Assembly: GCA_037447655.1 (NCBI GenBank)
Contig: JBBHKE010002080.1
Coordinates: 1 to 64,000, forward strand
Direction: 5' to 3'
Origin: Zygnema cylindricum
Lineage: Eukaryota; Streptophyta; Zygnematophyceae; Zygnematales; Zygnemataceae
Length of the DNA stretch: 64,000 bases
Part shown: positions 1-64,000 of the stretch, piece by piece
How the letters are laid out: each line of letters begins with the position of its first letter
Numbering within the stretch: the first letter of the stretch is position 1
The notes under the pieces: model-generated
Database searches by the model: none
Seen by the model: only the letters and a program-made list of their open reading frames with translations
Told to the model about the DNA's origin: nothing
Made by a program: the position numbers and the translations under genes

Positions 1-75
1 CCCCCCCCCTCTCTCTCTCCCTCTCCCTCTCCCTCTCCCTCTCTCTCTCCCTCTCCCTCTCCCTCCCCCTCCATA
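1..75. repeat. CT-rich microsatellite
   Basis: The + strand is nearly pure pyrimidine, built of CT and CCCTCT units. It lies in the intron upstream of the first visible subtilase exon (acceptor at 191-192), and 115 bases separate it from that acceptor. Similar tracts recur at 1078-1150, and as purine on the + strand at 21.0-22.3 kb, 38.0-44.1 kb and 46.9-47.6 kb. Confidence 0.9.
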
Positions 76-1077
76 CGGTATTCTTATTTTTTTGTGATGC
101 AATTTACTCTTCAATTCTCTCGTCGAATCCTTGTACAACCTTTTCTGTATTTCCTTCTTAACAACCGGTTTTGTTATATATTTGTTTTGTAGAGTATGTG
201 GGGAAAGTACTCTCAATCGAACTTTGGTCAAAGGTAAAATCGTCCTTTGTGACCTGGGTGACATCGATCTATTCCAACAGGGAGTGATTGTAAAAAAATT
301 GGGAGCCGCGGAATGATTTTGCGAGATACTGATTCTTATTCATATGATTCTGCGTTTGTCCACGCTTTACCGGCAAGTCATGTTGATTGTTCGGACGGAA
401 TTTTTTTTTAAGAGTATGCAACTAAGACAATGTGAGTTTTTTTTTTCTTCCTTTTTTTTCTTTTGGTTTTTGTTTTTGTAGGAAATTGTTCGAGTTGTTT
501 GTCTGAGTGTTTAATCATCACTCTTTGCAAAGTCAATCAGATCACTTTGTCATCTTTTATTTTATTTCTTTTTGTTTGTTTGGTTTTTTGTATATTTGTC
601 GCAGAAATCCCAAAGCTTCGCTTTCCGGTGTAGTTACAACTTATAATGGCATTTCTTCGGTCCCTTCATTCTCCTCGAGGGGCTCTAATCCATATGCGGA
701 CATTACGAAGGTTAAAAACAAATGTTCAAAACAAATTTTATATTTCTATATTTGGTCCTTTCCTAGTGTTTCTTTTTTTATATGTCCAATTTAGCCATAA
801 TTGTTTTATGCTATATTCATTTGTAAATGCAATAGTGAACCTATCCAAATTTATAATTTTCGTTGAAGTGTGCCTCAACGTTAACATAAAAAGAACAAAA
901 GTTTTACCATTCTTCAAAATTTATTAGGAGATTAATTAATGCCGAAATAATAAAAACGTTAATTTTGTTGATATTGCGAAATGACCATGATGATAAAATT
1001 AATAAAAATCCGATGAAGGTAAGAAAAGACAATAACGACAATAATAACAACAACAATAACAAAAATAAAACTGACCT

Positions 1078-1151
1078 ACCCCCCTTTCTCCTTCCTCCCC
1101 CTCCTCTTTCTATCCTCCTCTCCCTCTCCATCTCCCTCCCACTCCCTTCAG
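1078..1151 (+). repeat. Long polypyrimidine tract at a 3' splice site
   Basis: About 70 bases of C and T run directly into the acceptor CAG of the subtilase exon that begins at 1152. A normal plant acceptor tract is about 10-20 bases, so the tract looks like a microsatellite expansion in the splice-site region. An AAC/AAT-rich stretch (1033-1068) precedes it. Confidence 0.8.
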
Positions 1152-1350
1152 CCTGATATTAGCGCTCCAGGAGTGGATATATTGGCCGCCTTTCCCCCCA
1201 ATGCACCCTCTCACAATTTAGGATCTCTTTTTGATATTAAAAGCGGAACGTCTATGGCCACTCCCCACGTGGCAGGAGTTTTAGCCCTTTTGAAATCCCA
1301 AAAACCGGAATGGAGTCCAGGAACATTGTATTCTGCCCTGGCAACTACAG

Positions 1351-2172
1351 GTAGGCGAAAAAAAAAAACTTATAGAAAAAAAAAGTTGGAAAGCTTATGT
1401 CAATATTTTTGAAGTTCCTTGTTGTTGTTGTTGTTATTATTATGATGACTATTATGATGATTTTTGCGGTTGAATTTATGATGGTATTACGATAATTATT
1501 GTATATGCGTGTGAAATGTGTTCATTCACTCAAAAAATAATGAATAACGAGCGTCAACTTTATGAAAAAATTAACGTAACTTCTGCAAGTTATTGTTGTT
1601 TCTAGTCATTGTATTCTACAACTCATGTTGAATGCAAAATTTTGAATTTATTCAAAATAAAAAAGCTTTAACAACATAAATCTGCATATTCAGTTGAGAG
1701 ATAAAACAACCAAAATCTGGTTCGACAACTTAGTCTTAGGTTACCTTTGGGGCTTTAGAGCTTTTGCCTTGCCTTGAACTTTTGAATTACAACAAACTAG
1801 TTTGCCAGTTGTATTTATTACCACTTTCCAATCGTACGTCTAACAAATCTTCATAGAATCTGATTATCAAATTTGATTTCCTATATGTTTATTAAAAGGT
1901 CTTTAAACTTGATCATATGTCTAACAAATTTGATTAACATTATTAAAGGTTTAGCGATGACTTCATGTCTAATGAAGCTTATTTGCCCCTTTTAAGTCAA
2001 AAGAAACTTGAATAACGGATAAAGTTAGTGTGGAATTTTAATTCGTACGAATCTAATTCACTTTATCGAGCTTTCATATGAATTTATTTCAGTTCCTTCG
2101 GTTCACTTTCTTGGGTTTACTTCCTCCACTTTATTCCTCTTCTTTTTTCCCTTTTTTTTTTCCTTTGTGCAG
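1351..2172 (+). other. Subtilase intron, no other feature seen
   Basis: The intron has a GTAGGC donor at 1351 and a GTGCAG acceptor ending at 2172. It is AT-rich with short GTT and ATT runs near 1420-1445. No ORF, TIR or RNA gene is recognisable. Confidence 0.7.
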
Positions 2173-2611
2173 CTGTACCTTTTTCAAAAGGAAATGCCTT
2201 AGATTTTGGAAATAGTCTTTTAAGACCTAATTTTGCAATGAATCCAGGCCTTATTTACAAGACTGGAATATCTGGATATGTTCTTTGGATATGTTCTTTA
2301 TATCTGTAATTTTTATGAAGCTTCTGAGGTTGAAACCATAATGGGGTTTTCTTGCCCCAAAGACACAAACCCCTACCATTATAATTCTCCCTCTATTACG
2401 ATGTCAAATGTAAAAGGAAAGGGTTTTTCGACAACTCGGAGAGTTACGAATGTAGGTCCACCGAATTCAACTTATGTAGTCGAAATAACACAACCAAAAG
2501 GAGTAAATGTTACTATTAGTCCAACCACATTGATACTCAGAAAAAAAAATCAATCGTTGACTTTTACGATCAAAGTCGTGGGAACCGCCATCACGAAGAA
2601 TGAAAAAACGG

Positions 2612-3492
2612 GTGAGCTTTTAATTGGGGTATACAATTAACTTATTACAATTAATTTACAATTAATTTTGGGGTTTTTAATTGGTTTATTTTGTTTTGGT
2701 AAAAAAAAAACGCATTCAGCAAGCTTTTCTGATCGTGCTGTCACGAAAATGACAAATTCAGTGAGCTATTAAATTCTATTTGTCACAAAAATACAAATCG
2801 AGTGTTTTTTATTCTAAATTATTTTGGTGAAAAAACTCATATGAAGTGAGTTTTTTTTACTATTCATCCTAAGAATTTGATTCAAAAATAATTGCGGTTT
2901 TTGAATTTTAGGATAAAAAAAAGGCAGCCATGTCACAGGGTTTATTTGGCAAGTCCATCACAAAACTGAATACAAGAAAAATATGCAAATAAAGTCAAAT
3001 ACAATTTAACATGGTTTTGGAAACTTCATATTCACATTTAAATATGATTTTTGCCTAGGATGACAGTGTGAAAAGAATTTGAAATCTTCAATTCGATGAT
3101 ATACGAATCAATTTATCGTTTATCTAAAACCATTTCCTTCTCTTTATCCAACCACATACTTTTATGATTACTTTTATGATTTCCTGGTATAGACAAAAAA
3201 AAGAGAAAAAACGATCCAAGAGACACTCCTCTTTTTTTTATTTATATTTTTTTAAGAGAGTCATAGAAAACCATATGGCAGTTTGCATATTGTTGTTTAA
3301 GCGATTTTCAGAAGGTCGTCACCGAAATAGTATCCGAAAATTAAATTACCATCTTGTTTTGAGTAAATCATAAAGAAAAGTAGAAAACCTTCAATTCGAG
3401 ATCCAATTCCCAGGACCAACAGCAACTTCAATCTTAAGACAAAAAAAAAAAGCTCTTAATACACATTTTTTTTTACCTTCTCTGTCTTTCAG
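2612..3492 (+). other. Last subtilase intron, no other feature seen
   Basis: The donor GTGAGC is at 2612 and the acceptor TTTCAG ends at 3492. Joining across it gives T-G-E-N-V-F-G-S-W-T-W, which fits the family C-terminus. The 880-bp intron is AT-rich, and the small ORFs inside carry no recognisable domain. Confidence 0.7.
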
Positions 3493-3638
3493 GCGAAAAT
3501 GTTTTTGGGAGTTGGACATGGAAATCGACGGATAAAAAGTACAAAGTTTCGAGTCCTATAATAGTGAATGTTATTGGTGTTCCCAGATAATATTTCACTT
3601 TCCATTCTTTTCACAACCTTGCCTCCTTTGAAAAAAAA

Positions 3639-3697
3639 CCCTAAAAAACCCTAAAACCCTAAAAAACGGTTTTTAGGGTTTTTTAGGGTTTTTTAGA
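3639..3697. repeat. Telomere-like inverted repeat
   Basis: CCCTAAAAAACCCTAAAACC units are followed at once by GGTTTTTAGGGTTTTTTAGG units, giving two facing arms of about 29 bases that can pair. The units resemble the plant telomere repeat CCCTAAA but carry extra A residues. The repeat sits 48 bases after the subtilase stop. Confidence 0.7.
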
Positions 3698-3758
3698 TGT
3701 TTCCTCCACAAGCAAGAGTGGAGAATCTTCTCATGGTAACCTGAATTAACCCAGCTTT

Positions 3759-4369
3759 TGTTGGTTTTTGACGATCTTCGGCAATACATCGATTCTGACA
3801 AAAGTGCCGGTTTGCATATGTGCGACGTGACGTGACGTGACGAATCGGACTGTACGGAATTGAACCGAACGTTTACATGTTTGATTGAGTGCTTGTGTAC
3901 GGAATTGCTTGAACAGATGTGCGGCAATTCTTGGTGGAAACTTAATGTGTACATACGGTCTGATTGGACCACATTTAGAGTACATTTAGTGTAGACTCTT
4001 TTGTCATAGAATACAAATAGCATTGCAGAAAAGACAGAAGACAACCCCTTCATCCATCAATGTCACAGAGCAAGTTGGACATTCAGAGAGTGAGACAAAG
4101 TAGAATAGATTCGGCTTTATTATAAAGTCTCTTTGTAACATTTTGTCCTAAACGGACCTTAATTGAAAGCTACGGCTATTCCTAAGATTCTACTCTTGCC
4201 TATTCTGTCTACTTGCTAAATATATTTCCCTACTCTACCTCATTTTTATCTCTATTATTTTTGTGACATTCCCAAAGCCCCTCTGTGTGTATTGATTTGT
4301 GGCCGGTCCATTTCGTCTCTGGTTACGGGAATCCTTCCCGTTAGCTCGGATGACCGACTCGGCGCATCA
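3759..4369 (+). mobile_element. Family-B LTR, upstream copy
   Basis: The 611-bp LTR begins TGTTGGTTTTTGACGATC and ends GGCGCATCA, with TG/CA termini. It is almost identical to the copy at 12597-13207 and is followed by the same TACTG. The copy at 6663-7293 is more diverged and has a 20-bp internal duplication near 7190-7225. Confidence 0.85.
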
Positions 4370-4856
4370 TACTGCTGAATCAATTCTCTCGAATGATAAT
4401 TCGGCTCCGAATTGGAGTCTAATTGGAGGAAATCTGGATAATGATGTCGCGGTTTTGAAAGAGAAACGTTGCAAAGAGTTGCAAGAAGTCGAGGATAATT
4501 CTGATTTGGAGGACGAAGAAGCTGAAAATGATAAAGACGTCAAAGAAGAAGAAAACGAGGAAAGAGACGAAGAAACTATGGAGAAAAATGTGTGGAAAAT
4601 TGGGAAAGAAAAGGGGAAGAGATTGCAGAGTTTTCCAAGGAGAAAGAAAAGGGGAAGAGATTGGAGAGTTTTCCAAAGAGGAAGAATGTCGATATGTACA
4701 GACTTGTTTTCGACCGAGGCAAAATAGGCAAAGAATATTCAGATTAAGGAGGACGTGGGGGCCGTGGTTGCAGATTTGGTCGTGGTAGAGGACGTGGAGA
4801 AAGACATGTTCACTTTGCATGTTCGGAAGAGGAAGAGGACTTTGGCTGAAATGTTT
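4370..4856 (+). pseudogene. Family-A acidic and RG-rich Gag-like remnant, upstream copy
   Basis: The reading frame through 4370-4727 encodes an acidic stretch (VEDNSDLEDEEAENDKDVKE) and then basic repeats (GKEKGKRLQSFPRRKKRGRD). It is followed in another frame, about 4747-4848, by an arginine-glycine stretch (GRGRGRGE) and an acidic end. Plant retroelement Gag proteins often have such an RNA-binding tail. No zinc knuckle, protease, integrase or reverse transcriptase is seen, so family A looks non-autonomous or deleted. The same frame recurs at 13208-13694. Confidence 0.4.
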
Positions 4857-5144
4857 AGATTTTCTAATTCGCCGTGTGCGTTGGCAAGCGGCAGATTGGG
4901 ATAATGTTGGGACGATTAGTATTAAAAAAGTAAGGTAGTAGAATATTGGAATTGGTGGAAAAAGGTGTCAGTGAAAAAAATAGTGAAAGAGATATAAAAA
5001 TGAAAATCAGTGCGGTACAATTTGATTAAACGGAAAAACAAAACGGTTTATTTTTGACGAACGAAATTATTTTGTGCGACGTTATGTTTGAGAGGGGGCG
5101 ATCTTCATCGGTGGTGCGCAATCGCGCTTCTCCCAATAAGAGGG

Positions 5145-5703
5145 CAGAATCCGCAAAAGTAAAATAAAATTAAACACAAAACCAACCGGTTTTTTTTTTT
5201 CAAAATCAGAGTAACCGACTCCTGACCGAGTTTTGTCAGGCTCCAAAATTGTTAACCGTTAACCGACCTTCGTTTACGAAAAAAAAAAATTAACCGAATC
5301 TTGATTTTTCGCGACTAACCGTGCCCGCCAGTAACCGAAAAAGTACAAAATTAATCAATGTACGACGGAATAAGCCAATAATTACGATTTGTCGCGTTCC
5401 CTAAGATTTGCGAAATGAATAGTGTTAGTACCGTGTCAGATTTGCGACGCTAATCATGATGCCACGTACTTCCACGATACCAAAAGTACAAAGAATAATA
5501 ATGATGGAAAAAAAAGTACAAACTTTTCTTTTTTTTTGGTTTTTTGTTTGACCGACCGTAACTGACCGTTATTTTTTTCTTGGTGAGTCAACCGACCGTA
5601 ACCGCCCGACCCCCAAAATTTGGCAACCGAATCCGTTTTGGATCCGGCGCGGGCGGTCGGTTAACGGTCGGTCACGGTTTCGGTTGACCGTTTGCGACCT
5701 CTG
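5145..5703. mobile_element. hAT-1 MITE inside family A (upstream copy)
   Basis: The right end is TTTGCGACCTCTG. The left end is CAGAATCCGCAAAAGT, a worn form of CAGAGGTCGCAAA. The flanking octamers TAAGAGGG (5137-5144) and TAAGAAGG (5704-5711) differ at one base, giving an 8-bp TSD as in hAT. The interior is rich in ACCGACCG and ACCGTAACC words. Confidence 0.8.
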
Positions 5704-5715
5704 TAAGAAGGGGAT

Positions 5716-6356
5716 TGTTAGAATATTGGGAGAATCGGCGGGTTTGGTCGATATAGTATTATTTTGTTCGCATTGTATTATAGTTACGTTTCGCTTGGTT
5801 TGGTTTGAAGTTACGTTTCAGTTTACGTTTGGTTGAACTTTTGTTACGTTTGATGATTACGTTTCAGTTGTATTTGCGGTTATTTAGTTTCGTCAGTGTC
5901 GTTTGGTCATGAACAGTAGTGTAACATTTTAGTGCAGCTACTTTGTGTTAAGTGCTAGTTCGTTGCATGCCGTGAAGTTCGTGTCTTGTTAGGCGTGGCG
6001 TGAAATATTCAGCGCGCCAATGTGTTTTGTACGGCGCACGTATGCATATGGACTGCAGCGCCTTGTGTTTGGTTTCGTAGTGGGCTTTCGTGGCAGTGAG
6101 TTGTTAGTACCTTAGAAGGTATTTAGGGAACGACTTGTGGCAGCCTTTCATTATCAGTGGCAGTGATCAGAGTTAGCAATCTGAGTGAGTGAGTGAGTGA
6201 GGAAATATTGTAAGTGAGAAAAGCTTCAGTGAAATATATTTATGTTTTGCTGAATTTTCGTGTGATCTATAAAATTATGAATTGTATATTTTTATTTGCT
6301 TCCGCTGTGATTCGTGAGTGTATTTGTGAGCGTCAGATCGATCCTGATTTGTAACA
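5716..6356 (+). mobile_element. Family-A LTR (5' of the nested element)
   Basis: The 641-bp LTR begins TGTTAGAATATTGGG and ends CCTGATTTGTAACA. A purine tract (aagaagggga) precedes it and a tRNA-Met primer site follows at 6359. It differs from the 3' LTR (14554-15194) at roughly a dozen or so positions by eye, so the element is not ancient. Five TTACGTTT motifs lie at 5783-5864. Confidence 0.88.
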
Positions 6357-6358
6357 AT

Positions 6359-6370
6359 TGGTATCAGAGC
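6359..6370 (+). promoter_or_regulatory. Primer-binding site, initiator tRNA-Met 3' end
   Basis: TGGTATCAGAGC starts two bases after the A LTR. It is the standard plant Ty1/copia primer site, complementary to the 3' end of initiator tRNA-Met, where minus-strand DNA synthesis starts. Confidence 0.93.
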
Positions 6371-6662
6371 AAGTTAAGGATTATGATTATGAAAAAGTTA
6401 GTGAGTTAGTGAGGAAGAGGAGCTATGGGGAGGAAGACTTTGGACATGCTTCTTGTTTAAAAAGTCAATTCTGGAGGTGCGAGAATTTCTGAGGATCAAT
6501 TTTTTGAATTGTTTGAAATGGTGATCGAGTATATTACTGTGAGACTTCAGAATGAGTTTGGAGGAGGTAATGGAAGGTCTTATGTGAGTAAGGAGTCGAG
6601 GCTCACCCCTTGTGGCAGTAAGAGTTTGAAGAGTGAGGAGTTCAGTTTCAAAAAAACCACTG
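6371..6662 (+). pseudogene. Family-A Gag N-terminal remnant
   Basis: This is the short internal stretch between the A primer site and the B insertion. A frame reads ISEDQFFELFEMVIEYITVR and QNEFGGGNGRSYVSKESRLTP, which resembles the start of a retroelement Gag. Family B interrupts it at 6663, and the A interior resumes at 13208. No domain can be assigned firmly. Confidence 0.35.
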
Positions 6663-7293
6663 TGTTGGTTTTTGACGATCTTCGGCAATATATCGATTCT
6701 GACAAAAGTGTCGGTTTGCATATGTGCGACATGACGTGACGTGACAAATCGGACTGTACAGAATTGAACCGAAAGTTTACATATTTGATTCAGTGCTTGT
6801 GTACGGAACTGCTTGAACAGATGTGCAGCAATTCTTGTTGGAAACTTATATGTACATACGGTCTAATTGGACCACATTTAGAGTACATTTAGTGTAGACT
6901 CTTTTGTCATAGAATACAAATAGCATTGCAGAAAAGACAGAAGACAACCCCTTCATCCATCAATTTCACAGAGCAAGTTGGACATTCAGAGAGTGAGACA
7001 AAGTAAGAATAGATTCGGCTTTATTATAAAGTCTCTTTGTAACATTTTGTCCTAAACAGACCTTAATTGAAAGCTACAGCTATTCCTGAGATTCTACTCT
7101 TGCCTATTCTGTCTACTTACTAAATATATCTCTTTACTCTACCTCATTCTTATCTTTATTATTTTTATGACTCCTTAAAGCCCCTCTGCGTGTATTGATC
7201 TGTGGCCGGCGTGTATTGATCTGTGGCCGGTCCATTTCGTCTGTGGTTACGTGAATCCTTCTCGTTAGCTCGGATGACCGACCCGGCGCATCA
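6663..7293 (+). mobile_element. Family-B 5' LTR
   Basis: The 631-bp LTR begins TGTTGGTTTTTGACGATC and ends CCCGGCGCATCA. It is longer than the other two B LTRs because a 20-bp segment (gtgtattgatctgtggccgg) is doubled near 7190-7228. It also carries many point changes against them, which is notable because the two other copies are nearly identical. Confidence 0.85.
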
Positions 7294-7309
7294 GGTTATG
7301 GGCCCACCC
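7294..7309 (+). promoter_or_regulatory. Half-tRNA primer-binding site (initiator tRNA-Met anticodon side)
   Basis: GGTTATGGGCCCACCC begins at the base after the LTR. Its complement contains GGTGGGCCCATAACC, the anticodon arm of plant initiator tRNA-Met. Drosophila copia is known to prime from a 39-nt 5' half of this tRNA cut in the same arm. The same 16-mer follows the copia LTR at 49904. Confidence 0.85.
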
Positions 7310-7810
7310 ATATGGGGCCCAAAGGAGTTCGAAATTCTGAGAGACGAAAGTAACAGCCACCCAAAGAAGGCTGAGAGTAGAGGAGAAGAATCGGAGGTTT
7401 CTACAACAACAATAACGAAAACAGAAAGTCAGATCCGAGAATTAGATGCGACTGAAGGGGGAGCCTTGGCTAATGACTTTCAAGGGCTCAAAGGGGAAAG
7501 GTTAATGGAGAAGACAACTGAAAGATCATCCATGGCAGTAGAGATTGGATAACTCCGATCGCTAACCCACACTGTCTACGATGATATGATGACCCTCCAA
7601 GAGAACATCTCCCATTTTACTGAAATCCTAGTCAAAGCTGAGTCAGCCGGTCTCCACCTCCCAACAGGTCTCCAACTCCCAACAGGTACAAAGATCTCAT
7701 TGCTACTCCTATCCATACCTCCTGAGTTCACATCGGTTCTCACCTTATTGGAGGGCTGCGAGGGGAAGGAGTGAAGTGGGAGGAGGTTGTCGGAAAGCTG
7801 ATTGCTACAG
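7310..7810 (+). pseudogene. Family-B copia-type Gag remnant
   Basis: The frame from the LTR runs through the primer site to a stop at 7552. A second frame, 7586-7774, reads MMTLQENISHFTEILVKAES then LLLLSIPPEFTSVLTLLEG, and continues after a frameshift near 7770 as WEEVVGKLIATD. This matches the pattern of the copia Gag (UBN2-type) core: a helix with hydrophobic spacing, a leucine-rich SLP-like step, then a le-G-ev-L segment. No CCHC zinc knuckle is seen after it. Confidence 0.5.
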
Positions 7811-8163
7811 ATGGCTCCACCAAGGTGGTGATGCCCGAGAAGGCCTCCAACTGTGAGCCTGGCATCAAGGAATCAAGCGGTCAAATTAGTGACCAATCAG
7901 GTGACAGGGTAGAGACAAAACAAAACTGTCAGAACCCAGATCACAAAGTATATGTCTGTGATTCAAGCATCAGATCAAAGACGACCACAGCGGAGAGGAG
8001 ACAGGCAGAACTATTGACAATGGAGGGGAGAAAGCTGGAAACAAAAAGTTCTCTTACCACTTCATTGCAGGCCAAACTCCAGACTGCGACACGGTCCCAC
8101 ACGTGTACCTCTTTCCGAAAGCAGATGCCAGAGAAGAGGAAGGTATGCCATGAGGGAAGATAG
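7771..8163 (+). CDS. Unrecognised polar ORF in family B
   Basis: The 130-aa frame is rich in K, E, S, T and Q. It starts with the end of the Gag-like region (WEEVVGKLIATDGS) and then becomes low in hydrophobic residues. No motif is recognised. It is probably one frameshifted part of a larger former reading frame that continues in 8277-8981. Confidence 0.3.
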   Translation: MKWEEVVGKLIATDGSTKVVMPEKASNCEPGIKESSGQISDQSGDRVETKQNCQNPDHKVYVCDSSIRSKTTTAERRQAELLTMEGRKLETKSSLTTSLQAKLQTATRSHTCTSFRKQMPEKRKVCHEGR

Positions 8164-8276
8164 AAGGGGAAGAAGAACTCACCATTTCGGAGAAGCAATC
8201 TGAGGAGATCCACCATCGGCCAAGAGCATGTGGCACAATCTCCGTCCGCAATCTTCCGAGGGAGCCGCCAAATCAA

Positions 8277-8981
8277 ATGGCTGAGGGCTCCGTCGTTGAA
8301 ACTACACATCCCAAAGTCAAAAGCATTACTGAATGGGACGCCATTCAGCCAACGACAAAGGAGTCAAGCAAGAAGGACATAAACAGAGTTCTAACCCTGC
8401 ATAGAAAGAATATAAGCAGCGAACATAGAAGCTGCACACTTAACTTTGTAGATGTTGCTGCAGCAACGAATGCAAAGATGGAATACGGCTCAGATAAGTC
8501 ATGGGCCATCATCAGCTACAAGTGGAGTAGTCGAGAGAATCGCGATCCTAAGATTAAAGGTCACCCATCTCAAGAGGAGACAGGGAGGAGATCTTACCTC
8601 AAAAAGGTCGGAGATCTGGTGTCTCACAATGACGCCACGCCTAACCGCATTGCCTCAGAACGGCTTAAATCCAAAGAATATAATGAAGAAACCTGCGGAG
8701 ATGTTACGGAGAATGCACAAAGTCGACCAAGTGCGTCATCCACCATCCGCAAAGAGGACAAGAGCAGTGTCCAGTACAGAGAAACAACAAAATGCCAACA
8801 CGTCAAGCATGTCAATGTCGAAACTAAAGGAGGAAGCAAATGTGGCACACGCATGATTGCAACAACGCAGCAAGAAAAAGACATTGAAAGTCAGAACGCA
8901 TCAGACTTTGCAACAGAGAATACCGCCAATCCTCAGACAAAGACGACAAATGTAAGCAGTGTCAGGCAGGAAAATAGTTGA
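8277..8981 (+). CDS. Unrecognised polar ORF in family B
   Basis: The 234-aa frame has few hydrophobic residues and many K, E, S, T and N. It overlaps the next frame (8959-9453) by 23 bases in a different phase, which suggests a frameshift in one long ancestral frame. The codons contain no obvious repeat. I recognise no Gag, protease, integrase, RT or RNase H motif. It could be a non-conserved tail of Gag, a captured host sequence, or a degraded ORF. Confidence 0.35.
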   Translation: MAEGSVVETTHPKVKSITEWDAIQPTTKESSKKDINRVLTLHRKNISSEHRSCTLNFVDVAAATNAKMEYGSDKSWAIISYKWSSRENRDPKIKGHPSQEETGRRSYLKKVGDLVSHNDATPNRIASERLKSKEYNEETCGDVTENAQSRPSASSTIRKEDKSSVQYRETTKCQHVKHVNVETKGGSKCGTRMIATTQQEKDIESQNASDFATENTANPQTKTTNVSSVRQENS

Positions 8982-9453
8982 CGCTAAGAAAGAAGAATCA
9001 AGGAGGATCGATGAAAAGGGGTACGGTTCCACTCACCAAACGGAGGATGATGAGAACAAAGAGATCCCACGAGTCTTAGAGATCATTGGTAGCCGAGCGG
9101 CTACATGTGGTCCCATGAGCACAGATTTGCGTCATGTCAACCCAGGCAGTAAGAGCAAGGACACCGATCTGCAAAATCAAAGGAACAATTTTAATGTGAT
9201 GGCAAATGAACAAGGAGAGGAGGTGAACAAGCAAGGTGTAGGAGGCACATGGAGGGAGCACAAGGACAACGACAAATTGGGAGGCAATCAACAAATGTCA
9301 CTTATCAAATCAGACAGCAAGGCAATCAGCTCCAAAGTTTACAAAAGCAGTGGGAGAAAGGGAGGTGACAAAGACAAAAACCTACCATCCGAGAAGGAGT
9401 CAGAGCCGAGTGTCACAAGAGTAGATTCAACTTCAGTGTCCAATCCCGAGTAG
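8959..9453 (+). CDS. Unrecognised polar ORF in family B
   Basis: The 164-aa frame is rich in charged residues, for example KKEESRRIDEKGYG and GGDKDKNLPSEKESE. It lies between two frame-3 ORFs and is probably a frameshifted middle section of the same former protein. No domain is recognised. Confidence 0.3.
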   Translation: MSGRKIVDAKKEESRRIDEKGYGSTHQTEDDENKEIPRVLEIIGSRAATCGPMSTDLRHVNPGSKSKDTDLQNQRNNFNVMANEQGEEVNKQGVGGTWREHKDNDKLGGNQQMSLIKSDSKAISSKVYKSSGRKGGDKDKNLPSEKESEPSVTRVDSTSVSNPE

Positions 9454-9521
9454 GCCTCGAATCCTCTACCTTCCCCATCTATGACGACCATCACAAGGCG
9501 GGAGCAAAGTCATCACAGACG

Positions 9522-10874
9522 ATGAAGCGCTCTGCAAAACAAAAGAAATGCATGTCAGTAACTCCACCAGAAAAGGAGAGGATTCATGCATCAGTTTTAC
9601 TCACACCAACAAGTGATTACATGAAAGTGAGGAAGGAGGCTCAAATTAGGAGCGAACTAATCTCTGACAGAGTTGCAACTGAGATGAAAGCACATACAGG
9701 AAAAGAGATCTTAAGACACCAAATCTTACCGTTAATAGATCCGACCGGGAAGAGGATGTATTTGCCGAGGGCAAAGTCTTGTATCACCCTCAAGGAAGAC
9801 ACCTCAAAGGAAGGAAATCCACCAATAGAAGGAGCTCCTGTCATCGAGGCCATCGGTAAGGAATCTGCAATCAGTGGAGGCGCAAGTGAGTTTCACATCA
9901 AGAAAAATCAGACAAACAAAGGTCGAAAACCAAGAAAAGGAAATGTAGGTAGGAATTACTTTAATGTTCTTTCAAGCTCCTTGCCACATGATACAGAAAA
10001 CGGAAAAGAGTGCAAAAGTCAGTGCAAAAATCAGACAGCAACAAAGGAAGCCGGAACTCACCAGAAAAGTGCAGAGATTCCAAGGAAAGTAGGAGAAGCC
10101 TCAAAGGAGCTCTCCACTTGTCACCCCATGGAGCCGGTCAAAAGGGAATCTGGCCAAGTAAGCAAAAGATTAGTCAACTTGATAGACGAGGAACCAAAGT
10201 CAAAAATGTGGGAGACCAAATCTTTCAAAGATGCATTACTGACCAAAATCCAGAAAACAGAAAAGACAGGATTGGAAGGGAATCGTTCAAATGGATTCTC
10301 ATCTCACCTTCTTGTAAGTGAAGTCCTCCCAAATTCGCCATCCCTAAAGGCTCCAGATACGGCCAGATTTCAGTCGGCCTCAATTTCGAGAGGGGAGAAT
10401 CTGCAAGGCACAGCGGAAGACATGATGGGAGAAGTAAAAGGTGTTAGTTCCCAATCCCTAATTTTTCAGATTAGGTCAAGGCTCAAAGTCACGGAACTTA
10501 GGAGTTATAATGCAAAGAAAGATAAGTTTTTAAAGACATCTAAAAGAGTCAGAGAGTTGATAGAGTTAGAACATGTAAAAGACTCAAGAGAACTCAGTGA
10601 TAAGATCTCAACTTATAAGACCTCAATAGCAACTGTAGGAAAGAAAAGGGTAAATCGAGAGTTGCTAGAGAAAGGCTTAGAGAGGATTCAAAAAGATGCA
10701 GTGAGACAAGGGTTGAGGGTAGAAAGGAAAGCTTACCTCATCAAATTCATACTAAAGAGAAACATCTTGGACAGGCGGAGATTAGAAGGTCTGAGAAGTC
10801 CCAGAAAAGATTTGCAGCGGAAGCCGTGGCTGGGGAAAAGGAAAGAGGAAGCCCAGACGCCATGGAAAGCCTAA
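9522..10874 (+). CDS. Unrecognised 450-aa polar ORF in family B
   Basis: This is the longest uninterrupted frame in the window whose product is not low-complexity. The N-terminal 150 residues are basic, and GRKPRKGNVGRNYFNVLSSS follows near residue 135. From about residue 310 the protein turns strongly helical and basic (LIFQIRSRLKVTELRSY, KRVRELIELEHVKDSRELSD, GLERIQKDAVRQGLRVERKA), which could form coiled coil or bind nucleic acid. There is no catalytic motif. It replaces the position where copia pol would be. It overlaps 10826-11554 by 49 bases in another phase. Confidence 0.4.
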   Translation: MKRSAKQKKCMSVTPPEKERIHASVLLTPTSDYMKVRKEAQIRSELISDRVATEMKAHTGKEILRHQILPLIDPTGKRMYLPRAKSCITLKEDTSKEGNPPIEGAPVIEAIGKESAISGGASEFHIKKNQTNKGRKPRKGNVGRNYFNVLSSSLPHDTENGKECKSQCKNQTATKEAGTHQKSAEIPRKVGEASKELSTCHPMEPVKRESGQVSKRLVNLIDEEPKSKMWETKSFKDALLTKIQKTEKTGLEGNRSNGFSSHLLVSEVLPNSPSLKAPDTARFQSASISRGENLQGTAEDMMGEVKGVSSQSLIFQIRSRLKVTELRSYNAKKDKFLKTSKRVRELIELEHVKDSRELSDKISTYKTSIATVGKKRVNRELLEKGLERIQKDAVRQGLRVERKAYLIKFILKRNILDRRRLEGLRSPRKDLQRKPWLGKRKEEAQTPWKA

Positions 10875-11512
10875 GCCTTGGCCTCCTAGAAGACGTGCTA
10901 ACCCATGGCGGTCTGAACGGAAGAGAGAAGGACTTAGACGAAACCCTAAGTGAAACCCTAAGAAAGAAAGATTTCAGACAGGAATTTCCCGAAGGACAAA
11001 ATGAACCTGTCACAGAAAGTACTAACTGTTTTATGTTTGTAAAAAGTACAGGGCGTACCTTTGTGAATGTGCGACGAAGGCGCAAAGTACCTTTGGAGTC
11101 GTACGTTGGAAAATGCCGAAGCTTCATCCCTACCGCGAACGGAAAAATCGAACGGACAAAATTTGTCAGGTCGCACGAACGACATCTGGAAAATTTTGCG
11201 ACGAAACAGACGGTACCGATTGGATGTCAAACATTGGAAATCCACGGTCGAAAAGAAACAAAACATTATGCTCCTCGTACAACGAGGATGAAGGACACGT
11301 CAGGTGGTCCCAAAATTAATCCGTTGGCATGTGCAGAAAGCGCCAGCGAGGCAGTGACATTAGGCGCCAGACGCGCCAGAATTAGTCAAACTTCGACGAA
11401 GGGTCATCTTTGGACCACAAGTGGTCCCCACGGGATCATATTTCAAATGGAGCGAGTTCCACTTCAGTTCAACGGAGCGAAAGAACATATCGGCTCCAAA
11501 CCGCCTCGAGTG
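10826..11512 (+). CDS. Unrecognised ORF at the 3' side of family B
   Basis: The frame is 242 aa long, but its last 14 codons lie inside the hAT-1 element that starts at 11513, so the native end is lost. It carries a basic run (VRRRRKVPLES) and no known motif. It is probably the C-terminal continuation of the preceding ORF after a frameshift. Confidence 0.3.
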
Positions 11513-12479
11513 CAGAGGTCGCAAACGGTCAACCGAAACCGTGACCGACGTTAACCGACCGCCCGCGCCGGATCCGTAACGGATTCGGTTGCCAAATTTT
11601 GGGGGTCGGGCGGTTACGGTCGGTTGACTCACCAGGAAAAAAAAACGGTCAGTTACGGTCGGTCAAACAAAAAACCAAAAAAATGAACATTTTGTACTTT
11701 TTTTTTCCAACAATTATTGTTCTTTGTACTTTTGGTATCGTGGAAGTAAGTGACATCATGATTAGCGTCGCAAATCTGACACGGTACTGTAGTAAGCTAC
11801 ACCGCCAATCGCTATTAGCGTAGAAGTTTCTTTAGCGTATACGAATAATTAGCGTGGTTTACGCTAATTGGGAATTTGGAAATTTTCGAAGAAATCGATT
11901 ACTCTAATTAGGAATTAGGGTTTTTTTTAAATAGTGTGGATAATTCTATTTGATAATAAATTAAAAAAAAAGCGGGACGGGATTAGCGTACACAACGCTG
12001 ATAGCGATTGGCGGTGTATTTATTTCGCAAATCAAAGGGAACGCGACAAAGCGTCGCAAATCTGACACGGTAGTACAATATTCATTTCGAAAATCTTAGG
12101 GAAAACGACAAAGTGTCTCAAATCTGACACGGTAGTACAATATTCATTTCGAAAATCTTAGGCAACGCGACAAAGCGTCGCAAATCTAACACGGTAGTAC
12201 ACTATTCATTTCGCAAATCTTAGGGAACGCGACAAATCGTAATTATTGGCTTATTCCGTCGTACATTGATTAATTTTGTACTTTTTCGGTTACGGGCGGG
12301 CACGGTTAGTCGCGAAAAATCAAGATTCGGTTTTTGTTTTTTTTCGTAAACGACGGTCGGTTAACGGTTAACAATTTTGGAGCGTGACAAAACTCGGTCA
12401 GGCGTCGGTTACTCAGATTTTGAAAAAAAAAAAAACGGTCGGTTTCGGGTATGATTTTTTTTGACTTTTGCGACCTCTG
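11513..12479. mobile_element. hAT-1 MITE with perfect TSD
   Basis: The element begins CAGAGGTCGCAAACGG and ends TTTTGCGACCTCTG. The flanking octamer CTCGAGTG is identical on both sides (11505-11512 and 12480-12487), diagnostic of hAT insertion. A mariner MITE is nested at 11800-12016. The interior has three tandem-like copies of a segment around gacacggtagtac (about 12064-12230). Confidence 0.93.
11800..12016. mobile_element. Mariner-type MITE nested in hAT-1
   Basis: The TIRs are CACCGCCAATCGCTATTAGC on the left and its inverted partner (CTGATAGCGATTGGCGGTG) on the right, flanked by TA on each side (11798-11799 and 12017-12018). It belongs to the family seen about a dozen times in this window. 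Confidence 0.88.
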
Positions 12480-12596
12480 CTCGAGTGTACGGCGACCAGT
12501 TTTTATATCGAGAAAAATCCCGCGAGTTATTTATTCTGAGGAAAATCATCAGCGACGACATTATATCGGATGTATCGCGCAAAGCTCGAGTGGGAG

Positions 12597-13207
12597 TGTT
12601 GGTTTTTGACGATCTTCGGCAATACATCGATTTTGACAAAAGTGCCGGTTTGCATATGTGCGACGTGACGTGGCGTGACGAATCGGACTGTACGGAATTG
12701 AACCGAACGTTTACATGTTTGATTGAGTGCTTGTGTACGGAATTGCTTGAACAGATGTGCGGCAATTCTTGGTGGAAACTTAATGTGTACATACGGTCTG
12801 ATTGGACCACATTTAGAGTACATTTAGTGTAGACTCTTTTGTCATAGAATACAAATAGCATTGCAGAAAAGACAGAAGACAACCCCTTCATCCATCAATG
12901 TCACAGAGCAAGTTGGACATTCAGAGAGTGAGACAAAGTAGAATAGATTCGGCTTTATTATAAAGTCTCTTTGTAACATTTTGTCCTAAACGGACCTTAA
13001 TTGAAAGCTACGGCTATTCCTAAGATTCTACTCTTGCCTATTCTGTCTACTTGCTAAATATATTTCCCTACTCTACCTCATTTTTATCTCTATTATTTTT
13101 GTGACATTCCCAAAGCCCCTCTGTGTGTATTGATTTGTGGCCGGTCCATTTCGTCTCTGGTTACGGGAATCCTTCCCGTTAGCTCGGATGACCGACTCGG
13201 CGCATCA
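12597..13207 (+). mobile_element. Family-B 3' LTR
   Basis: The 611-bp LTR has TG/CA ends and is nearly identical to 3759-4369. It is preceded by a short purine stretch (gagtgggag) that may be the polypurine tract. TACTG, the TSD partner of CACTG at 6658-6662, and resumed family-A sequence follow. Confidence 0.88.
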
Positions 13208-13694
13208 TACTGCTGAATCAATTCTCTCGAATGATAATTCGGCTCCGAATTGGAGTCTAATTGGAGGAAATCTGGATAATGATGTCGCGGTTTTGAAAGA
13301 GAAACGTTGCAAAGAGTTGCAAGAAGTCGAGGATAATTCTGATTTGGAGGACGAAGAAGCTGAAAATGATAAAGACGTCAAAGAAGAAGAAAACGAGGAA
13401 AGAGACGAAGAAACTATGGAGAAAAATGTGTGGAAAATTGGGAAAGAAAAGGGGAAGAGATTGCAGAGTTTTCCAAGGAGAAAGAAAAGGGGAAGAGATT
13501 GCAGAGTTTTCCAAAGAGAAAGAATGTCGATATGTACAGACTTGTTTTCGACCGAGGCAAAATAGGCAAAGAATATTCAGATTAAGGAGGACGTGGGGGC
13601 CGTGGTTGCAGATTTGGTCGTGGTAGAGGACGTGGAGAAAGACATGTTCACTTTGCATGTTCGGAAGAGGAAGAGGACTTTGGCTGAAATGTTT
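13208..13694 (+). pseudogene. Family-A acidic and RG-rich Gag-like remnant, second copy
   Basis: This is a near-identical partner of 4370-4856. It has the same acidic stretch followed by RG-rich and basic words. The few differences include TTGCAGAG here against TTGGAGAG upstream near 4662. No enzymatic domain is present. Confidence 0.4.
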
Positions 13695-13982
13695 AGATTT
13701 TCTAATTCGCCGTGTGCGTTGGCAAGCGGCAGATTGGGATAATGTTGGGACGATTAGTATTAAAAAAGTAAGGTAGTAGAATATTGGAATTGGTGGAAAA
13801 AGGTGTCAGTGAAAAAAATAGTGAAAGAGATATAAAAATGAAAATCAGTGCGGTACAATTTGATTAAACGGAAAAACAAAACGGTTTATTTTTGACGAAC
13901 GAAATTATTTTGTGCGACGTTATGTTTGAGAGGGGGCGATCTTCATCGGTGGTGCGCAATCGCGCTTCTCCCAATAAGAGGG

Positions 13983-14541
13983 CAGAATCCGCAAAAGTAA
14001 AATAAAATTAAACACGAAACCAACCGTTTTTTTTTTTTCAAAATCAGAGTAACCGACTCCCGACCGAGTTTTGTCACGCTCCAAAATTGTTAACCGTTAA
14101 CCGACCGTCGTTTACGAAAAAAAAAAATTAACCGAATCTTGATTTTTCCCGACTAACCGTGCCCGCCAGTAACCGAAAAAGTACAAAATTAATCAATGTA
14201 CGACGGAATAAGCCAATAATTACGATTTGTCGCGTTCCCTAAGATTTGCGAAATGAATAGTGTTAGTACCGTGTCAGATTTGCGACGCTAATCATGATGC
14301 CACGTACTTCCACGATACCAAAAGTACAAAGAATAATAATGATGGAAAAAAAAGTACAAACTTTTCTTTTTTTTTGGTTTTTTGTTTGACCGACCGTAAC
14401 TGACCGTTATTTTTTTCTTGGTGAGTCAACCGACCGTAACCGCCCGACCCCCAAAATTTGGCAACCGAATCCGTTTTGGATCCGGCGCGGGCGGTCGGTT
14501 AACGGTCGGTCACGGTTTCGGTTGACCGTTTGCGACCTCTG
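13983..14541. mobile_element. hAT-1 MITE inside family A (second copy)
   Basis: This is the same insertion as 5145-5703, duplicated with its host. TSD-like octamers TAAGAGGG (13975-13982) and TAAGAAGG (14542-14549) flank it. The right octamer forms part of the polypurine tract before the A 3' LTR. Confidence 0.8.
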
Positions 14542-14553
14542 TAAGAAGGGGAT

Positions 14554-15194
14554 TGTTAGAATATTGGGAGAATTGGCGGGTTTGGTCGATATAGTATTAT
14601 TTTGTTCGCATTGTATTATAGTTACGTTTCGCTTGGTTTGGTTTGAAGTTACGTTTCAGTTTACGTTTGGTTGAACTTTTGTTACGTTTGATGATTACGT
14701 TTCAGTTGTATTTGCGGTATTTTAGTTTCGTCAGTGTCCTTTGGTCTTGTACGGTAGTGTAACATTTTAGTGCGGCTACTTTGTGTTAAGTGCTAGTTCA
14801 TTGCATGCCGTGAAGTTCGTGTCTTGTTAGGCGTGACGTGAAATGTTCAGCGCGCCAATGTGTTTTGTACGGCGCACGTATGCATGTGGACTGCGGCGCC
14901 TTGTGTTTGGTTTGGTAGTGGGCTTTCGTGGCAGTGAGTTGTTAGTACCTTAGAAGGTATTTAGGGAACGACTTGTGGCAGCCTTTCATTATCAGTGGCA
15001 GTGATCAGAGTTAGCAATCTGAGTGAGTGAGTGAGTGAGGAAATATTGTAAGTGAGAAAAGCTTCAGTGAAATATATTTATGTTTTGCTGAATTTTCGTG
15101 TGATCTATAAAATTATGAATTGTATATTTTTATTTGCTTCCGCTGTGATTCGTGAGTGTATTTGTGAGCGCCAGATCGATCCTGATTTGTAACA
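14554..15194 (+). mobile_element. Family-A 3' LTR
   Basis: The 641-bp LTR has ends TGTTAGAATATTGGG and GATTTGTAACA. The purine tract aagaagggga lies just upstream. The sequence after the LTR (gacaagacag) is unrelated to the primer-site region seen after the first A LTR, so this is the outer end of the array. Confidence 0.88.
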
Positions 15195-15556
15195 GACAAG
15201 ACAGTCCACAATCGCCAGTCTTAGAATTCGAAACGGGACACGCAAGGAACATAGTACTGTACAGTACAATATTGAACGGTACAATACTGTACCTGCGGAA
15301 TAAACAACCGAAATTATTTTCCCATCAACACAAAATGAATCAATATCCATATCGTCGTACCAGATTTGTCATTGGATTTAAAAATCTCAACCGTACAAAA
15401 ATCGTAGCCGCAAGAAGTTTGACGGTTGACAAAATATCTATCAACGAACCGACAAAATCTATCGCAAATCTGTCGCATTTTTTATGGTACTGTACAAAAA
15501 CGACAGGCCCTTGGCAACCAAAGGGCAAAGCACCGTGCCCCCCGCGCGCTACACTA
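15195..15556. other. Flanking DNA, no gene seen
   Basis: The stretch is rich in GTAC and TGTACAGT words. The ORFs on both strands have no recognisable domain. Confidence 0.6.
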
Positions 15557-16097
15557 CATCGTGAATCGGTATTAGCGTAATGGACGCTATTTAAGGTACC
15601 TTTTTTTTTCCCCCAAATTCTTAAACAGCATAAATTATTCTGTTTTTTCTTTTACCTCATTTAGGGTTCTTTTCCAATTTTTATCATCTAAATAGAGTGT
15701 TGTACGGTTGGTGTCAGACCGTACAAAAATGTACCTTTTTAAGTGAGAAAGTATAATTAATGGGTTTTAGTAACCACGGACGCATGAGAATATGCGCTCT
15801 AAAAAAGGGGATGCAATCGGGTTGTCAAAAATCACGTTCTCACATATTGGTCCGGCAACTGCGTTTCGACGGTGTGAATGTACAATTTGTGTAAGATTTG
15901 TCAGATTTTGAACAAAACCTATATTAGTGAAAACAAGTCTGGGGCGGGTGTTTATTTTTTTTTAAATCCAAATTACTATAAGTAAATATCCAGTATGTAT
16001 GTTTTTTTTGAAAAAATCCAAATTCTTAATTAGCGTAAATAACGGTAATTGTTCCTACACGCTAAAGAAACCTTTACGCGAATAACGATTCACGGTG
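15557..16097. mobile_element. Mariner-type MITE (541 bp)
   Basis: The ends are CATCGTGAATCGGTATTAGC and CGAATAACGATTCACGGTG, with TA on each side. The interior shares the segment tgtcagaccgtacaaaaatgt with the MITEs at 26749, 30880 and 56463, which marks a long subfamily of about 540 bp. Confidence 0.8.
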
Positions 16098-16497
16098 TAG
16101 TGTCCACTCGGTCCACTCCGCGGGCCAAAAATTAACGAACCTAGTCTGTATTTTTGTACTCCAATTGTATGGACCGTTGATGTAAGCTCATCAAATTCAA
16201 TTGTCGGCCAAAAAGGTACCAAAGTATTGCAAGGCAGAGGTCGCAAGAGTCAAAATTTTAGATTACTGAAACCGACTGTTTTTTTTTCAAAATCTGAGCA
16301 TTGACCGGGTTATGTCACGCTCCAAAATTGTTAAGTTACCCGAAACGCGTTTACGAAACTAAAAGTTAACTGAAACTCAATTTCTCGCAACTACCCGTAT
16401 CCGTCCATACCCAAAAAAGTACAAAATTACAAAGCTTATTGTTATTAGCGTGAAGCATTTATTACACCGCAAATCGTAATTATCGTATAATAAGTAA

Positions 16498-17235
16498 GGG
16501 TGGCGTTCCATCAGGAAATTCTGTAAACGTACAGTCAATATTACAGAGTGCTACATTTTGATCAATGTACTATCGCGCAGAGTTTGTAATCCACGTGTAC
16601 AAATAAGAGGGTTCTACGTAACATAAGATCGTATTTGAAAATTGTCAAATATTTTTTACACCGACCAACTTCAACTCGAAATCGTCATTTGCTTACCATG
16701 TACGTGTGGACCAGGGTATCGCACCACACAAATTTTGTACTCTTTGCAAATGCTTGTCAGACGCCAGCTCATCATTTTTTGGGATTCTGCTTTTTCGCGT
16801 GACGAATGAGCGCTTCCACAAATAGTGTGAAGAATGGCCGGTAACAAAAAAAATGCAACGAAAGTTCGTAACGACATCACTTTCGTGATTTCCGTTGAAT
16901 TTCTGAATGCAGATATCATGTGCGAAATATTTCAATTTCGGTTGGTTGCCGTCTTGACACGTACATTCATTATCCAACGTGTCGCGGCTCAAATTTTTTC
17001 TGTAAATGGTGATGTACCTCCTCGAGGTACATCACCATTTACAGACAATTTGGAAGCGAAGGCTTCGCGAAAATATATCCAACGGTCATTCTTTTCTCCC
17101 AGACCTTTGGAGAATATTGGCAAGATTCTCTGTAATGTTGTTCGCGTATAAAAACAAAATAGTAGGTACGGCATAGTACGGAGAGGCCCCGATTTCTGAA
17201 AAGAACCTCACTTTTCGTTCGATGGAACGCCACCC
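16498..17235. mobile_element. PIF/Harbinger (Tourist-like) MITE
   Basis: The TIRs are GGGTGGCGTTCCATC and GATGGAACGCCACCC, and the flanking TSD is TAA (16495-16497 and 17236-17238). The 3-bp TSD and GGG start are typical of PIF/Harbinger. A 22-bp perfect hairpin sits inside at 16999-17045. ORFs on both strands have no transposase motif. Confidence 0.88.
16999..17045. repeat. 22-bp perfect hairpin in PIF MITE
   Basis: The arms are 16999-17020 and 17024-17045 (TCTGTAAATGGTGATGTACC and complement) with a 3-base loop CTC. Transcription either way would give a stem about as long as a small RNA duplex. Confidence 0.9.
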
Positions 17236-17709
17236 TAATCAGAGTAAAAAAGTAATTAATGTTATCAACTCTAACTTAGGTTTTTTCATTTTTTCAAAAA
17301 AAAGTTTTACTCTAGTTTATAAATAACTCTAATTTGGGTTTTTTCCCGTAATAATTGTCCGCGTTGAATAACTTTTAGGTACCCATACAGAATCTGACAA
17401 AACGTACAATTTCAAGTCATTATGATGTTTGCACTACGCGGTTTGTGAAAACGCAGTTATATGATTACGACATGTATTAAATCATTTTTTGTACTTTTTT
17501 CGTTAATAAAGTACAATTTTGCACGGTCAGAACCGATCGTACGCCACACTATTTAAAACGACATTATATTAGAGTTGTTAACGCTGATTCAAAAAGTACC
17601 TTAAATAATGTAAAGAAAATTAGAGTTATTTACTCTTTTAAAGGTTTTTGGGTCAAAATTTGGGGTGACAAAATTAGCGTCAATAACACTAATTACAATT
17701 CGTGGTGTA

Positions 17710-18624
17710 GTGTTAATGGAAAATTATGATTAATAATATTATTAAATGCAAGGAAACGTGGCAGGTTGTAGTCCACGTCTTTAAATAATGTTGTTAACTA
17801 TATAATGTGATTTTTGGCTCTAAGCAGTTGCGACTTATTAACACTAACAACAATGAGCGGTGTAGTGATACATCTCCCTTTGCAAAAAAACAGTTGGTGA
17901 ACCTCTTCTTTTTACTATTTTGTCTTTTTGCAATCTCTCTTTACAAATATTTTTTTTCCTCGACAGTCACTCTCTCTCGAGATTTTTTCATAATTTTGGG
18001 TGTAACTATTAAATTAATGTTTAAACTCTTATATAAATGTTTATTCTCTCGCAAATTTATTTTTTTCGCTACATTTTTTGGATGGTTTTTCTTTCGACGG
18101 CGATACAATGTTATGAATTATGCAAAAAAGGTAAAGTCTTAATTATGTATGCCTAAAATTTTTTTTTTAGTTTTTCACATATAAAATCAATTAGGAAAAA
18201 ACACATTGTGATAAGCAAAAAAAACAAAAAATATTTTGTAGGATCAAATAAAGAAATAAACAAATCACAACCTCGTCCTATTTTCGACTCTATTATAAAA
18301 ATTCTCAAACTCAAACTTAAAAATTACACAAAATCTATAAATATAAATTTGGTATAAATACTACGCTTTGGTAATTTGGTAAAAATAAGCATTCCGATTT
18401 TAAAAAAGAAAGATGAACACTAGAGAAATTGTGAAATACAACAAAAGTTTCAAAGAAAAAAATAACAATATAACTAATACTAATAAAAAAACATTAATTA
18501 GAAAACAAAACAAAACAAAAAACTATGCATTTAAAAGATCTCGGTTGGATCTAACACACAAAATATCATTAACAATTAAAGTCGTTAGTGAGCTCCTCTT
18601 CTTTGTTATCGTGTTCCCGGCATC
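17710..18624. other. AT-rich interior of hAT-1, no gene seen
   Basis: The segment is strongly AT-rich. The ORFs at 17807-18142 and 18413-18628 are compositional and lysine- or phenylalanine-rich. It lies where the 3' flank of the minus-strand transposase would be. Confidence 0.5.
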
Positions 18625-19119
18625 CTAAAAATTGCATTCGGACACGGAGCTAGAAGCCGGAATAGCTAGAATAGATCTAGTGACACCAGCTAGAATATGA
18701 AATCCTCCATCTTTTGCACGTACATTTGATTTTTTTTTCCACCATTCAAGTGTGTTAATATTCAATCTTTTACCGCTGGTTAATTTTAAATCAAAGTAAC
18801 GTTTCAATTCGTCGTTACCGAGCGTTTTTTTTGTCGGTGGTAACAAGAACCTCATTTTCGTCATCGCTCTCACCTGAAAAAAAATGTGGAACCCGTCCAT
18901 ACTTTGCGATGTTTTTGGTTTTTTTGTTATACGTTGAGGATTATCGAAATCAATGTCATCACCGAGGTTGTTTGCTAGTTCTCGAAGTTTGACCCTCGCG
19001 CTTTCAAATTTTGTTTTCGATACCCCAATTATTTCAAGGCTTTGTTGTTGGTGGGGATGTAAGAGAGCCGCGACAATATGATACGTATGAAGTCCCCACT
19101 TCGGTAGTGCAAATTTCAT
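18625..19119 (-). pseudogene. hAT transposase, C-terminal dimerisation region
   Basis: The 164-aa frame reads KRYFDLKLTSGKRLNINTLE, then WWKKKS and, at its end, RSILAIPASSSVSECNF. The tryptophan pair and the IPASS-SE-F block are the signature of the hAT C-terminal dimerisation domain. The frame stops right at the F of this block, so the last segment is missing. The N-terminal zinc finger and the DDE core are not visible upstream (19120-19560). It sits between hAT-1 ends and so may be the old transposase of this family. hAT transposases act as dimers that cut and paste DNA. Confidence 0.85.
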
Positions 19120-19785
19120 AAAAAGTTATTTCAACTTTTGCAAGTTCGGGGAATCGGCGGGGCATTCTTTTTCATAGGTTTTGTAAGATGTTTTTCTTAT
19201 CTTACAGTGGTTGTGGAGAGACAATAGTTCAAGCAAAACCAAATGTAAAGTTGGTTCTTTGAATTTTTCCAACTTTAGGGTCGCTTCTTGAAACTTTTCC
19301 AGAAATCGTATAAGTTCGGTAAGCTTTATTGATTTATTGTTTGAAACATTTGAGTGAGCTAATAATTAGGATTTGTCGTGGGAAATTGTCGTAACAATTT
19401 GATTTCCACTAATTTATTAAAGCCAATAATTACGATCGGTCGCGTGATATTGACATATTAATTTGACATATTTATGGAAACACAGTCTAAAGTGTATAAT
19501 CAACACTTTACAATAGAGTACGATTTGCGGCCCTTATTTTCCAATAAGATTTGCGAAATGAATAGCGTTAGTACCGTGTCAGATTTGCGACGCTAGTCAT
19601 GATGTCACGTACTTCCACGATACCAAGAGTACAAAGTACAATAATGTTGGATTGTGTGGACAGTACAAAATTTTTATTTTTTTTCATTTTTTACTTACCC
19701 GACCGTAACTTTTTTTTTTTCTGTGAATCAACCACCCGAATCAGCCCGGCTCGCCAAATTTGGCAACCGAATCCGTTCCGGGTCC

Positions 19786-20577
19786 TAGTGTTGGGTATCG
19801 ATAATTTTGATATTCGATTTACCGAATATCGATCGAGCAATCTTCTCGATATATGGTACCAAGACCAACAAAAATTATCGCGATATAAAATATTTTTTAA
19901 ATTTAATAGGGTATGTTATAATAAATTTAAATATAATATGTTATTTTAGTGATGAGGACAAATTGGTTGATACGCCACGTACGACGTGATTTTTGTTCCG
20001 TGACTTAAAGGTAGACGCCGCAAAATGTAACCGACAAAAAAATAATAATTCCGTAATTCATATTATTAATTATTTAGTACGTAGAGATTTCACATACGAA
20101 AAGGTCACACTAATTAAGTCAAAGTATAATCTGAAAAAAAAAATGCTGAGTGTTCTTTTCATGCTTTTAGGCAGGAATACCTACCAATTTGCAGGCATTT
20201 TTGCAGGCATCTACCAATCTGCAGATTGGTAGCCATTACGGCTTATCCATTTCCAGCGACTCATATTGTAGAATAAATACACTTTTTTTTTCTCCATGGA
20301 TTCCCAAGGGATGGGAGGTAGCATGGGAGGTGAAGAGGGCTTCCCGATATTTACTACCAGCTGCAGCAGCATTAGTACAAGCAGCACTAGCAAAAATAGT
20401 TATAATTTTTTGTTTTAAAAAGCCTCGATATATCGGCGATGCGATATATTGGCGATATATGGGCGATGCGTCGCGATATTTAGCTTTTCGATATATCGAA
20501 GCGATATATCGATTATCGGGTACCTGAAATTCGATATATATCGAATATCGGCAAATGGTCCTTGATACCCAACACTA
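19786..20577. mobile_element. hAT-2 MITE (TATCGATA-rich) with perfect TSD
   Basis: The TIRs are TAGTGTTGGGTATCG and CTTGATACCCAACACTA. The octamer CCGGGTCC is duplicated on both sides (19778-19785 and 20578-20585). The interior is full of CGATATATCG words. The octamer belongs to the host hAT-1 right arm, so hAT-2 jumped into hAT-1. Confidence 0.93.
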
Positions 20578-20832
20578 CCGGGTCCAACGCGGGGGGTCGG
20601 TTAACAGTCGGTCACGGTTACGGTTGACCGTTTGCGACCTCTGTCGGAGGGTAATGCGGCGTCAAAACGAATCGCGAAATTATCTTCGAAAGCGAATCGA
20701 GCCACGCAAACCGAAACACTATTAGACCCGCCGACTACCGATTCTCAACAGTGAACGTAACATGTGTTAGAGTTAGGGACTAAGTCACGAAGAAAAGTCA
20801 TTTGTAAGAGTCAGATTGTGGGAGAAAAAGAT

Positions 20833-20858
20833 CGGCCTAATATATGTGTATTAGGCCG
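20833..20858. repeat. 10-bp perfect hairpin
   Basis: CGGCCTAATA (20833-20842) and TATTAGGCCG (20849-20858) pair around the loop TATGTG. The hairpin stands alone in DNA without a recognisable gene. Confidence 0.7.
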
Positions 20859-20989
20859 GATTGTGTATTATGTCAATGATGATGTGATCATCTTATATGC
20901 TGCAGTGAATGATTATTCTGGTGGTTTTGTGAATCAATTATTTTAAACAAAGCCAGAAACCAAACATTATTACGAACTTGGTTTGGCCA

Positions 20990-22300
20990 AGTTAGTGAAA
21001 GAATTAGAGAGAGAAAAAAAACAGAGGGAGAGATAAAGTGGGGAGGTGAGAGAGAAAGAGAGGAGCATGAGGGAGAGAGAAAGAGAGAGAAGGAATCGGG
21101 AGGAAAAGAGAGAGGACGGAGAGAGACTGAAAATAGGAGGGGCGAAAAGAAAGTGAGGGAGAAATAGATGGAGAAAAAAGAGGGCTAAAGAGGACAAAGG
21201 AAAAGTGCAAGAGAGGCATAAATAGGGAGAGGGAGAAAAGAAAAGAGAGGGATTGAAACAGATAAGGAGAAAAAGAGAGAGAGACAAGGAGAGGTGAAGG
21301 AGGGAAAGGGAGAGCAAAGGGAGAGAGGGAGATTCAACAAAAACAGAGAGATTGGAAGAGAGGGGTAGTGAAAAAATGGGGGAGAGAGAGAGATAGAAAG
21401 AAGGAAAGGAGAGATGTAGAGCAGGAGAGGCCGACAGGGGAAGAGTGGGAAAGGATGAAACCTAGAGATGGGGAGAGGAGGTCGGTTGGAGAGGAGGTCG
21501 TTTGGAGAGGGGGCGAGGGGGACTGGGGGATAGAGCAAGAGTGGGTGAGGGGTAGAGAGGGAGAGTGGGAGAGGGGATAAGAGCGGTTGAGGGAGAGAAG
21601 TTAGGTCGAGGGGTTTGTGGTTATAGGGAAACGGAGAAAGGGATGGAGAGGGTGAGTGGGTGGGAAAGAGTTGGGGAGAAGGAGGGGGATAGGGAGAAGG
21701 GGGGGGGGGGGGTCTTGATGTTAAAAAGGTGAGGGATGGGGAGAGGGAGAGGAAGAGGCAGAAGGAGGGGGAGAATGTGAGAGAGAGGGAGAAGGTGGGG
21801 AAATGGAGGTGGCTATTGGTTCAGGGGGGGAATGGTGATAGGTGGTATTGATCAGAGGAAGAGGGGGGGGGNNNNNNNNNNCTTCCGAGATTCCTTCCGA
21901 AAAAGGTATCGGAGCCGCCGGCACTCAAAGCTCTATGAGGGCTGTAAAAATAACCGAGAGGGAGCGGAAGGAGCGAGAGGGTTTGGAGCGGGAGCGGGAC
22001 GGGGGGGGTGAGTGACGGAGAAGGGTTTGGTGTGGATGAGTGGGAGGGAAAGAGATAGGGAGATGAAGAGGGATAGGGACAAGGGGATGGGTGGGGTCTT
22101 GATGTTAAGAAGGTGAGGGAGGGGGTGAGGGAGAGGAAGAGGTAGAGGGAGGGGGAGAATGTGAGAGGGAGTGGGAGAGAGAGAGGGAGCTTGTAGTTAA
22201 AGAGATTGGAGTAGGTAGAGGGGAAGTGAGGGTAGGAGGGTAGGAGAGGGAGTGAGTGGGGGGGGCAGGGCGAGGGCGAGGTTTGGGAGAGCGAGGGGGG
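20990..22300. repeat. Polypurine (GA-rich) tract with assembly gap
   Basis: The + strand is nearly all A and G for about 1.3 kb. A 10-N gap lies at 21872-21881 next to a run of G. A stretch starting tcttgatgttaaaaaggtga (21713) recurs at about 22096 with the same following purine pattern, so a copy of about 380 bp flanks the gap. The long minus-strand proline/serine/leucine ORFs here are translation of this repeat. Confidence 0.9.
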
Positions 22301-22394
22301 CGAGGGCGAGCCAATAAAAATGTCGGGAGTATCTCGAAACTCACGGCCGCCGATGCAATGGAAAATGCCTTCCTTGGAGCCTTCCCGGTTCTTG

Positions 22395-22800
22395 CTCAGC
22401 CAATCACAAACGTCGGAAGAATCGTAAAACTGACGACAGCGGCGGAAAAAATAATTGCAGTGACTGCCCGGCAAAAAAAATGACAAATGCGAAACTAACT
22501 ACCCAACGGAAAGACAAATACGACTGTCCTTTATTCAGACAGCCAATCAGAATTGACGGAATAATCGCGGCGGCGACAGCGGCAAACTTTAATAAAACTG
22601 TTTTTTTTTTTATCAAATCATTTTTTTTTTTTTGGCTGCCGCAGTCTTCGCGAGCTGTGCGATTTTCTAGACGTATGTGATTGGTTGCGTATTGCAACCA
22701 ATCTTTATTTTAGCCGGGCAATCCTTTCTGTTTTTTTCTTTTTTTTGCCGTGCCGCCGCCATTGCAAGCTTCGCAATTCGTCCGACGTTTGTCCGTTCAG
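22395..22800. repeat. Imperfect foldback element with CCAAT words
   Basis: CAATCACAAACGTCGGAAGAA (from 22401) and later GCGGCGG and TGCCCGGC face CGGGCAATCC, GCCGCCGCC and CGTCCGACGTTTG (ending 22791). This gives two imperfect arms of about 80 bases around a T-rich centre. CAGCCAATCA occurs at 22397, 22541 and 22798, and ATTGGTTGC/GCAACCAATC near 22680-22703. No clear TSD is seen. Confidence 0.55.
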
Positions 22801-22935
22801 CCAATCACAAACGTGGAAAAGTCACGGACATGGAAAATATCTATGGGACAGACAGACAAACAGACAATGAGACAAACAACGCCCGTAGGAATATAGATGT
22901 ATAGGGAGTATTTTTGCAGGGAGTTTGCTAAGGTA

Positions 22936-23152
22936 CACCGTGAATCGCTTATAGTGTTACTGTTTTAAAAGCCGCTTAAAACATCTTTTCTCCGTACACA
23001 CGTGTCGGATTTATGATTGGAGACCACCAATCGGAAGGTGAGAAACATTGTCGCTCAATCGGAGCCGTCGGATTTTCAATCCGACAAGTGTGCACAGAGA
23101 AAAAATGTTTTAAGCGGCCAAAAAAAACTAACACTAAAAGCGATTCACAGTG
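22936..23152. mobile_element. Foldback mariner-type MITE (217 bp)
   Basis: The ends are CACCGTGAATCGCTTATAG and CTAAAAGCGATTCACAGTG with TA on both sides. The inverted arms extend about 80 bases inward (GCCGCTTAAAACATCTTTTC against its complement near 23106-23119), so nearly the whole element is a hairpin. A related element starts at 59106. Confidence 0.85.
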
Positions 23153-23154
23153 TA

Positions 23155-23820
23155 CACCGTGATTCTTTTTGCTTTAATAACACTATATCGGTGCACCTAG
23201 GTTCTTGCCCTTACAACCTAAATAAGTAAATATGATAACAATATTTAGTTATTTCTTAACGCCGATTCTTCAAACGGTTCAGAAGCAGTCACGTCACTCG
23301 AAACTGACTTAGAAATAACAACACCGAAAAAAACTCAATTCTAATAATGTCCCATTAATATTTTATTCACTCTAATAGCGACTCTGGGTTTTACCGTATC
23401 GCTTCCGGTACAGCACAATTTGGCGCTGTTCAAAATGAGCTCTACAGTAGTTGCACGTGCAAATTCATGGCTCCGGGAAATTTAAATGAATTAAATCACT
23501 AAATGAATGGACTTACAGCTTTACCAAGTAATCCAATCCACAAAAAAACAGAATCCGATCCCGTCCGTACCTTCATCAAGTCGTGCCGTACAAAAAAAAT
23601 TCGACAACGCTCAACGCCTCAGAGAACCTCTCATGGTGTCATCCTCAAGCGAGCGGAAACCGAAAAATATGATCTTTCCCGGAATCCTTAATGTGACTCA
23701 CCGGAGAGCGCTGCCGCCCTCGGATTCCCATGTCGCCATACGACCGATCGAATCCACCCGACGGCGGGATTTCCGTCGGAACTTAGAGCTTTTATCTTAT
23801 ATTGTCTCACGAAGAATGTA
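23155..23820. other. Intervening DNA, no gene seen
   Basis: A second CACCGTG start directly follows at 23155 (caccgtgattctttttgctt), but no partner end is found. ORFs at 23503-23839 show no domain. Confidence 0.5.
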
Positions 23821-23999
23821 CACCGCGAATCGTTATTAGCGTAAAAAAAAATTAGTGTTATTGATTCTAGTTTAGTGCGAGAGACGTGGCAGATTATGGT
23901 CCACGTCCTTAAATAGCGTTATTAATTCTATTTCTGGAAAAAAATCAAAATTTTAAGAACCCAAATTAGTGACTTTGACATTAATAACGATTCGCGGTG
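23821..23999. mobile_element. Mariner-type MITE (179 bp)
   Basis: The ends are CACCGCGAATCGTTATTAGC and AATAACGATTCGCGGTG, flanked by TA. The interior segment gtggcagattatggtccacgt recurs inverted near 32680 in another copy. Confidence 0.88.
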
Positions 24000-24001
24000 T
24001 A

Positions 24002-24999
24002 GTTTGTATGTCCTCCGTCGTATGTTATTATCTTGTCAGTCCCAGCAGCTTAACATCGAGGTTTTGTGCGCCGATAAAAATCTGTCGGAAGGAATTACGG
24101 ATCTACAAGATGAAAAGGAACCAAAAAAAAGGGTATTGCTATAATTACCACAAACAGAATCAATCGAACAGGTTATGACGTACAGATAATGACAAGCAGT
24201 TAAAAAATTATTTGACTTGGACGAAACGAAATGAGCGTAAAGAAGATACGCAACTGGGGTTTTTGTGGAGCATTAGGACAAGAAAACGACAAAAAAAATA
24301 TTGAAAAAATCTCGTTCGATTCTATACTCTACAAATCTTTTGGCCTCGGTGTCTTCTAAAGTTAAATAAATTGACATTCCACGTGAACTTGTGATCTAAC
24401 AGTAAATGTTGACCATACTAATTACCACGATTAATGATTTTGTTCATCACTATTCTTGTGAAGTCAATCTTACCGGAACAGCTGTTGACCAACCTATATC
24501 ATTTGGGCCGAAAAACAAACAATTTTAGGTCCATCTGCTGAATGAAACATATCTTGCAAGTTTTTTCCTTCAAGAAAAAGATAATTTATTCGATAAAATA
24601 CAGTATGGATTTGAGTATCTAAACGACATAAGATATGCATTTCCATTAACAAACTTTGATAACTTGAAAGTACTGCCTTCTTTTCTAACTGTGTTTACTG
24701 CATTTTAGTCATGTTCAAGAGCTCATGCCTCTAAATTCGATCTTCCGGTGGATCACAACCCCTAACTAAGAATGGGTTACCCATAACTAAAAATGGGTTT
24801 TAGGTTTGGTTCAAAAGAGAATTTATGCAGATCCCATTCAGACGTGGAAAAAGACAAAGCATTTTTTAAATTTTAGCTGCAAATTTTTTGCATTTCAAGA
24901 ATCGTCATTCTAAAAAAATAAAATTTGAAATTGGCATGCAAGAACTAATTTACAGTTATGAAATTAGGATATATTACAAGAAATTCATGTTTAATAGTC
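24002..24999. other. No gene recognised
   Basis: This is AT-rich DNA before the copia remnant. It may contain its more decayed upstream part, but no motif is readable on either strand. Confidence 0.4.
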
Positions 25000-25830
25000 A
25001 ACAGCTTACGGTTGCAAGTGGCCGCGTCAACTTGGACGGAAAAGTTGGCAAAGTTGGGCTTGATTTTCCCACATGGGATTCTTACAACAACGAATACTTA
25101 ACTGAAACCAGCTCAAAATATGCTTCACATGCCAAAAGGTTCATTTAACCTTCTGAGCATTCTGCATATTCAGCGCGTCAGCGGAAGTGTGTTCGCAAGA
25201 GGAGATTTGACGATTCAGATTTGGAGTGCAAGTGGAAACGTGATCGGGGAAAGAGTCGTGATTGACTCCATGCATAGTTGGCTTGTAAAGAGGCGGCTTA
25301 AAGCTAAAGCCCCATCCGTGGGCATATTGAGTCAAATTTGGAGATGAAGGGAGAAGATACCTCGGGACACGATCGGGCCAGCTTGCAGCAAATGATAAAA
25401 ATTCTTGTATTTCGGGAATGGACCTTGCATCAGGGGAGAAAATTAATTGTTGTGGAGCATGTTGTCAAGGGCGCTAGATAAGGGCACTAAGTATCGAGCT
25501 CATCACCCTTTGGAGCTGCTACATGTAGATCTTTGAGTGTCACATCAAGCTCGAGAGTTTAGGGGGAAACCATAACATTTTTGAAATCGTAGACGATTAC
25601 TCTTAGCTGCTTTGATTGGAGAAGAAGTCGGATGAATTTAAGTCTATCACCGAATGGCATGAAATGGGAGAGAGGCAATGTGAGAGGAAACTTAAATTTT
25701 TTCGGTCCGATAGCGGCGGAGAATTTGGTGTTTTAGGGGCATTGCAAGCAATCTGGAATAAGGCAGCCAACTCGGCTGAGTCCAACGTAGTAGACGAAAG
25801 GAAAAACCGACATCAACAAAAAATAGTGCG
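25000..25830 (+). pseudogene. Ty1/copia pol remnant (protease end to integrase)
   Basis: A frame at 25120 reads MLHMPKGSFNLLSI, as in the segment after the copia protease (V-LHVP-NLLSV type). Around 25500-25750, HHPLELLHVDL, IVDDYS, KKSDEF, KFFRSDSGGEFG and so on follow in broken frames, matching the integrase core in order, with the two Asp positions of the DDE triad in HVDL and RSDSGGEF. Frameshifts and stops separate the pieces. No RT or LTR clearly belongs to it. The TRIM at 26166 lies 330 bp downstream but has its own ends. Confidence 0.75.
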
Positions 25831-26165
25831 GGGCTATGATTCATAGCACCGTCATAACATTTTCTTGTGGGACCACGCGATCCTTATGACAGAACCCATT
25901 TGCAACCGAAGCCTTTGGTCCCCGACGACAACAATCCCTCAAGAGCTTTGGAGGTGACGAGTGGCGACAGTCCATTTGCAGCTTTGGGGTTGTCGCGCTA
26001 ACCTCTATGTTGAGCAAATATAGAGGAAGGGAAAATTCATTGTAACGAGCTGGCCCGATATTTTTCTAGGTTGTAGTACAAAAGAGAATTTTATCGGGTG
26101 TACGATCCCGTGAGGCATACCGTGGAGGAACCCAAGAATGTAAATTTCCGCGACGATTTGATTTG

Positions 26166-26342
26166 AATACCATACTCGAAGTCGCCCGAAGTAAATGGGT
26201 ACGGACCCGCCAAGCTCTACATTGAGCTGGTGGCAGTTAGTGCATTGACAGCTTAAGTCAAAGGTCCTAGGTTCGAGCCCTAGTCGGCTCAATTTTCCCT
26301 GAGTGGAACATGCCGAATCCTAGATTTCACGAAAATCTAACA
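26166..26342 (+). mobile_element. TRIM 5' LTR, truncated
   Basis: The shared sequence starts at AATACCATACTCGAAGTC and ends TCTAACA. The first ~47 bases, present in the 3' copy, are missing or replaced. Confidence 0.75.
26224..26290 (+). other. tRNA-like sequence in TRIM 5' LTR
   Basis: The acceptor stem GAGCTGG pairs with TCGGCTC over 7 bp, two of them G-U. The anticodon stem TTGAC/GTCAA is perfect with a 7-base loop AGCTTAA (CUU in the anticodon place). The variable loop has 5 bases. The T stem CTAGG/CCTAG has loop TTCGAGC, giving a perfect B box GGTTCGAGCCC. The D arm is shortened (GCA/TGC, loop of 5). Position 33 is G instead of U, so it is probably not a working tRNA. Confidence 0.8.
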
Positions 26343-26357
26343 TGGTATCGGAGCCAA
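26343..26357 (+). promoter_or_regulatory. TRIM primer-binding site
   Basis: TGGTATCGGAGCCAA begins right after the 5' LTR. It matches the initiator tRNA-Met 3'-end site (TGGTATCAGAGC) with one change in the first twelve bases. Confidence 0.85.
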
Positions 26358-26387
26358 CGGGATAGCGGATGGATTGACTGGCTTCCC

Positions 26388-26399
26388 CGTGAGGGGGAG
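26388..26399 (+). promoter_or_regulatory. TRIM polypurine tract
   Basis: A purine run (gtgagggggag, one T) lies immediately before the TG of the 3' LTR, the usual place for plus-strand priming. Confidence 0.7.
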
Positions 26400-26676
26400 T
26401 GTTGGATTGGCACGTGGATGCCGGTTCAATACGGGGTGGAATATGGTAATACCATACTCAAATCGCTTAGGGTAAATAGGTACGGACCCATCAAGCTTTA
26501 TATCGAGCTGGCGGCACAGTGGTTAGTGCGTTGACACCTTAAGTCAAAAATCCCAAGTTCGGGCCCTGGCCAACTCAAATTTTCCCAGAGTGGAACGTGT
26601 AAAATCCCGGATTTCACGGAAACCTATTTTCCCAGAGTGGAACGTGTAAAATCCCAGATTTCACGGAAACCTAACA
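26400..26676 (+). mobile_element. TRIM 3' LTR
   Basis: The 277-bp LTR has TG/CA termini. A segment with TTTTCCCAGAGTGGAACGTG occurs twice in tandem near its end (26578 and 26627), while the 5' LTR has it once. Confidence 0.8.
26505..26576 (+). other. tRNA-like sequence in TRIM 3' LTR
   Basis: This is a near-complete 72-nt cloverleaf. The acceptor GAGCTGG pairs with CCAACTC at 6 of 7 positions. The D stem GCAC/GTGC is perfect with the classic loop AGTGGTTA. The anticodon stem TTGAC/GTCAA is perfect with loop ACCTTAA (CUU). The variable loop has 5 bases. The T stem CCAAG/CCTGG has one mismatch and loop TTCGGGC. The A box (GGCACAGTGG) is good. Position 33 is C instead of U, and no CCA is encoded. 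An RNA polymerase III promoter may survive. Confidence 0.82.
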
Positions 26677-26748
26677 GGGACGTGATATTTTGGAGCATTC
26701 CAAGAGTGAGCCTGTGAACCATTTTAAATAGTGGGCCGGAAAATGCTA

Positions 26749-27287
26749 CACCGCGCATCGTTATTAGTGTCAAAGTTTAAATAGTATGTAAGTAAATATA
26801 CCGTCATTGACGCTAATTAAGAATTTGAAATTAAAAAAAAAAAGGTTTATTCTAATTTCAGTGTTAACGCTAATTTGGAACAGCAAAAATGGAAAAATTT
26901 TCTGTACGATTATATACATTATTATATGTATTCGTACAAAATATACAAAATCGTACACCGTAGTGAAATTTAAATATCCGTACATGTCAGACTTATTTAC
27001 ATGTCAGACCAATCCCGTTTTTTTAGCGCACGTTCCTATGCGAACGCGTCCGATTTAATTCATTTTTTGTAAAATTTTCAACTAAAAAGGTACATTTATG
27101 TACGGCCTGACATCGACCGTACACCACACTATTTACATATTAATGTACTTTCGTTCTGTACGCTAATTTGTACGGAACCTCAATTAACGTCAAGGAAAAA
27201 TTAAAATCATGTATACTATTTTTGGAAAAAAATCAAAATTTTAAAAACCCAAATTAGTGACCGTGACACTAATAACGATGCGCGGTG
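26749..27287. mobile_element. Mariner-type MITE (539 bp)
   Basis: The ends are CACCGCGCATCGTTATTAGT and ACTAATAACGATGCGCGGTG with TA on both sides. The interior contains tgtacggcctgacatcgacc, shared with the long subfamily at 15557, 30880 and 56463. Confidence 0.88.
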
Positions 27288-27289
27288 TA

Positions 27290-28751
27290 CTTGTTCCCAA
27301 CATTAAGATTTTTAGCTCGAATTGTTTTAGCTACTTGCGACTTCGGTTCCTTCGGATGGGGTATTTTGAGCTGTCGGTCAAATTGCCACTGCGAAAAAAA
27401 AATCGGCTATGCGGAATCCGTGGAAAAGCTAATTTTCTTAAAAGGTTTTTGGAAAGCAATAGAGTCCCGTTTCAATGTTCGTGATGAAAAAGGGAACGCG
27501 ATTCAAATAGAAATAAGCAATGATGATAATGTGGGAAACAAGGTAACTGGCAAAGGAAAACGTCTAAGGGAATCGAAAAAAGAAATTGGAGATTGGTGGA
27601 AATGTCTTCTAAAAAAATAATGAAATAGTAAATTTCCCTTTTTGTTTGGTACATTTTTAGAATGTACAATTGAAATATTTGAGATTTTGAGAGGGTACAA
27701 ACTATAAGTTAGACATTTTGGAATTTTTAAAAATTGAATTTGATAATTCGCAAAAACAATTTTCAGAATTTGAAATTCGTGTTTTTGCAAAATTTGAAAC
27801 ATTGAGAATCTGGGAACTGGAATTTTATTGAGAAATGCTTAGTTAGAAATTTAAGAATTTGTAGAGTTTGAAATTGGTGATTTTGCAAAATTTGAAACAT
27901 TGAGAATCTAGGAATTGGATTTTATGAATTATTACAATTAATATTTTGGGTGATTGAGATTTCGAAAATTTGGCAATTTAGCAGATTGTACATGTATGAT
28001 AATGTATGTTGGTGAATTGAGGCATCGGAAACTTTTAGAGTTTGAGAATTTGGGATTTTCTAGTCCACCGTAAAAAACAGTTGGTGTAACTTAAGAGTCA
28101 TTCAACGATCCATTAAAGATCCACACATTAAAGAAGTTTACGGCCAAAGTTGACGTAGTGGGGGAAGTGGGTTGGCTAGGCGCTTGGTGGAAAGTGGTAA
28201 TGCCTCTAAGTTGCAAATTGGATGAAGAAATATACTCAAAATAACGTCATGTGCCGAATCAATGTATATGGAATCCGCGACTATAGTACATAATCGTCCA
28301 AATTTCAACTTATGTGTTTATTTTGCTCGACATTATTGTCGATTATTTTTAAATTGGACTGAAAAATGCATTTAAAAGTCAAAAATCAATATAGACAAAC
28401 TATGGAAGTGATGTGAGGGCGTAAATAACAAAAAAAACTAACAGTCAAAAGGACATTTTGTAAGGGTATGGGGGCGTGGAACTTAAGTAAAACCCAAAAA
28501 AAAGTTCAAGAAAATATCGCGATTTCTTTCCGAAATCGGGGGGGGGGGAGGGGACGTGCCTATGGAATAAACCATACAGTTGTACGGTCCGTACAATTAT
28601 CATCTATGCACCAATGTTATTGCGACAAAAAACCGTTAATATCAGTTTTTTATCGTGATAACATGGGCGTCGATATATAGTGCCGATATATCGATCACCG
28701 GTAAGCCAAAACAAGGTACATATCGATCGGCACAACACTACAAATAAGTGT
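27290..28751. other. No gene recognised; a direct repeat pair
   Basis: A 65-base segment with gcaaaatttgaaacattgag occurs at about 27768-27832 and again at 27858-27922. A small frame (about 27390-27620, ending GDWWKCLLKK) has no known relative. At 28668-28740 there is a remnant with CGATATATCGATC and the end CACAACACTA, the trace of a hAT-2 element. Confidence 0.5.
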
Positions 28752-29721
28752 CAGAGGTCGCAAAAGTCAAAATTTCCAATACCCGAATCCTACATTTTTT
28801 TTTCAATATCTGAACACTCGAAATCTGCCCACGTTATGTCACGCTCCTAAATTGTCACCCGGTACCCGATACGGGTTTACGAAAAAAAGTTAACTGAAAC
28901 TCGATTTCTCGCGACTACATGTACCCTTTGTACCCAAATAAGTACAAAATTAATGGCACATCTCCCATGTACCTTCCATGATATCAAGAGTACAAAGTAC
29001 AATAATGGTGTATAATTTGTATAATGTTAATAACGCTAATTTCGTGCCCCCAAATTTTGGCCCTCGAAAATAGAATTAATAACTTTAATTGTTTCTTTAC
29101 CTTAATATAGGTACTCTCGGATTATCGTTAATAACTCTAATTTGGACAGTTTTTAAATAGTGTAGTGTATGAAATGCATGAATTTGTACTAAAATTGCTC
29201 GTTATTTCGTAGAATCGTACAGAAAGTGTGTCAGATAGAGGCGTCAACACGCAAAAGTGAGTGCATCGATACGAAAAAGCACACTCAAATTTGATTCCTA
29301 GTGATAAAGACGGCGGAAAATCACACGAACCTCTTCTCACATGTTCAAACGTCGTGTATGTGAACACGGGCCACGTCAACTACACTTCGTGGAAAAAGTA
29401 CCAAAATTAGAGTTATGAATGAATTAGAGTATTTTTTTTTGGCGAAAAGCCTTGAACTAAAATTAGATTTAAGAACACTAATTATTTTACACTAAAGATT
29501 CCTTAACCCTAATAGTGATTCACGGTGTAGTAGAACGTACTTAGGAAACCTTCTTTTTTTTTCATTTTTTGCTTACCTGCCCGTTCCCAAATTGTTTTTT
29601 TTTAATCACCAGGCCGAATCCGGCTGGCTCCCAAAATTTGGCACCAAAATCCGTTCCCGATCCGACGCGGGCGGGCGGGAACCGATCGGGTACGTATTCG
29701 TGTACCCGATTGCGATAGCTG
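28752..29721. mobile_element. hAT-1 MITE
   Basis: It begins CAGAGGTCGCAAAAGTC and ends GATTGCGATAGCTG, a worn right TIR. The flanking octamers ATAAGTGT (28744-28751) and ATTAGTGT (29722-29729) differ at one base. A mariner MITE is nested in its middle (right end at 29527). Confidence 0.82.
29010..29527. mobile_element. Mariner-type MITE, left end worn
   Basis: The right end ATAGTGATTCACGGTG is followed by TA. The left edge is set only by comparing with uninterrupted hAT-1 copies (19640 has acaataatgttgga where this copy reads acaataatggtgtataat), so it is approximate. Confidence 0.5.
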
Positions 29722-29729
29722 ATTAGTGT

Positions 29730-30471
29730 TAGGGTACGGCCCCATGTGCTTGTAACTTAGCGAACTTACTTTGGTTTTTAGCGCGGATTCTGCGAACCCG
29801 GATTTCAGGTGTCTCTATGCGTTTACTCGAAATTGTTACTTAACTCTATGACAATTGTATACGTCCCCAATGCCCGTGACGACTGACAACGTCTACAATC
29901 TGTCTTGCCGCACCGTATTTTTTGAAACTTTTTGATGCTTGTAAGACACATCGTAATTTTTGAAACGATTTGGTATGTGTCATTGCGTGACATGGTAGAC
30001 GTACAGCCTTGCAGCCGTGGCTGTACGACATTGCTTTGCGTAAACCTCTCTTGTCTAGCCGCCATGACTTCGCAGAATTTTCACCTTCGAAAAAATTTCA
30101 CCTTTAAAAAACCGAACAAGGTGCATGCGGACAAAAACGAACAGCCCTCAATCTTGCAACTTTTTGGCCCCCCGGGGTGCCGAAGACGTCCGCGACCGCT
30201 CGTTTAGGGTTTATTTTTTCTCTTTTTGTTTTTTTTTTATTAAAAAAACAACCCAAAACACAAAACCCTATTTCTCGTACGCGATCTCAAGAGGTGCCAA
30301 ATGTCGGCGCGAGGTGCCGCGAGGTGCTGAAGGTCCCACACTTGTATGGGGGCTTGTTCGATACCCATACTGTACTTGTACTTTATTCAGTGGTCAAAAA
30401 AAATTGAAAACTTATCACAAGTGAGAGTATGTTTCCTATTTGTGTTAACGGTTCTACTTTGTTTAAAACAC
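29730..30471. other. No gene recognised
   Basis: A start like the PIF MITE of 32881 (TTAGGGTACGGCCCCATGTG, 29735) is present, but no partner end is certain. ORFs on both strands have no domain. Confidence 0.4.
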
Positions 30472-30850
30472 ATTGAAACAGTTACAGTTAAATGAATTAT
30501 CCTACCTGATAATGTTTAATTAATTATCAAACTATTTAGTACGTAACACTAGTTCTAGACATAACAGCTAAGGCTACCGACTGCCGGCTGTCAGCCGGCG
30601 GGTAGGTACCAGGATCAAATCCTGTGGCCGGCATATACCTTTTAGTAAATAAACCCCTAACTAATATATATTTCCCGTAAACCTCTGGATAGCCTAGGTA
30701 GCCATGGCTCTAGCTCCCTCTCCAATTTCTCAGTGACTGCGACAAGTTTGAGAGTTGGAGAGAGAAGTTAGAGGTAGACTGCCTCGGCTTCTTTCTATAT
30801 TTCTATTTAGACCTAGAAAATACTTAAAAAATGGACCATTAATTTCTACA
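30472..30850 (-). mobile_element. Copia LTR fragment (U3 side), same family as 48837-55324
   Basis: Read on the minus strand it starts TGTAGAAATTAATGG (30850 downward) and follows the first ~375 bases of the copia LTR, then breaks off near 30472. It contains the tRNA-like segment of this family around 30565-30640, read on the + strand. Confidence 0.85.
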
Positions 30851-30879
30851 AATTTCCCTTGAAGTTAATTAAGGTAATG

Positions 30880-31299
30880 TACAAAATAGTGTAAAGAACG
30901 AAAGTACAATAAGATCTAAATAGTGTGGTGTACGGTCGATGTCAGACCGTACATAAATGTACCTTTTCAAGTGAAAAAATTACAAAAAATGAATTAAATG
31001 AGACGCGCTTGCATAGGAACGTGTTCTAAAAAAACCGGATTATTCTAACACGTAAATTAGTCTGACATGTACGGATATTTAAATTTCACGACGGTGTACG
31101 ATTTCTAATATTTTGTACGGACACATATATTAATGTATATGATCGTACGACGAATATTCTATTTTTGTTGTTCCCAAATTAGCGTAATGTCGAATTTAGA
31201 ATACACCTTTAAAAAAAAATCAAATTCTTAATTAGCATAAATTACTGAAAATTTTCTTCAGCACTATTTAAACTTTGACACTAGTAACGATTCGCGGTA
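30880..31299. mobile_element. Mariner-type MITE, left end lost
   Basis: The right end AGTAACGATTCGCGGTATAG and the interior (gtcagaccgtacataaatgt) mark the 540-bp subfamily. The expected left end is missing next to the copia LTR fragment. Confidence 0.55.
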
Positions 31300-32488
31300 T
31301 AGTAATCCCAATAGTTAAGACCGTACATGGAGTACATTTTTGTCGTTAATGCGGTATTAATAGAATGTACAATAGAATGTCGGTTGTCCAAAACCCGTCA
31401 AGTTTTGTAGAATTTCCCGCCTATGCACCAAACAAGATACCCAAAAAGAAAATTATGTTTAAAATGTATTAGTTTTGAAACTATACTAAAATACGAATTT
31501 TATTTGATATGATATGGTGTATGGTACACACACCTAAACGCTGACGTCAATCATACGTTTTGTACGTCAATATTTATGTCAAACAAAATTAGTTTCATTT
31601 GCTTCGCTCAGACGCTGAATAGGACAAGACACTTTTACTACAGTTCTGAATTCTTAATTGCCTCATAGTTCTTATGTAGACATGCCACTCTATTTAAGGG
31701 TGTGAAATCCCATCCATTCAATTCATTAAAATGAGCTTCTCCTTTCCTTTTAACCTATTAGCCTTTTTTTTAAACTCCTACTTTGCCTTAAAATGTTATT
31801 AAAAAAAAAGAAAAGAACTAGCCATTGACTATGGTTTCTAATTGTGATTTTATGGATATGCATTTCAACCACTAACTTAACTTTACAAAAGTAAAATACC
31901 TGTTTTGTTGGGTAAAATACGAATTAAGCTTACTTTAATAATTTAATTCGTCCTTTATATTATAACGCATAGTAGAAATATTGTTTGAAATCTGACAGAA
32001 ACTATAAGTGTTGTGTATTGGGATTTTTTTGCCAATATTCAATATGTACCTTTTGTTGTCCTACCGATAATCGATATATCGATACGGTATATCGGTAAGG
32101 CAAAAATCGATATGATTACCGATAAAAAAAATAATTTCCGAAAAACATTTGGGGAAAATGTTCATAAGCGCCCCCCCTCTTCCCCTTTGCAACAACTCCG
32201 TACTTATTCCGTACTTATGTTCGTACAGTACCTAGTTCCGCACTGTGGTACGTGAATATTTTTTCTGTAGCCCCGCTCCGTATCACGATTGATGTATTTT
32301 AATTTCGTACTACAGTTCCGTAGTGTAGGACGGACTCCTCCACAGCAAATAAATCGACATACTATTTGTTGGTTCCCTCACGATTCGGTAGACGATATTT
32401 CAGCTATCCGATTTATCGCGATGGGAAATTGCCCGATACACATCACCAGAAATTATATACTGAACTTTTTCGTTCGTCAGGTAATATT
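31300..32488. other. No gene recognised; hAT-2-like remnant
   Basis: The segment 32050-32125 carries CGATAATCGATATATCGATA and related words as in hAT-2, without ends. The rest is AT-rich DNA. Confidence 0.45.
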
Positions 32489-32636
32489 TTGTTGTTCTTT
32501 TTGGTAAACATTTGTTCTTCTTTTCGGTAACATTTGTTGTTTTTTTTGGTAACATTTGTTATTCTTTTTGGTAACATTTGTTGTTTTTTTTGGTAACATT
32601 TGTTATTCTTTTTGGTAACATATGTTATTTTTTTTG
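32489..32636. repeat. 22-bp minisatellite, about 7 units
   Basis: The unit is GGTAACATTTGTT plus a T-rich tail. Units alternate between GTTGTTTTTTTT and GTTATTCTTTTT tails, so a 43-44-bp higher-order repeat is visible. On the minus strand it translates as repeats of TKKNNKCYQKK in every frame-compatible unit. Confidence 0.85.
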
Positions 32637-32649
32637 ACATTCGAAATTA

Positions 32650-32774
32650 AATTAGCAGCGCTATTTAAGGACGTGGACCATAATCTGCCACGTTTCTGGC
32701 ACTAAATTAGAATCAATAACACTATATTTTTTTTTACGCTATTTAAACTTTGACACTAATAACGATGCGCGGTG
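32650..32774. mobile_element. Mariner-type MITE remnant
   Basis: The right end ACTAATAACGATGCGCGGTG is followed by TA. The interior shares ggacgtggaccataatctgc with 23821-23999 in inverted orientation. The left end is not found. Confidence 0.6.
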
Positions 32775-32880
32775 TACTTTACATGGTAAATCTTTCTTCT
32801 TAGCGTAGATGGCCAGGTGTGAAATCTTGACTCATTTGGACAACCGAAATTTGGTACACCGGAGATACCAAGGTGTCTTA

Positions 32881-33588
32881 GGGCGTGTCCCCATGTGTTC
32901 AAGTAAGGGTTTTTTCCCGTCGTTTACACAGAAAATGGGACTTCCTACTTGAAAATATTACGCCGTACGAAAAATGGGCAAAAACTCAAACACATTTTGC
33001 GTCATCTTGGAACTTGAAATGTACGGCGATTTGGCAGTATTATCATCGCGACCCACTTCCAGCTCATCTTCACACTTGCACTTAAATCAAATCGCGACCT
33101 GCTTTTAATCAAAATACTACCCTATTGACGAATAGAAAGCCTGGGTTGCACGCGTCAAAAGTTTTCATTTGTTTTTTTGCAGTTGGGAGAATACACGAAA
33201 AAAAATATGTTTGTCCGTTTGCTTATGTTGTCCACTTGTGGGCGTCTACAAATGTCATTTTGTAGACGTAGGCGATTGCTTATGTCGTTCACGTGTGGGC
33301 GTCAACAAATGACAGTCGGCGTCGACAATTGTCCTAGTATGTCAGGAGCTCTTTGCGGCGTACAAATGTCCGCAATTTGTTCCGAGATCGTTGGCGTCTA
33401 CAAATGTCAGCAGTTTGTCGGCGTCTACAGGTGTTGCAAGTATTGGCGACGTGTACAACTGCCACATATTCAAAATAATGAATGCGCAAGTAACGATTGA
33501 CATAGGCACACTTTGGAAAGTACACCGTAAAATCAGCGCTAAATTCCAAAATAACGTTTCAAAATATCGGTTACATGGGGACACGCCC
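32881..33588. mobile_element. PIF/Harbinger MITE with internal repeats
   Basis: The TIRs are GGGCGTGTCCCCATGT and ACATGGGGACACGCCC, and the TSD is TTA (32878-32880 and 33589-33591). The interior (33230-33460) repeats the word GGCGTCTACAAATGTC in several diverged copies in both orientations. No transposase is seen. Confidence 0.88.
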
Positions 33589-33591
33589 TTA

Positions 33592-36500
33592 GTACGAAAA
33601 TTGTACGGTATTCGAAATCGTCACGATTAAGGATAGGATTTCTGATTTGAATTCGACCAAAATTGTCGACTACCACTTGCGCTAGTACTGTACCGTCGGA
33701 TGTCAGAGAACTCCACGTGTCCTGCTATGTAGGAGATTGGAAACAGGGCCGGATGCTGTCGGCAAAGCATCTGCTTCGATTGTCTGCTGTCATGTGGTCA
33801 GAAAAAAACAATGCATATTGTACGGACAAATAAAAGAATACATTTTCTGGCATTCAATAATCCGCCGTTGGATCGGAATGACATCCTATCTACCTGCCGA
33901 GCCTGCTATTGTCTTGTAAGATGTCGGTGTATCCGTCCGTAATACTTAGCTGTCACATCCAATTATCTTCCAGCACTTGTCTGTAGCGACATTTATGGAT
34001 TTTCTATAAGACTCTATAAGACTCTGTCACGCCCACGTCTCTTGTTCATACACAAAGGCAAAACGAATGTGCTTCGATTAACGACAAATTCAACGAACAA
34101 AAGGAAGGTTCCTTTTCTTTGGCGCGCAGGAAAAGCGAGGACGACAACTTCCAATGAGATTGCACCACCTCCAAATTCCACGTGTCCAGATGATGAAATT
34201 TGATTTTTTTTTTTCGGCACTTGAAATATTGTTGGATGTAGACTTTGCTCCCACTTGCAATCGTGTGGAGGATTGTTTGAAATTAAACCTACAATGAAAA
34301 TGTTTTTTTTTTTAACCTTCAAAAACTTGTGACCGAAAATAACTTGTACTTAGTTAGATGTCTTGATGAACTTCGAGATAATTTTGTTTTAGCTTCTCTA
34401 TAAGGTCACAATTAGAGTGCGAATTGTTGGAAAAAACTTCGACAAAGATTTATTGAATTCAAACAATAATTTCTGACGCTGGCTGTTTCTTTCGAATTCC
34501 CGGTTAATGATACATCTTAAATTTCAGAAATCAATGACATTGCATATTTTAGACAATGGGCAGGTTAATAAAATGAGATTTAATATTCATTTGATTGAAA
34601 ATCAAATTAGCATATAGACTAAAAGCTTCATTGCAATATTGTCAAAAATTGAAAAAATACACACCTCTCTTTTCGAGCTTAAGTTATATCGTTTTAAATT
34701 CCCAAAAATTATAGACAATCAAGGGATTGTTTGAACGATATTTAACATTCTGAAGTTTTATCTAATTTAACGGGGTGATGACAGCACTTCTCAAGAATTA
34801 AGAGCAAAAAATGGATGCAGAATTTCTTTTGAAGGCAGGAAAATTAGAGGTTAATGAGAAGGGTGAGTTTCCACGACGAGGTTTTGGAAGATTGAAAGGA
34901 CAAGGACGAAACAGCACAGAAAATGGTATGATAATGTGCCAAGGCATCTTTTAAACATAAAGTTATTAAAATCTTTCATTCTGGAATCCATAATTTCAAT
35001 CCCGGTTATCCTTACTAGTGTGGATTGTGATTGCGATACTAGAGTTCAATAGACAGAATGTCTTGTGTGTTTCTCTCAAATAATTTCCATAATTAGGTGC
35101 ATTCAGGAAATTTACGTTCTCTTCAGAATAAAATTGACTAGACTTAAAAATCCATGAACTGTAAGTTAATTCACAAATAATGTTTCATTTAATTGTACAA
35201 TGTGTTAATCATTGTTTGAATGTACACATTTACATCCTACTTGACAAAAACCCTTCATTCCTTTTAATAAATTGTAAACCAGTCACCAACATTAGCGTGG
35301 ATTCTTTCCACACTAATTCTGGTAAAATTGTCTCAAATTAGATGTCGGTATTACTATCTCCCATAATGAGAATCTTTAGTATTATCCACTGCGTAACGAA
35401 ATTAAGGAAGGAAACGTTAGGAAATAAAAAACTTAAAAGCACAAAAAGTTTACTTATTTCAAGCATAGTCACCAGTATTTGGGGATTTTCGGAAAAATAA
35501 GAGCCTATTCAGCGGCACCCCCTCATTCACAGAAAACAGGGGACAAATTCAGAGAAGCATCCTACTAAGCCACTAGCCACTCAGAGAATTCCAGATTTAT
35601 CCTCTCATGTGTAGTATAAGGTGAGGCCCTTAAACATCTATGCTGCACTAGCTATCATTCAGCAAAATCTTCAAAGGATTACCTCTGTAGCTGGCTACTC
35701 CTCTCCAGCGTACAACACATTCTCATATATCCTAAAGGATGTACCATTTCAGTAAAACGGAGTATAGGGACGCTCAATTTATCGTCTATCTTAAATGCCA
35801 GGGACCATCATGGTACTATGAAACAACGTATGACCAAATGCAACCAAAAAGTATAAGACCTTGAATTGGAGCCAGTGTAGTACCAAAAGGTGAAAAGTAC
35901 CATAAGAACCTCCAAGACGTGCGGTGAAAATGTTAATGACCGGTAACTTACATATAGTACAAAATTACACATTAGTAAGTGTACTTTCAAACACCTCGAC
36001 TCACTTACTAATGTGTTAGCTTTCAAAATTTTACTTCAGCATCTTAAAATTTGCATGACAATTTGGAACTCATTAAACTTCCTCAATCTCTAATAAATAT
36101 CTCCACTTTAGAAGTTTGATCCCCATGTTTCCATCTTGCTTCCAAAATCCTTGCATTACTTGCTAGCACTTTCTTTTCTCTCCTTTTTGTGTACTTCGAG
36201 GCAATGCATTTTACTCACTAATTTATTTCTTTCAGAATCTTTATCCAATTGCACATTTTCATCCTCTATCTGACATAATCTCAAGAGAACCTCGTTTTAT
36301 TGGTAGAATCTCACTATTAATCTACATTTCCTTCTACTTTTGGTACTGTCTCCACATCTCCCTCATTATCTCTAGAATCAAGTCTGGTCACTTGGTTGAA
36401 AGCCGCCCGAATTTCCCAAGAAATTTGAAGTTGTCTGACTTCAATGTTCGAGAATCATTCATTCTTTTAATAATGAGACCTCATCCTCATTAAATTGGTT

Positions 36501-37990
36501 TAGTGCTGTATCCTTGACTCATTCGGGTTGCTATCACCTACTGTAGGCCTCACCTTATATTTTTCCACTATATCTCAAGAAAGTGTTCGAAATCTTACTG
36601 ATTTGAGAATTGCCAATAATTTCACAACTAGATCAGCTGTTCGATCCTCATCCTCACCAAATTGATTGTGCGATTTTTCCGTCGCCTCATTCGGATTGTC
36701 ACGGCCTATTATAGGCCTCCCCCTTTTTTTGTCAACTATATCCCATAACTGCTATGCTTTCTTGTAAACTTGGCCCATGGTCCATGATGAGAAATATTTA
36801 CATTATCCACAAAGCATCGAAGTTAAGATATGAAAGGGAGGCACAATTGGGAACTCACCTGACTTAACACGCAACAAAGCTTTCTGGACAAGGTATGTTT
36901 ATCTTTCATTTAAAATCTTTTGAGGAGCTTGAAATATACTAGTAAAGTGATCCGATTCTGGACAAGGAATTGAGTGCTAAGTTTCTCCTTGAGAGTTCCG
37001 TCTTCACCTAATAAACTTACTACAAACCAAATCTAAGAGTTGCGCAAAGTGGTGATTTTTTAACATCGATTCTGCACGAGCTATTATGTAGCAAAATTCT
37101 TGATGACTCACCTCAATAGTTGGCTACTCCAGTCTCCTGTGTAGGCCATATTCACATGAAATTCCAAGGTACGCATCACTTTTAAGCGTGGAATATACGT
37201 TGGATGCATTCCACTGGAACTTATGTTTAGTGCAAGACGGATTTTTGTAAAATACAAAAACTAGAATGAAATTAGACGGTAGAGTCACTAGTGCAAGCCA
37301 ATCTTATAATAATTTTTCTTAATCAAGTGAATTGAGAACAACAAGACGATTTTGTGCTGAAAAAAATTCACCATAAAAATAGTGTAAAATAGACAAATTT
37401 GACTTTACTCGTGGTGGTAACCGAATCCCAACTCCACCTAAACCCGAGAGGAAAGAAGTATCTAATTTTCTGAGTGGAGAAATTTCTAATCGTAAGGAAA
37501 ACTGATATTGTTGGATTGATAGAAACTTGTCATGAAACTCGAAATGAGTGACGAAAATAAATTTCTCATCTCATTTGTGGAATATTTTAGAAGTTTTAGA
37601 AGTCGTATAAAATAAAAAGTTTCGGAAAAAACCCTTTGTAGAGATTTTGGGTAGATTTGCAACTAGAATTCATGGCTAGTTTCTGCATCAGCTGTGAAGC
37701 TATAGCATGAGAGTGATGAGATTATATAGCCATTTGTAGAGATGCGTAAATGGATATGAAATAAATCGTAAGACATAACCAGTGAAAGGTAGTTCAAGCT
37801 TATTTTGCTGGAGAATTTGTACAAGATGTGATAAATCACGCAAAAAGGGATAATTTTTTGGAGATTGTCTTTTGATTTTGTTTGAAGGAGAAATATAGTT
37901 TAAAAGTGAGCGAGTTGAAATTCTGCATATTGGTATTACAAAAATATTGTATGTCGTGGGAGGGGTGAGAGGCGGATGACGAGGATTTTG
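33592..37990. other. 4.4 kb without a recognisable gene; diverged repeats
   Basis: No ORF has a known domain. An inverted repeat with 15-bp perfect arms (ACACATTAGTAAGTG, 35967-35981; partner 36002-36016) lies around a 20-base loop. Two diverged copies of one segment occur: catctatgctgcactagcta (from 35637) and catcgattctgcacgagcta (from 37065), each followed by a ggctactcc word. A second pair with CATTCGGRTTGYYA and TATAGGCCTC words lies at about 36440-36590 and 36640-36750. These look like old non-coding repeats. Confidence 0.5.
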
Positions 37991-38344
37991 CCCATCAACT
38001 AATGAGCGATGGAAGTTTACAAGCGATGGAGAAATAATGGGAGAATAGAGGAAGGGAATGAAGAAGGAGGTGGATGGAGAGAAGATAGGAGAGATGGAAG
38101 TTGGTGAGAAGGGGAGGGAAATACGGGAAAAGGATAGGAAATGAGGGAAAAGAGGAGAGGAGAGGGCAAAAAGAAGAAAGTAGAAGGACAGCGGAGAGAG
38201 AATGATGGAGGAGAGAAGGGGACAAGGAGGAGAAAGAGGGGGGGGGACGAAGGGAGATCAAAAGAGAGGAAGCGAGAGAGACAGAGAGAAAGACATGGGG
38301 CGAGGGGCAGAAAGATAGAGCGAAAGAGAGACAGAGTGGGGGAT

Positions 38345-38510
38345 AATGGAAGAGATGTTAGAATTCTGTGTCCATTTCCTGCTAAGGACCAGAAGTTAAA
38401 GTTAGTCAAACGTTGCGTGAGAACGAACCAACCGAAGTCCTGTTTGGTACATGTACGGTTGAGTAGACGTCAAGTTAACTTTGCGTAGACGTAAAAAATC
38501 CTTCAACAAG
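38345..38510. other. Normal-composition island inside the polypurine tract
   Basis: About 165 bases with all four nucleotides (from gttagaattctgtgtccatt to gtagacgtaaaaaatccttc). It has no ORF or RNA signature. Two GTAGACGT words lie 24 bases apart (38461-38468 and 38485-38492). Confidence 0.7.
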
Positions 38511-41500
38511 GGAGGAACTAAGAAAGAAACGAGCCATGGAGAAGGGAGAGGTAGGGGGAGCGGCAGATAGTGCGGAATTGAAAAGGAAAAGGGAAGAGAG
38601 AAGAAGAGGGAAGGGGAGAGCGGTAAGAGTGGATATGACGAAGGATAGAGAATAGGAGGATTGAAGAGAGGGAGAGAGAGAACCAGGAAGGAGGAGAGTG
38701 GGTGGAATTGAGAGAGGGAGTGAGTGCAGAGAGAAATGGAGAGAGTATAAGGGATAAAGAGAGAGAGGAAGAGAGAGGGGGAGGCTAATTCTGCCAAATA
38801 TAGATGAGAGGTGCAGAGGGCGAGAGGGGGAGAGAAAGAGAGTCGGGAACATAGAGAATAAGAGGAAGGGGATCAAAGTAGTACACGAATTGATGAGGAG
38901 AAAAGCATAGAGGGAGGGAGAGCGAGAGAGACAGAGGGAGAAAGAGAGAGAGAGAGAGAGGGGGGGAGAGAGGGAGAGAGAGAGGGAGAGGGAGATGGTG
39001 AAAGCGAGATAAGTAATGATGGAAACGCGGAAAGACTCCTGTAATCGGAAAGTATGAGATTGGAGATGGGAATAGGTAGAGGGATAAAGTGGAAGAGATT
39101 AGTGATTGGGAGAGACGGAAAATAAAGGAGAGAGAAAGGCGAGAAAGTTAGGTGGAGATAGAGCGAAGTTGAGAAGCCAGGGGAAAGAGAGGGCCGAATC
39201 GAAAGTGGAGATACAAAGAAAGGAAATCGGAAGTGTAAAAAGATGGATATAACTTAGGATAGAGAGAGGGGAGGAGAGGAGTGTTCGGGAGAGGATGAGC
39301 TGAGAGTGAAGATGGTATGACGGAAAGCGAGGAGAGTGATGTGGAGAGAATACATGGAGAGGCATAGAGAGGGAAGTAGGGGGAGATGGAGAGGTGGAGG
39401 GGCGGAGACAAGTTGAGAGAGAAGGGAGAGGGAGAGTGGAAGCTAGTACTTGTGAGAGTGAAATATTATAAGGGAGGAGGAGAGAATTGTGGGAGAAAGG
39501 GGTGAGTGAGAAATTTGTGTAGAGGGAGGGTGGCGAGAGGGAGAGTGGTAAAGCGGGAGAGAGAGCGAGACAGTGGAGAAGGGATAATTTAGACTGAAAA
39601 TGGGTCTAGTATTCCTTGTAGCTATAGAGGAGGGAGGTAAGATGTGGAAAGGCCGAGAGGGAGAGGGGATGTGTATGGCGTCGAAGAATGGAGAGAAGGA
39701 GAAGTGGGAAAAGAGATGAGAAGTAGTGGAGGGGAGGAAAGAGGAGAGGAAAAGTTGGAAGGTGAGAGAGAGAGGGAGAGAGTGGAAGGTCGAGGATAAA
39801 TAGAGGTGTGAAGGGGAAAGAGGAGATAGAAAGAGGTGGAGAGAGAGGAAAGGAGATGGAAGAGGTTGAGACGGAAGCGGAGAAACGGGGGAAGTTGAGA
39901 GGTAGAGAGGGAGCTACGAAGATAGGGAGAAGGCGATAGAGAGAGTGATAGAGTTGATGGGAGAGCATAGGTGGTAAGGTGGGGAAAGGGAAAGGATAAT
40001 TGGAGAGAGGCAGAAAAAGAAGAAGAGGGGGAAAAGTGAGGAGGTCCTCATACGGAGAGGAGAAGTGAGAGTTGGGAAGTGAGAGGGGAGAGGAAGGCGG
40101 GAGGCAGAGGGGAGAGAGAGAAAGGGAGACAACAGAAGAGGAGGGATGGAGTGGAAAGAGAGGGTGAGAGTGACAGCGGGGATAAGAAAAGATGAAGATA
40201 GGAGGAACGGTGTGAAAGGCAGGTAAAGGAAGGGAGAGGGAGGGAGAGAGGAAAAGTTCACAGGAGTGATACAGAAGATGAGGAGTACAGGGAGAGTGAG
40301 AGGGTGAGAGAGAGAAAGGACAGATGGACGGACATTGGGAGGCAGTCAGAGAGGGGAATAATTGAGCGACAAAGAGCGAAAGATAAGGGGATAGTTGGTG
40401 AGGAGCAGAGGGGTAGAGGAAAAGAGTGGGACAATAGGCAGAGTAGCAGTGTCAAAGTGGAAGACAAGGAGAGAGGCAGAGACGGAGAGTTGGCGGGGAA
40501 AGACTGAGCCGGGGAGAGGCGAAAAGAGTCGACAGGATAAAGGAGAAAAACGGAGAGGTTTGTATGGGGTGAGAGGGAGAAACGGAGACGGGAGATGCTT
40601 AAAAAGTGGAAGGAGAGAGAGTGAGGTAAAGATGACCTAGGATGAAATGGAGAGATAGACATGGGAGAAAAAAGGGGGGAGAGTCGGAGTGCAAAGAGGA
40701 AGCAAGGTATTGAGTTATTTGAATGTGGGGGGGGGTGAAAGGAGGGGAGGGAGTTAGATAGGGAGGAGACGAGGAACGGTAGAAAGTCAGTGATGAAATA
40801 GGGAGGAATGAAAATATGGAGAAGGGGGAGTATGAAGCGATAGAGAGAATGGGGAGGGGGGGAAGAGAGCGAAGTGAGGGAGAGAGGGAGAGAGTGACAT
40901 ACTGAGAGAAAGAGGTGGAATGTGTTAGGGAGAGGGCCACTGGGTGCAGAAGGGACATGGGCCTGGTTTAGAGAGCGAAAGATGCGAGGACAAGGGAGAG
41001 GGGAAAAGGTGGCGAGAAGACGGCGAAAAGAGAAATAGTTAGAGAGGGAGAAGAGGTGATTGATACTGGAAAGAGGGAAAAAGGAGAAGAGGAGAGGGAA
41101 AGAAGGAATGGAGAGGGAGAGGCGGGAGAGTGAGATATATGGAAGGAGAGTGGGAGGGGAAAAATGAAGAGGGAAAGTGACGAGGGAAGTAGAAACAGAG
41201 GGACAGAATGATGGTTGAAGTTGAAATGGGTGAAGGCATGAGATGGTTTTTGTTTTAGAGGGGATGAGCATGACTGGTAGAAAGGGAGGGATGGAGAAGG
41301 TAGAGGGAGGGAGAGAGAGAGGGAGAGGGGGCAGGAGAGGGAGAGTGGAGAAAGGAGAAAATTGTGGAGGCTGAAGGGTGGATACAGAGAAACTGGAGAA
41401 GTGAAAAAGGGGAGACCGGGAGGGTTTGGGAAATAAATAAAGGTGAGAGGTTATGGGAGGTGAATGGAGAGGATGAACCAAGAGAGAGGGGGGCTGGAAT

Positions 41501-43664
41501 AGTGGAAGAGGGACAAAAGGTAAGAATGAGGGAGGCAGAGAGGAAACGAGCCAGATTCATCGAGGAAGCGTGGAAGGACGGGAGAGGGAAAAGGAGAGAG
41601 TGAGAGAGGAATAGAATTTATGGAGAGATAGGAAAAGGATGGCGAATCGGAGTGATATTTAGGAGTGGATTGGGCCGAGGAGATGGTGGAGAAGGGGTGA
41701 TATGAAAGAGAAAGGGAAAAATCATCTTTGGGACGAGTTGAAGCGATATGTTGACTGAGAGAGAGAAAAAAAGTGTGGTAGTAATCGGAGGAAGGAGAAC
41801 GGGAGAGAGAGAAAGGGAAACAGGGGATGAGAGGGAGGGACATCGGTACAGATAAAGAAGTAGGCAAAGAAGGAGCTTTTGAAGGGGAAATTATTGGCAG
41901 TTGCGGAATGCGGGAGTGGCAAGGAAGGATAGATGGAAATTGGGGGAAGTTGGAGATGGGGGAAGGGGAGATTGGGGGATAGGGACAGGTAGTGCCCCAA
42001 AGGGATTAGCGGGAGAACAAGATAGGGGATGGGGAGAGGAACAGCGGGTTGATGAAGTGGTGTAGGAAGAGGGGAAGATGACAGTCGGGGAGGAAAAGAG
42101 GGAGAGAGGTAAAGATGTAGACAGGGAGAGATCCAGGGCGGTATTACGAGAGAAATCGGAGAGCGAGAGGAGTTGCATAGAGGGAGGGAAGAGACGAGGG
42201 GGAGTGGACAGATCGGGTGAAATTTCAGCGAGAAACGGAGAGGGAGAGAGGGAGAGGGTTAATGGGTGAGGAGAGGCAAAGAGAGGAGCAGGGAAGCGAG
42301 GAGAAAGGGAGTGGAGGCTGAAGTAGAAGGGACAGAGTGAGGGAGAAGTGAGTGAGGGCGATTGGGATAACAGAATTGAGGGAAGAAAAAAATCAAGAAT
42401 AGAGGAAGAGGAGGAGGGGATACGGGAAGATCTGTAGTGGAGAAATGGACTAGGGAAAGTAGAGAGCGAGAGTGGGTGAGAGGAGTTGACGGGAGTGGTG
42501 GTGTGAAAAGAGGCAAGTGTCGGCTATTTGGAGAAAGATAAAACGGACAAGGAGGAAGGAAGGACGGGTGTGGGAAGATAAAGGAAGAGATGGTTATAGA
42601 AGAGATAAGAACAATGGAGATGCGGACGGTCAGAGAGGAAGATAGTATGAAAGGATTGAGGAAGAGTTGAACAGAGGGAGAGTGAGTGAGATAGGCAGAT
42701 GGAGAGATAGTTAGAGGTGTGGCGCGAAAGAAACGAATAGGGAGATAAAGGCAGTATGGCGACTGAGGGTAAGATAGACGAGAAGGGAAGGGAAGTAATA
42801 GGGGGGGAGTAGGTGGTTGGTAAGAAAACAAAGAGGTAGAGTGGTAGATTTCGCAAGCGGGAGAGACTAGGATAGGAAGGGATGTGGAGAGTCGGACAAA
42901 AGGAGAAAAGGAGAAATGGAGAAAGGGGGAAAGTGAGAGAGGGAGAAGGGGGAATAGAGCGAGGAGGGAAAGACAGGGAGAATTGTAGAGTACGAAGAAT
43001 AAGAGGGTGAGTATGAGAGAGGACTAATATGTAGAGGGAGAGACGAGGGAAGGGAGAGATAGAGAGGGATAGAGAGTTACAGTAGAAAGATGTCAGGAAG
43101 GGAGAATGGTAGAGAGAGAGAGGCGAGGGCGGGAATAAGTAGTGAGGGGAGAAGAGTTATGGTCGAGATAATTTGGGGAGGGAGAAGAGGGAGGGAAGTT
43201 AAGGTGGAAAGGAGGAAAATTGGAGAGAGGATAATGAAGGGTAAGGATAATTTGCGAGGGGTAGAAGGGAAGCCAAGGAAAAATGCATAGAAGGACGGGT
43301 AGAAAATGAAAGAGTAACAGTAAAACGTGACGGATACTGAAAGATGAAGGTGAGGGGAAGAAGAATGAGAGAGGTGGAGAAGGATGGAACAAAAAGAGAG
43401 CGGGGTAGGGGGGAAATAGAGAGAGAAGAAAGCAAGAGAAAAGAGAGAGGGAAAGGCAACGAGAGAGTGAGAGACAGATAGATGGAGAGAGAGACGGAGA
43501 GAGACATGAAGAGAGGGAAAGAGAGAGAGAGAGGGAGATAGCGAGAGAAAGAGGGAAAGATTTTGCAGAGTGTACACGGAGGGGTTGACGGGGATATAGA
43601 AAGAAAGACAGATTGGAAAAAAATGGAAATGTGTAGGGTGGAAGAGAGGAGATAGCAAGAGAGA

Positions 43665-43925
43665 GAGGGGAGAGGGGAGAGGGGAGAAGGGAGAGGGGAG
43701 AGGGGAGAGAGGGGAGAGGGGAGAGGGGAGAGGGGAGAGGGGAGAGGGGAGAGGGGAGAGGGGAGAGGGGAGAGGGGAGAGGGGAGAGGGGAGAGAGGGG
43801 AGAGGGGAGAGGGGAGAGGGGAGAGGGGAGGGGAGAGGGGAGAGGGGAGAGGGGAGAGGGGAGAGGGGAGAGGGGAGAGGGGAGAGGGGAGAGGGGAGAG
43901 GGAGAGGGGAGAGAGGGGGAGAGGG
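43665..43925. repeat. (AGAGGGG)n heptamer array
   Basis: Some 35 units of AGAGGGG stand in tandem, with a few 5- to 9-base variants. Runs of four G spaced by AGA make every four units a candidate G-quadruplex on the + strand. It is the most regular part of the polypurine tract. Confidence 0.9.
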
Positions 43926-44159
43926 AGGAGGGATGGGGGGAGAGGGGAGAGTGGAGAGGGGGGAGAGGAGGAAAAGGGGTGAGAGCGGAGAGAGGGGGAA
44001 ACTCGGAGAGAGGGGGGAGAGGGGGAAGATGGGGGAGAGGGAGAAGAGGGGGAAGCGTGAGGAGGAGGGAAAGGGGAGAGGGGAGAGGGCGAGGGAACAA
44101 GGAAGAGGGAGGGGGAGAGGGAGACACTTGGGCATTTGGAGATGGATATTGCGAGGGTG

Positions 44160-45845
44160 ATAGAAAAGCTGAAAGTGGATACATTTTACATTTTACCAAT
44201 TAACAATTGTTATTCCATATCTCAAGAAACCAATTATAGTTCGTTCGTTTGTTCTAGCTAAGCTAAGGTCCATGACATTAGAAAAAGCTCTTACGGACTT
44301 CCTATATGGTCATTTAGTTGTATTCGTTTTTGAAAGTTGCGTGACTCATACGGTCTGTGGTTTTTATAAGGCTTTTAATACTTTTGAGGTTGTTCAATTT
44401 TCGTGGAATGTTGGTAAATTCATGGGTTAGTACATTTTGAGGAAGTACATGGTTTTTGGTGCCGAAAGTTCATATCATTGTTGGTACAAAATTGGTGCCG
44501 ATGATATGTGTTTTTCATGGATCTCTTCTTCAATTGCTATTTGTGTGGTTTTGGCTTTGCAATTGTTCGTTTCAGGTTATTTTAAGTTCTTTTACATGGT
44601 TTTCTTGCCATATGATTCCTCCATGTTGAACCTCCCAATGAAACCGTGGGAGCAAGATCTCGTTGTTTAATCCTTATCCTGATAAGGTTTTAATTCTTAG
44701 ATTAGGTCTATTATAAGTTTTCTCTATCGTTTGGTACCAAAAGGATAGGTACGAAATGATATTTTATACTTTCTGAATTTCTTCATTGTCATACCTTCCT
44801 GTATTGGCTTCTACAACGAAGACTTTAAGAATATTGAAGGTATTTTCTTCGTGCCTGAAAGAGAATGTGAGGATATTAAAAAGATGGATTGAAGATGCTC
44901 CTAGAATTTGACATTTTCGCATTCACATTCAAACTTATGCGAATGCCATAACTCCATTGTCCTTCAAACAAGAAAGCTAGAATTGCCTGGTACTTGTCAT
45001 TTAGTATAAACATCGAAATCCTTTTCCCACCAAAAGTAAATTAGCCTTAAGGAATGTAAGATTTTTGGTATTTACTTTACAATTGAAGCCGACGAATTAT
45101 TTCTTTAAGAAGGAAATTAGACTTGTATGAGCATGCTTAAACTTTTGTAAATCTTGGTGAGCCTAAGATGTTAATTTTAACTGTTACGAGAGGTTCCTCT
45201 ATAGTCTATAGTTTATCGGGCTGATAATGGACTTAAAACATTTGATCCAATGATAGCTTAACGGGTATTCATGAAGCACGTGAAGAAACTATAGTCTTAA
45301 TTATGTTTATCTTAGAGAAATATGAACAACCGAAATAGAAAGTCTTGTGGTCTTCAAAAATTGTGCACATAAATAACATGATGTACCTGTTGAAATCAAG
45401 AGCTTCTATAGATCATTGTAAATCTGAATAGGTACGGGACATTTGTGTGATAGTCATACAGATGAAAATGTCTCCTTTTTATGATGAACTCTTCTTGCTT
45501 GATTTCAAGAGATGTTGTAAGTGCTACCTTGTTGCCCCCTAAACATCACTACTTTTCTGGTTTGGATGTGTTGCTGAACTTCTTGGGGGGCCTGTCAACA
45601 ATAATTTGCAGAGAAAATTTAAATAGAAATTTAGTTACTTTCTTCCCATTAAACACTGAATTTTTTATTTCTTTATAAATACAAAGGGATAGAAAAATCC
45701 CAAAGATAAACATGCCCAAAAAGGTCAAAAGAAAGGAAAACTGTCTGGTAAAAAATTTCCAGTAAAACGTAAGGGAACGGAGTGAAGGAAAGCCACATTT
45801 CACCTAGAAACGGTCAATTTCTTTATTTTCTAAAGAGCCTTCCAT
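44160..45845. other. 1.7 kb without a recognisable gene
   Basis: The DNA is AT-rich. A weak trace RADNGLKTF (about 45217-45245) recalls the copia integrase RSDNG block, but nothing around it confirms this. The ORF 44437-44670 has a hydrophobic stretch and no known domain. Confidence 0.35.
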
Positions 45846-47520
45846 CTAATTTTTAGTAACTTTCGTGGTAGTTTTCCCGTCATCCGAAGTTTTACGCAAC
45901 ATAGAATCGTCCAAATCTGAAGTACAATCCCCTCCTTCTCTGACCTCTCCACCAGCCATCCATCCATAGGAACTATGATGCCGATTTAAAAGTTTCCCAA
46001 GTTCTATGCCTAGCTCTCTCTCTACATGCTGTGGATTTTGAAAAGTACGTTCCTTATTTTTCGAACACTCTTCCGATGGAGCGTCTTCTTGCATGCATAA
46101 TGTAAAACTCCTCTTCCTCCGTTCTACTGAATCTTCTTGTCGCATGCGCTCCGTTGACGTCCGAACAGTCGACTCCTCAACTTCTGGTGGGTCTTCCACG
46201 TGTCCTTCCCTAACAGCCAACAACAGTCTCCTCCGGAGAAGTACAGCCTCAAAACGATGTTGACGAAGTTGAAGTACTCTTTCTACTTGCCCGAGAGAAG
46301 TAGCCAATAAGGGAATTCTATGTAAAAGAGCGTTTCTGAATAATAGAAAACATGAATGAAATATCAGAACAGAAACAAAAAACCAAAAAATAATGTAATA
46401 CCGACAGAAAAGCTCGAATGCAGCAAATCAAGCATTAATAATTTTAAGAACGGAGTAGATTTGGTAGGTGGAAGATTATTTACAATGAAGGACATAACAA
46501 AGAGGGAAGAAGATCCAGGGTCGTTTCACTTAGAAATTCGGCTCTGGGAGGGAAAAATCCTCCCTCAGAACAAAGAAGTTCAAAACTAAACATGGAAACC
46601 CACTCAAACTGTTCTTCCCCAATGCTGTCAGCTGGCGTTTGCCCCATCAGTTCCTGAGCCTCTGCAAGGCTGGCACAGGAGGTTTCCACAGAGGCTTCTG
46701 TGAGGCGGCAGCTGTCGGATGTCAGAGCCACCCGCATCGTCGTGACCGCCAAGTGGTGCCCATGGGATGAGCCAGAAAGATTTTGCCCCCAAGTTGCCCC
46801 CAGCTGGTGCTCAGCTTGAGGGACAGCTGCACTGCTATTGGGGGAAGGGGACAGTGACACGTGGAACATTAGCATCACTTGAAGGTTTTCTGCAGCCAAA
46901 GAAAAAATGCAGTGAGAGTGAGAGAGCGAGAGAGTGACAGACAGAGAGAGAGAGAGAGTGAGAGAGAGAGAGTGAGAGAGAGGGATGAGGGTGAGGGTGA
47001 GGAAGAGGAAGAGCGAGAGGGAGAAGGAGAGAGGGAGCGAGGGAGAGAGAGAGAGACACAGAAAGAGAGAGACATCCGTAATAAATCCAGTAGACGCAAC
47101 CTCAGTGTAAGTAGGAAAGTTACTTTTTTATCCATAGATAACACTCTATCTCCCCAAAATAAAAGCTACGCTCCTCGAATTTCGAGTAAAAGTGAATGAA
47201 GGATATGGAGATTGGGAGATCGGAAATTGAATGAATCCGAATCCGGGTAGAAAATAGATCTGTGAATTCGGAAAATGGATGCGACTTATAGACAGAGGGG
47301 CAGTGAGGGTAGGGGGAGATCTGAGAGGTTTGCAGAGATAGAGGAGGGGAGGGGAGAGACTGAAGGAGAGAAATAATGGGAGACAGAAACAGACAGAAAG
47401 TGGGTCAAAGGGAGCGATAGAGAGAAAAAACGTCAGAGAGATAGAAAAATAATAGAAAAGCAGCAGAGGCAAGACAAAAGGGATGGTCAAAGAGAGGGAA
47501 GAAAGAAAAATGGTTCAGGG

Positions 47521-47565
<45 letters not shown>

Positions 47566-47798
47566 CCGATGCTTTACATTCTTCCAACCAGGAGAACAGT
47601 ATACATCGGAAAAATAGAGAGGTGCAAGAGAAAAAAATCGTTACCTGATCGGAGGCCATCCCTCCACACATTCATAGCCAGAAGTTCCCTTAAAGCTCCG
47701 TCTTCCCCTCCTTCCTCCTTTTCCGTCTCAAAATCTTTCCTCTCCGAAACCAATTCCTCCTTTCCCGATTTGGTGTTTCGGGTGATTTGCTGTTCCAT
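45846..47798 (-). CDS. Unrecognised three-exon plant gene
   Basis: The gene model is ATG at 47798, exons 47798-47645, 46889-46604 and 46335-45846, stop at 45846. The first intron has GT at 47644-47643 and AG at 46891-46890, and phase 1 matches. The second donor is most likely GTGGGT at 46603, and the acceptor TTCAG ends at 46336, phase 2. The joined protein is about 309 aa: an acidic N-terminus (SERKDFETEKEEGGEDGALR), a central EVMLMFHVSL-like segment (ENLQVMLMFHVSLS), a helical block NALLHRIPLLATSLGQVERV and LRQHRFEAVLLRRRLLLAV, and a charged tail. There is no signal peptide or membrane span, so a nuclear or cytosolic place is possible. The frames are intact. I do not recognise the family. 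The Arg/Leu helical block suggests a protein-interaction helix. Confidence 0.6.
46907..47060 (-). repeat. Pyrimidine microsatellite in intron 1, by the acceptor
   Basis: GA-rich on the + strand, hence CT-rich on the sense strand of the minus-strand gene. It ends about 17 bases before the acceptor of exon 2, just as the CT tract does in the subtilase gene. Confidence 0.8.
47270..47563 (-). repeat. Second purine tract in intron 1 with perfect (GA)n
   Basis: GA-rich on the + strand, ending in an uninterrupted (GA)n run at about 47525-47563, close to the donor at 47644. Confidence 0.85.
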
Positions 47799-48069
47799 AA
47801 GGCCTTTCTTTTTCTGCACTTTCCTTTTCACTGCTCTCTCCTCTCACTATTCCCTCTTCTTTCTTTTCTGCCGAAACTTATTCCTCGTACTTGACTGCAA
47901 TATTCGGTCAAAGAAGCTACCTGGGAATTGACACGTGACACTCTCCGGTTTTTGAGGCTCGTATATATCTAGGTTTGTCGGTGGACGGTGGCGTAAGCCG
48001 GTTTGTGATTGGAGAACAGTAATTGTTAGATTCATTGTTGAATCGCGCGAAGTGACGCTTCAGTGAACC

Positions 48070-48415
48070 GCAATGTATATCGCGTTCGCGTATGAAGCGC
48101 TCGACTTCGATTCGCGTCTATGTATTTTTATAGAGATATTTGGTGCGAGTACTTCGCACGGTTGGATTTGTGACGGTTTGAGTTGGACGTCACTTACATA
48201 TCGGTTTGGCGATTGAAGCGTTCGGCTTCGGTTCGCAAGTACACATTTTGTGTACGTTTGGATTTTTGTCCTTTTTGGAGTATCGAGGTTTGGCGGCGAA
48301 ACGTACGACTTCGTTTCGCGCCTACATGTACTTTTGGAGTTTGGTACATTTGGAGTAAATGTTGTTTGGCGCCGAAACATACGACTTTGTTTCGCGTCAA
48401 TATTTGATGAGTCAG
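48070..48415 (+). repeat. Diverged tandem motif in the solo LTR 5' part
   Basis: Four copies occur, spaced about 75-115 bases, of a block like TTTGGCGGCGAAACGTACGA followed by CTTCGTTTCGCG (48073, 48208, 48290 and 48367). Each can fold by pairing GGCGAAACG with CGTTTCGCGCC. The spacing in the 5' half of an LTR suggests enhancer-like U3 repeats. Confidence 0.65.
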
Positions 48416-48836
48416 CGAACGTTTCGTTTCCCGTGACTTTTGTTTTGCGTGCGCAGGTGTTTGATTTTGCGTGCAGGTGTGTTCGTGAAGCGACACGTGT
48501 AAAGTCCACTTTTAGAGTTAGTCGTTTCGAAGGAAGAAGCGAGTGCGCCTTCCTTCGTGGAACTTTCATTGCAGTGTGCGGCAGTTAGATAAAGACAGAC
48601 TTTGTCGCTACGCTAAGTCTTGCTTGTCTTACCTTGTTGTCTCTTATTGTAGAGTTGCAAGTATATATGTTGCATAATTCAGTTGCAGAGTTATCCTTGC
48701 ATTAGCTTTGGATCAATTGAAGAGTAAAGATGTAGATCCTTTGTGATAAGTTAGGAGAGAGGGGAAGATCCTTAGTGATCGATTAAGAGAGAGAGAGAAA
48801 GACCCTTTGTGGTCATTTAAGAGAGTACGATCCTTT

Positions 48837-49903
48837 TGTAGAAATTAATGGTCTTTTTAAGTATTTTCTAGGTCTGAATAGAAATATAGAAAGAAGCTGA
48901 GGCAGTCTACCTCTAGCTTCTCTCTCCAACTCTCAAACTTGTTGCAGTTACTGAGAAATTAGAGAGGAAGCTAGAGCCATGGCTACGTAGGCTATCCAGA
49001 GGTTTTCGGGATATAAATACTAGTTTATTTATAATTAAAGGATATATGTGCTAAAATATATGTGCCCCCTCCAGAATTTGAACCTGCAACGTGTCGGCCG
49101 GAATTTAGCCAATAGCCGGTAGCTCTAGCCGTTAACTCTAGGGATAGTGTTACGTAATATAGGGTTTAATAATTGATTAAACATTTATACGTATGATAGT
49201 TCATTTTATTGAAATAGTTTTACGGGAGACATAGATCCAGTAATGTAAAAGTACGGATTACGGTACGGATAAGAAAAAAATACCGCGCATTTATTTATTT
49301 ACCGAAACGAATACCGCGCATGTATTTATTACGTCTACGATTAAAAGTGAATTTAATCGCACTGCCGAAATTAAACGCCGAGATCGCGGAAGAGAATTTC
49401 GGCAGTTTTTGATCATCGCCACATCAGATGACACGTGGCGGAATGACATTCGATTGCGGCATCTCCGAGAATTAAGGGAGCGAATCCGGATATACCACGT
49501 GTCGACATTTAGGCCATGTCGTACAATGTTCGTACAGAAAGTACACCGGCAGCTGTACTTTTGTGTACCAATGAGTAATATGATTGGCTTCGTACATCAG
49601 TAGATAGAGTCTGGGAGAGAGATAGGATTTAGAAAAAATTGGTAGATAGGACCCTCTCTCTCACAGAGAACTTCTGTACAAAAGGTCAACTTTGACCCTC
49701 CATAACTTACTGCTCAGGGGAGCAAATTCAAAGATTCTTTTTCCTATCGACTCAAGGGAGTCTTGCCTTCATAGGGGTGAAGGTGGTTAGAGTTTTTGTC
49801 TTCCAGGGTGGCAGTTTTTCTTGCTCAAACTCAAAGGGGTCAGGGTTATCCTAGAGGCTTCTTGGAAGCTGTCCACTCTGAGGACTTATGTCTCAGAGTT
49901 TCA
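48837..49903 (+). mobile_element. Copia 5' LTR
   Basis: The 1067-bp LTR begins TGTAGAAATTAATGG and ends CTCAGAGTTTCA. It contains a tRNA-like segment on its minus strand (about 49065-49148), a doubled ATACCGCGCAT-ATTTATT block (about 49280-49335), and a GTAC-rich part near 49500-49600. Confidence 0.93.
49065..49148 (-). other. tRNA-like segment inside copia LTR
   Basis: Read on the minus strand it contains TAGAGTTAACGGCTAGAGC, which resembles an A box with D loop, and GCAGGTTCAAATTCTGG, which resembles a B box with T loop, followed by AGGGGGCACA. The spacing suits a tRNA. Stems are imperfect, so it may be a tRNA pseudogene. Equivalent segments occur at 54485-54570, 30565-30640 and 62150-62230. 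Confidence 0.5.
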
Positions 49904-49919
49904 GGTTATGGGCCCACCC
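49904..49919 (+). promoter_or_regulatory. Half-tRNA primer-binding site
   Basis: GGTTATGGGCCCACCC directly follows the LTR. It is complementary to the anticodon arm of initiator tRNA-Met and identical to 7294-7309. Confidence 0.88.
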
Positions 49920-50122
49920 TCTAGGGTACTAATCTTTAATGGAACTGGCTTTATATACTGGGAAAGTATGATGATAGGAGCTCTATGCGAAAAAAGGTTT
50001 TGGGGGATAGTGAGTGGACGATTGGGGCGTCCATCAAGTCTTGGAAATCCTCCAGGGTTTGAAGGAAGCAGATTCACAAAGAAAGCAGGTCCATCTTCAA
50101 CGTAGGAGACAAAGAAGGAGAG

Positions 50123-50821
50123 GTGGTGGACAAAGGAGCGGAGAAGGAGACGACCACACCAATAACAACTAGTTCAGCATTCATGTCACCTATTCCGAGG
50201 AACGAGAAGAATGATACTCAAACCTGGGATTTCAACAATATGGCGGCAAAGCACTTCATCCTACGCCATATTACTCAAGGACTTACATGTCTTCATTTGC
50301 AGGTAGAAACGGCATCCGATCCATGGATGGCTATCATAGAGATGTACTGAATTGGTATGATTCAGCAACAACAGCTGGCTGATCAGAAAAATAAGTAATA
50401 TGAATACAAAGGGGGGAAAATGTTGGATTTTTGCAATGAGCTTGCTACACTCTTCATAGAGCTAGAGAGTGCGGGAAAAGATTTTAGTGAAAAAGAAAAG
50501 GTTAAATGTTTACTGATGAAGTTACCCGATGAGTTCGAGAACATAGTCAACCGTGTGCAAGACTTGCCGGACTCAAGGAGGATATGGAACTTAGTGGTAG
50601 GGATGATTATCGTTTGGGAGAATACGATTGAGATCCGAAAGGGAGGAAAGAGTGGCCAAGCCTAGGCAACTTCGACCGATTGGAGGAACAAGGATTCACG
50701 TAAACTGGTCAGAAACTATGGGGGAAGAGAGCAGAAAAATTAGGCCAACGAGCTCGGGCCAAGGGCTCCCAAAGGCTTATGTCATTTTTGCAAGAAACCG
50801 GGGCACTATATGGCAGAGTGC
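50123..50821 (+). pseudogene. Copia Gag region with CCHC zinc knuckle
   Basis: Gag packages the element RNA into particles. One frame reads through a core (NMAAKHFILRHITQGLTCLH, and later MLDFCNELATLFIELESAGK, LLMKLPDEFENIV) of the UBN2 type. A zinc knuckle CHFCKKPGHYMAEC (CX2CX4HX4C) follows at 50780-50821. In-frame stops lie at 50348 and 50663. A basic stretch (RGKKKACV) and an acidic stretch (EAESEDEDYE) follow before the protease. Confidence 0.9.
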
Positions 50822-51034
50822 ACTAAGCTCACCGAGCTTCGGTTAAAAAAGGGGCAGGCTAGTGGTACCTCGAGAGGAAAGAAAAAGGCTTGTGTAACAC
50901 AGGTTCATGAGGCGGAATCCGAGGACGAGGACTATGAGCTCCTTTTGGATAAGGAGTTGGAGGCGAAAAACGAGGTCGAAATTCCACGAAGGCAGAAATG
51001 TGCTTACGGTGGATTGAAAGGTGAAGCAGGCTAG

Positions 51035-52160
51035 ATTGTAGATTCAGGTGCCTCCATGCACATGTGTAAGGATAGGCACCCGTTCACTAAGATAAGAAAG
51101 ATTCCCACCGTAGAGATAGAGTACAGGGTTGGGAGGATAGTCATCAGTACTCTTGTAGGATCGGTAGATCTGAAAGTGTTTGTAGAAGGAAAGACATCCA
51201 TACTAACATTCTACGATGTATTGTTTATTCTGGAGCTGAACAAAAACCTCATCTCTACATCTGTATTAGATGATAAGGGTTTTTTTACTAACACTAGGGA
51301 AGGAGTCTTTACTGCTAGTTTTGAGGAGGATGTCAATTTCATTGGTGAGAAAGGCAGACATGGGATGTTTACGCTGATTTTGAGTAATCAAACGAAGAAA
51401 TTTATTATGCTGGTGTTCATGATATTATGATGTGGTATAAGAGGCTTGGGCATTTAAATCTAGATAAGTTAAGAGAGATGAAAAAGATGGGATTGGTGGA
51501 AGGGATTCAATTCAGTGAGAGTGATAATATAAGTGATTGTAGTGGATGTGCTCAAGGTAAAGCACACATATTACCTTTTCCTAAGACAGCCACCTATAAG
51601 GGAGAAAAAATTCTAGATCTAGTACACAAAGATATTTGGGGACCTGTTAATGTGCCCTCACTGAGGGGGAAGAGATTTATGATGACTATCACTGATGATT
51701 GGTCTCGATATTCGCGAGTGTGTTTTTTGAAAAACAAGTCCGAAGCTGAGGATTGTTTTAGACAATATAAAGCATGGAGCGAAAAACTCCATGAAACTCC
51801 AATCAAGAGAATAAGGAGTGACAATGGTGGAGAGTATACTTCTAACCACTTTGAGGATTTTCCGAGGGAAGATGGGGTCCAACACCAAAAGACACTTCCA
51901 AAAAACCCAGAACAAAATGGAGAAGCTGAAAGGTTAAATAGAACACTAAGTGATAGTGCTAGAAGTATGTTGTCAGATAAGAAGATAGGAAAAAGGTTTT
52001 GGGCAAAGCAATGAACTGTGCTAATTACCTCAAAAATAGAGTTCTTACTTCAGCTATAAAAGATCAAACACCTTATGAGAGATGGACAGGCCGGAAACCA
52101 GACATATCTCACTTAAAGGTTTTCGGCAGTAAAGTATTCAATCTAGATAGAGATTAGTCT
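51035..52160 (+). pseudogene. Copia protease and integrase region
   Basis: The aspartic protease site VDSGASMHMC is at 51038-51067, right after an in-frame stop (51032-51034). Integrase follows after a frameshift near 51425. The zinc-binding part has WYKRLGHLN (H) and DCSGCAQGKA (two C). The DDE core is visible as DLVHKDIWGP, KRIRSDNGGEYT and EQNGEAERLNR, so all three acidic residues are present. The frame breaks again near 52010, and a further stop lies at 52156-52158. The enzyme would insert the element DNA into the genome. Confidence 0.92.
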
Positions 52161-52603
52161 AATAAGAAGCTAGATCCTAAAGGAAAACCGGGATACTTAT
52201 TAGGATATAATGAGGATGTTAAAGGATATAGAGTTTATGATCTAAAAAGGGAAGATATAATCTTAATAAAGCATCTAGTAGTTAGGGATGAAAAGAAAGT
52301 ATGTGGATCCCTTCAAATATACAAAGTCAGTAAAAATCAGATTTGAATCAGAAAAATTCCGATAACTTTGAGCTTCCTAACTATCGAAGTTTTAGAGAAG
52401 ATTATTTTCTTGCAGATATAAATCAGACCGAAAAGGGCTCGGATGTGGAAACTCTAGTGACAACTTTACCCGAAGCGGAAGACGTGGTGGAAATTGATTC
52501 GGAATCAAGGGATAGGGGAGAAGCCGAGATTGTTCGAAAGAATCCACGAGAATCATCTATTCCAGCCTAAGATTTTGAGGGGGGGAGGAGAAGTAGCAAA
52601 AGA

Positions 52604-54241
52604 TTGCAAAAAAAACAGGTTAATAACAAAGATACAAAACTATCTCATCAAGATGAACCTCAGACTTATGGAGAGGCGATGACGTGTCTAGAAATAAATC
52701 GGTGGAAGACAGCCATCAATGAGGAGATGGCCTCAATTATGGCAGCCGATACTTGGGAGCTGGTGGATTGTCCACCTAACCGAAAACTAATCGGTTGTAA
52801 TTGGGTTTTAAAATTAAAACTAAACCCAGATAACACAATCGAGAGCTATAAGGCCAGATTAGTGCCAAAGGGATTTACACAAAAAGAGGGAATTGACTAC
52901 GAGGAAACCTTTGCCCCGGTCGTCAAATTTCCCTCTGTCCAGATACTTCTCAGTCTGGCAGCAGCGGAAGACATGGAAGTGCACGAGATGGACATCAAGA
53001 CAACCTTTTTGCATGGAGAATTGGAAGAGGAGATCTTCATGCGACAACCCTAAGGGTTTGTGGAGGAAGGAGAGGAGAGTAAGGTATGTCGGCTGATTAA
53101 ATCTTTTTATGGTTTGAAACAGGCGCCTCGACAGTGGAATAAGAAGCTTGATGAGTTTCTTACCGGTCTAGGATATATCCGGATGAGCTCAGATCACTCA
53201 ATCTATGTTTTCGAAGATGAGGAAGGTTTTATATTTATTGCAATTTATGTTGATGATTTGCTTGTTTTAAGTAAATCAATGGAAAAAATTAATAAAGTGA
53301 AAAACCGATCTTTAGGGGAGATTTGAAATGAAGGATATGGGGGAAACAAAATATATTTTGGGAATTCAAGTAGAAAGAGACCGAAAAAGAAAGATTATAA
53401 GATTGACTCAAAAGGAAGCAATAGGGAACATGCTTGAAAAATTTCAAATGGATAAAGCTAATAGTTGTACAACTCTAATGGAGTTGAAGAAGGGAAGTAA
53501 CGGGAGTGAGGAAGAAGGAGTCATAGTCTTAGACGAGGAATTATCTCTTGAAGAACAGTAGTTCATGCAGACTATTCCTTACAGGCAAGTAGTGGGAAGT
53601 CTAATCTATTTTATGAATTGTACCCGACCGGATTTAGCTGCAGCTGTAGGAGTGCTGAGTAGAAGTCTAAATGCTCCCACTAAGAGGGATTGGGAGGCAG
53701 CTAAGAGAGTCCTTAGACATTTGATAAGAACTAGGGATCTATGGTTGCATTTGGTTGGGGAGAATACTGAAATCACTACTTGGAGTGATGCCAGTTATGG
53801 TGATGCTCCGATGAGGAGATGCACTTCTGGATATGTATTATATGTGGGTTGTGGGGCTTGTTGTTGGAGTAACAAACAGCAAAAAAGTTATTGCTAAGTC
53901 CACCATGGAGGCTGAGTATATGGCCTCTAGCTTTAGTGTAAAAGAATTGATGTGGGTCAAGTCTTTGCTTGGTGAGCTTGGTCACCTTAAGAGTGGTGTG
54001 CAAAAAATATTTTGTGATAATCAGGCAGCAATCGCTATTTCTGCCAATCGTAAACATCATTTTAAAGCGAAACACATTGACATTAGACTCAGCTTTGTTA
54101 GAGAGAAAGTAGAAAACAAAATAATCAGTTTGGAGTACCGACTAGATAGTGAGATGGTAGCGGATATGATGGCCAAACCTGTGACTTCCCCTAAGCTAAT
54201 TTTCTGCAGGGAGAAGTGTGGTCTAAAATTAAAGATTGACT
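52604..54241 (+). pseudogene. Copia reverse transcriptase and RNase H region
   Basis: RT starts as WKTAINEEMASIMAADTWEL and shows GCNWVLKLK, YKARLVPKGFTQ, FAPVVKFPS, HEMDIKTTFLHGELEEEI, YGLKQAPRQW and the catalytic YVDDLLVL. Stops lie at 53051, 53324 and 53559, and frameshifts near 53310 and 53880. RNase H has TWSDASYGD, STMEAEYMA and CDNQAAIAI with its acidic residues, then the usual HIDIRLSFVRE tail, stop at 54241-54243. The segment ends 13 bases before the 3' LTR. Confidence 0.94.
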
Positions 54242-54243
54242 AG

Positions 54244-54256
54244 AAAATAAGGGGAG
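54244..54256 (+). promoter_or_regulatory. Copia polypurine tract
   Basis: AAAATAAGGGGAG directly precedes the TG of the 3' LTR. Confidence 0.85.
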
Positions 54257-55324
54257 TGTAGAAATTAATGGTCTTTTTAAGTATTTTCTAGGTCTGAATA
54301 GAAATATAGAAAGAAGCCGAGGCAGTCTACCTCTAACTTCTCTCTCCAACTCTCAAACTTGTCGCAGTCACTGCGAAATTGGAGAGGAAGCTAGAGCCAT
54401 GGCTACCTAGGCTATCCAGAGATTTTCGGGATATAAATATTAGTTTATTTATAATTAAAGGATATGTGTACTAAAATATATGTGCCCCCTCCAGGATTTC
54501 AACATCCAACCTGCCGGCCGGAGTTTAGCTGATAGCCGGTAGCTCTAACCGTTAACTCTAGAGATAGTGTTACATATTATAGGGTTTAATAACTAATTAA
54601 ACATTTATACGTATGATAGTTCATTTTACTGAAATAGTTTTACGGGAGACATAGATCCAGTAATGTAAAAGTACGGATTACGGTACAAATAAGAAACGAA
54701 TACCGCGCATTTATTTATTTACCAAAACGAATACCGCGCATGTATTTATTACGGCTACGATAAAATGTGAATTTAATCGGACGGCCGAAATTAAACGCCG
54801 AGATCGCGGAAGAGAATTTCGACGGTTTTTTATCATCGCCACATCAGATGACACTTGGCGGAATGACATTGGAATCGCGGCATCTCCGAGAATTAAGGGA
54901 GCGAATCCGGATATACCACGTGTTGACATTTAGGCCATGTCGTACAATGTTCGTACAGAAAGTACACCGGCAGCTGTACTTTTGTGTACGGAGGAGTAAT
55001 CTGATTGGCTCCGTACATCAGTAGATACAGTCTGTGAGAGAGATAGGACTTAGAAAAATTAAGAGATAGGACCCTCTCTCCCACAGAGCTTCAATACAGA
55101 AGGTCAAATTTGACACTCCATAACTTACTGCTTAGGGGAGCAAATTCAGAGATCCTTTTTGCTATCGACTCAAGGGAGTCTTGCCTTCACAGGGTGAAGT
55201 TGGTTAGAGTTTTTGTCTTCTAGGGTGGCAGTTGTTCTTGTTGAAACTCAAAGGGGTCGGGGTTATCCTAGAGGCTTCTTGGAAGCTGTCCACTCTGAGG
55301 ACTTATGGAGGTCTCAGAGTTTCA
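54257..55324 (+). mobile_element. Copia 3' LTR
   Basis: The 1068-bp LTR has the same ends as 48837-49903. Near its end it reads TTATGGAGGTCTCAGAG, where the 5' LTR has TTATGTCTCAGAG, a 5-base length difference partly balanced elsewhere. Confidence 0.93.
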
Positions 55325-55611
55325 CCTTTGTGGTCAATTCACAGGAGTTGAGGATCCTTAGTGATCTAATTGGAGAATATATCATTTAACGAGTGTGATC
55401 CTTATTGAGTGATCGTTTAAGAGTGTAGTGTTTCTCTTTGAAGAGAGGAAAAGAGGAGAGGAGAGTTGATGTAAAGAGGCTTCGGTTAGAAACACTTATT
55501 AATTATCTTGGCCAATTATCCTCTTGTCTTTTATGAGCTTCCGATGTGTGATGTTTTATGTGTCTTTTTGAGCATTTATTTTGAGTGAGTTGTTTATTTT
55601 AAGATCCAACA

Positions 55612-56142
55612 GTATTGGAGTGTGTGGGGACCCGTGTAAGATAAAGCTATCCCGAGAGTACTGGTTCCAGACAAACCTTTTGGTCTGTCGTAGCGTGTGT
55701 TAGTTGTCATTTCCTGGCTATTAATGATGTCACGTACTCCTTTCATTGGTACATTTTGAGGAGAACTGGAAACCCGCGCGGCTCAGGTCAAGAAAAATGA
55801 TTGCAATGATTGACATGGTTGAAAGCCTGTGACATTGGTTGATTATTTTCCGCGAAAAATGAGTCGCTAGTCAAAGACTATAAAAACAAAATTTTCACCT
55901 TGAAGTAAAAGCATTTTGTATCGACACTTCAATTTTTTGGAAAAAAAATAAAATGCGGGTAAAATTGTTTCTAACGCCAATTACTTTAGGAAGAATTGTT
56001 TTGTGTCGAACGAGTAAAAGTTTTGGCTTACAAATGACGCTGATAATTTTTGCTCGAAATATGACGTTGTGTCAATGAGTGTTCACACCTTGGGGCAAGT
56101 AAAGAATGTTTGTTGATGTAATGTTACCCCACAACCCACGTG
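55612..56142. other. Intervening DNA, no gene seen
   Basis: Normal-composition DNA from the solo-LTR TSD to the octamer GTGTTAGG at 56143. No domain-bearing ORF or repeat is seen. Confidence 0.6.
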
Positions 56143-56150
56143 GTGTTAGG

Positions 56151-57366
56151 CAGAGGTCGCAAACGGTCAACCGAAACCGTGACCGACTGTTAACCGACTG
56201 TGTGCGCCGGATCCGGAACAGATTTGGTTGCCAAATTTTGAGGGCCGGGCGGTTGCGGTCGTTTGATTCACCAGAAAAACGGTCGGTTACGGTTAGTCAA
56301 CCAAAAAACCAAAAAAAATGAAAGAAATTGTACTGTCCATACAATCCAACATTATTGTACTTTGTACTCTTTGGTATCGTGGAAGTACATGACATCACGA
56401 TTAGCGTCGCAAATTTGACACGGTAGTAACACTATTCATTGCGTCGCAAATCTGACACGGTACACCGCCAATCGCTATTAGCGTAGTGTACAATAATTTC
56501 GTCCACCTTTTTTTTTTTTAATTCTCCAATAGCGTAGCTTATTCTATTTTTTTATGTACGCCATTTAGGGTTATTTTCCAAGTACCGCACAAAACGGAAG
56601 TACGTCATCTTTTAAATAGTGTGGTGTACGGTCAAAGTCTGACCGTACAAAAACGCACCTTTTAAGTGAAAAAAGTACAATTCATTATGTTTAATAGCCA
56701 CGCATGAGAATGTGCGGTCTTAAAATGGGATCAAATCAGGTTGTCAAATATCACGTTCGCATAAATTCGTCCAACAACCACGTTTCAACTGTGTGAACGT
56801 ACGATTTGTCTACGATTTGCTAGATTTTGTACAAGTACCTATATTAGTGTAAGCATGTTTGCGACCGACATTTACTTTTTTCAAAGACCCAAATTAGAAT
56901 TATTAAACAATTAGAATGTATGTTTTTTTTCAAAATTTTCAAATTATTAATTTGCGTAAACCACGGTAATTATTCATATACGCTAAAGAAACTTTTACGC
57001 TAATAGCGATTGGCGGTGTAGTACACTATTCATTTCGCAAATCTTAGGGAACGTGACAAAGCTTCGCAAATATGACATGTTAGTAAACACTATTCATTTC
57101 GCAAATCTAAGGGAACGCGACAAATCGTAACTTTTGGCTTAATCATACGTCGTACATTAGTTAATTTTGTACTTTTTCGGTTACGGGGGGGCACGTTAGT
57201 CGCCAGAAATTGAGTTTCGGTTAACTTTTATTTTCATAAATGTCGGTCGGTAAACGGTTAACATTTTTGGAGCATGACATAACCCTGTCGGGCGTCGGTT
57301 AGTCAGATTTTGAAAAAAAAAAACAGTCGGTTTCGGTAATGTAAAATTTTGACTTTGCGACCTCGA
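56151..57366. mobile_element. hAT-1 MITE, first of three elements at one octamer
   Basis: It begins CAGAGGTCGCAAACGG and ends ACTTTGCGACCTCGA (last two bases worn). GTGTTAGG stands at 56143-56150 and at 57367-57374, an exact 8-bp TSD. A mariner MITE is nested at 56463-57018. Confidence 0.9.
56463..57018. mobile_element. Mariner-type MITE with sister empty site
   Basis: The TIRs are CACCGCCAATCGCTATTAGC and GCTAATAGCGATTGGCGGTG. The flanks gacacggTA and TAgtacactatt join to gacacggTAgtacactattc, which is the uninterrupted sequence found in the hAT-1 copy at 12190. This proves that TA was duplicated. Confidence 0.93.
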
Positions 57367-57374
57367 GTGTTAGG

Positions 57375-58154
57375 TATTGTTGGGTATCGGGTTATTTCAT
57401 ATCGCGATAATTTCGATATTCGATATATCGAATATCGATCGATCAATTTTCTCGATATATCGTACCAAGACCAACAAAAATTATCGCGATATATATCGCT
57501 ACATATAATATTTTTTAAATTTAATATTTTACATAATATGTTATTTTAGCGATGAATACAAATTGTTTGATACGCGACGTACAACGTGGTTTTCGTTCCG
57601 TGACTTAAAGGTAGAAGCTGCAAAATGTAACCGACAAAAAAGTAATAATTCTGTAATTCATATTATTAATTATTTAGTACGTAGAGATTTCACATACGAA
57701 AAGGTCACACTAATTAAGTTTAAGAAAAATATGAAAAAAAGAAAGTGGAGACTGTTCTTTTCATGCTTTCAGGCAAAATTACCTACCAAGCATTTTTGCT
57801 AGCATCTACCAATCTGCAGATTGGTAGCCATTACGGCTTATCCATTTCCAACGACAAATATTATAGAAAGGTTACAATTTTAGTTTTCTCCATGGATTCC
57901 TTAGGGATTGGAGGTAGCACGGGTGGTGAAGAGGATAATGACACTGAAATGCTTCCGGATATTTACTTCCAGCTGTAGCAGTATTAGTTCTAGCAGTAGT
58001 AGTAGCAAAAATAGTTATAATTTTTTGTTTTAAAAAGCCTCGATACATCGCGATATTTAGTTTTTCGATACATCAAAGTGATATATCGATTATCGGGCAC
58101 CTGAAATTCGATATATATCGCATATCGGCAAATGGTCCTCGATACCCAACACTA
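57375..58154. mobile_element. hAT-2 MITE, second element at the same octamer
   Basis: It begins TATTGTTGGGTATCGGG (one change from TAGTGTTGGG) and ends TCGATACCCAACACTA. GTGTTAGG flanks it on both sides (57367-57374 and 58155-58162). The interior matches 19786-20577. Confidence 0.92.
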
Positions 58155-58162
58155 GTGTTAGG

Positions 58163-58987
58163 TAGTGTTGGGGATCGGGTAATTTCATATCGCGATAATT
58201 TTGATATTTGATATATCGAATATTGATCGAGCAAACTTCTCGATATATCGTACCGAGACCAACAAAAATCATCGCGATATATAGTATTTTTACATTTAAT
58301 ATTTTTTATAATATGTTATATTAGCGATGAAGACAGATTGATTGATAAGACACGTACGACGTGATTTTTGTTATGTGACTTAAAAGGTAGACGCCGCAAA
58401 ATGTTACCAACAAAAAAATAATAATTCCGTAATTCATATTATAAATTATTTAGTACGTCAAGTTTTCACATACGAAAAGGTCACACTAATTAAGTCAAAA
58501 TATAATCTGAAAAAAAAAAATTGCAGACTGTTCTTTCAATGCTTTGAGGCAGGAAATGCCTACCATCATGGGAGGTGAAGAGGATAATGACACATAAATG
58601 ATTCCGGATATTTACCACCAGCTGCAGTTGCATTAGTTCTACACCGCGAATCGCTATTAGCGTTAACAAATATTTAGTGTTAAAGAAACAATTAGTGTGA
58701 TTTCCCTAATAAGGAATTTGGGGATGTTCAAGGAAATCAACCACTCTAATTTGGTTTTTAGGGTTTTTTTCATCATTCTATTTAAAAATTAGGGTTAAAA
58801 TTTTGTGGCGCCGCATTAGCGTGATTAACGCTAATAGCGATTCGCGGTGTAGCAGCAGTAGCAAAAATAGTTATAATTTTTTGTTTTGGAAAGCCTTGAT
58901 ATATCGACGATACGTTTATCGATAATATATCGCGATATTTAGCTTTTCGATATATCGAAGCGATATATCGATTATCGGGTACTTGAA
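58163..58987. mobile_element. hAT-2 MITE, third element, right end lost
   Basis: It begins TAGTGTTGGGGATCGGG directly after GTGTTAGG. It follows the hAT-2 sequence until about 58987 (cgattatcgggtacttga), and the terminal TIR is missing. A mariner MITE is nested at 58642-58849. Confidence 0.82.
58642..58849. mobile_element. Mariner-type MITE with sister empty site
   Basis: The ends are CACCGCGAATCGCTATTAGC and GCTAATAGCGATTCGCGGTG. The flanks ttagttcTA and TAgcagcag match the uninterrupted hAT-2 copy near 57985 (ttagttcTAgcagtag). This is a second proof of the TA target duplication. Confidence 0.93.
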
Positions 58988-59105
58988 TGAGTACAGTTTC
59001 ACGATCTTTATGGAACTGTAGACATCGCACTACTTTTTTTTGTTTGATATAGGATTGTACTGTACATTACTTTCCAGTTTAGATGTACGGCGGTTCAATA
59101 CTGTA

Positions 59106-60022
59106 CACCGTGTGTCGCTATTAGTGTTAATGTTGTTTTTGCCGCTTGAAACATCTTTTGTCCGTACACGTTTCTCGGATTACGGATCCGACGAATGCGA
59201 TTGAAGTAGACGATTCTTACCTTCCCATTGGAGGTCTCCATAAGAAAATGGGACAAGTGTGTACGGATAAGAGTGAACTTCCATTAGAGGAAAAGTGGGG
59301 TTGTTTACTGGAAGCCGTACAATTTTGTACAGATTCGTACCATATTTTGTTTTTTTGTCAAACGAAACATGACGAAACATGTTAACTGGATGGCTCCAAT
59401 ATTATAGGCGTAAGTATCGGCCGGAGGATTTTTCACTTTTTTAGATTCGCGAAGTAATTGCGCATATCGTCCAGTGTGAAGAGACTCTCCTCGGCGAGGA
59501 GAGTTTTTTCACACTGGTCGCGTACCATTGATACACGTGAAAAGTAAAAAATATATCCACCACGAACAGGCGATGAGAAACAAACACGTCGTACACGCCA
59601 TGTGCCTTTCGGCACGGTGTTATGCAGGTCGACCGAAATATCCTCGCACGCTTCTTCTGTCATCCATTGACCTTCAAAGTTCGCGGCGCCTTTTTGACAT
59701 TCTGTTTCAAAATTTTGATTTTCAATTTCAAAATTAAAATCTGGTCGCAAAATTTTCGTAGGAATCATTAACTACCTTCGCCCGTACAAATATTCTGTAC
59801 AGATTTTCAATTTGAAGAATATTTGTAGATTTTAAGAATATGAAAACCAGCCTACGTGGCGCCAATCATAATTGAGAAAGGATGTCTACTGGCGCAACAT
59901 AATAGAAGGCCGTGCCAGTAAACATGAGAAATAGACGTATCCGCATGTTTACTGGGACCGCCTAATGGAGAACATATCTAAAAGATGTTTTAAGTGGCAA
60001 AAAAAATATTAACACTAATAGC
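59106..60022. mobile_element. Mariner-type MITE, right end cut by hAT-2-like DNA
   Basis: It starts CACCGTGTGTCGCTATTAGT after TA. The inner arms GCCGCTTGAAACATCTTTTG and TTAAGTGGC face each other as in 22936-23152. The right arm stops at AACACTAATAGC (60022). A strong hairpin sits at 59471-59517. ORFs have no transposase motif. Confidence 0.65.
59471..59517. repeat. Hairpin in mariner-type MITE
   Basis: The inner arms ACTCTCCTCG (59484-59493) and CGAGGAGAGT (59495-59504) are perfect. Outside them CCAGTGTGAA and TTCACACTGG are perfect as well, separated by 3-base internal bulges on each side. Confidence 0.88.
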
Positions 60023-60428
60023 TAGTGTTTTGTATCGAAGGCCCCTCGTCGATATTCGATATGTGCCTAATTTTGGGTACCCGATAATCAATTTATCGCC
60101 TCGATATATCGAGGAGGTCAATATTGTGATATTTCCACGATATATAGACCGATATCATGATAGATTTTTAACACGTAATATCGAAGTGACGCCAAGTCAA
60201 AAAAAATTCCAAGGGGGGATCTTCCGTACAATTTAACGTACGGTTTACTGTGCTATTTACCGTACGATTTACTGTACTAAATATGTACGGATACCCACGT
60301 CGTACCAAATATATCGCGATTTTTTTTATTGGTGATGGTGCGATATTTCGAGCCCTTTGATCGTTCTGTTTTCTATATATTGAATATCGAATTTATCGCG
60401 ATAAAAATTTACCCGATACGAAATAGTA
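60023..60428. mobile_element. hAT-2-like MITE, diverged
   Basis: It begins TAGTGTTTTGTATCGAAGG and ends TACCCGATACGAAATAGTA. The interior has CGATATATCGAGG words. The flanking octamers do not match, so one or both edges are worn. Confidence 0.6.
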
Positions 60429-60443
60429 CAGTACAGTACAATA

Positions 60444-60989
60444 CACCGTCAACTACTATTAGAGTAAAGGAATAAATAGCGTAAAAAAAAATAAGTGTTA
60501 TTAACACTAATCGGGATTTTTTTTTTTTGAAAAAAATATATATATACTTATTAATACCTAACTGTAATTTGGGTTGTCCTGAATAATAAATACCCGCCCT
60601 TTCAATGTCTATAGTAATATGTGTATTCGTACAAAATCTGACAATTTGTACGCTGCGCGCTGTTCACAAAGTCTACGGAAGAACATATGAGAACGAGATT
60701 TTTGTCGACGAGTTTTCATCTCTTACTTCCAGTGCACATTCACATGTGTGCGCAATAATGTTAACTGTCTTTTTATGCCTTTGAAATTCAAAAAATACCA
60801 TTATATACAGAAATATCATGTCCATATGCCACACTATTTCCATCGCAGTGTACTTCCATTATTAACGTTAATTGAAAAAAACCCTAATTGGAATAATGGA
60901 AAAAATAGAATAATGGATTATATTTTGGGTTTTTTTTTTTGAAAAGGGCATCCAATTGGCGTTATATACTCTAATAGCGATTGCCAGTG
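60444..60989. mobile_element. Mariner-type MITE, diverged
   Basis: The left end CACCGTCAACTACTATTAGA and right end CTCTAATAGCGATTGCCAGTG face each other. TA stands on the left and CA on the right. Confidence 0.65.
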
Positions 60990-61385
60990 CACTGTAGCAA
61001 TTGGGGTTAATAATACTATTTCAGTCACGACTTTTTTTTGGCCGAAAATCATAAAATTGTACTAGCAACACTATTCAAAGAGTTGAACTACAATCTGCCA
61101 CGTCTCCTTACACTAGAGCAGTATTATATCTTTTAATTTTGTATTTATACTAATAAATCCTTCACGCTAAAGATGAGCAATGTATTAATGTAAGGCGTAC
61201 GATTGTCGCGTAAATTTTGTGTGCCCAAAACTTCTGAGCAACACAAGAGGTACACTAACCAAAAGCCGGCAGAAGCTGACAATCCTAGAATGTTCATACA
61301 AAGCGAAAAATTCCTGCGATGCCCTACTACAAACCTCAAGGAAGAGCGATAAAAATAAAAACGTAAGGCAAATGTGAACTGGTTG

Positions 61386-62452
61386 TGAAACTATGAGACC
61401 TCCATAAGTCCTCAGAATGGACAGCTTCCAAAAAGCCTCTAAGATAACCCTGAACCCTTTCTGTTTCAGCAAGAACAACTGCCATCTTGGCAGACAAAAC
61501 CTCTGACCACCTTCACCCCTGTGAAGGCAAGACTCCCTTGAGTGGATAGCAAAAAGAATCTCTGAATTTTCTCCCCTGAGTAGTAAGTTATGGAGGGTCA
61601 AAGTTGACCTTTTTGTAGTGAAGCTCTCTGGGAGAGAGGGTCCTATCTACTAATTTTTCTAAGTCCTATTTCTCTCACAGACTCTATTTACTGATGTACG
61701 GAGCTAATCATATTACACTTCCGTACACAAAAGTACAGCTGCCGGTGTACTTTTTGTACGGACACTGTACGACATGCCCTAAATGTCGACACGTGGTATA
61801 TCCGGATTTGCTCCCTTAATCCTCGGAGATGCCGCGATCTAATGTTATTCTGCCACGTGTCATACAATGTGGCGATGACCAAAAACCGCCGAAATCCTCT
61901 TACGCGATCTCGACATTAATTACGGCCGTCTGATTAAATGCACATTTAATCGTAGCTGTAATAAATACCTGCGCGGTATTCGTTTCCCTATTGAAACAAA
62001 TGCGCGGTACATGTGTCTTGTCCGTTCCTTAATTCCTACTTTTACATTCCTGGATCTATGTATCCCGTAAACAGTTTCACTTAAATGAATTATCCTACGT
62101 TGTAATGTTTAATTAAATATCAAACCATATAGTATGTATCATTAGGTGTAGACTTAACTGATAAGGCTACCGGCTACCAGCTGCTCACCGTCTGGTAGGT
62201 ACCAAGATCAAATCTTGGATGCAACATATATCCTTTTAGTAAATAAACCCCTAACGGTAAATAAACTAATATATATCTCGTAAACCTCTGGAGAGCCTAG
62301 GTAGCCATTGCTCTAGCTTCCTCTCCAATTTCTCAGTGACTGCGACAAGTTTGAGAGTGGGAGAGAGAAGTTAGAGATAGACTGCCTCGGTATCTTTCTA
62401 TATTTCTATTTAGACATAGAAAATACTTAAAAACGGACCATTAATTTCTACA
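61386..62452 (-). mobile_element. Copia 3' LTR, minus strand
   Basis: Read on the minus strand it starts TGTAGAAATTAATGG and ends GGTCTCATAGTTTCA, 1067 bp, the same length as the LTR at 48837. The tRNA-like segment lies at about 62150-62230 and reads on the + strand. Confidence 0.92.
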
Positions 62453-63414
62453 CTCCTCTTAATTTATAGTCAATCTTTAATTTCAGACCACTCTTCTCCT
62501 TGCAGAAAATTAGCTTAGGGGAAGGCACAGGTTTGGTCATCATATCTGCTACCATCTCACTATTTGGTTGGTACTCTAAACTGATTATTTTGTTTTCTAC
62601 TTTCTCTCTAATAAAGCTGAGTCTAATGTCCATGTGTTTGGCTTTAAAATGATGCTTAGGATTGGCAGAAATAGCATTTGCTGCCTGATTATCAAAAAAA
62701 AAAAAATTTGCACACCACTCTTAAGGTGACCAAGCTCACCAAGCAAGACTTGACCCACATCAATTCTTTTACAGCAGAACAAGAGGCCATATACTCAGCC
62801 TCCATGGTAGATTGAGCAATAACCTTTTGTTGTTTGCTACTCCAACAGCAAGCCCCATCACCCACATATAATACATATCCAGAAGTACATCTCCTCATCG
62901 GAGCATCACCATAACTGGCATCACTCCAAGTAGTGATGTTAGTATTCTCCCCACCCAAATGCAACCATAGATCCCTAGTTCCTATCAAATATCTAATGAC
63001 TCTCTTAGCTGCCTCCCAATCCCTCTTAGTGGGAGCATTTAGACTTCTACTCAGCACTCCTACAGCTGCAGCTAAATCCGGCTGGTTACAATTCATAAAA
63101 TAGATTAGACTTCCCACTACTTGCCTGTAAGGAATAGTCTGCATGAACTTCTGTTCTTCAGGAGATAATTCCTCCTCTAAGACTATGACTCTATCTTCCT
63201 CACTCCCCTCACTTCCCTTCTTCAACTCCATTGGAGTTGTACAACTATTAGTTTTATCCATCTTAAATTTTTCAAGCATGTTCCCTATTGCCTTCTTTTG
63301 AGTCAATCTTATAATTTTTCTTTTTTGGTCTCTTTCTACTTGAATTCCCGAAATATATTTTGCTTCCCCCATATCGTTCATTTCAAATCTCCCGTTAAGA
63401 TCGTACACACACAA
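62453..63414 (-). pseudogene. Copia RT end and RNase H, minus strand
   Basis: A 240-aa frame starts in the RT thumb region (DMGEAKYISGIQVERDQKRK), then reads FMQTIPYRQVVGSLIYFMN, TKRDWEAAKRVIRYLIGTRD, TWSDASYGD and STMEAEYMA. After a 12-base homopolymer (A on the + strand, 62695-62706) the frame is lost before DNQAA and resumes as the HMDIRLSFIREK tail to the stop at 62448. It is less damaged than the element at 48837, whose matching part has two stops and a frameshift. Confidence 0.92.
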
Positions 63415-64000
63415 AATAAAATGTCGAAAACCCTAATTGATCACTTAAATATAAACATGATAATCAACTCTAATTTATTAATACATATACGACAAGAAAA
63501 TGTTTCTTCAAATATTTACACCGACGCATCCACAAATCCGCGTCATAAGTGACAACTTGCTTAGTCACTTGTCGATAAGTCCACGTAGTGAACCGACATC
63601 GCATATGTACGGTCCACCTAATAATACGTCATTAAAGATAATGAGATCCCTTGAAAATATCGGCAGACGCCGTTCGCCCTCCACGTGTACCATGACCAAT
63701 TTGCCGAAATCAATTCGTACGATCCAAATCCTGTCCGTTCCGAAATCACGTACTTCGTCATAAATGCGCCTTGTCGCATTTAAGGTACACGTATTTTGTC
63801 CTAAATCTCACGTGCCAAATTAAAAGTACACCTGTCAAATACGACGCTCCGTACCGGCGGCGTCACATTTAATAAATGCGGTCTGTCGCATTATGTTTCG
63901 TATGGCCGGCGTATTTTTCAAATCCTTCGAATATTTCAAATCGAATCGCGAAGCGATCCGCCGTCCATTTCTATTTCGCATTCCGTAATTTTTCGTACGC
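63415..64000. other. Right edge, no gene seen; paired small hairpins
   Basis: TAAATGCG-ccttgt-CGCATTTA (63761-63782) and AATGCG-gtctgt-CGCATT (63875-63892) are two similar hairpins about 110 bases apart. No domain-bearing ORF is seen. Confidence 0.55.

Follow-up and report, generated by a model that had tools for sequence, protein, structure and literature searches.

The window under study, a stretch of 64,000 nucleotides at the start of contig JBBHKE010002080.1 of the Zygnema cylindricum assembly GCA_037447655.1, contains at positions 26166–26676 a short element with two long terminal repeats (LTRs) and a tRNA-like stretch in each of them. The following features were identified:

26166..26342 (+): 5' LTR, incomplete, about the first 48 bp being absent; it aligns to the 3' LTR from position 49 of the latter onwards
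26224..26290 (+): 67-nt tRNA-like stretch in the 5' LTR, its D arm impaired by the loss of 5 nt (Rfam RF00005 and alignment)
26293..26296 (+): TTTT directly 3' of this stretch, a possible Pol III terminator (sequence)
26343..26355 (+): primer-binding site (PBS) TGGTATCGGAGCC, initiator-Met tRNA type, abutting the LTR (sequence)
26343..26399 (+): internal region, 57 bp, non-coding (same length in 44 of 47 family internals)
26391..26399 (+): polypurine tract (PPT) GAGGGGGAG, closing the internal region (sequence and family internals)
26400..26676 (+): 3' LTR, TGTTGG...CTAACA, 277 bp with a 47-bp tandem duplication counted in
26505..26576 (+): 72-nt tRNA-like stretch in the 3' LTR, with all four arms and with 19 standard pairs out of 21 (ARAGORN at 90–95%; not found by Rfam)
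26580..26583 (+): TTTT directly 3' of the 3'-LTR tRNA-like stretch (sequence)
26579..26672 (+): the 47-bp tandem duplication within the 3' LTR, two units 98% alike

We take the PBS TGGTATCGGAGCC to correspond to the initiator-Met tRNA. A CACGTG hexamer (G-box) is located near the LTR start (26411–26416) and at the same place in loci L038 and L039; one copy of subfamily A and one of subfamily B (described below) retain it. It is a possible Pol II or regulatory site. The window locus (L034) has a segmental duplicate, L035 (window 24650–28150 versus G000:C2154), which is 86% identical over 2 kb. Both loci share the truncated 5' LTR and the 5-nt D-arm deletion, and the window copy is therefore old. 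Neither the 47-bp duplication nor the MITE downstream of the element was seen in L035. This MITE (26747–27289) lies just behind the TRIM and has perfect terminal inverted repeats (26-nt arms including TA) and a TA target duplication; L035 shows the empty MITE site with a single TA.

Several larger repeats were present elsewhere in the window. An 11.4-kb element at 3759–15194 with 2.6-kb direct repeats, 99.0% identical, and with TGGTATCAGAGCA at 6359, directly after the first repeat, is likely a young LTR retrotransposon; three long internal frames that were checked had no Pfam match. A decayed Copia-like element was found at 48837–55324, with direct repeats of about 1.07 kb (92% identical) and pieces of integrase and reverse transcriptase between them; a related piece lies inverted at 61385–63403. 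A Copia integrase piece of the window had 119 relatives in a protein search, the ten best of which were 41–47% identical. The stretch 37901–44200, about 6 kb, is 82% purine on the plus strand, with a GC skew of up to 0.79 and a GAGAGGG array at its end.

Both tRNA-like stretches of the window copy possess the anticodon stem TTGAC/GTCAA and a 5-nt variable loop, and their T loops are TTCGAGC (26224–26290) and TTCGGGC (26505–26576). The sequence-only reading had described a full cloverleaf, folding as a tRNA, in both LTRs. This stands for the anticodon stems, the variable loops, and the T loops, as well as for the complete D arm of the 3' copy, which has all four arms. It does not stand for the 5' copy, which lacks 5 nt of the D arm/box A region, so that box A is broken. 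The stems of the 3' copy are also imperfect: 19 of its 21 pairs are standard, the remaining two being a C–A pair in the acceptor stem and an A–C pair in the T stem.

The Rfam tRNA model scored 34.1 bits on 26224–26291 (gathering score 29) when a 101-base stretch was given, and did not report the 3'-LTR copy (26505–26576) from such a stretch; given the whole window or 751 bases, it found neither. ARAGORN with default settings called neither stretch of the window copy. At the 95% threshold, it called the 3' copy and none of 1000 shuffles; the 5'-LTR stretch was not called even at strongly lowered thresholds. The tRNA likeness of the two stretches exceeds chance.

Over 176 columns, the two LTRs of the window copy share 81% identity (K2P distance 0.23). 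They differ by 30 transitions and 3 transversions, evenly spread: 45 of 57 columns were identical upstream of the tRNA part (79%), 55 of 67 within it (82%), and 39 of 48 downstream (81%). A strong excess of transitions is typical of methylated, silent DNA. Between the two stretches, 39 of 41 pair cells were standard and one pair had changed on both sides. These pairing values were matched by 242 of 500 shuffles, and a neutral simulation gave P = 0.23 both for at most two broken cells and for at least one two-sided change. For the pairs kept, a cruder permutation, which starts from one decayed copy so that changes can restore pairs, gave P = 0.004 and 0.049; for two-sided changes, it gave 0.27 and 0.25. 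The earlier claim that the stems had been kept, with compensated changes, between these two LTRs thus does not rise beyond chance; their differences look like neutral decay, not compensation. Since the LTRs of one insertion start out identical, these differences are also uninformative on selection at the level of the family.

A search of the window's own assembly (353 Mb, 2689 contigs) with positions 26150–26650 was used to characterize the family. Scoring 40 of 792 candidates gave 46 matches in 40 loci, all of which were fetched; being the best matches to the query, these loci are a non-random set that leans towards intact copies. At least two LTRs were present in all 40 loci, mostly 229 bp long and typically spaced by 286 bp. 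Four loci had more than two, arranged in tandem: three in L050 and L059, four in L066 (two of them partial), and five in L070. The internal part was 57 bp long in 44 of the 47 family internals. The PBS, as TGGTATCGGAGCC or TGGTATCAGAGCC, was found in 40 of the 47, adjoining the 5' LTR, with the PPT adjoining the 3' LTR. The element of about 515 bp has no coding capacity; the longest ATG frames in the two elements checked were 38 and 76 amino acids.

An exact 5-bp target site duplication (TSD) was found at 27 of 37 testable loci (all 40 except the window copy, L035, and L066) and was imperfect or absent at the other 10. Apart from L034 and L035, no two of the 40 loci share both flanks, and the copies are therefore separate insertions. 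No substitution separated the first and last LTR in 11 of the 40 loci (L066 was not comparable), which indicates that the family moved recently.

In arrays of the element, a 164-aa frame on the minus strand stays open through LTR and internal part (L070:431-922); when a reverse-strand frame from an array was used to look for related proteins, none was found among 8 candidates. At G000:C144:51021-51779, four family junctions are spaced by exactly 243 bp, not 286 bp, which probably reflects a shortened unit repeated in tandem. Exact DNA pattern searches returned no match in the genome contigs collection and none in three viral contig searches; one viral contig search by exact pattern returned a 15-base match in 33 contigs. 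Locus L099 contains a ribosomal protein L4 frame for which the six best PDB chains, plant proteins, scored 468–514 bits, whereas the next ones, which are fungal, began at 439 bits; this points to a plant as the likely host. A protein search with another open frame of the host gave no relative among 1788 candidates.

The tRNA-like stretch sits in the LTRs of all 40 loci. The loci yielded 87 LTR pieces; one shorter than 150 bp was dropped, leaving 86 LTRs with 32 distinct stretches. ARAGORN with default settings called a tRNA in 82 of the 86 LTRs and in none of 860 shuffles; the four uncalled LTRs were those of the window locus and L035. The same two loci were without an Rfam tRNA match, which reached the gathering score in 73 of 86 LTRs and 38 of 40 loci (42–57 bits). 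RF00005 alone reached the gathering score in both Rfam scans of the family. The box A pattern was intact in 81 of the 86 LTRs and that of box B in 80, and a TTTT was located at most 9 nt 3' of the stretch in 85. In the genome as a whole, 279 places matched exactly the 30 bp that span T arm, acceptor, and TTTT (the junction), and a reversed control matched none. For 100 of these 279 places, the neighbourhood was listed: 44 had a neighbouring junction at 283–290 bp, 4 at 243 bp, and 52 neither; such isolated junctions are to be expected if solo LTRs, or copies whose partner has diverged, are frequent.

The anticodon stems are CTGAC/GTCAG in subfamily A, TTCGC/GTGAA in subfamily B, and TTGAC/GTCAA in the window type. 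The 32 distinct stretches together had 665 pair cells, of which 645 were standard. Four pairs changed on both sides, three of them in the anticodon stem; the fourth, in the T stem, is due to the window copy. When pairs were counted in 16 stretches chosen from the 32, 98.2% of cells were paired and 14 cells were two-sided, and neither value was reached by any of 500 shuffles. In the same test, the number of four two-sided pairs was reached by 51 and the pair types by 33 of the 500. Subfamilies A and B differ at 5 of the 10 anticodon-stem sites with all five pairs intact; the chance that five random substitutions leave every pair of this stem intact is 0.009–0.045. These two-sided changes between A and B are suggestive, although the independent events behind them are few.

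Between A and B, 64 of 71 positions were identical in the tRNA stretch, 90 of 103 in the LTR part upstream of it, 44 of 52 in the LTR part downstream of it, and 55 of 57 in the internal part. A promoter constraint is therefore not strongly visible, since the stretch is barely more alike than the LTR flanks and less alike than the internal part. The folding energies of the tRNA-like stretches did not beat those of shuffles (z from -0.2 to -0.7), and the minimum-energy fold was the cloverleaf for subfamily B and not for subfamily A.

The element at 26166–26676 is, in our reading, an old TRIM copy that has decayed and belongs to a multi-copy family of the Helenus type. The tRNA-like stretch in the LTRs of this family is likely an internal Pol III promoter, and mobilization by a Copia-type retrotransposon is predicted; we give this reading a probability of about 0.8. 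Among the alternatives, insertion of a tRNA-derived SINE or tRNA pseudogene by chance into one TRIM copy, with a cloverleaf private to this locus, agrees with the weakness of the window copy taken alone, which Rfam missed in the whole-window scan. However, neither a cloverleaf limited to one locus nor a loss of stems in most copies, the outcomes that the sequence-only reading had named as pointing to such an insertion, was observed: the stretch is carried by 40 of 40 loci, called by ARAGORN in 82 of 86 LTRs, and copied exactly at 279 junctions. A chance pseudogene at one locus is ruled out because the family carries the stretch, and the private insertion retains next to no probability. It is also very improbable that the stretch makes a functional tRNA and that the element thereby spreads tRNA genes. 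ARAGORN reads Gln(CTG) in 63, Glu(CTC) in 18, and Ser(GCT) in 1 of the 82 called LTRs, and Rfam scores rise to 57 bits, both of which are in its favour. However, none of the 86 LTRs has a U at position 33 (83 have G, two C, and one A), which makes decoding unlikely. The stretches of subfamilies A and B are moreover at most 66% like any of the sampled tRNA genes (17 distinct genes from 30 loci, which are some of the best-scoring tRNA loci and include no Glu gene), the closest being Trp for A (65%) and Cys for B (66%), and not Gln. The tRNA-Lys identity considered by the sequence-only reading has to be abandoned in view of the same anticodons, the missing U33, and the closest genes.

An unlikely alternative of more substance holds that Pol II transcribes the element from the upstream part of the LTR. 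The tRNA-like stretch would then be a mere passenger, the remnant of a SINE or tRNA that inserted long ago, and would be inherited solely by virtue of its position in the LTR. The conservation of the stretch between subfamilies, which is barely above that of the flanks, the unremarkable folding energy, and the absence of U33 from all 86 LTRs are what such a passenger would show. Against it stand the ARAGORN calls that persist in 82 of 86 LTRs, boxes A and B, intact in 81 and 80 of them, respectively, and the five anticodon-stem pairs kept despite the A/B differences at half of the sites (chance 0.009–0.045). Two known classes of elements were also tried and rejected: membership in Cassandra is ruled out, as no 5S rRNA match at the gathering score was obtained in the 40 loci, and membership among the tRNA-derived SINEs by the LTRs, PBS, PPT, and 5-bp TSD. 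Such SINEs share with the present family a tRNA-related Pol III promoter. They are mobilized by LINEs and have neither LTRs nor a PBS, whereas the LTR ends, PBS, PPT, and TSDs of fixed 5-bp length in the present family are those of LTR-type retrotransposition.

The preferred assignment, to Helenus, follows from the published definition. Helenus comprises TRIMs with a tRNA-derived sequence in their LTRs and is known from fungi, animals, and one plant (Kojima 2024, PMC10886601), so that the earlier suggestion of a new kind of element without a described example has been overtaken by that work; a second paper on Helenus was not found in the openly licensed literature. Together with Cassandra and Ajax, it is grouped as TRIMp3 (PMC10886601). 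Like Helenus, the present family consists of short, non-coding elements with two LTRs (40 of 40 loci), both of which carry a tRNA-derived sequence with boxes A and B, with the PBS at the 5' LTR and the PPT at the 3' LTR. It also has the 5-bp TSD, exact in 27 of 37 loci, that is characteristic of plant and fungal Helenus (PMC10886601). A PBS for the 3' end of the initiator-Met tRNA occurs in the present family and in some fungal Helenus families, and a disagreement between anticodon and tRNA body on the isotype is reported for many Helenus families (PMC10886601). Tandem arrays are known from one fish Helenus family (PMC10886601). By the definition of PMC10886601, the present family is Helenus, with other dimensions: Helenus-1_SMo from Selaginella moellendorffii, the only plant with a reported Helenus, has an LTR of 120 bp and an internal part of 85 bp, compared with 229 and 57 bp here. 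In the present family, a TTTT follows the tRNA directly and the anticodon stem shows two-sided changes; in the main text of PMC10886601, 'TTTT' does not appear and the one 'terminator' is that of Cassandra. That paper did not validate Pol III transcription of Helenus.

Cassandra is the closest parallel in organization. According to PMC7215508, its LTR contains a small-RNA gene with a Pol III promoter and terminator, the element is non-coding, and tandem LTR-internal arrays occur. The transcript is said, in PMC10886601, to run from the 5S sequence of one LTR to that of the other. The difference is that Cassandra has 5S rRNA in its LTR and the present family a tRNA-like sequence instead. The expectation of a tRNA-bearing counterpart of Cassandra was thus borne out, in that this TRIM has a tRNA-like gene with Pol III boxes in its LTRs. 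The size class, two LTRs, PBS, and PPT are common to the present family and to SMART and other plant TRIMs (PMC3281118, PMC4717578); by term count, the word tRNA is absent from the main texts of both papers, which thus report no tRNA sequence in the LTR. Tandemly arrayed plant TRIMs are described as common (PMC4717578).

A possible replication route can be outlined by analogy with Cassandra. Pol III would initiate at the tRNA-like stretch in the 5' LTR. Since the TTTT that follows this stretch should cause early termination, a full-length Pol III transcript would require read-through, and the polymerase may sometimes pass this first TTTT and stop at that of the 3' LTR. With a TTTT following it, the stretch could, in the manner of Cassandra, provide a Pol III transcript with its R region, and tRNA-like RNA at both transcript ends would form the terminal repeat R for strand transfer. 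The proteins of a partner element would then prime from the initiator-Met tRNA, reverse-transcribe, and integrate. Helenus elements are expected to be mobilized by an autonomous LTR retrotransposon that has the PBS region in common with them, and from the 5-bp TSD and the initiator-Met PBS we infer that a Copia-type partner would fit the present family. Where Pol III stopped at the first TTTT, a free tRNA-like RNA of about 75–80 nt would be released, the counterpart of Cassandra 5S RNA.

A more far-reaching version, which we advance tentatively and consider rather unlikely, is that the tRNA-like RNA does more for the element than supply a promoter: it would form the R region of a genomic RNA made by Pol III, would have its cloverleaf kept by selection, and would be freed at the first TTTT as a non-decoding tRNA mimic. 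Selection on the cloverleaf is proposed here because the two-sided changes fall in the anticodon stem, which no promoter needs. If this is true, the family would be a tRNA-mimic retroelement, a parasite whose own terminal repeat is a pseudo-tRNA.

The presence of this family in Zygnema cylindricum shows that tRNA-bearing TRIMs, for which PMC10886601 names just one plant species, can reach high copy numbers and have moved recently. There are enough near-identical copies to test experimentally whether Pol III drives an LTR retrotransposon. The annotation of tRNAs in such genomes will include likely false genes, as ARAGORN with default settings reads Gln(CTG) or Glu(CTC) in 81 of the 86 LTRs.
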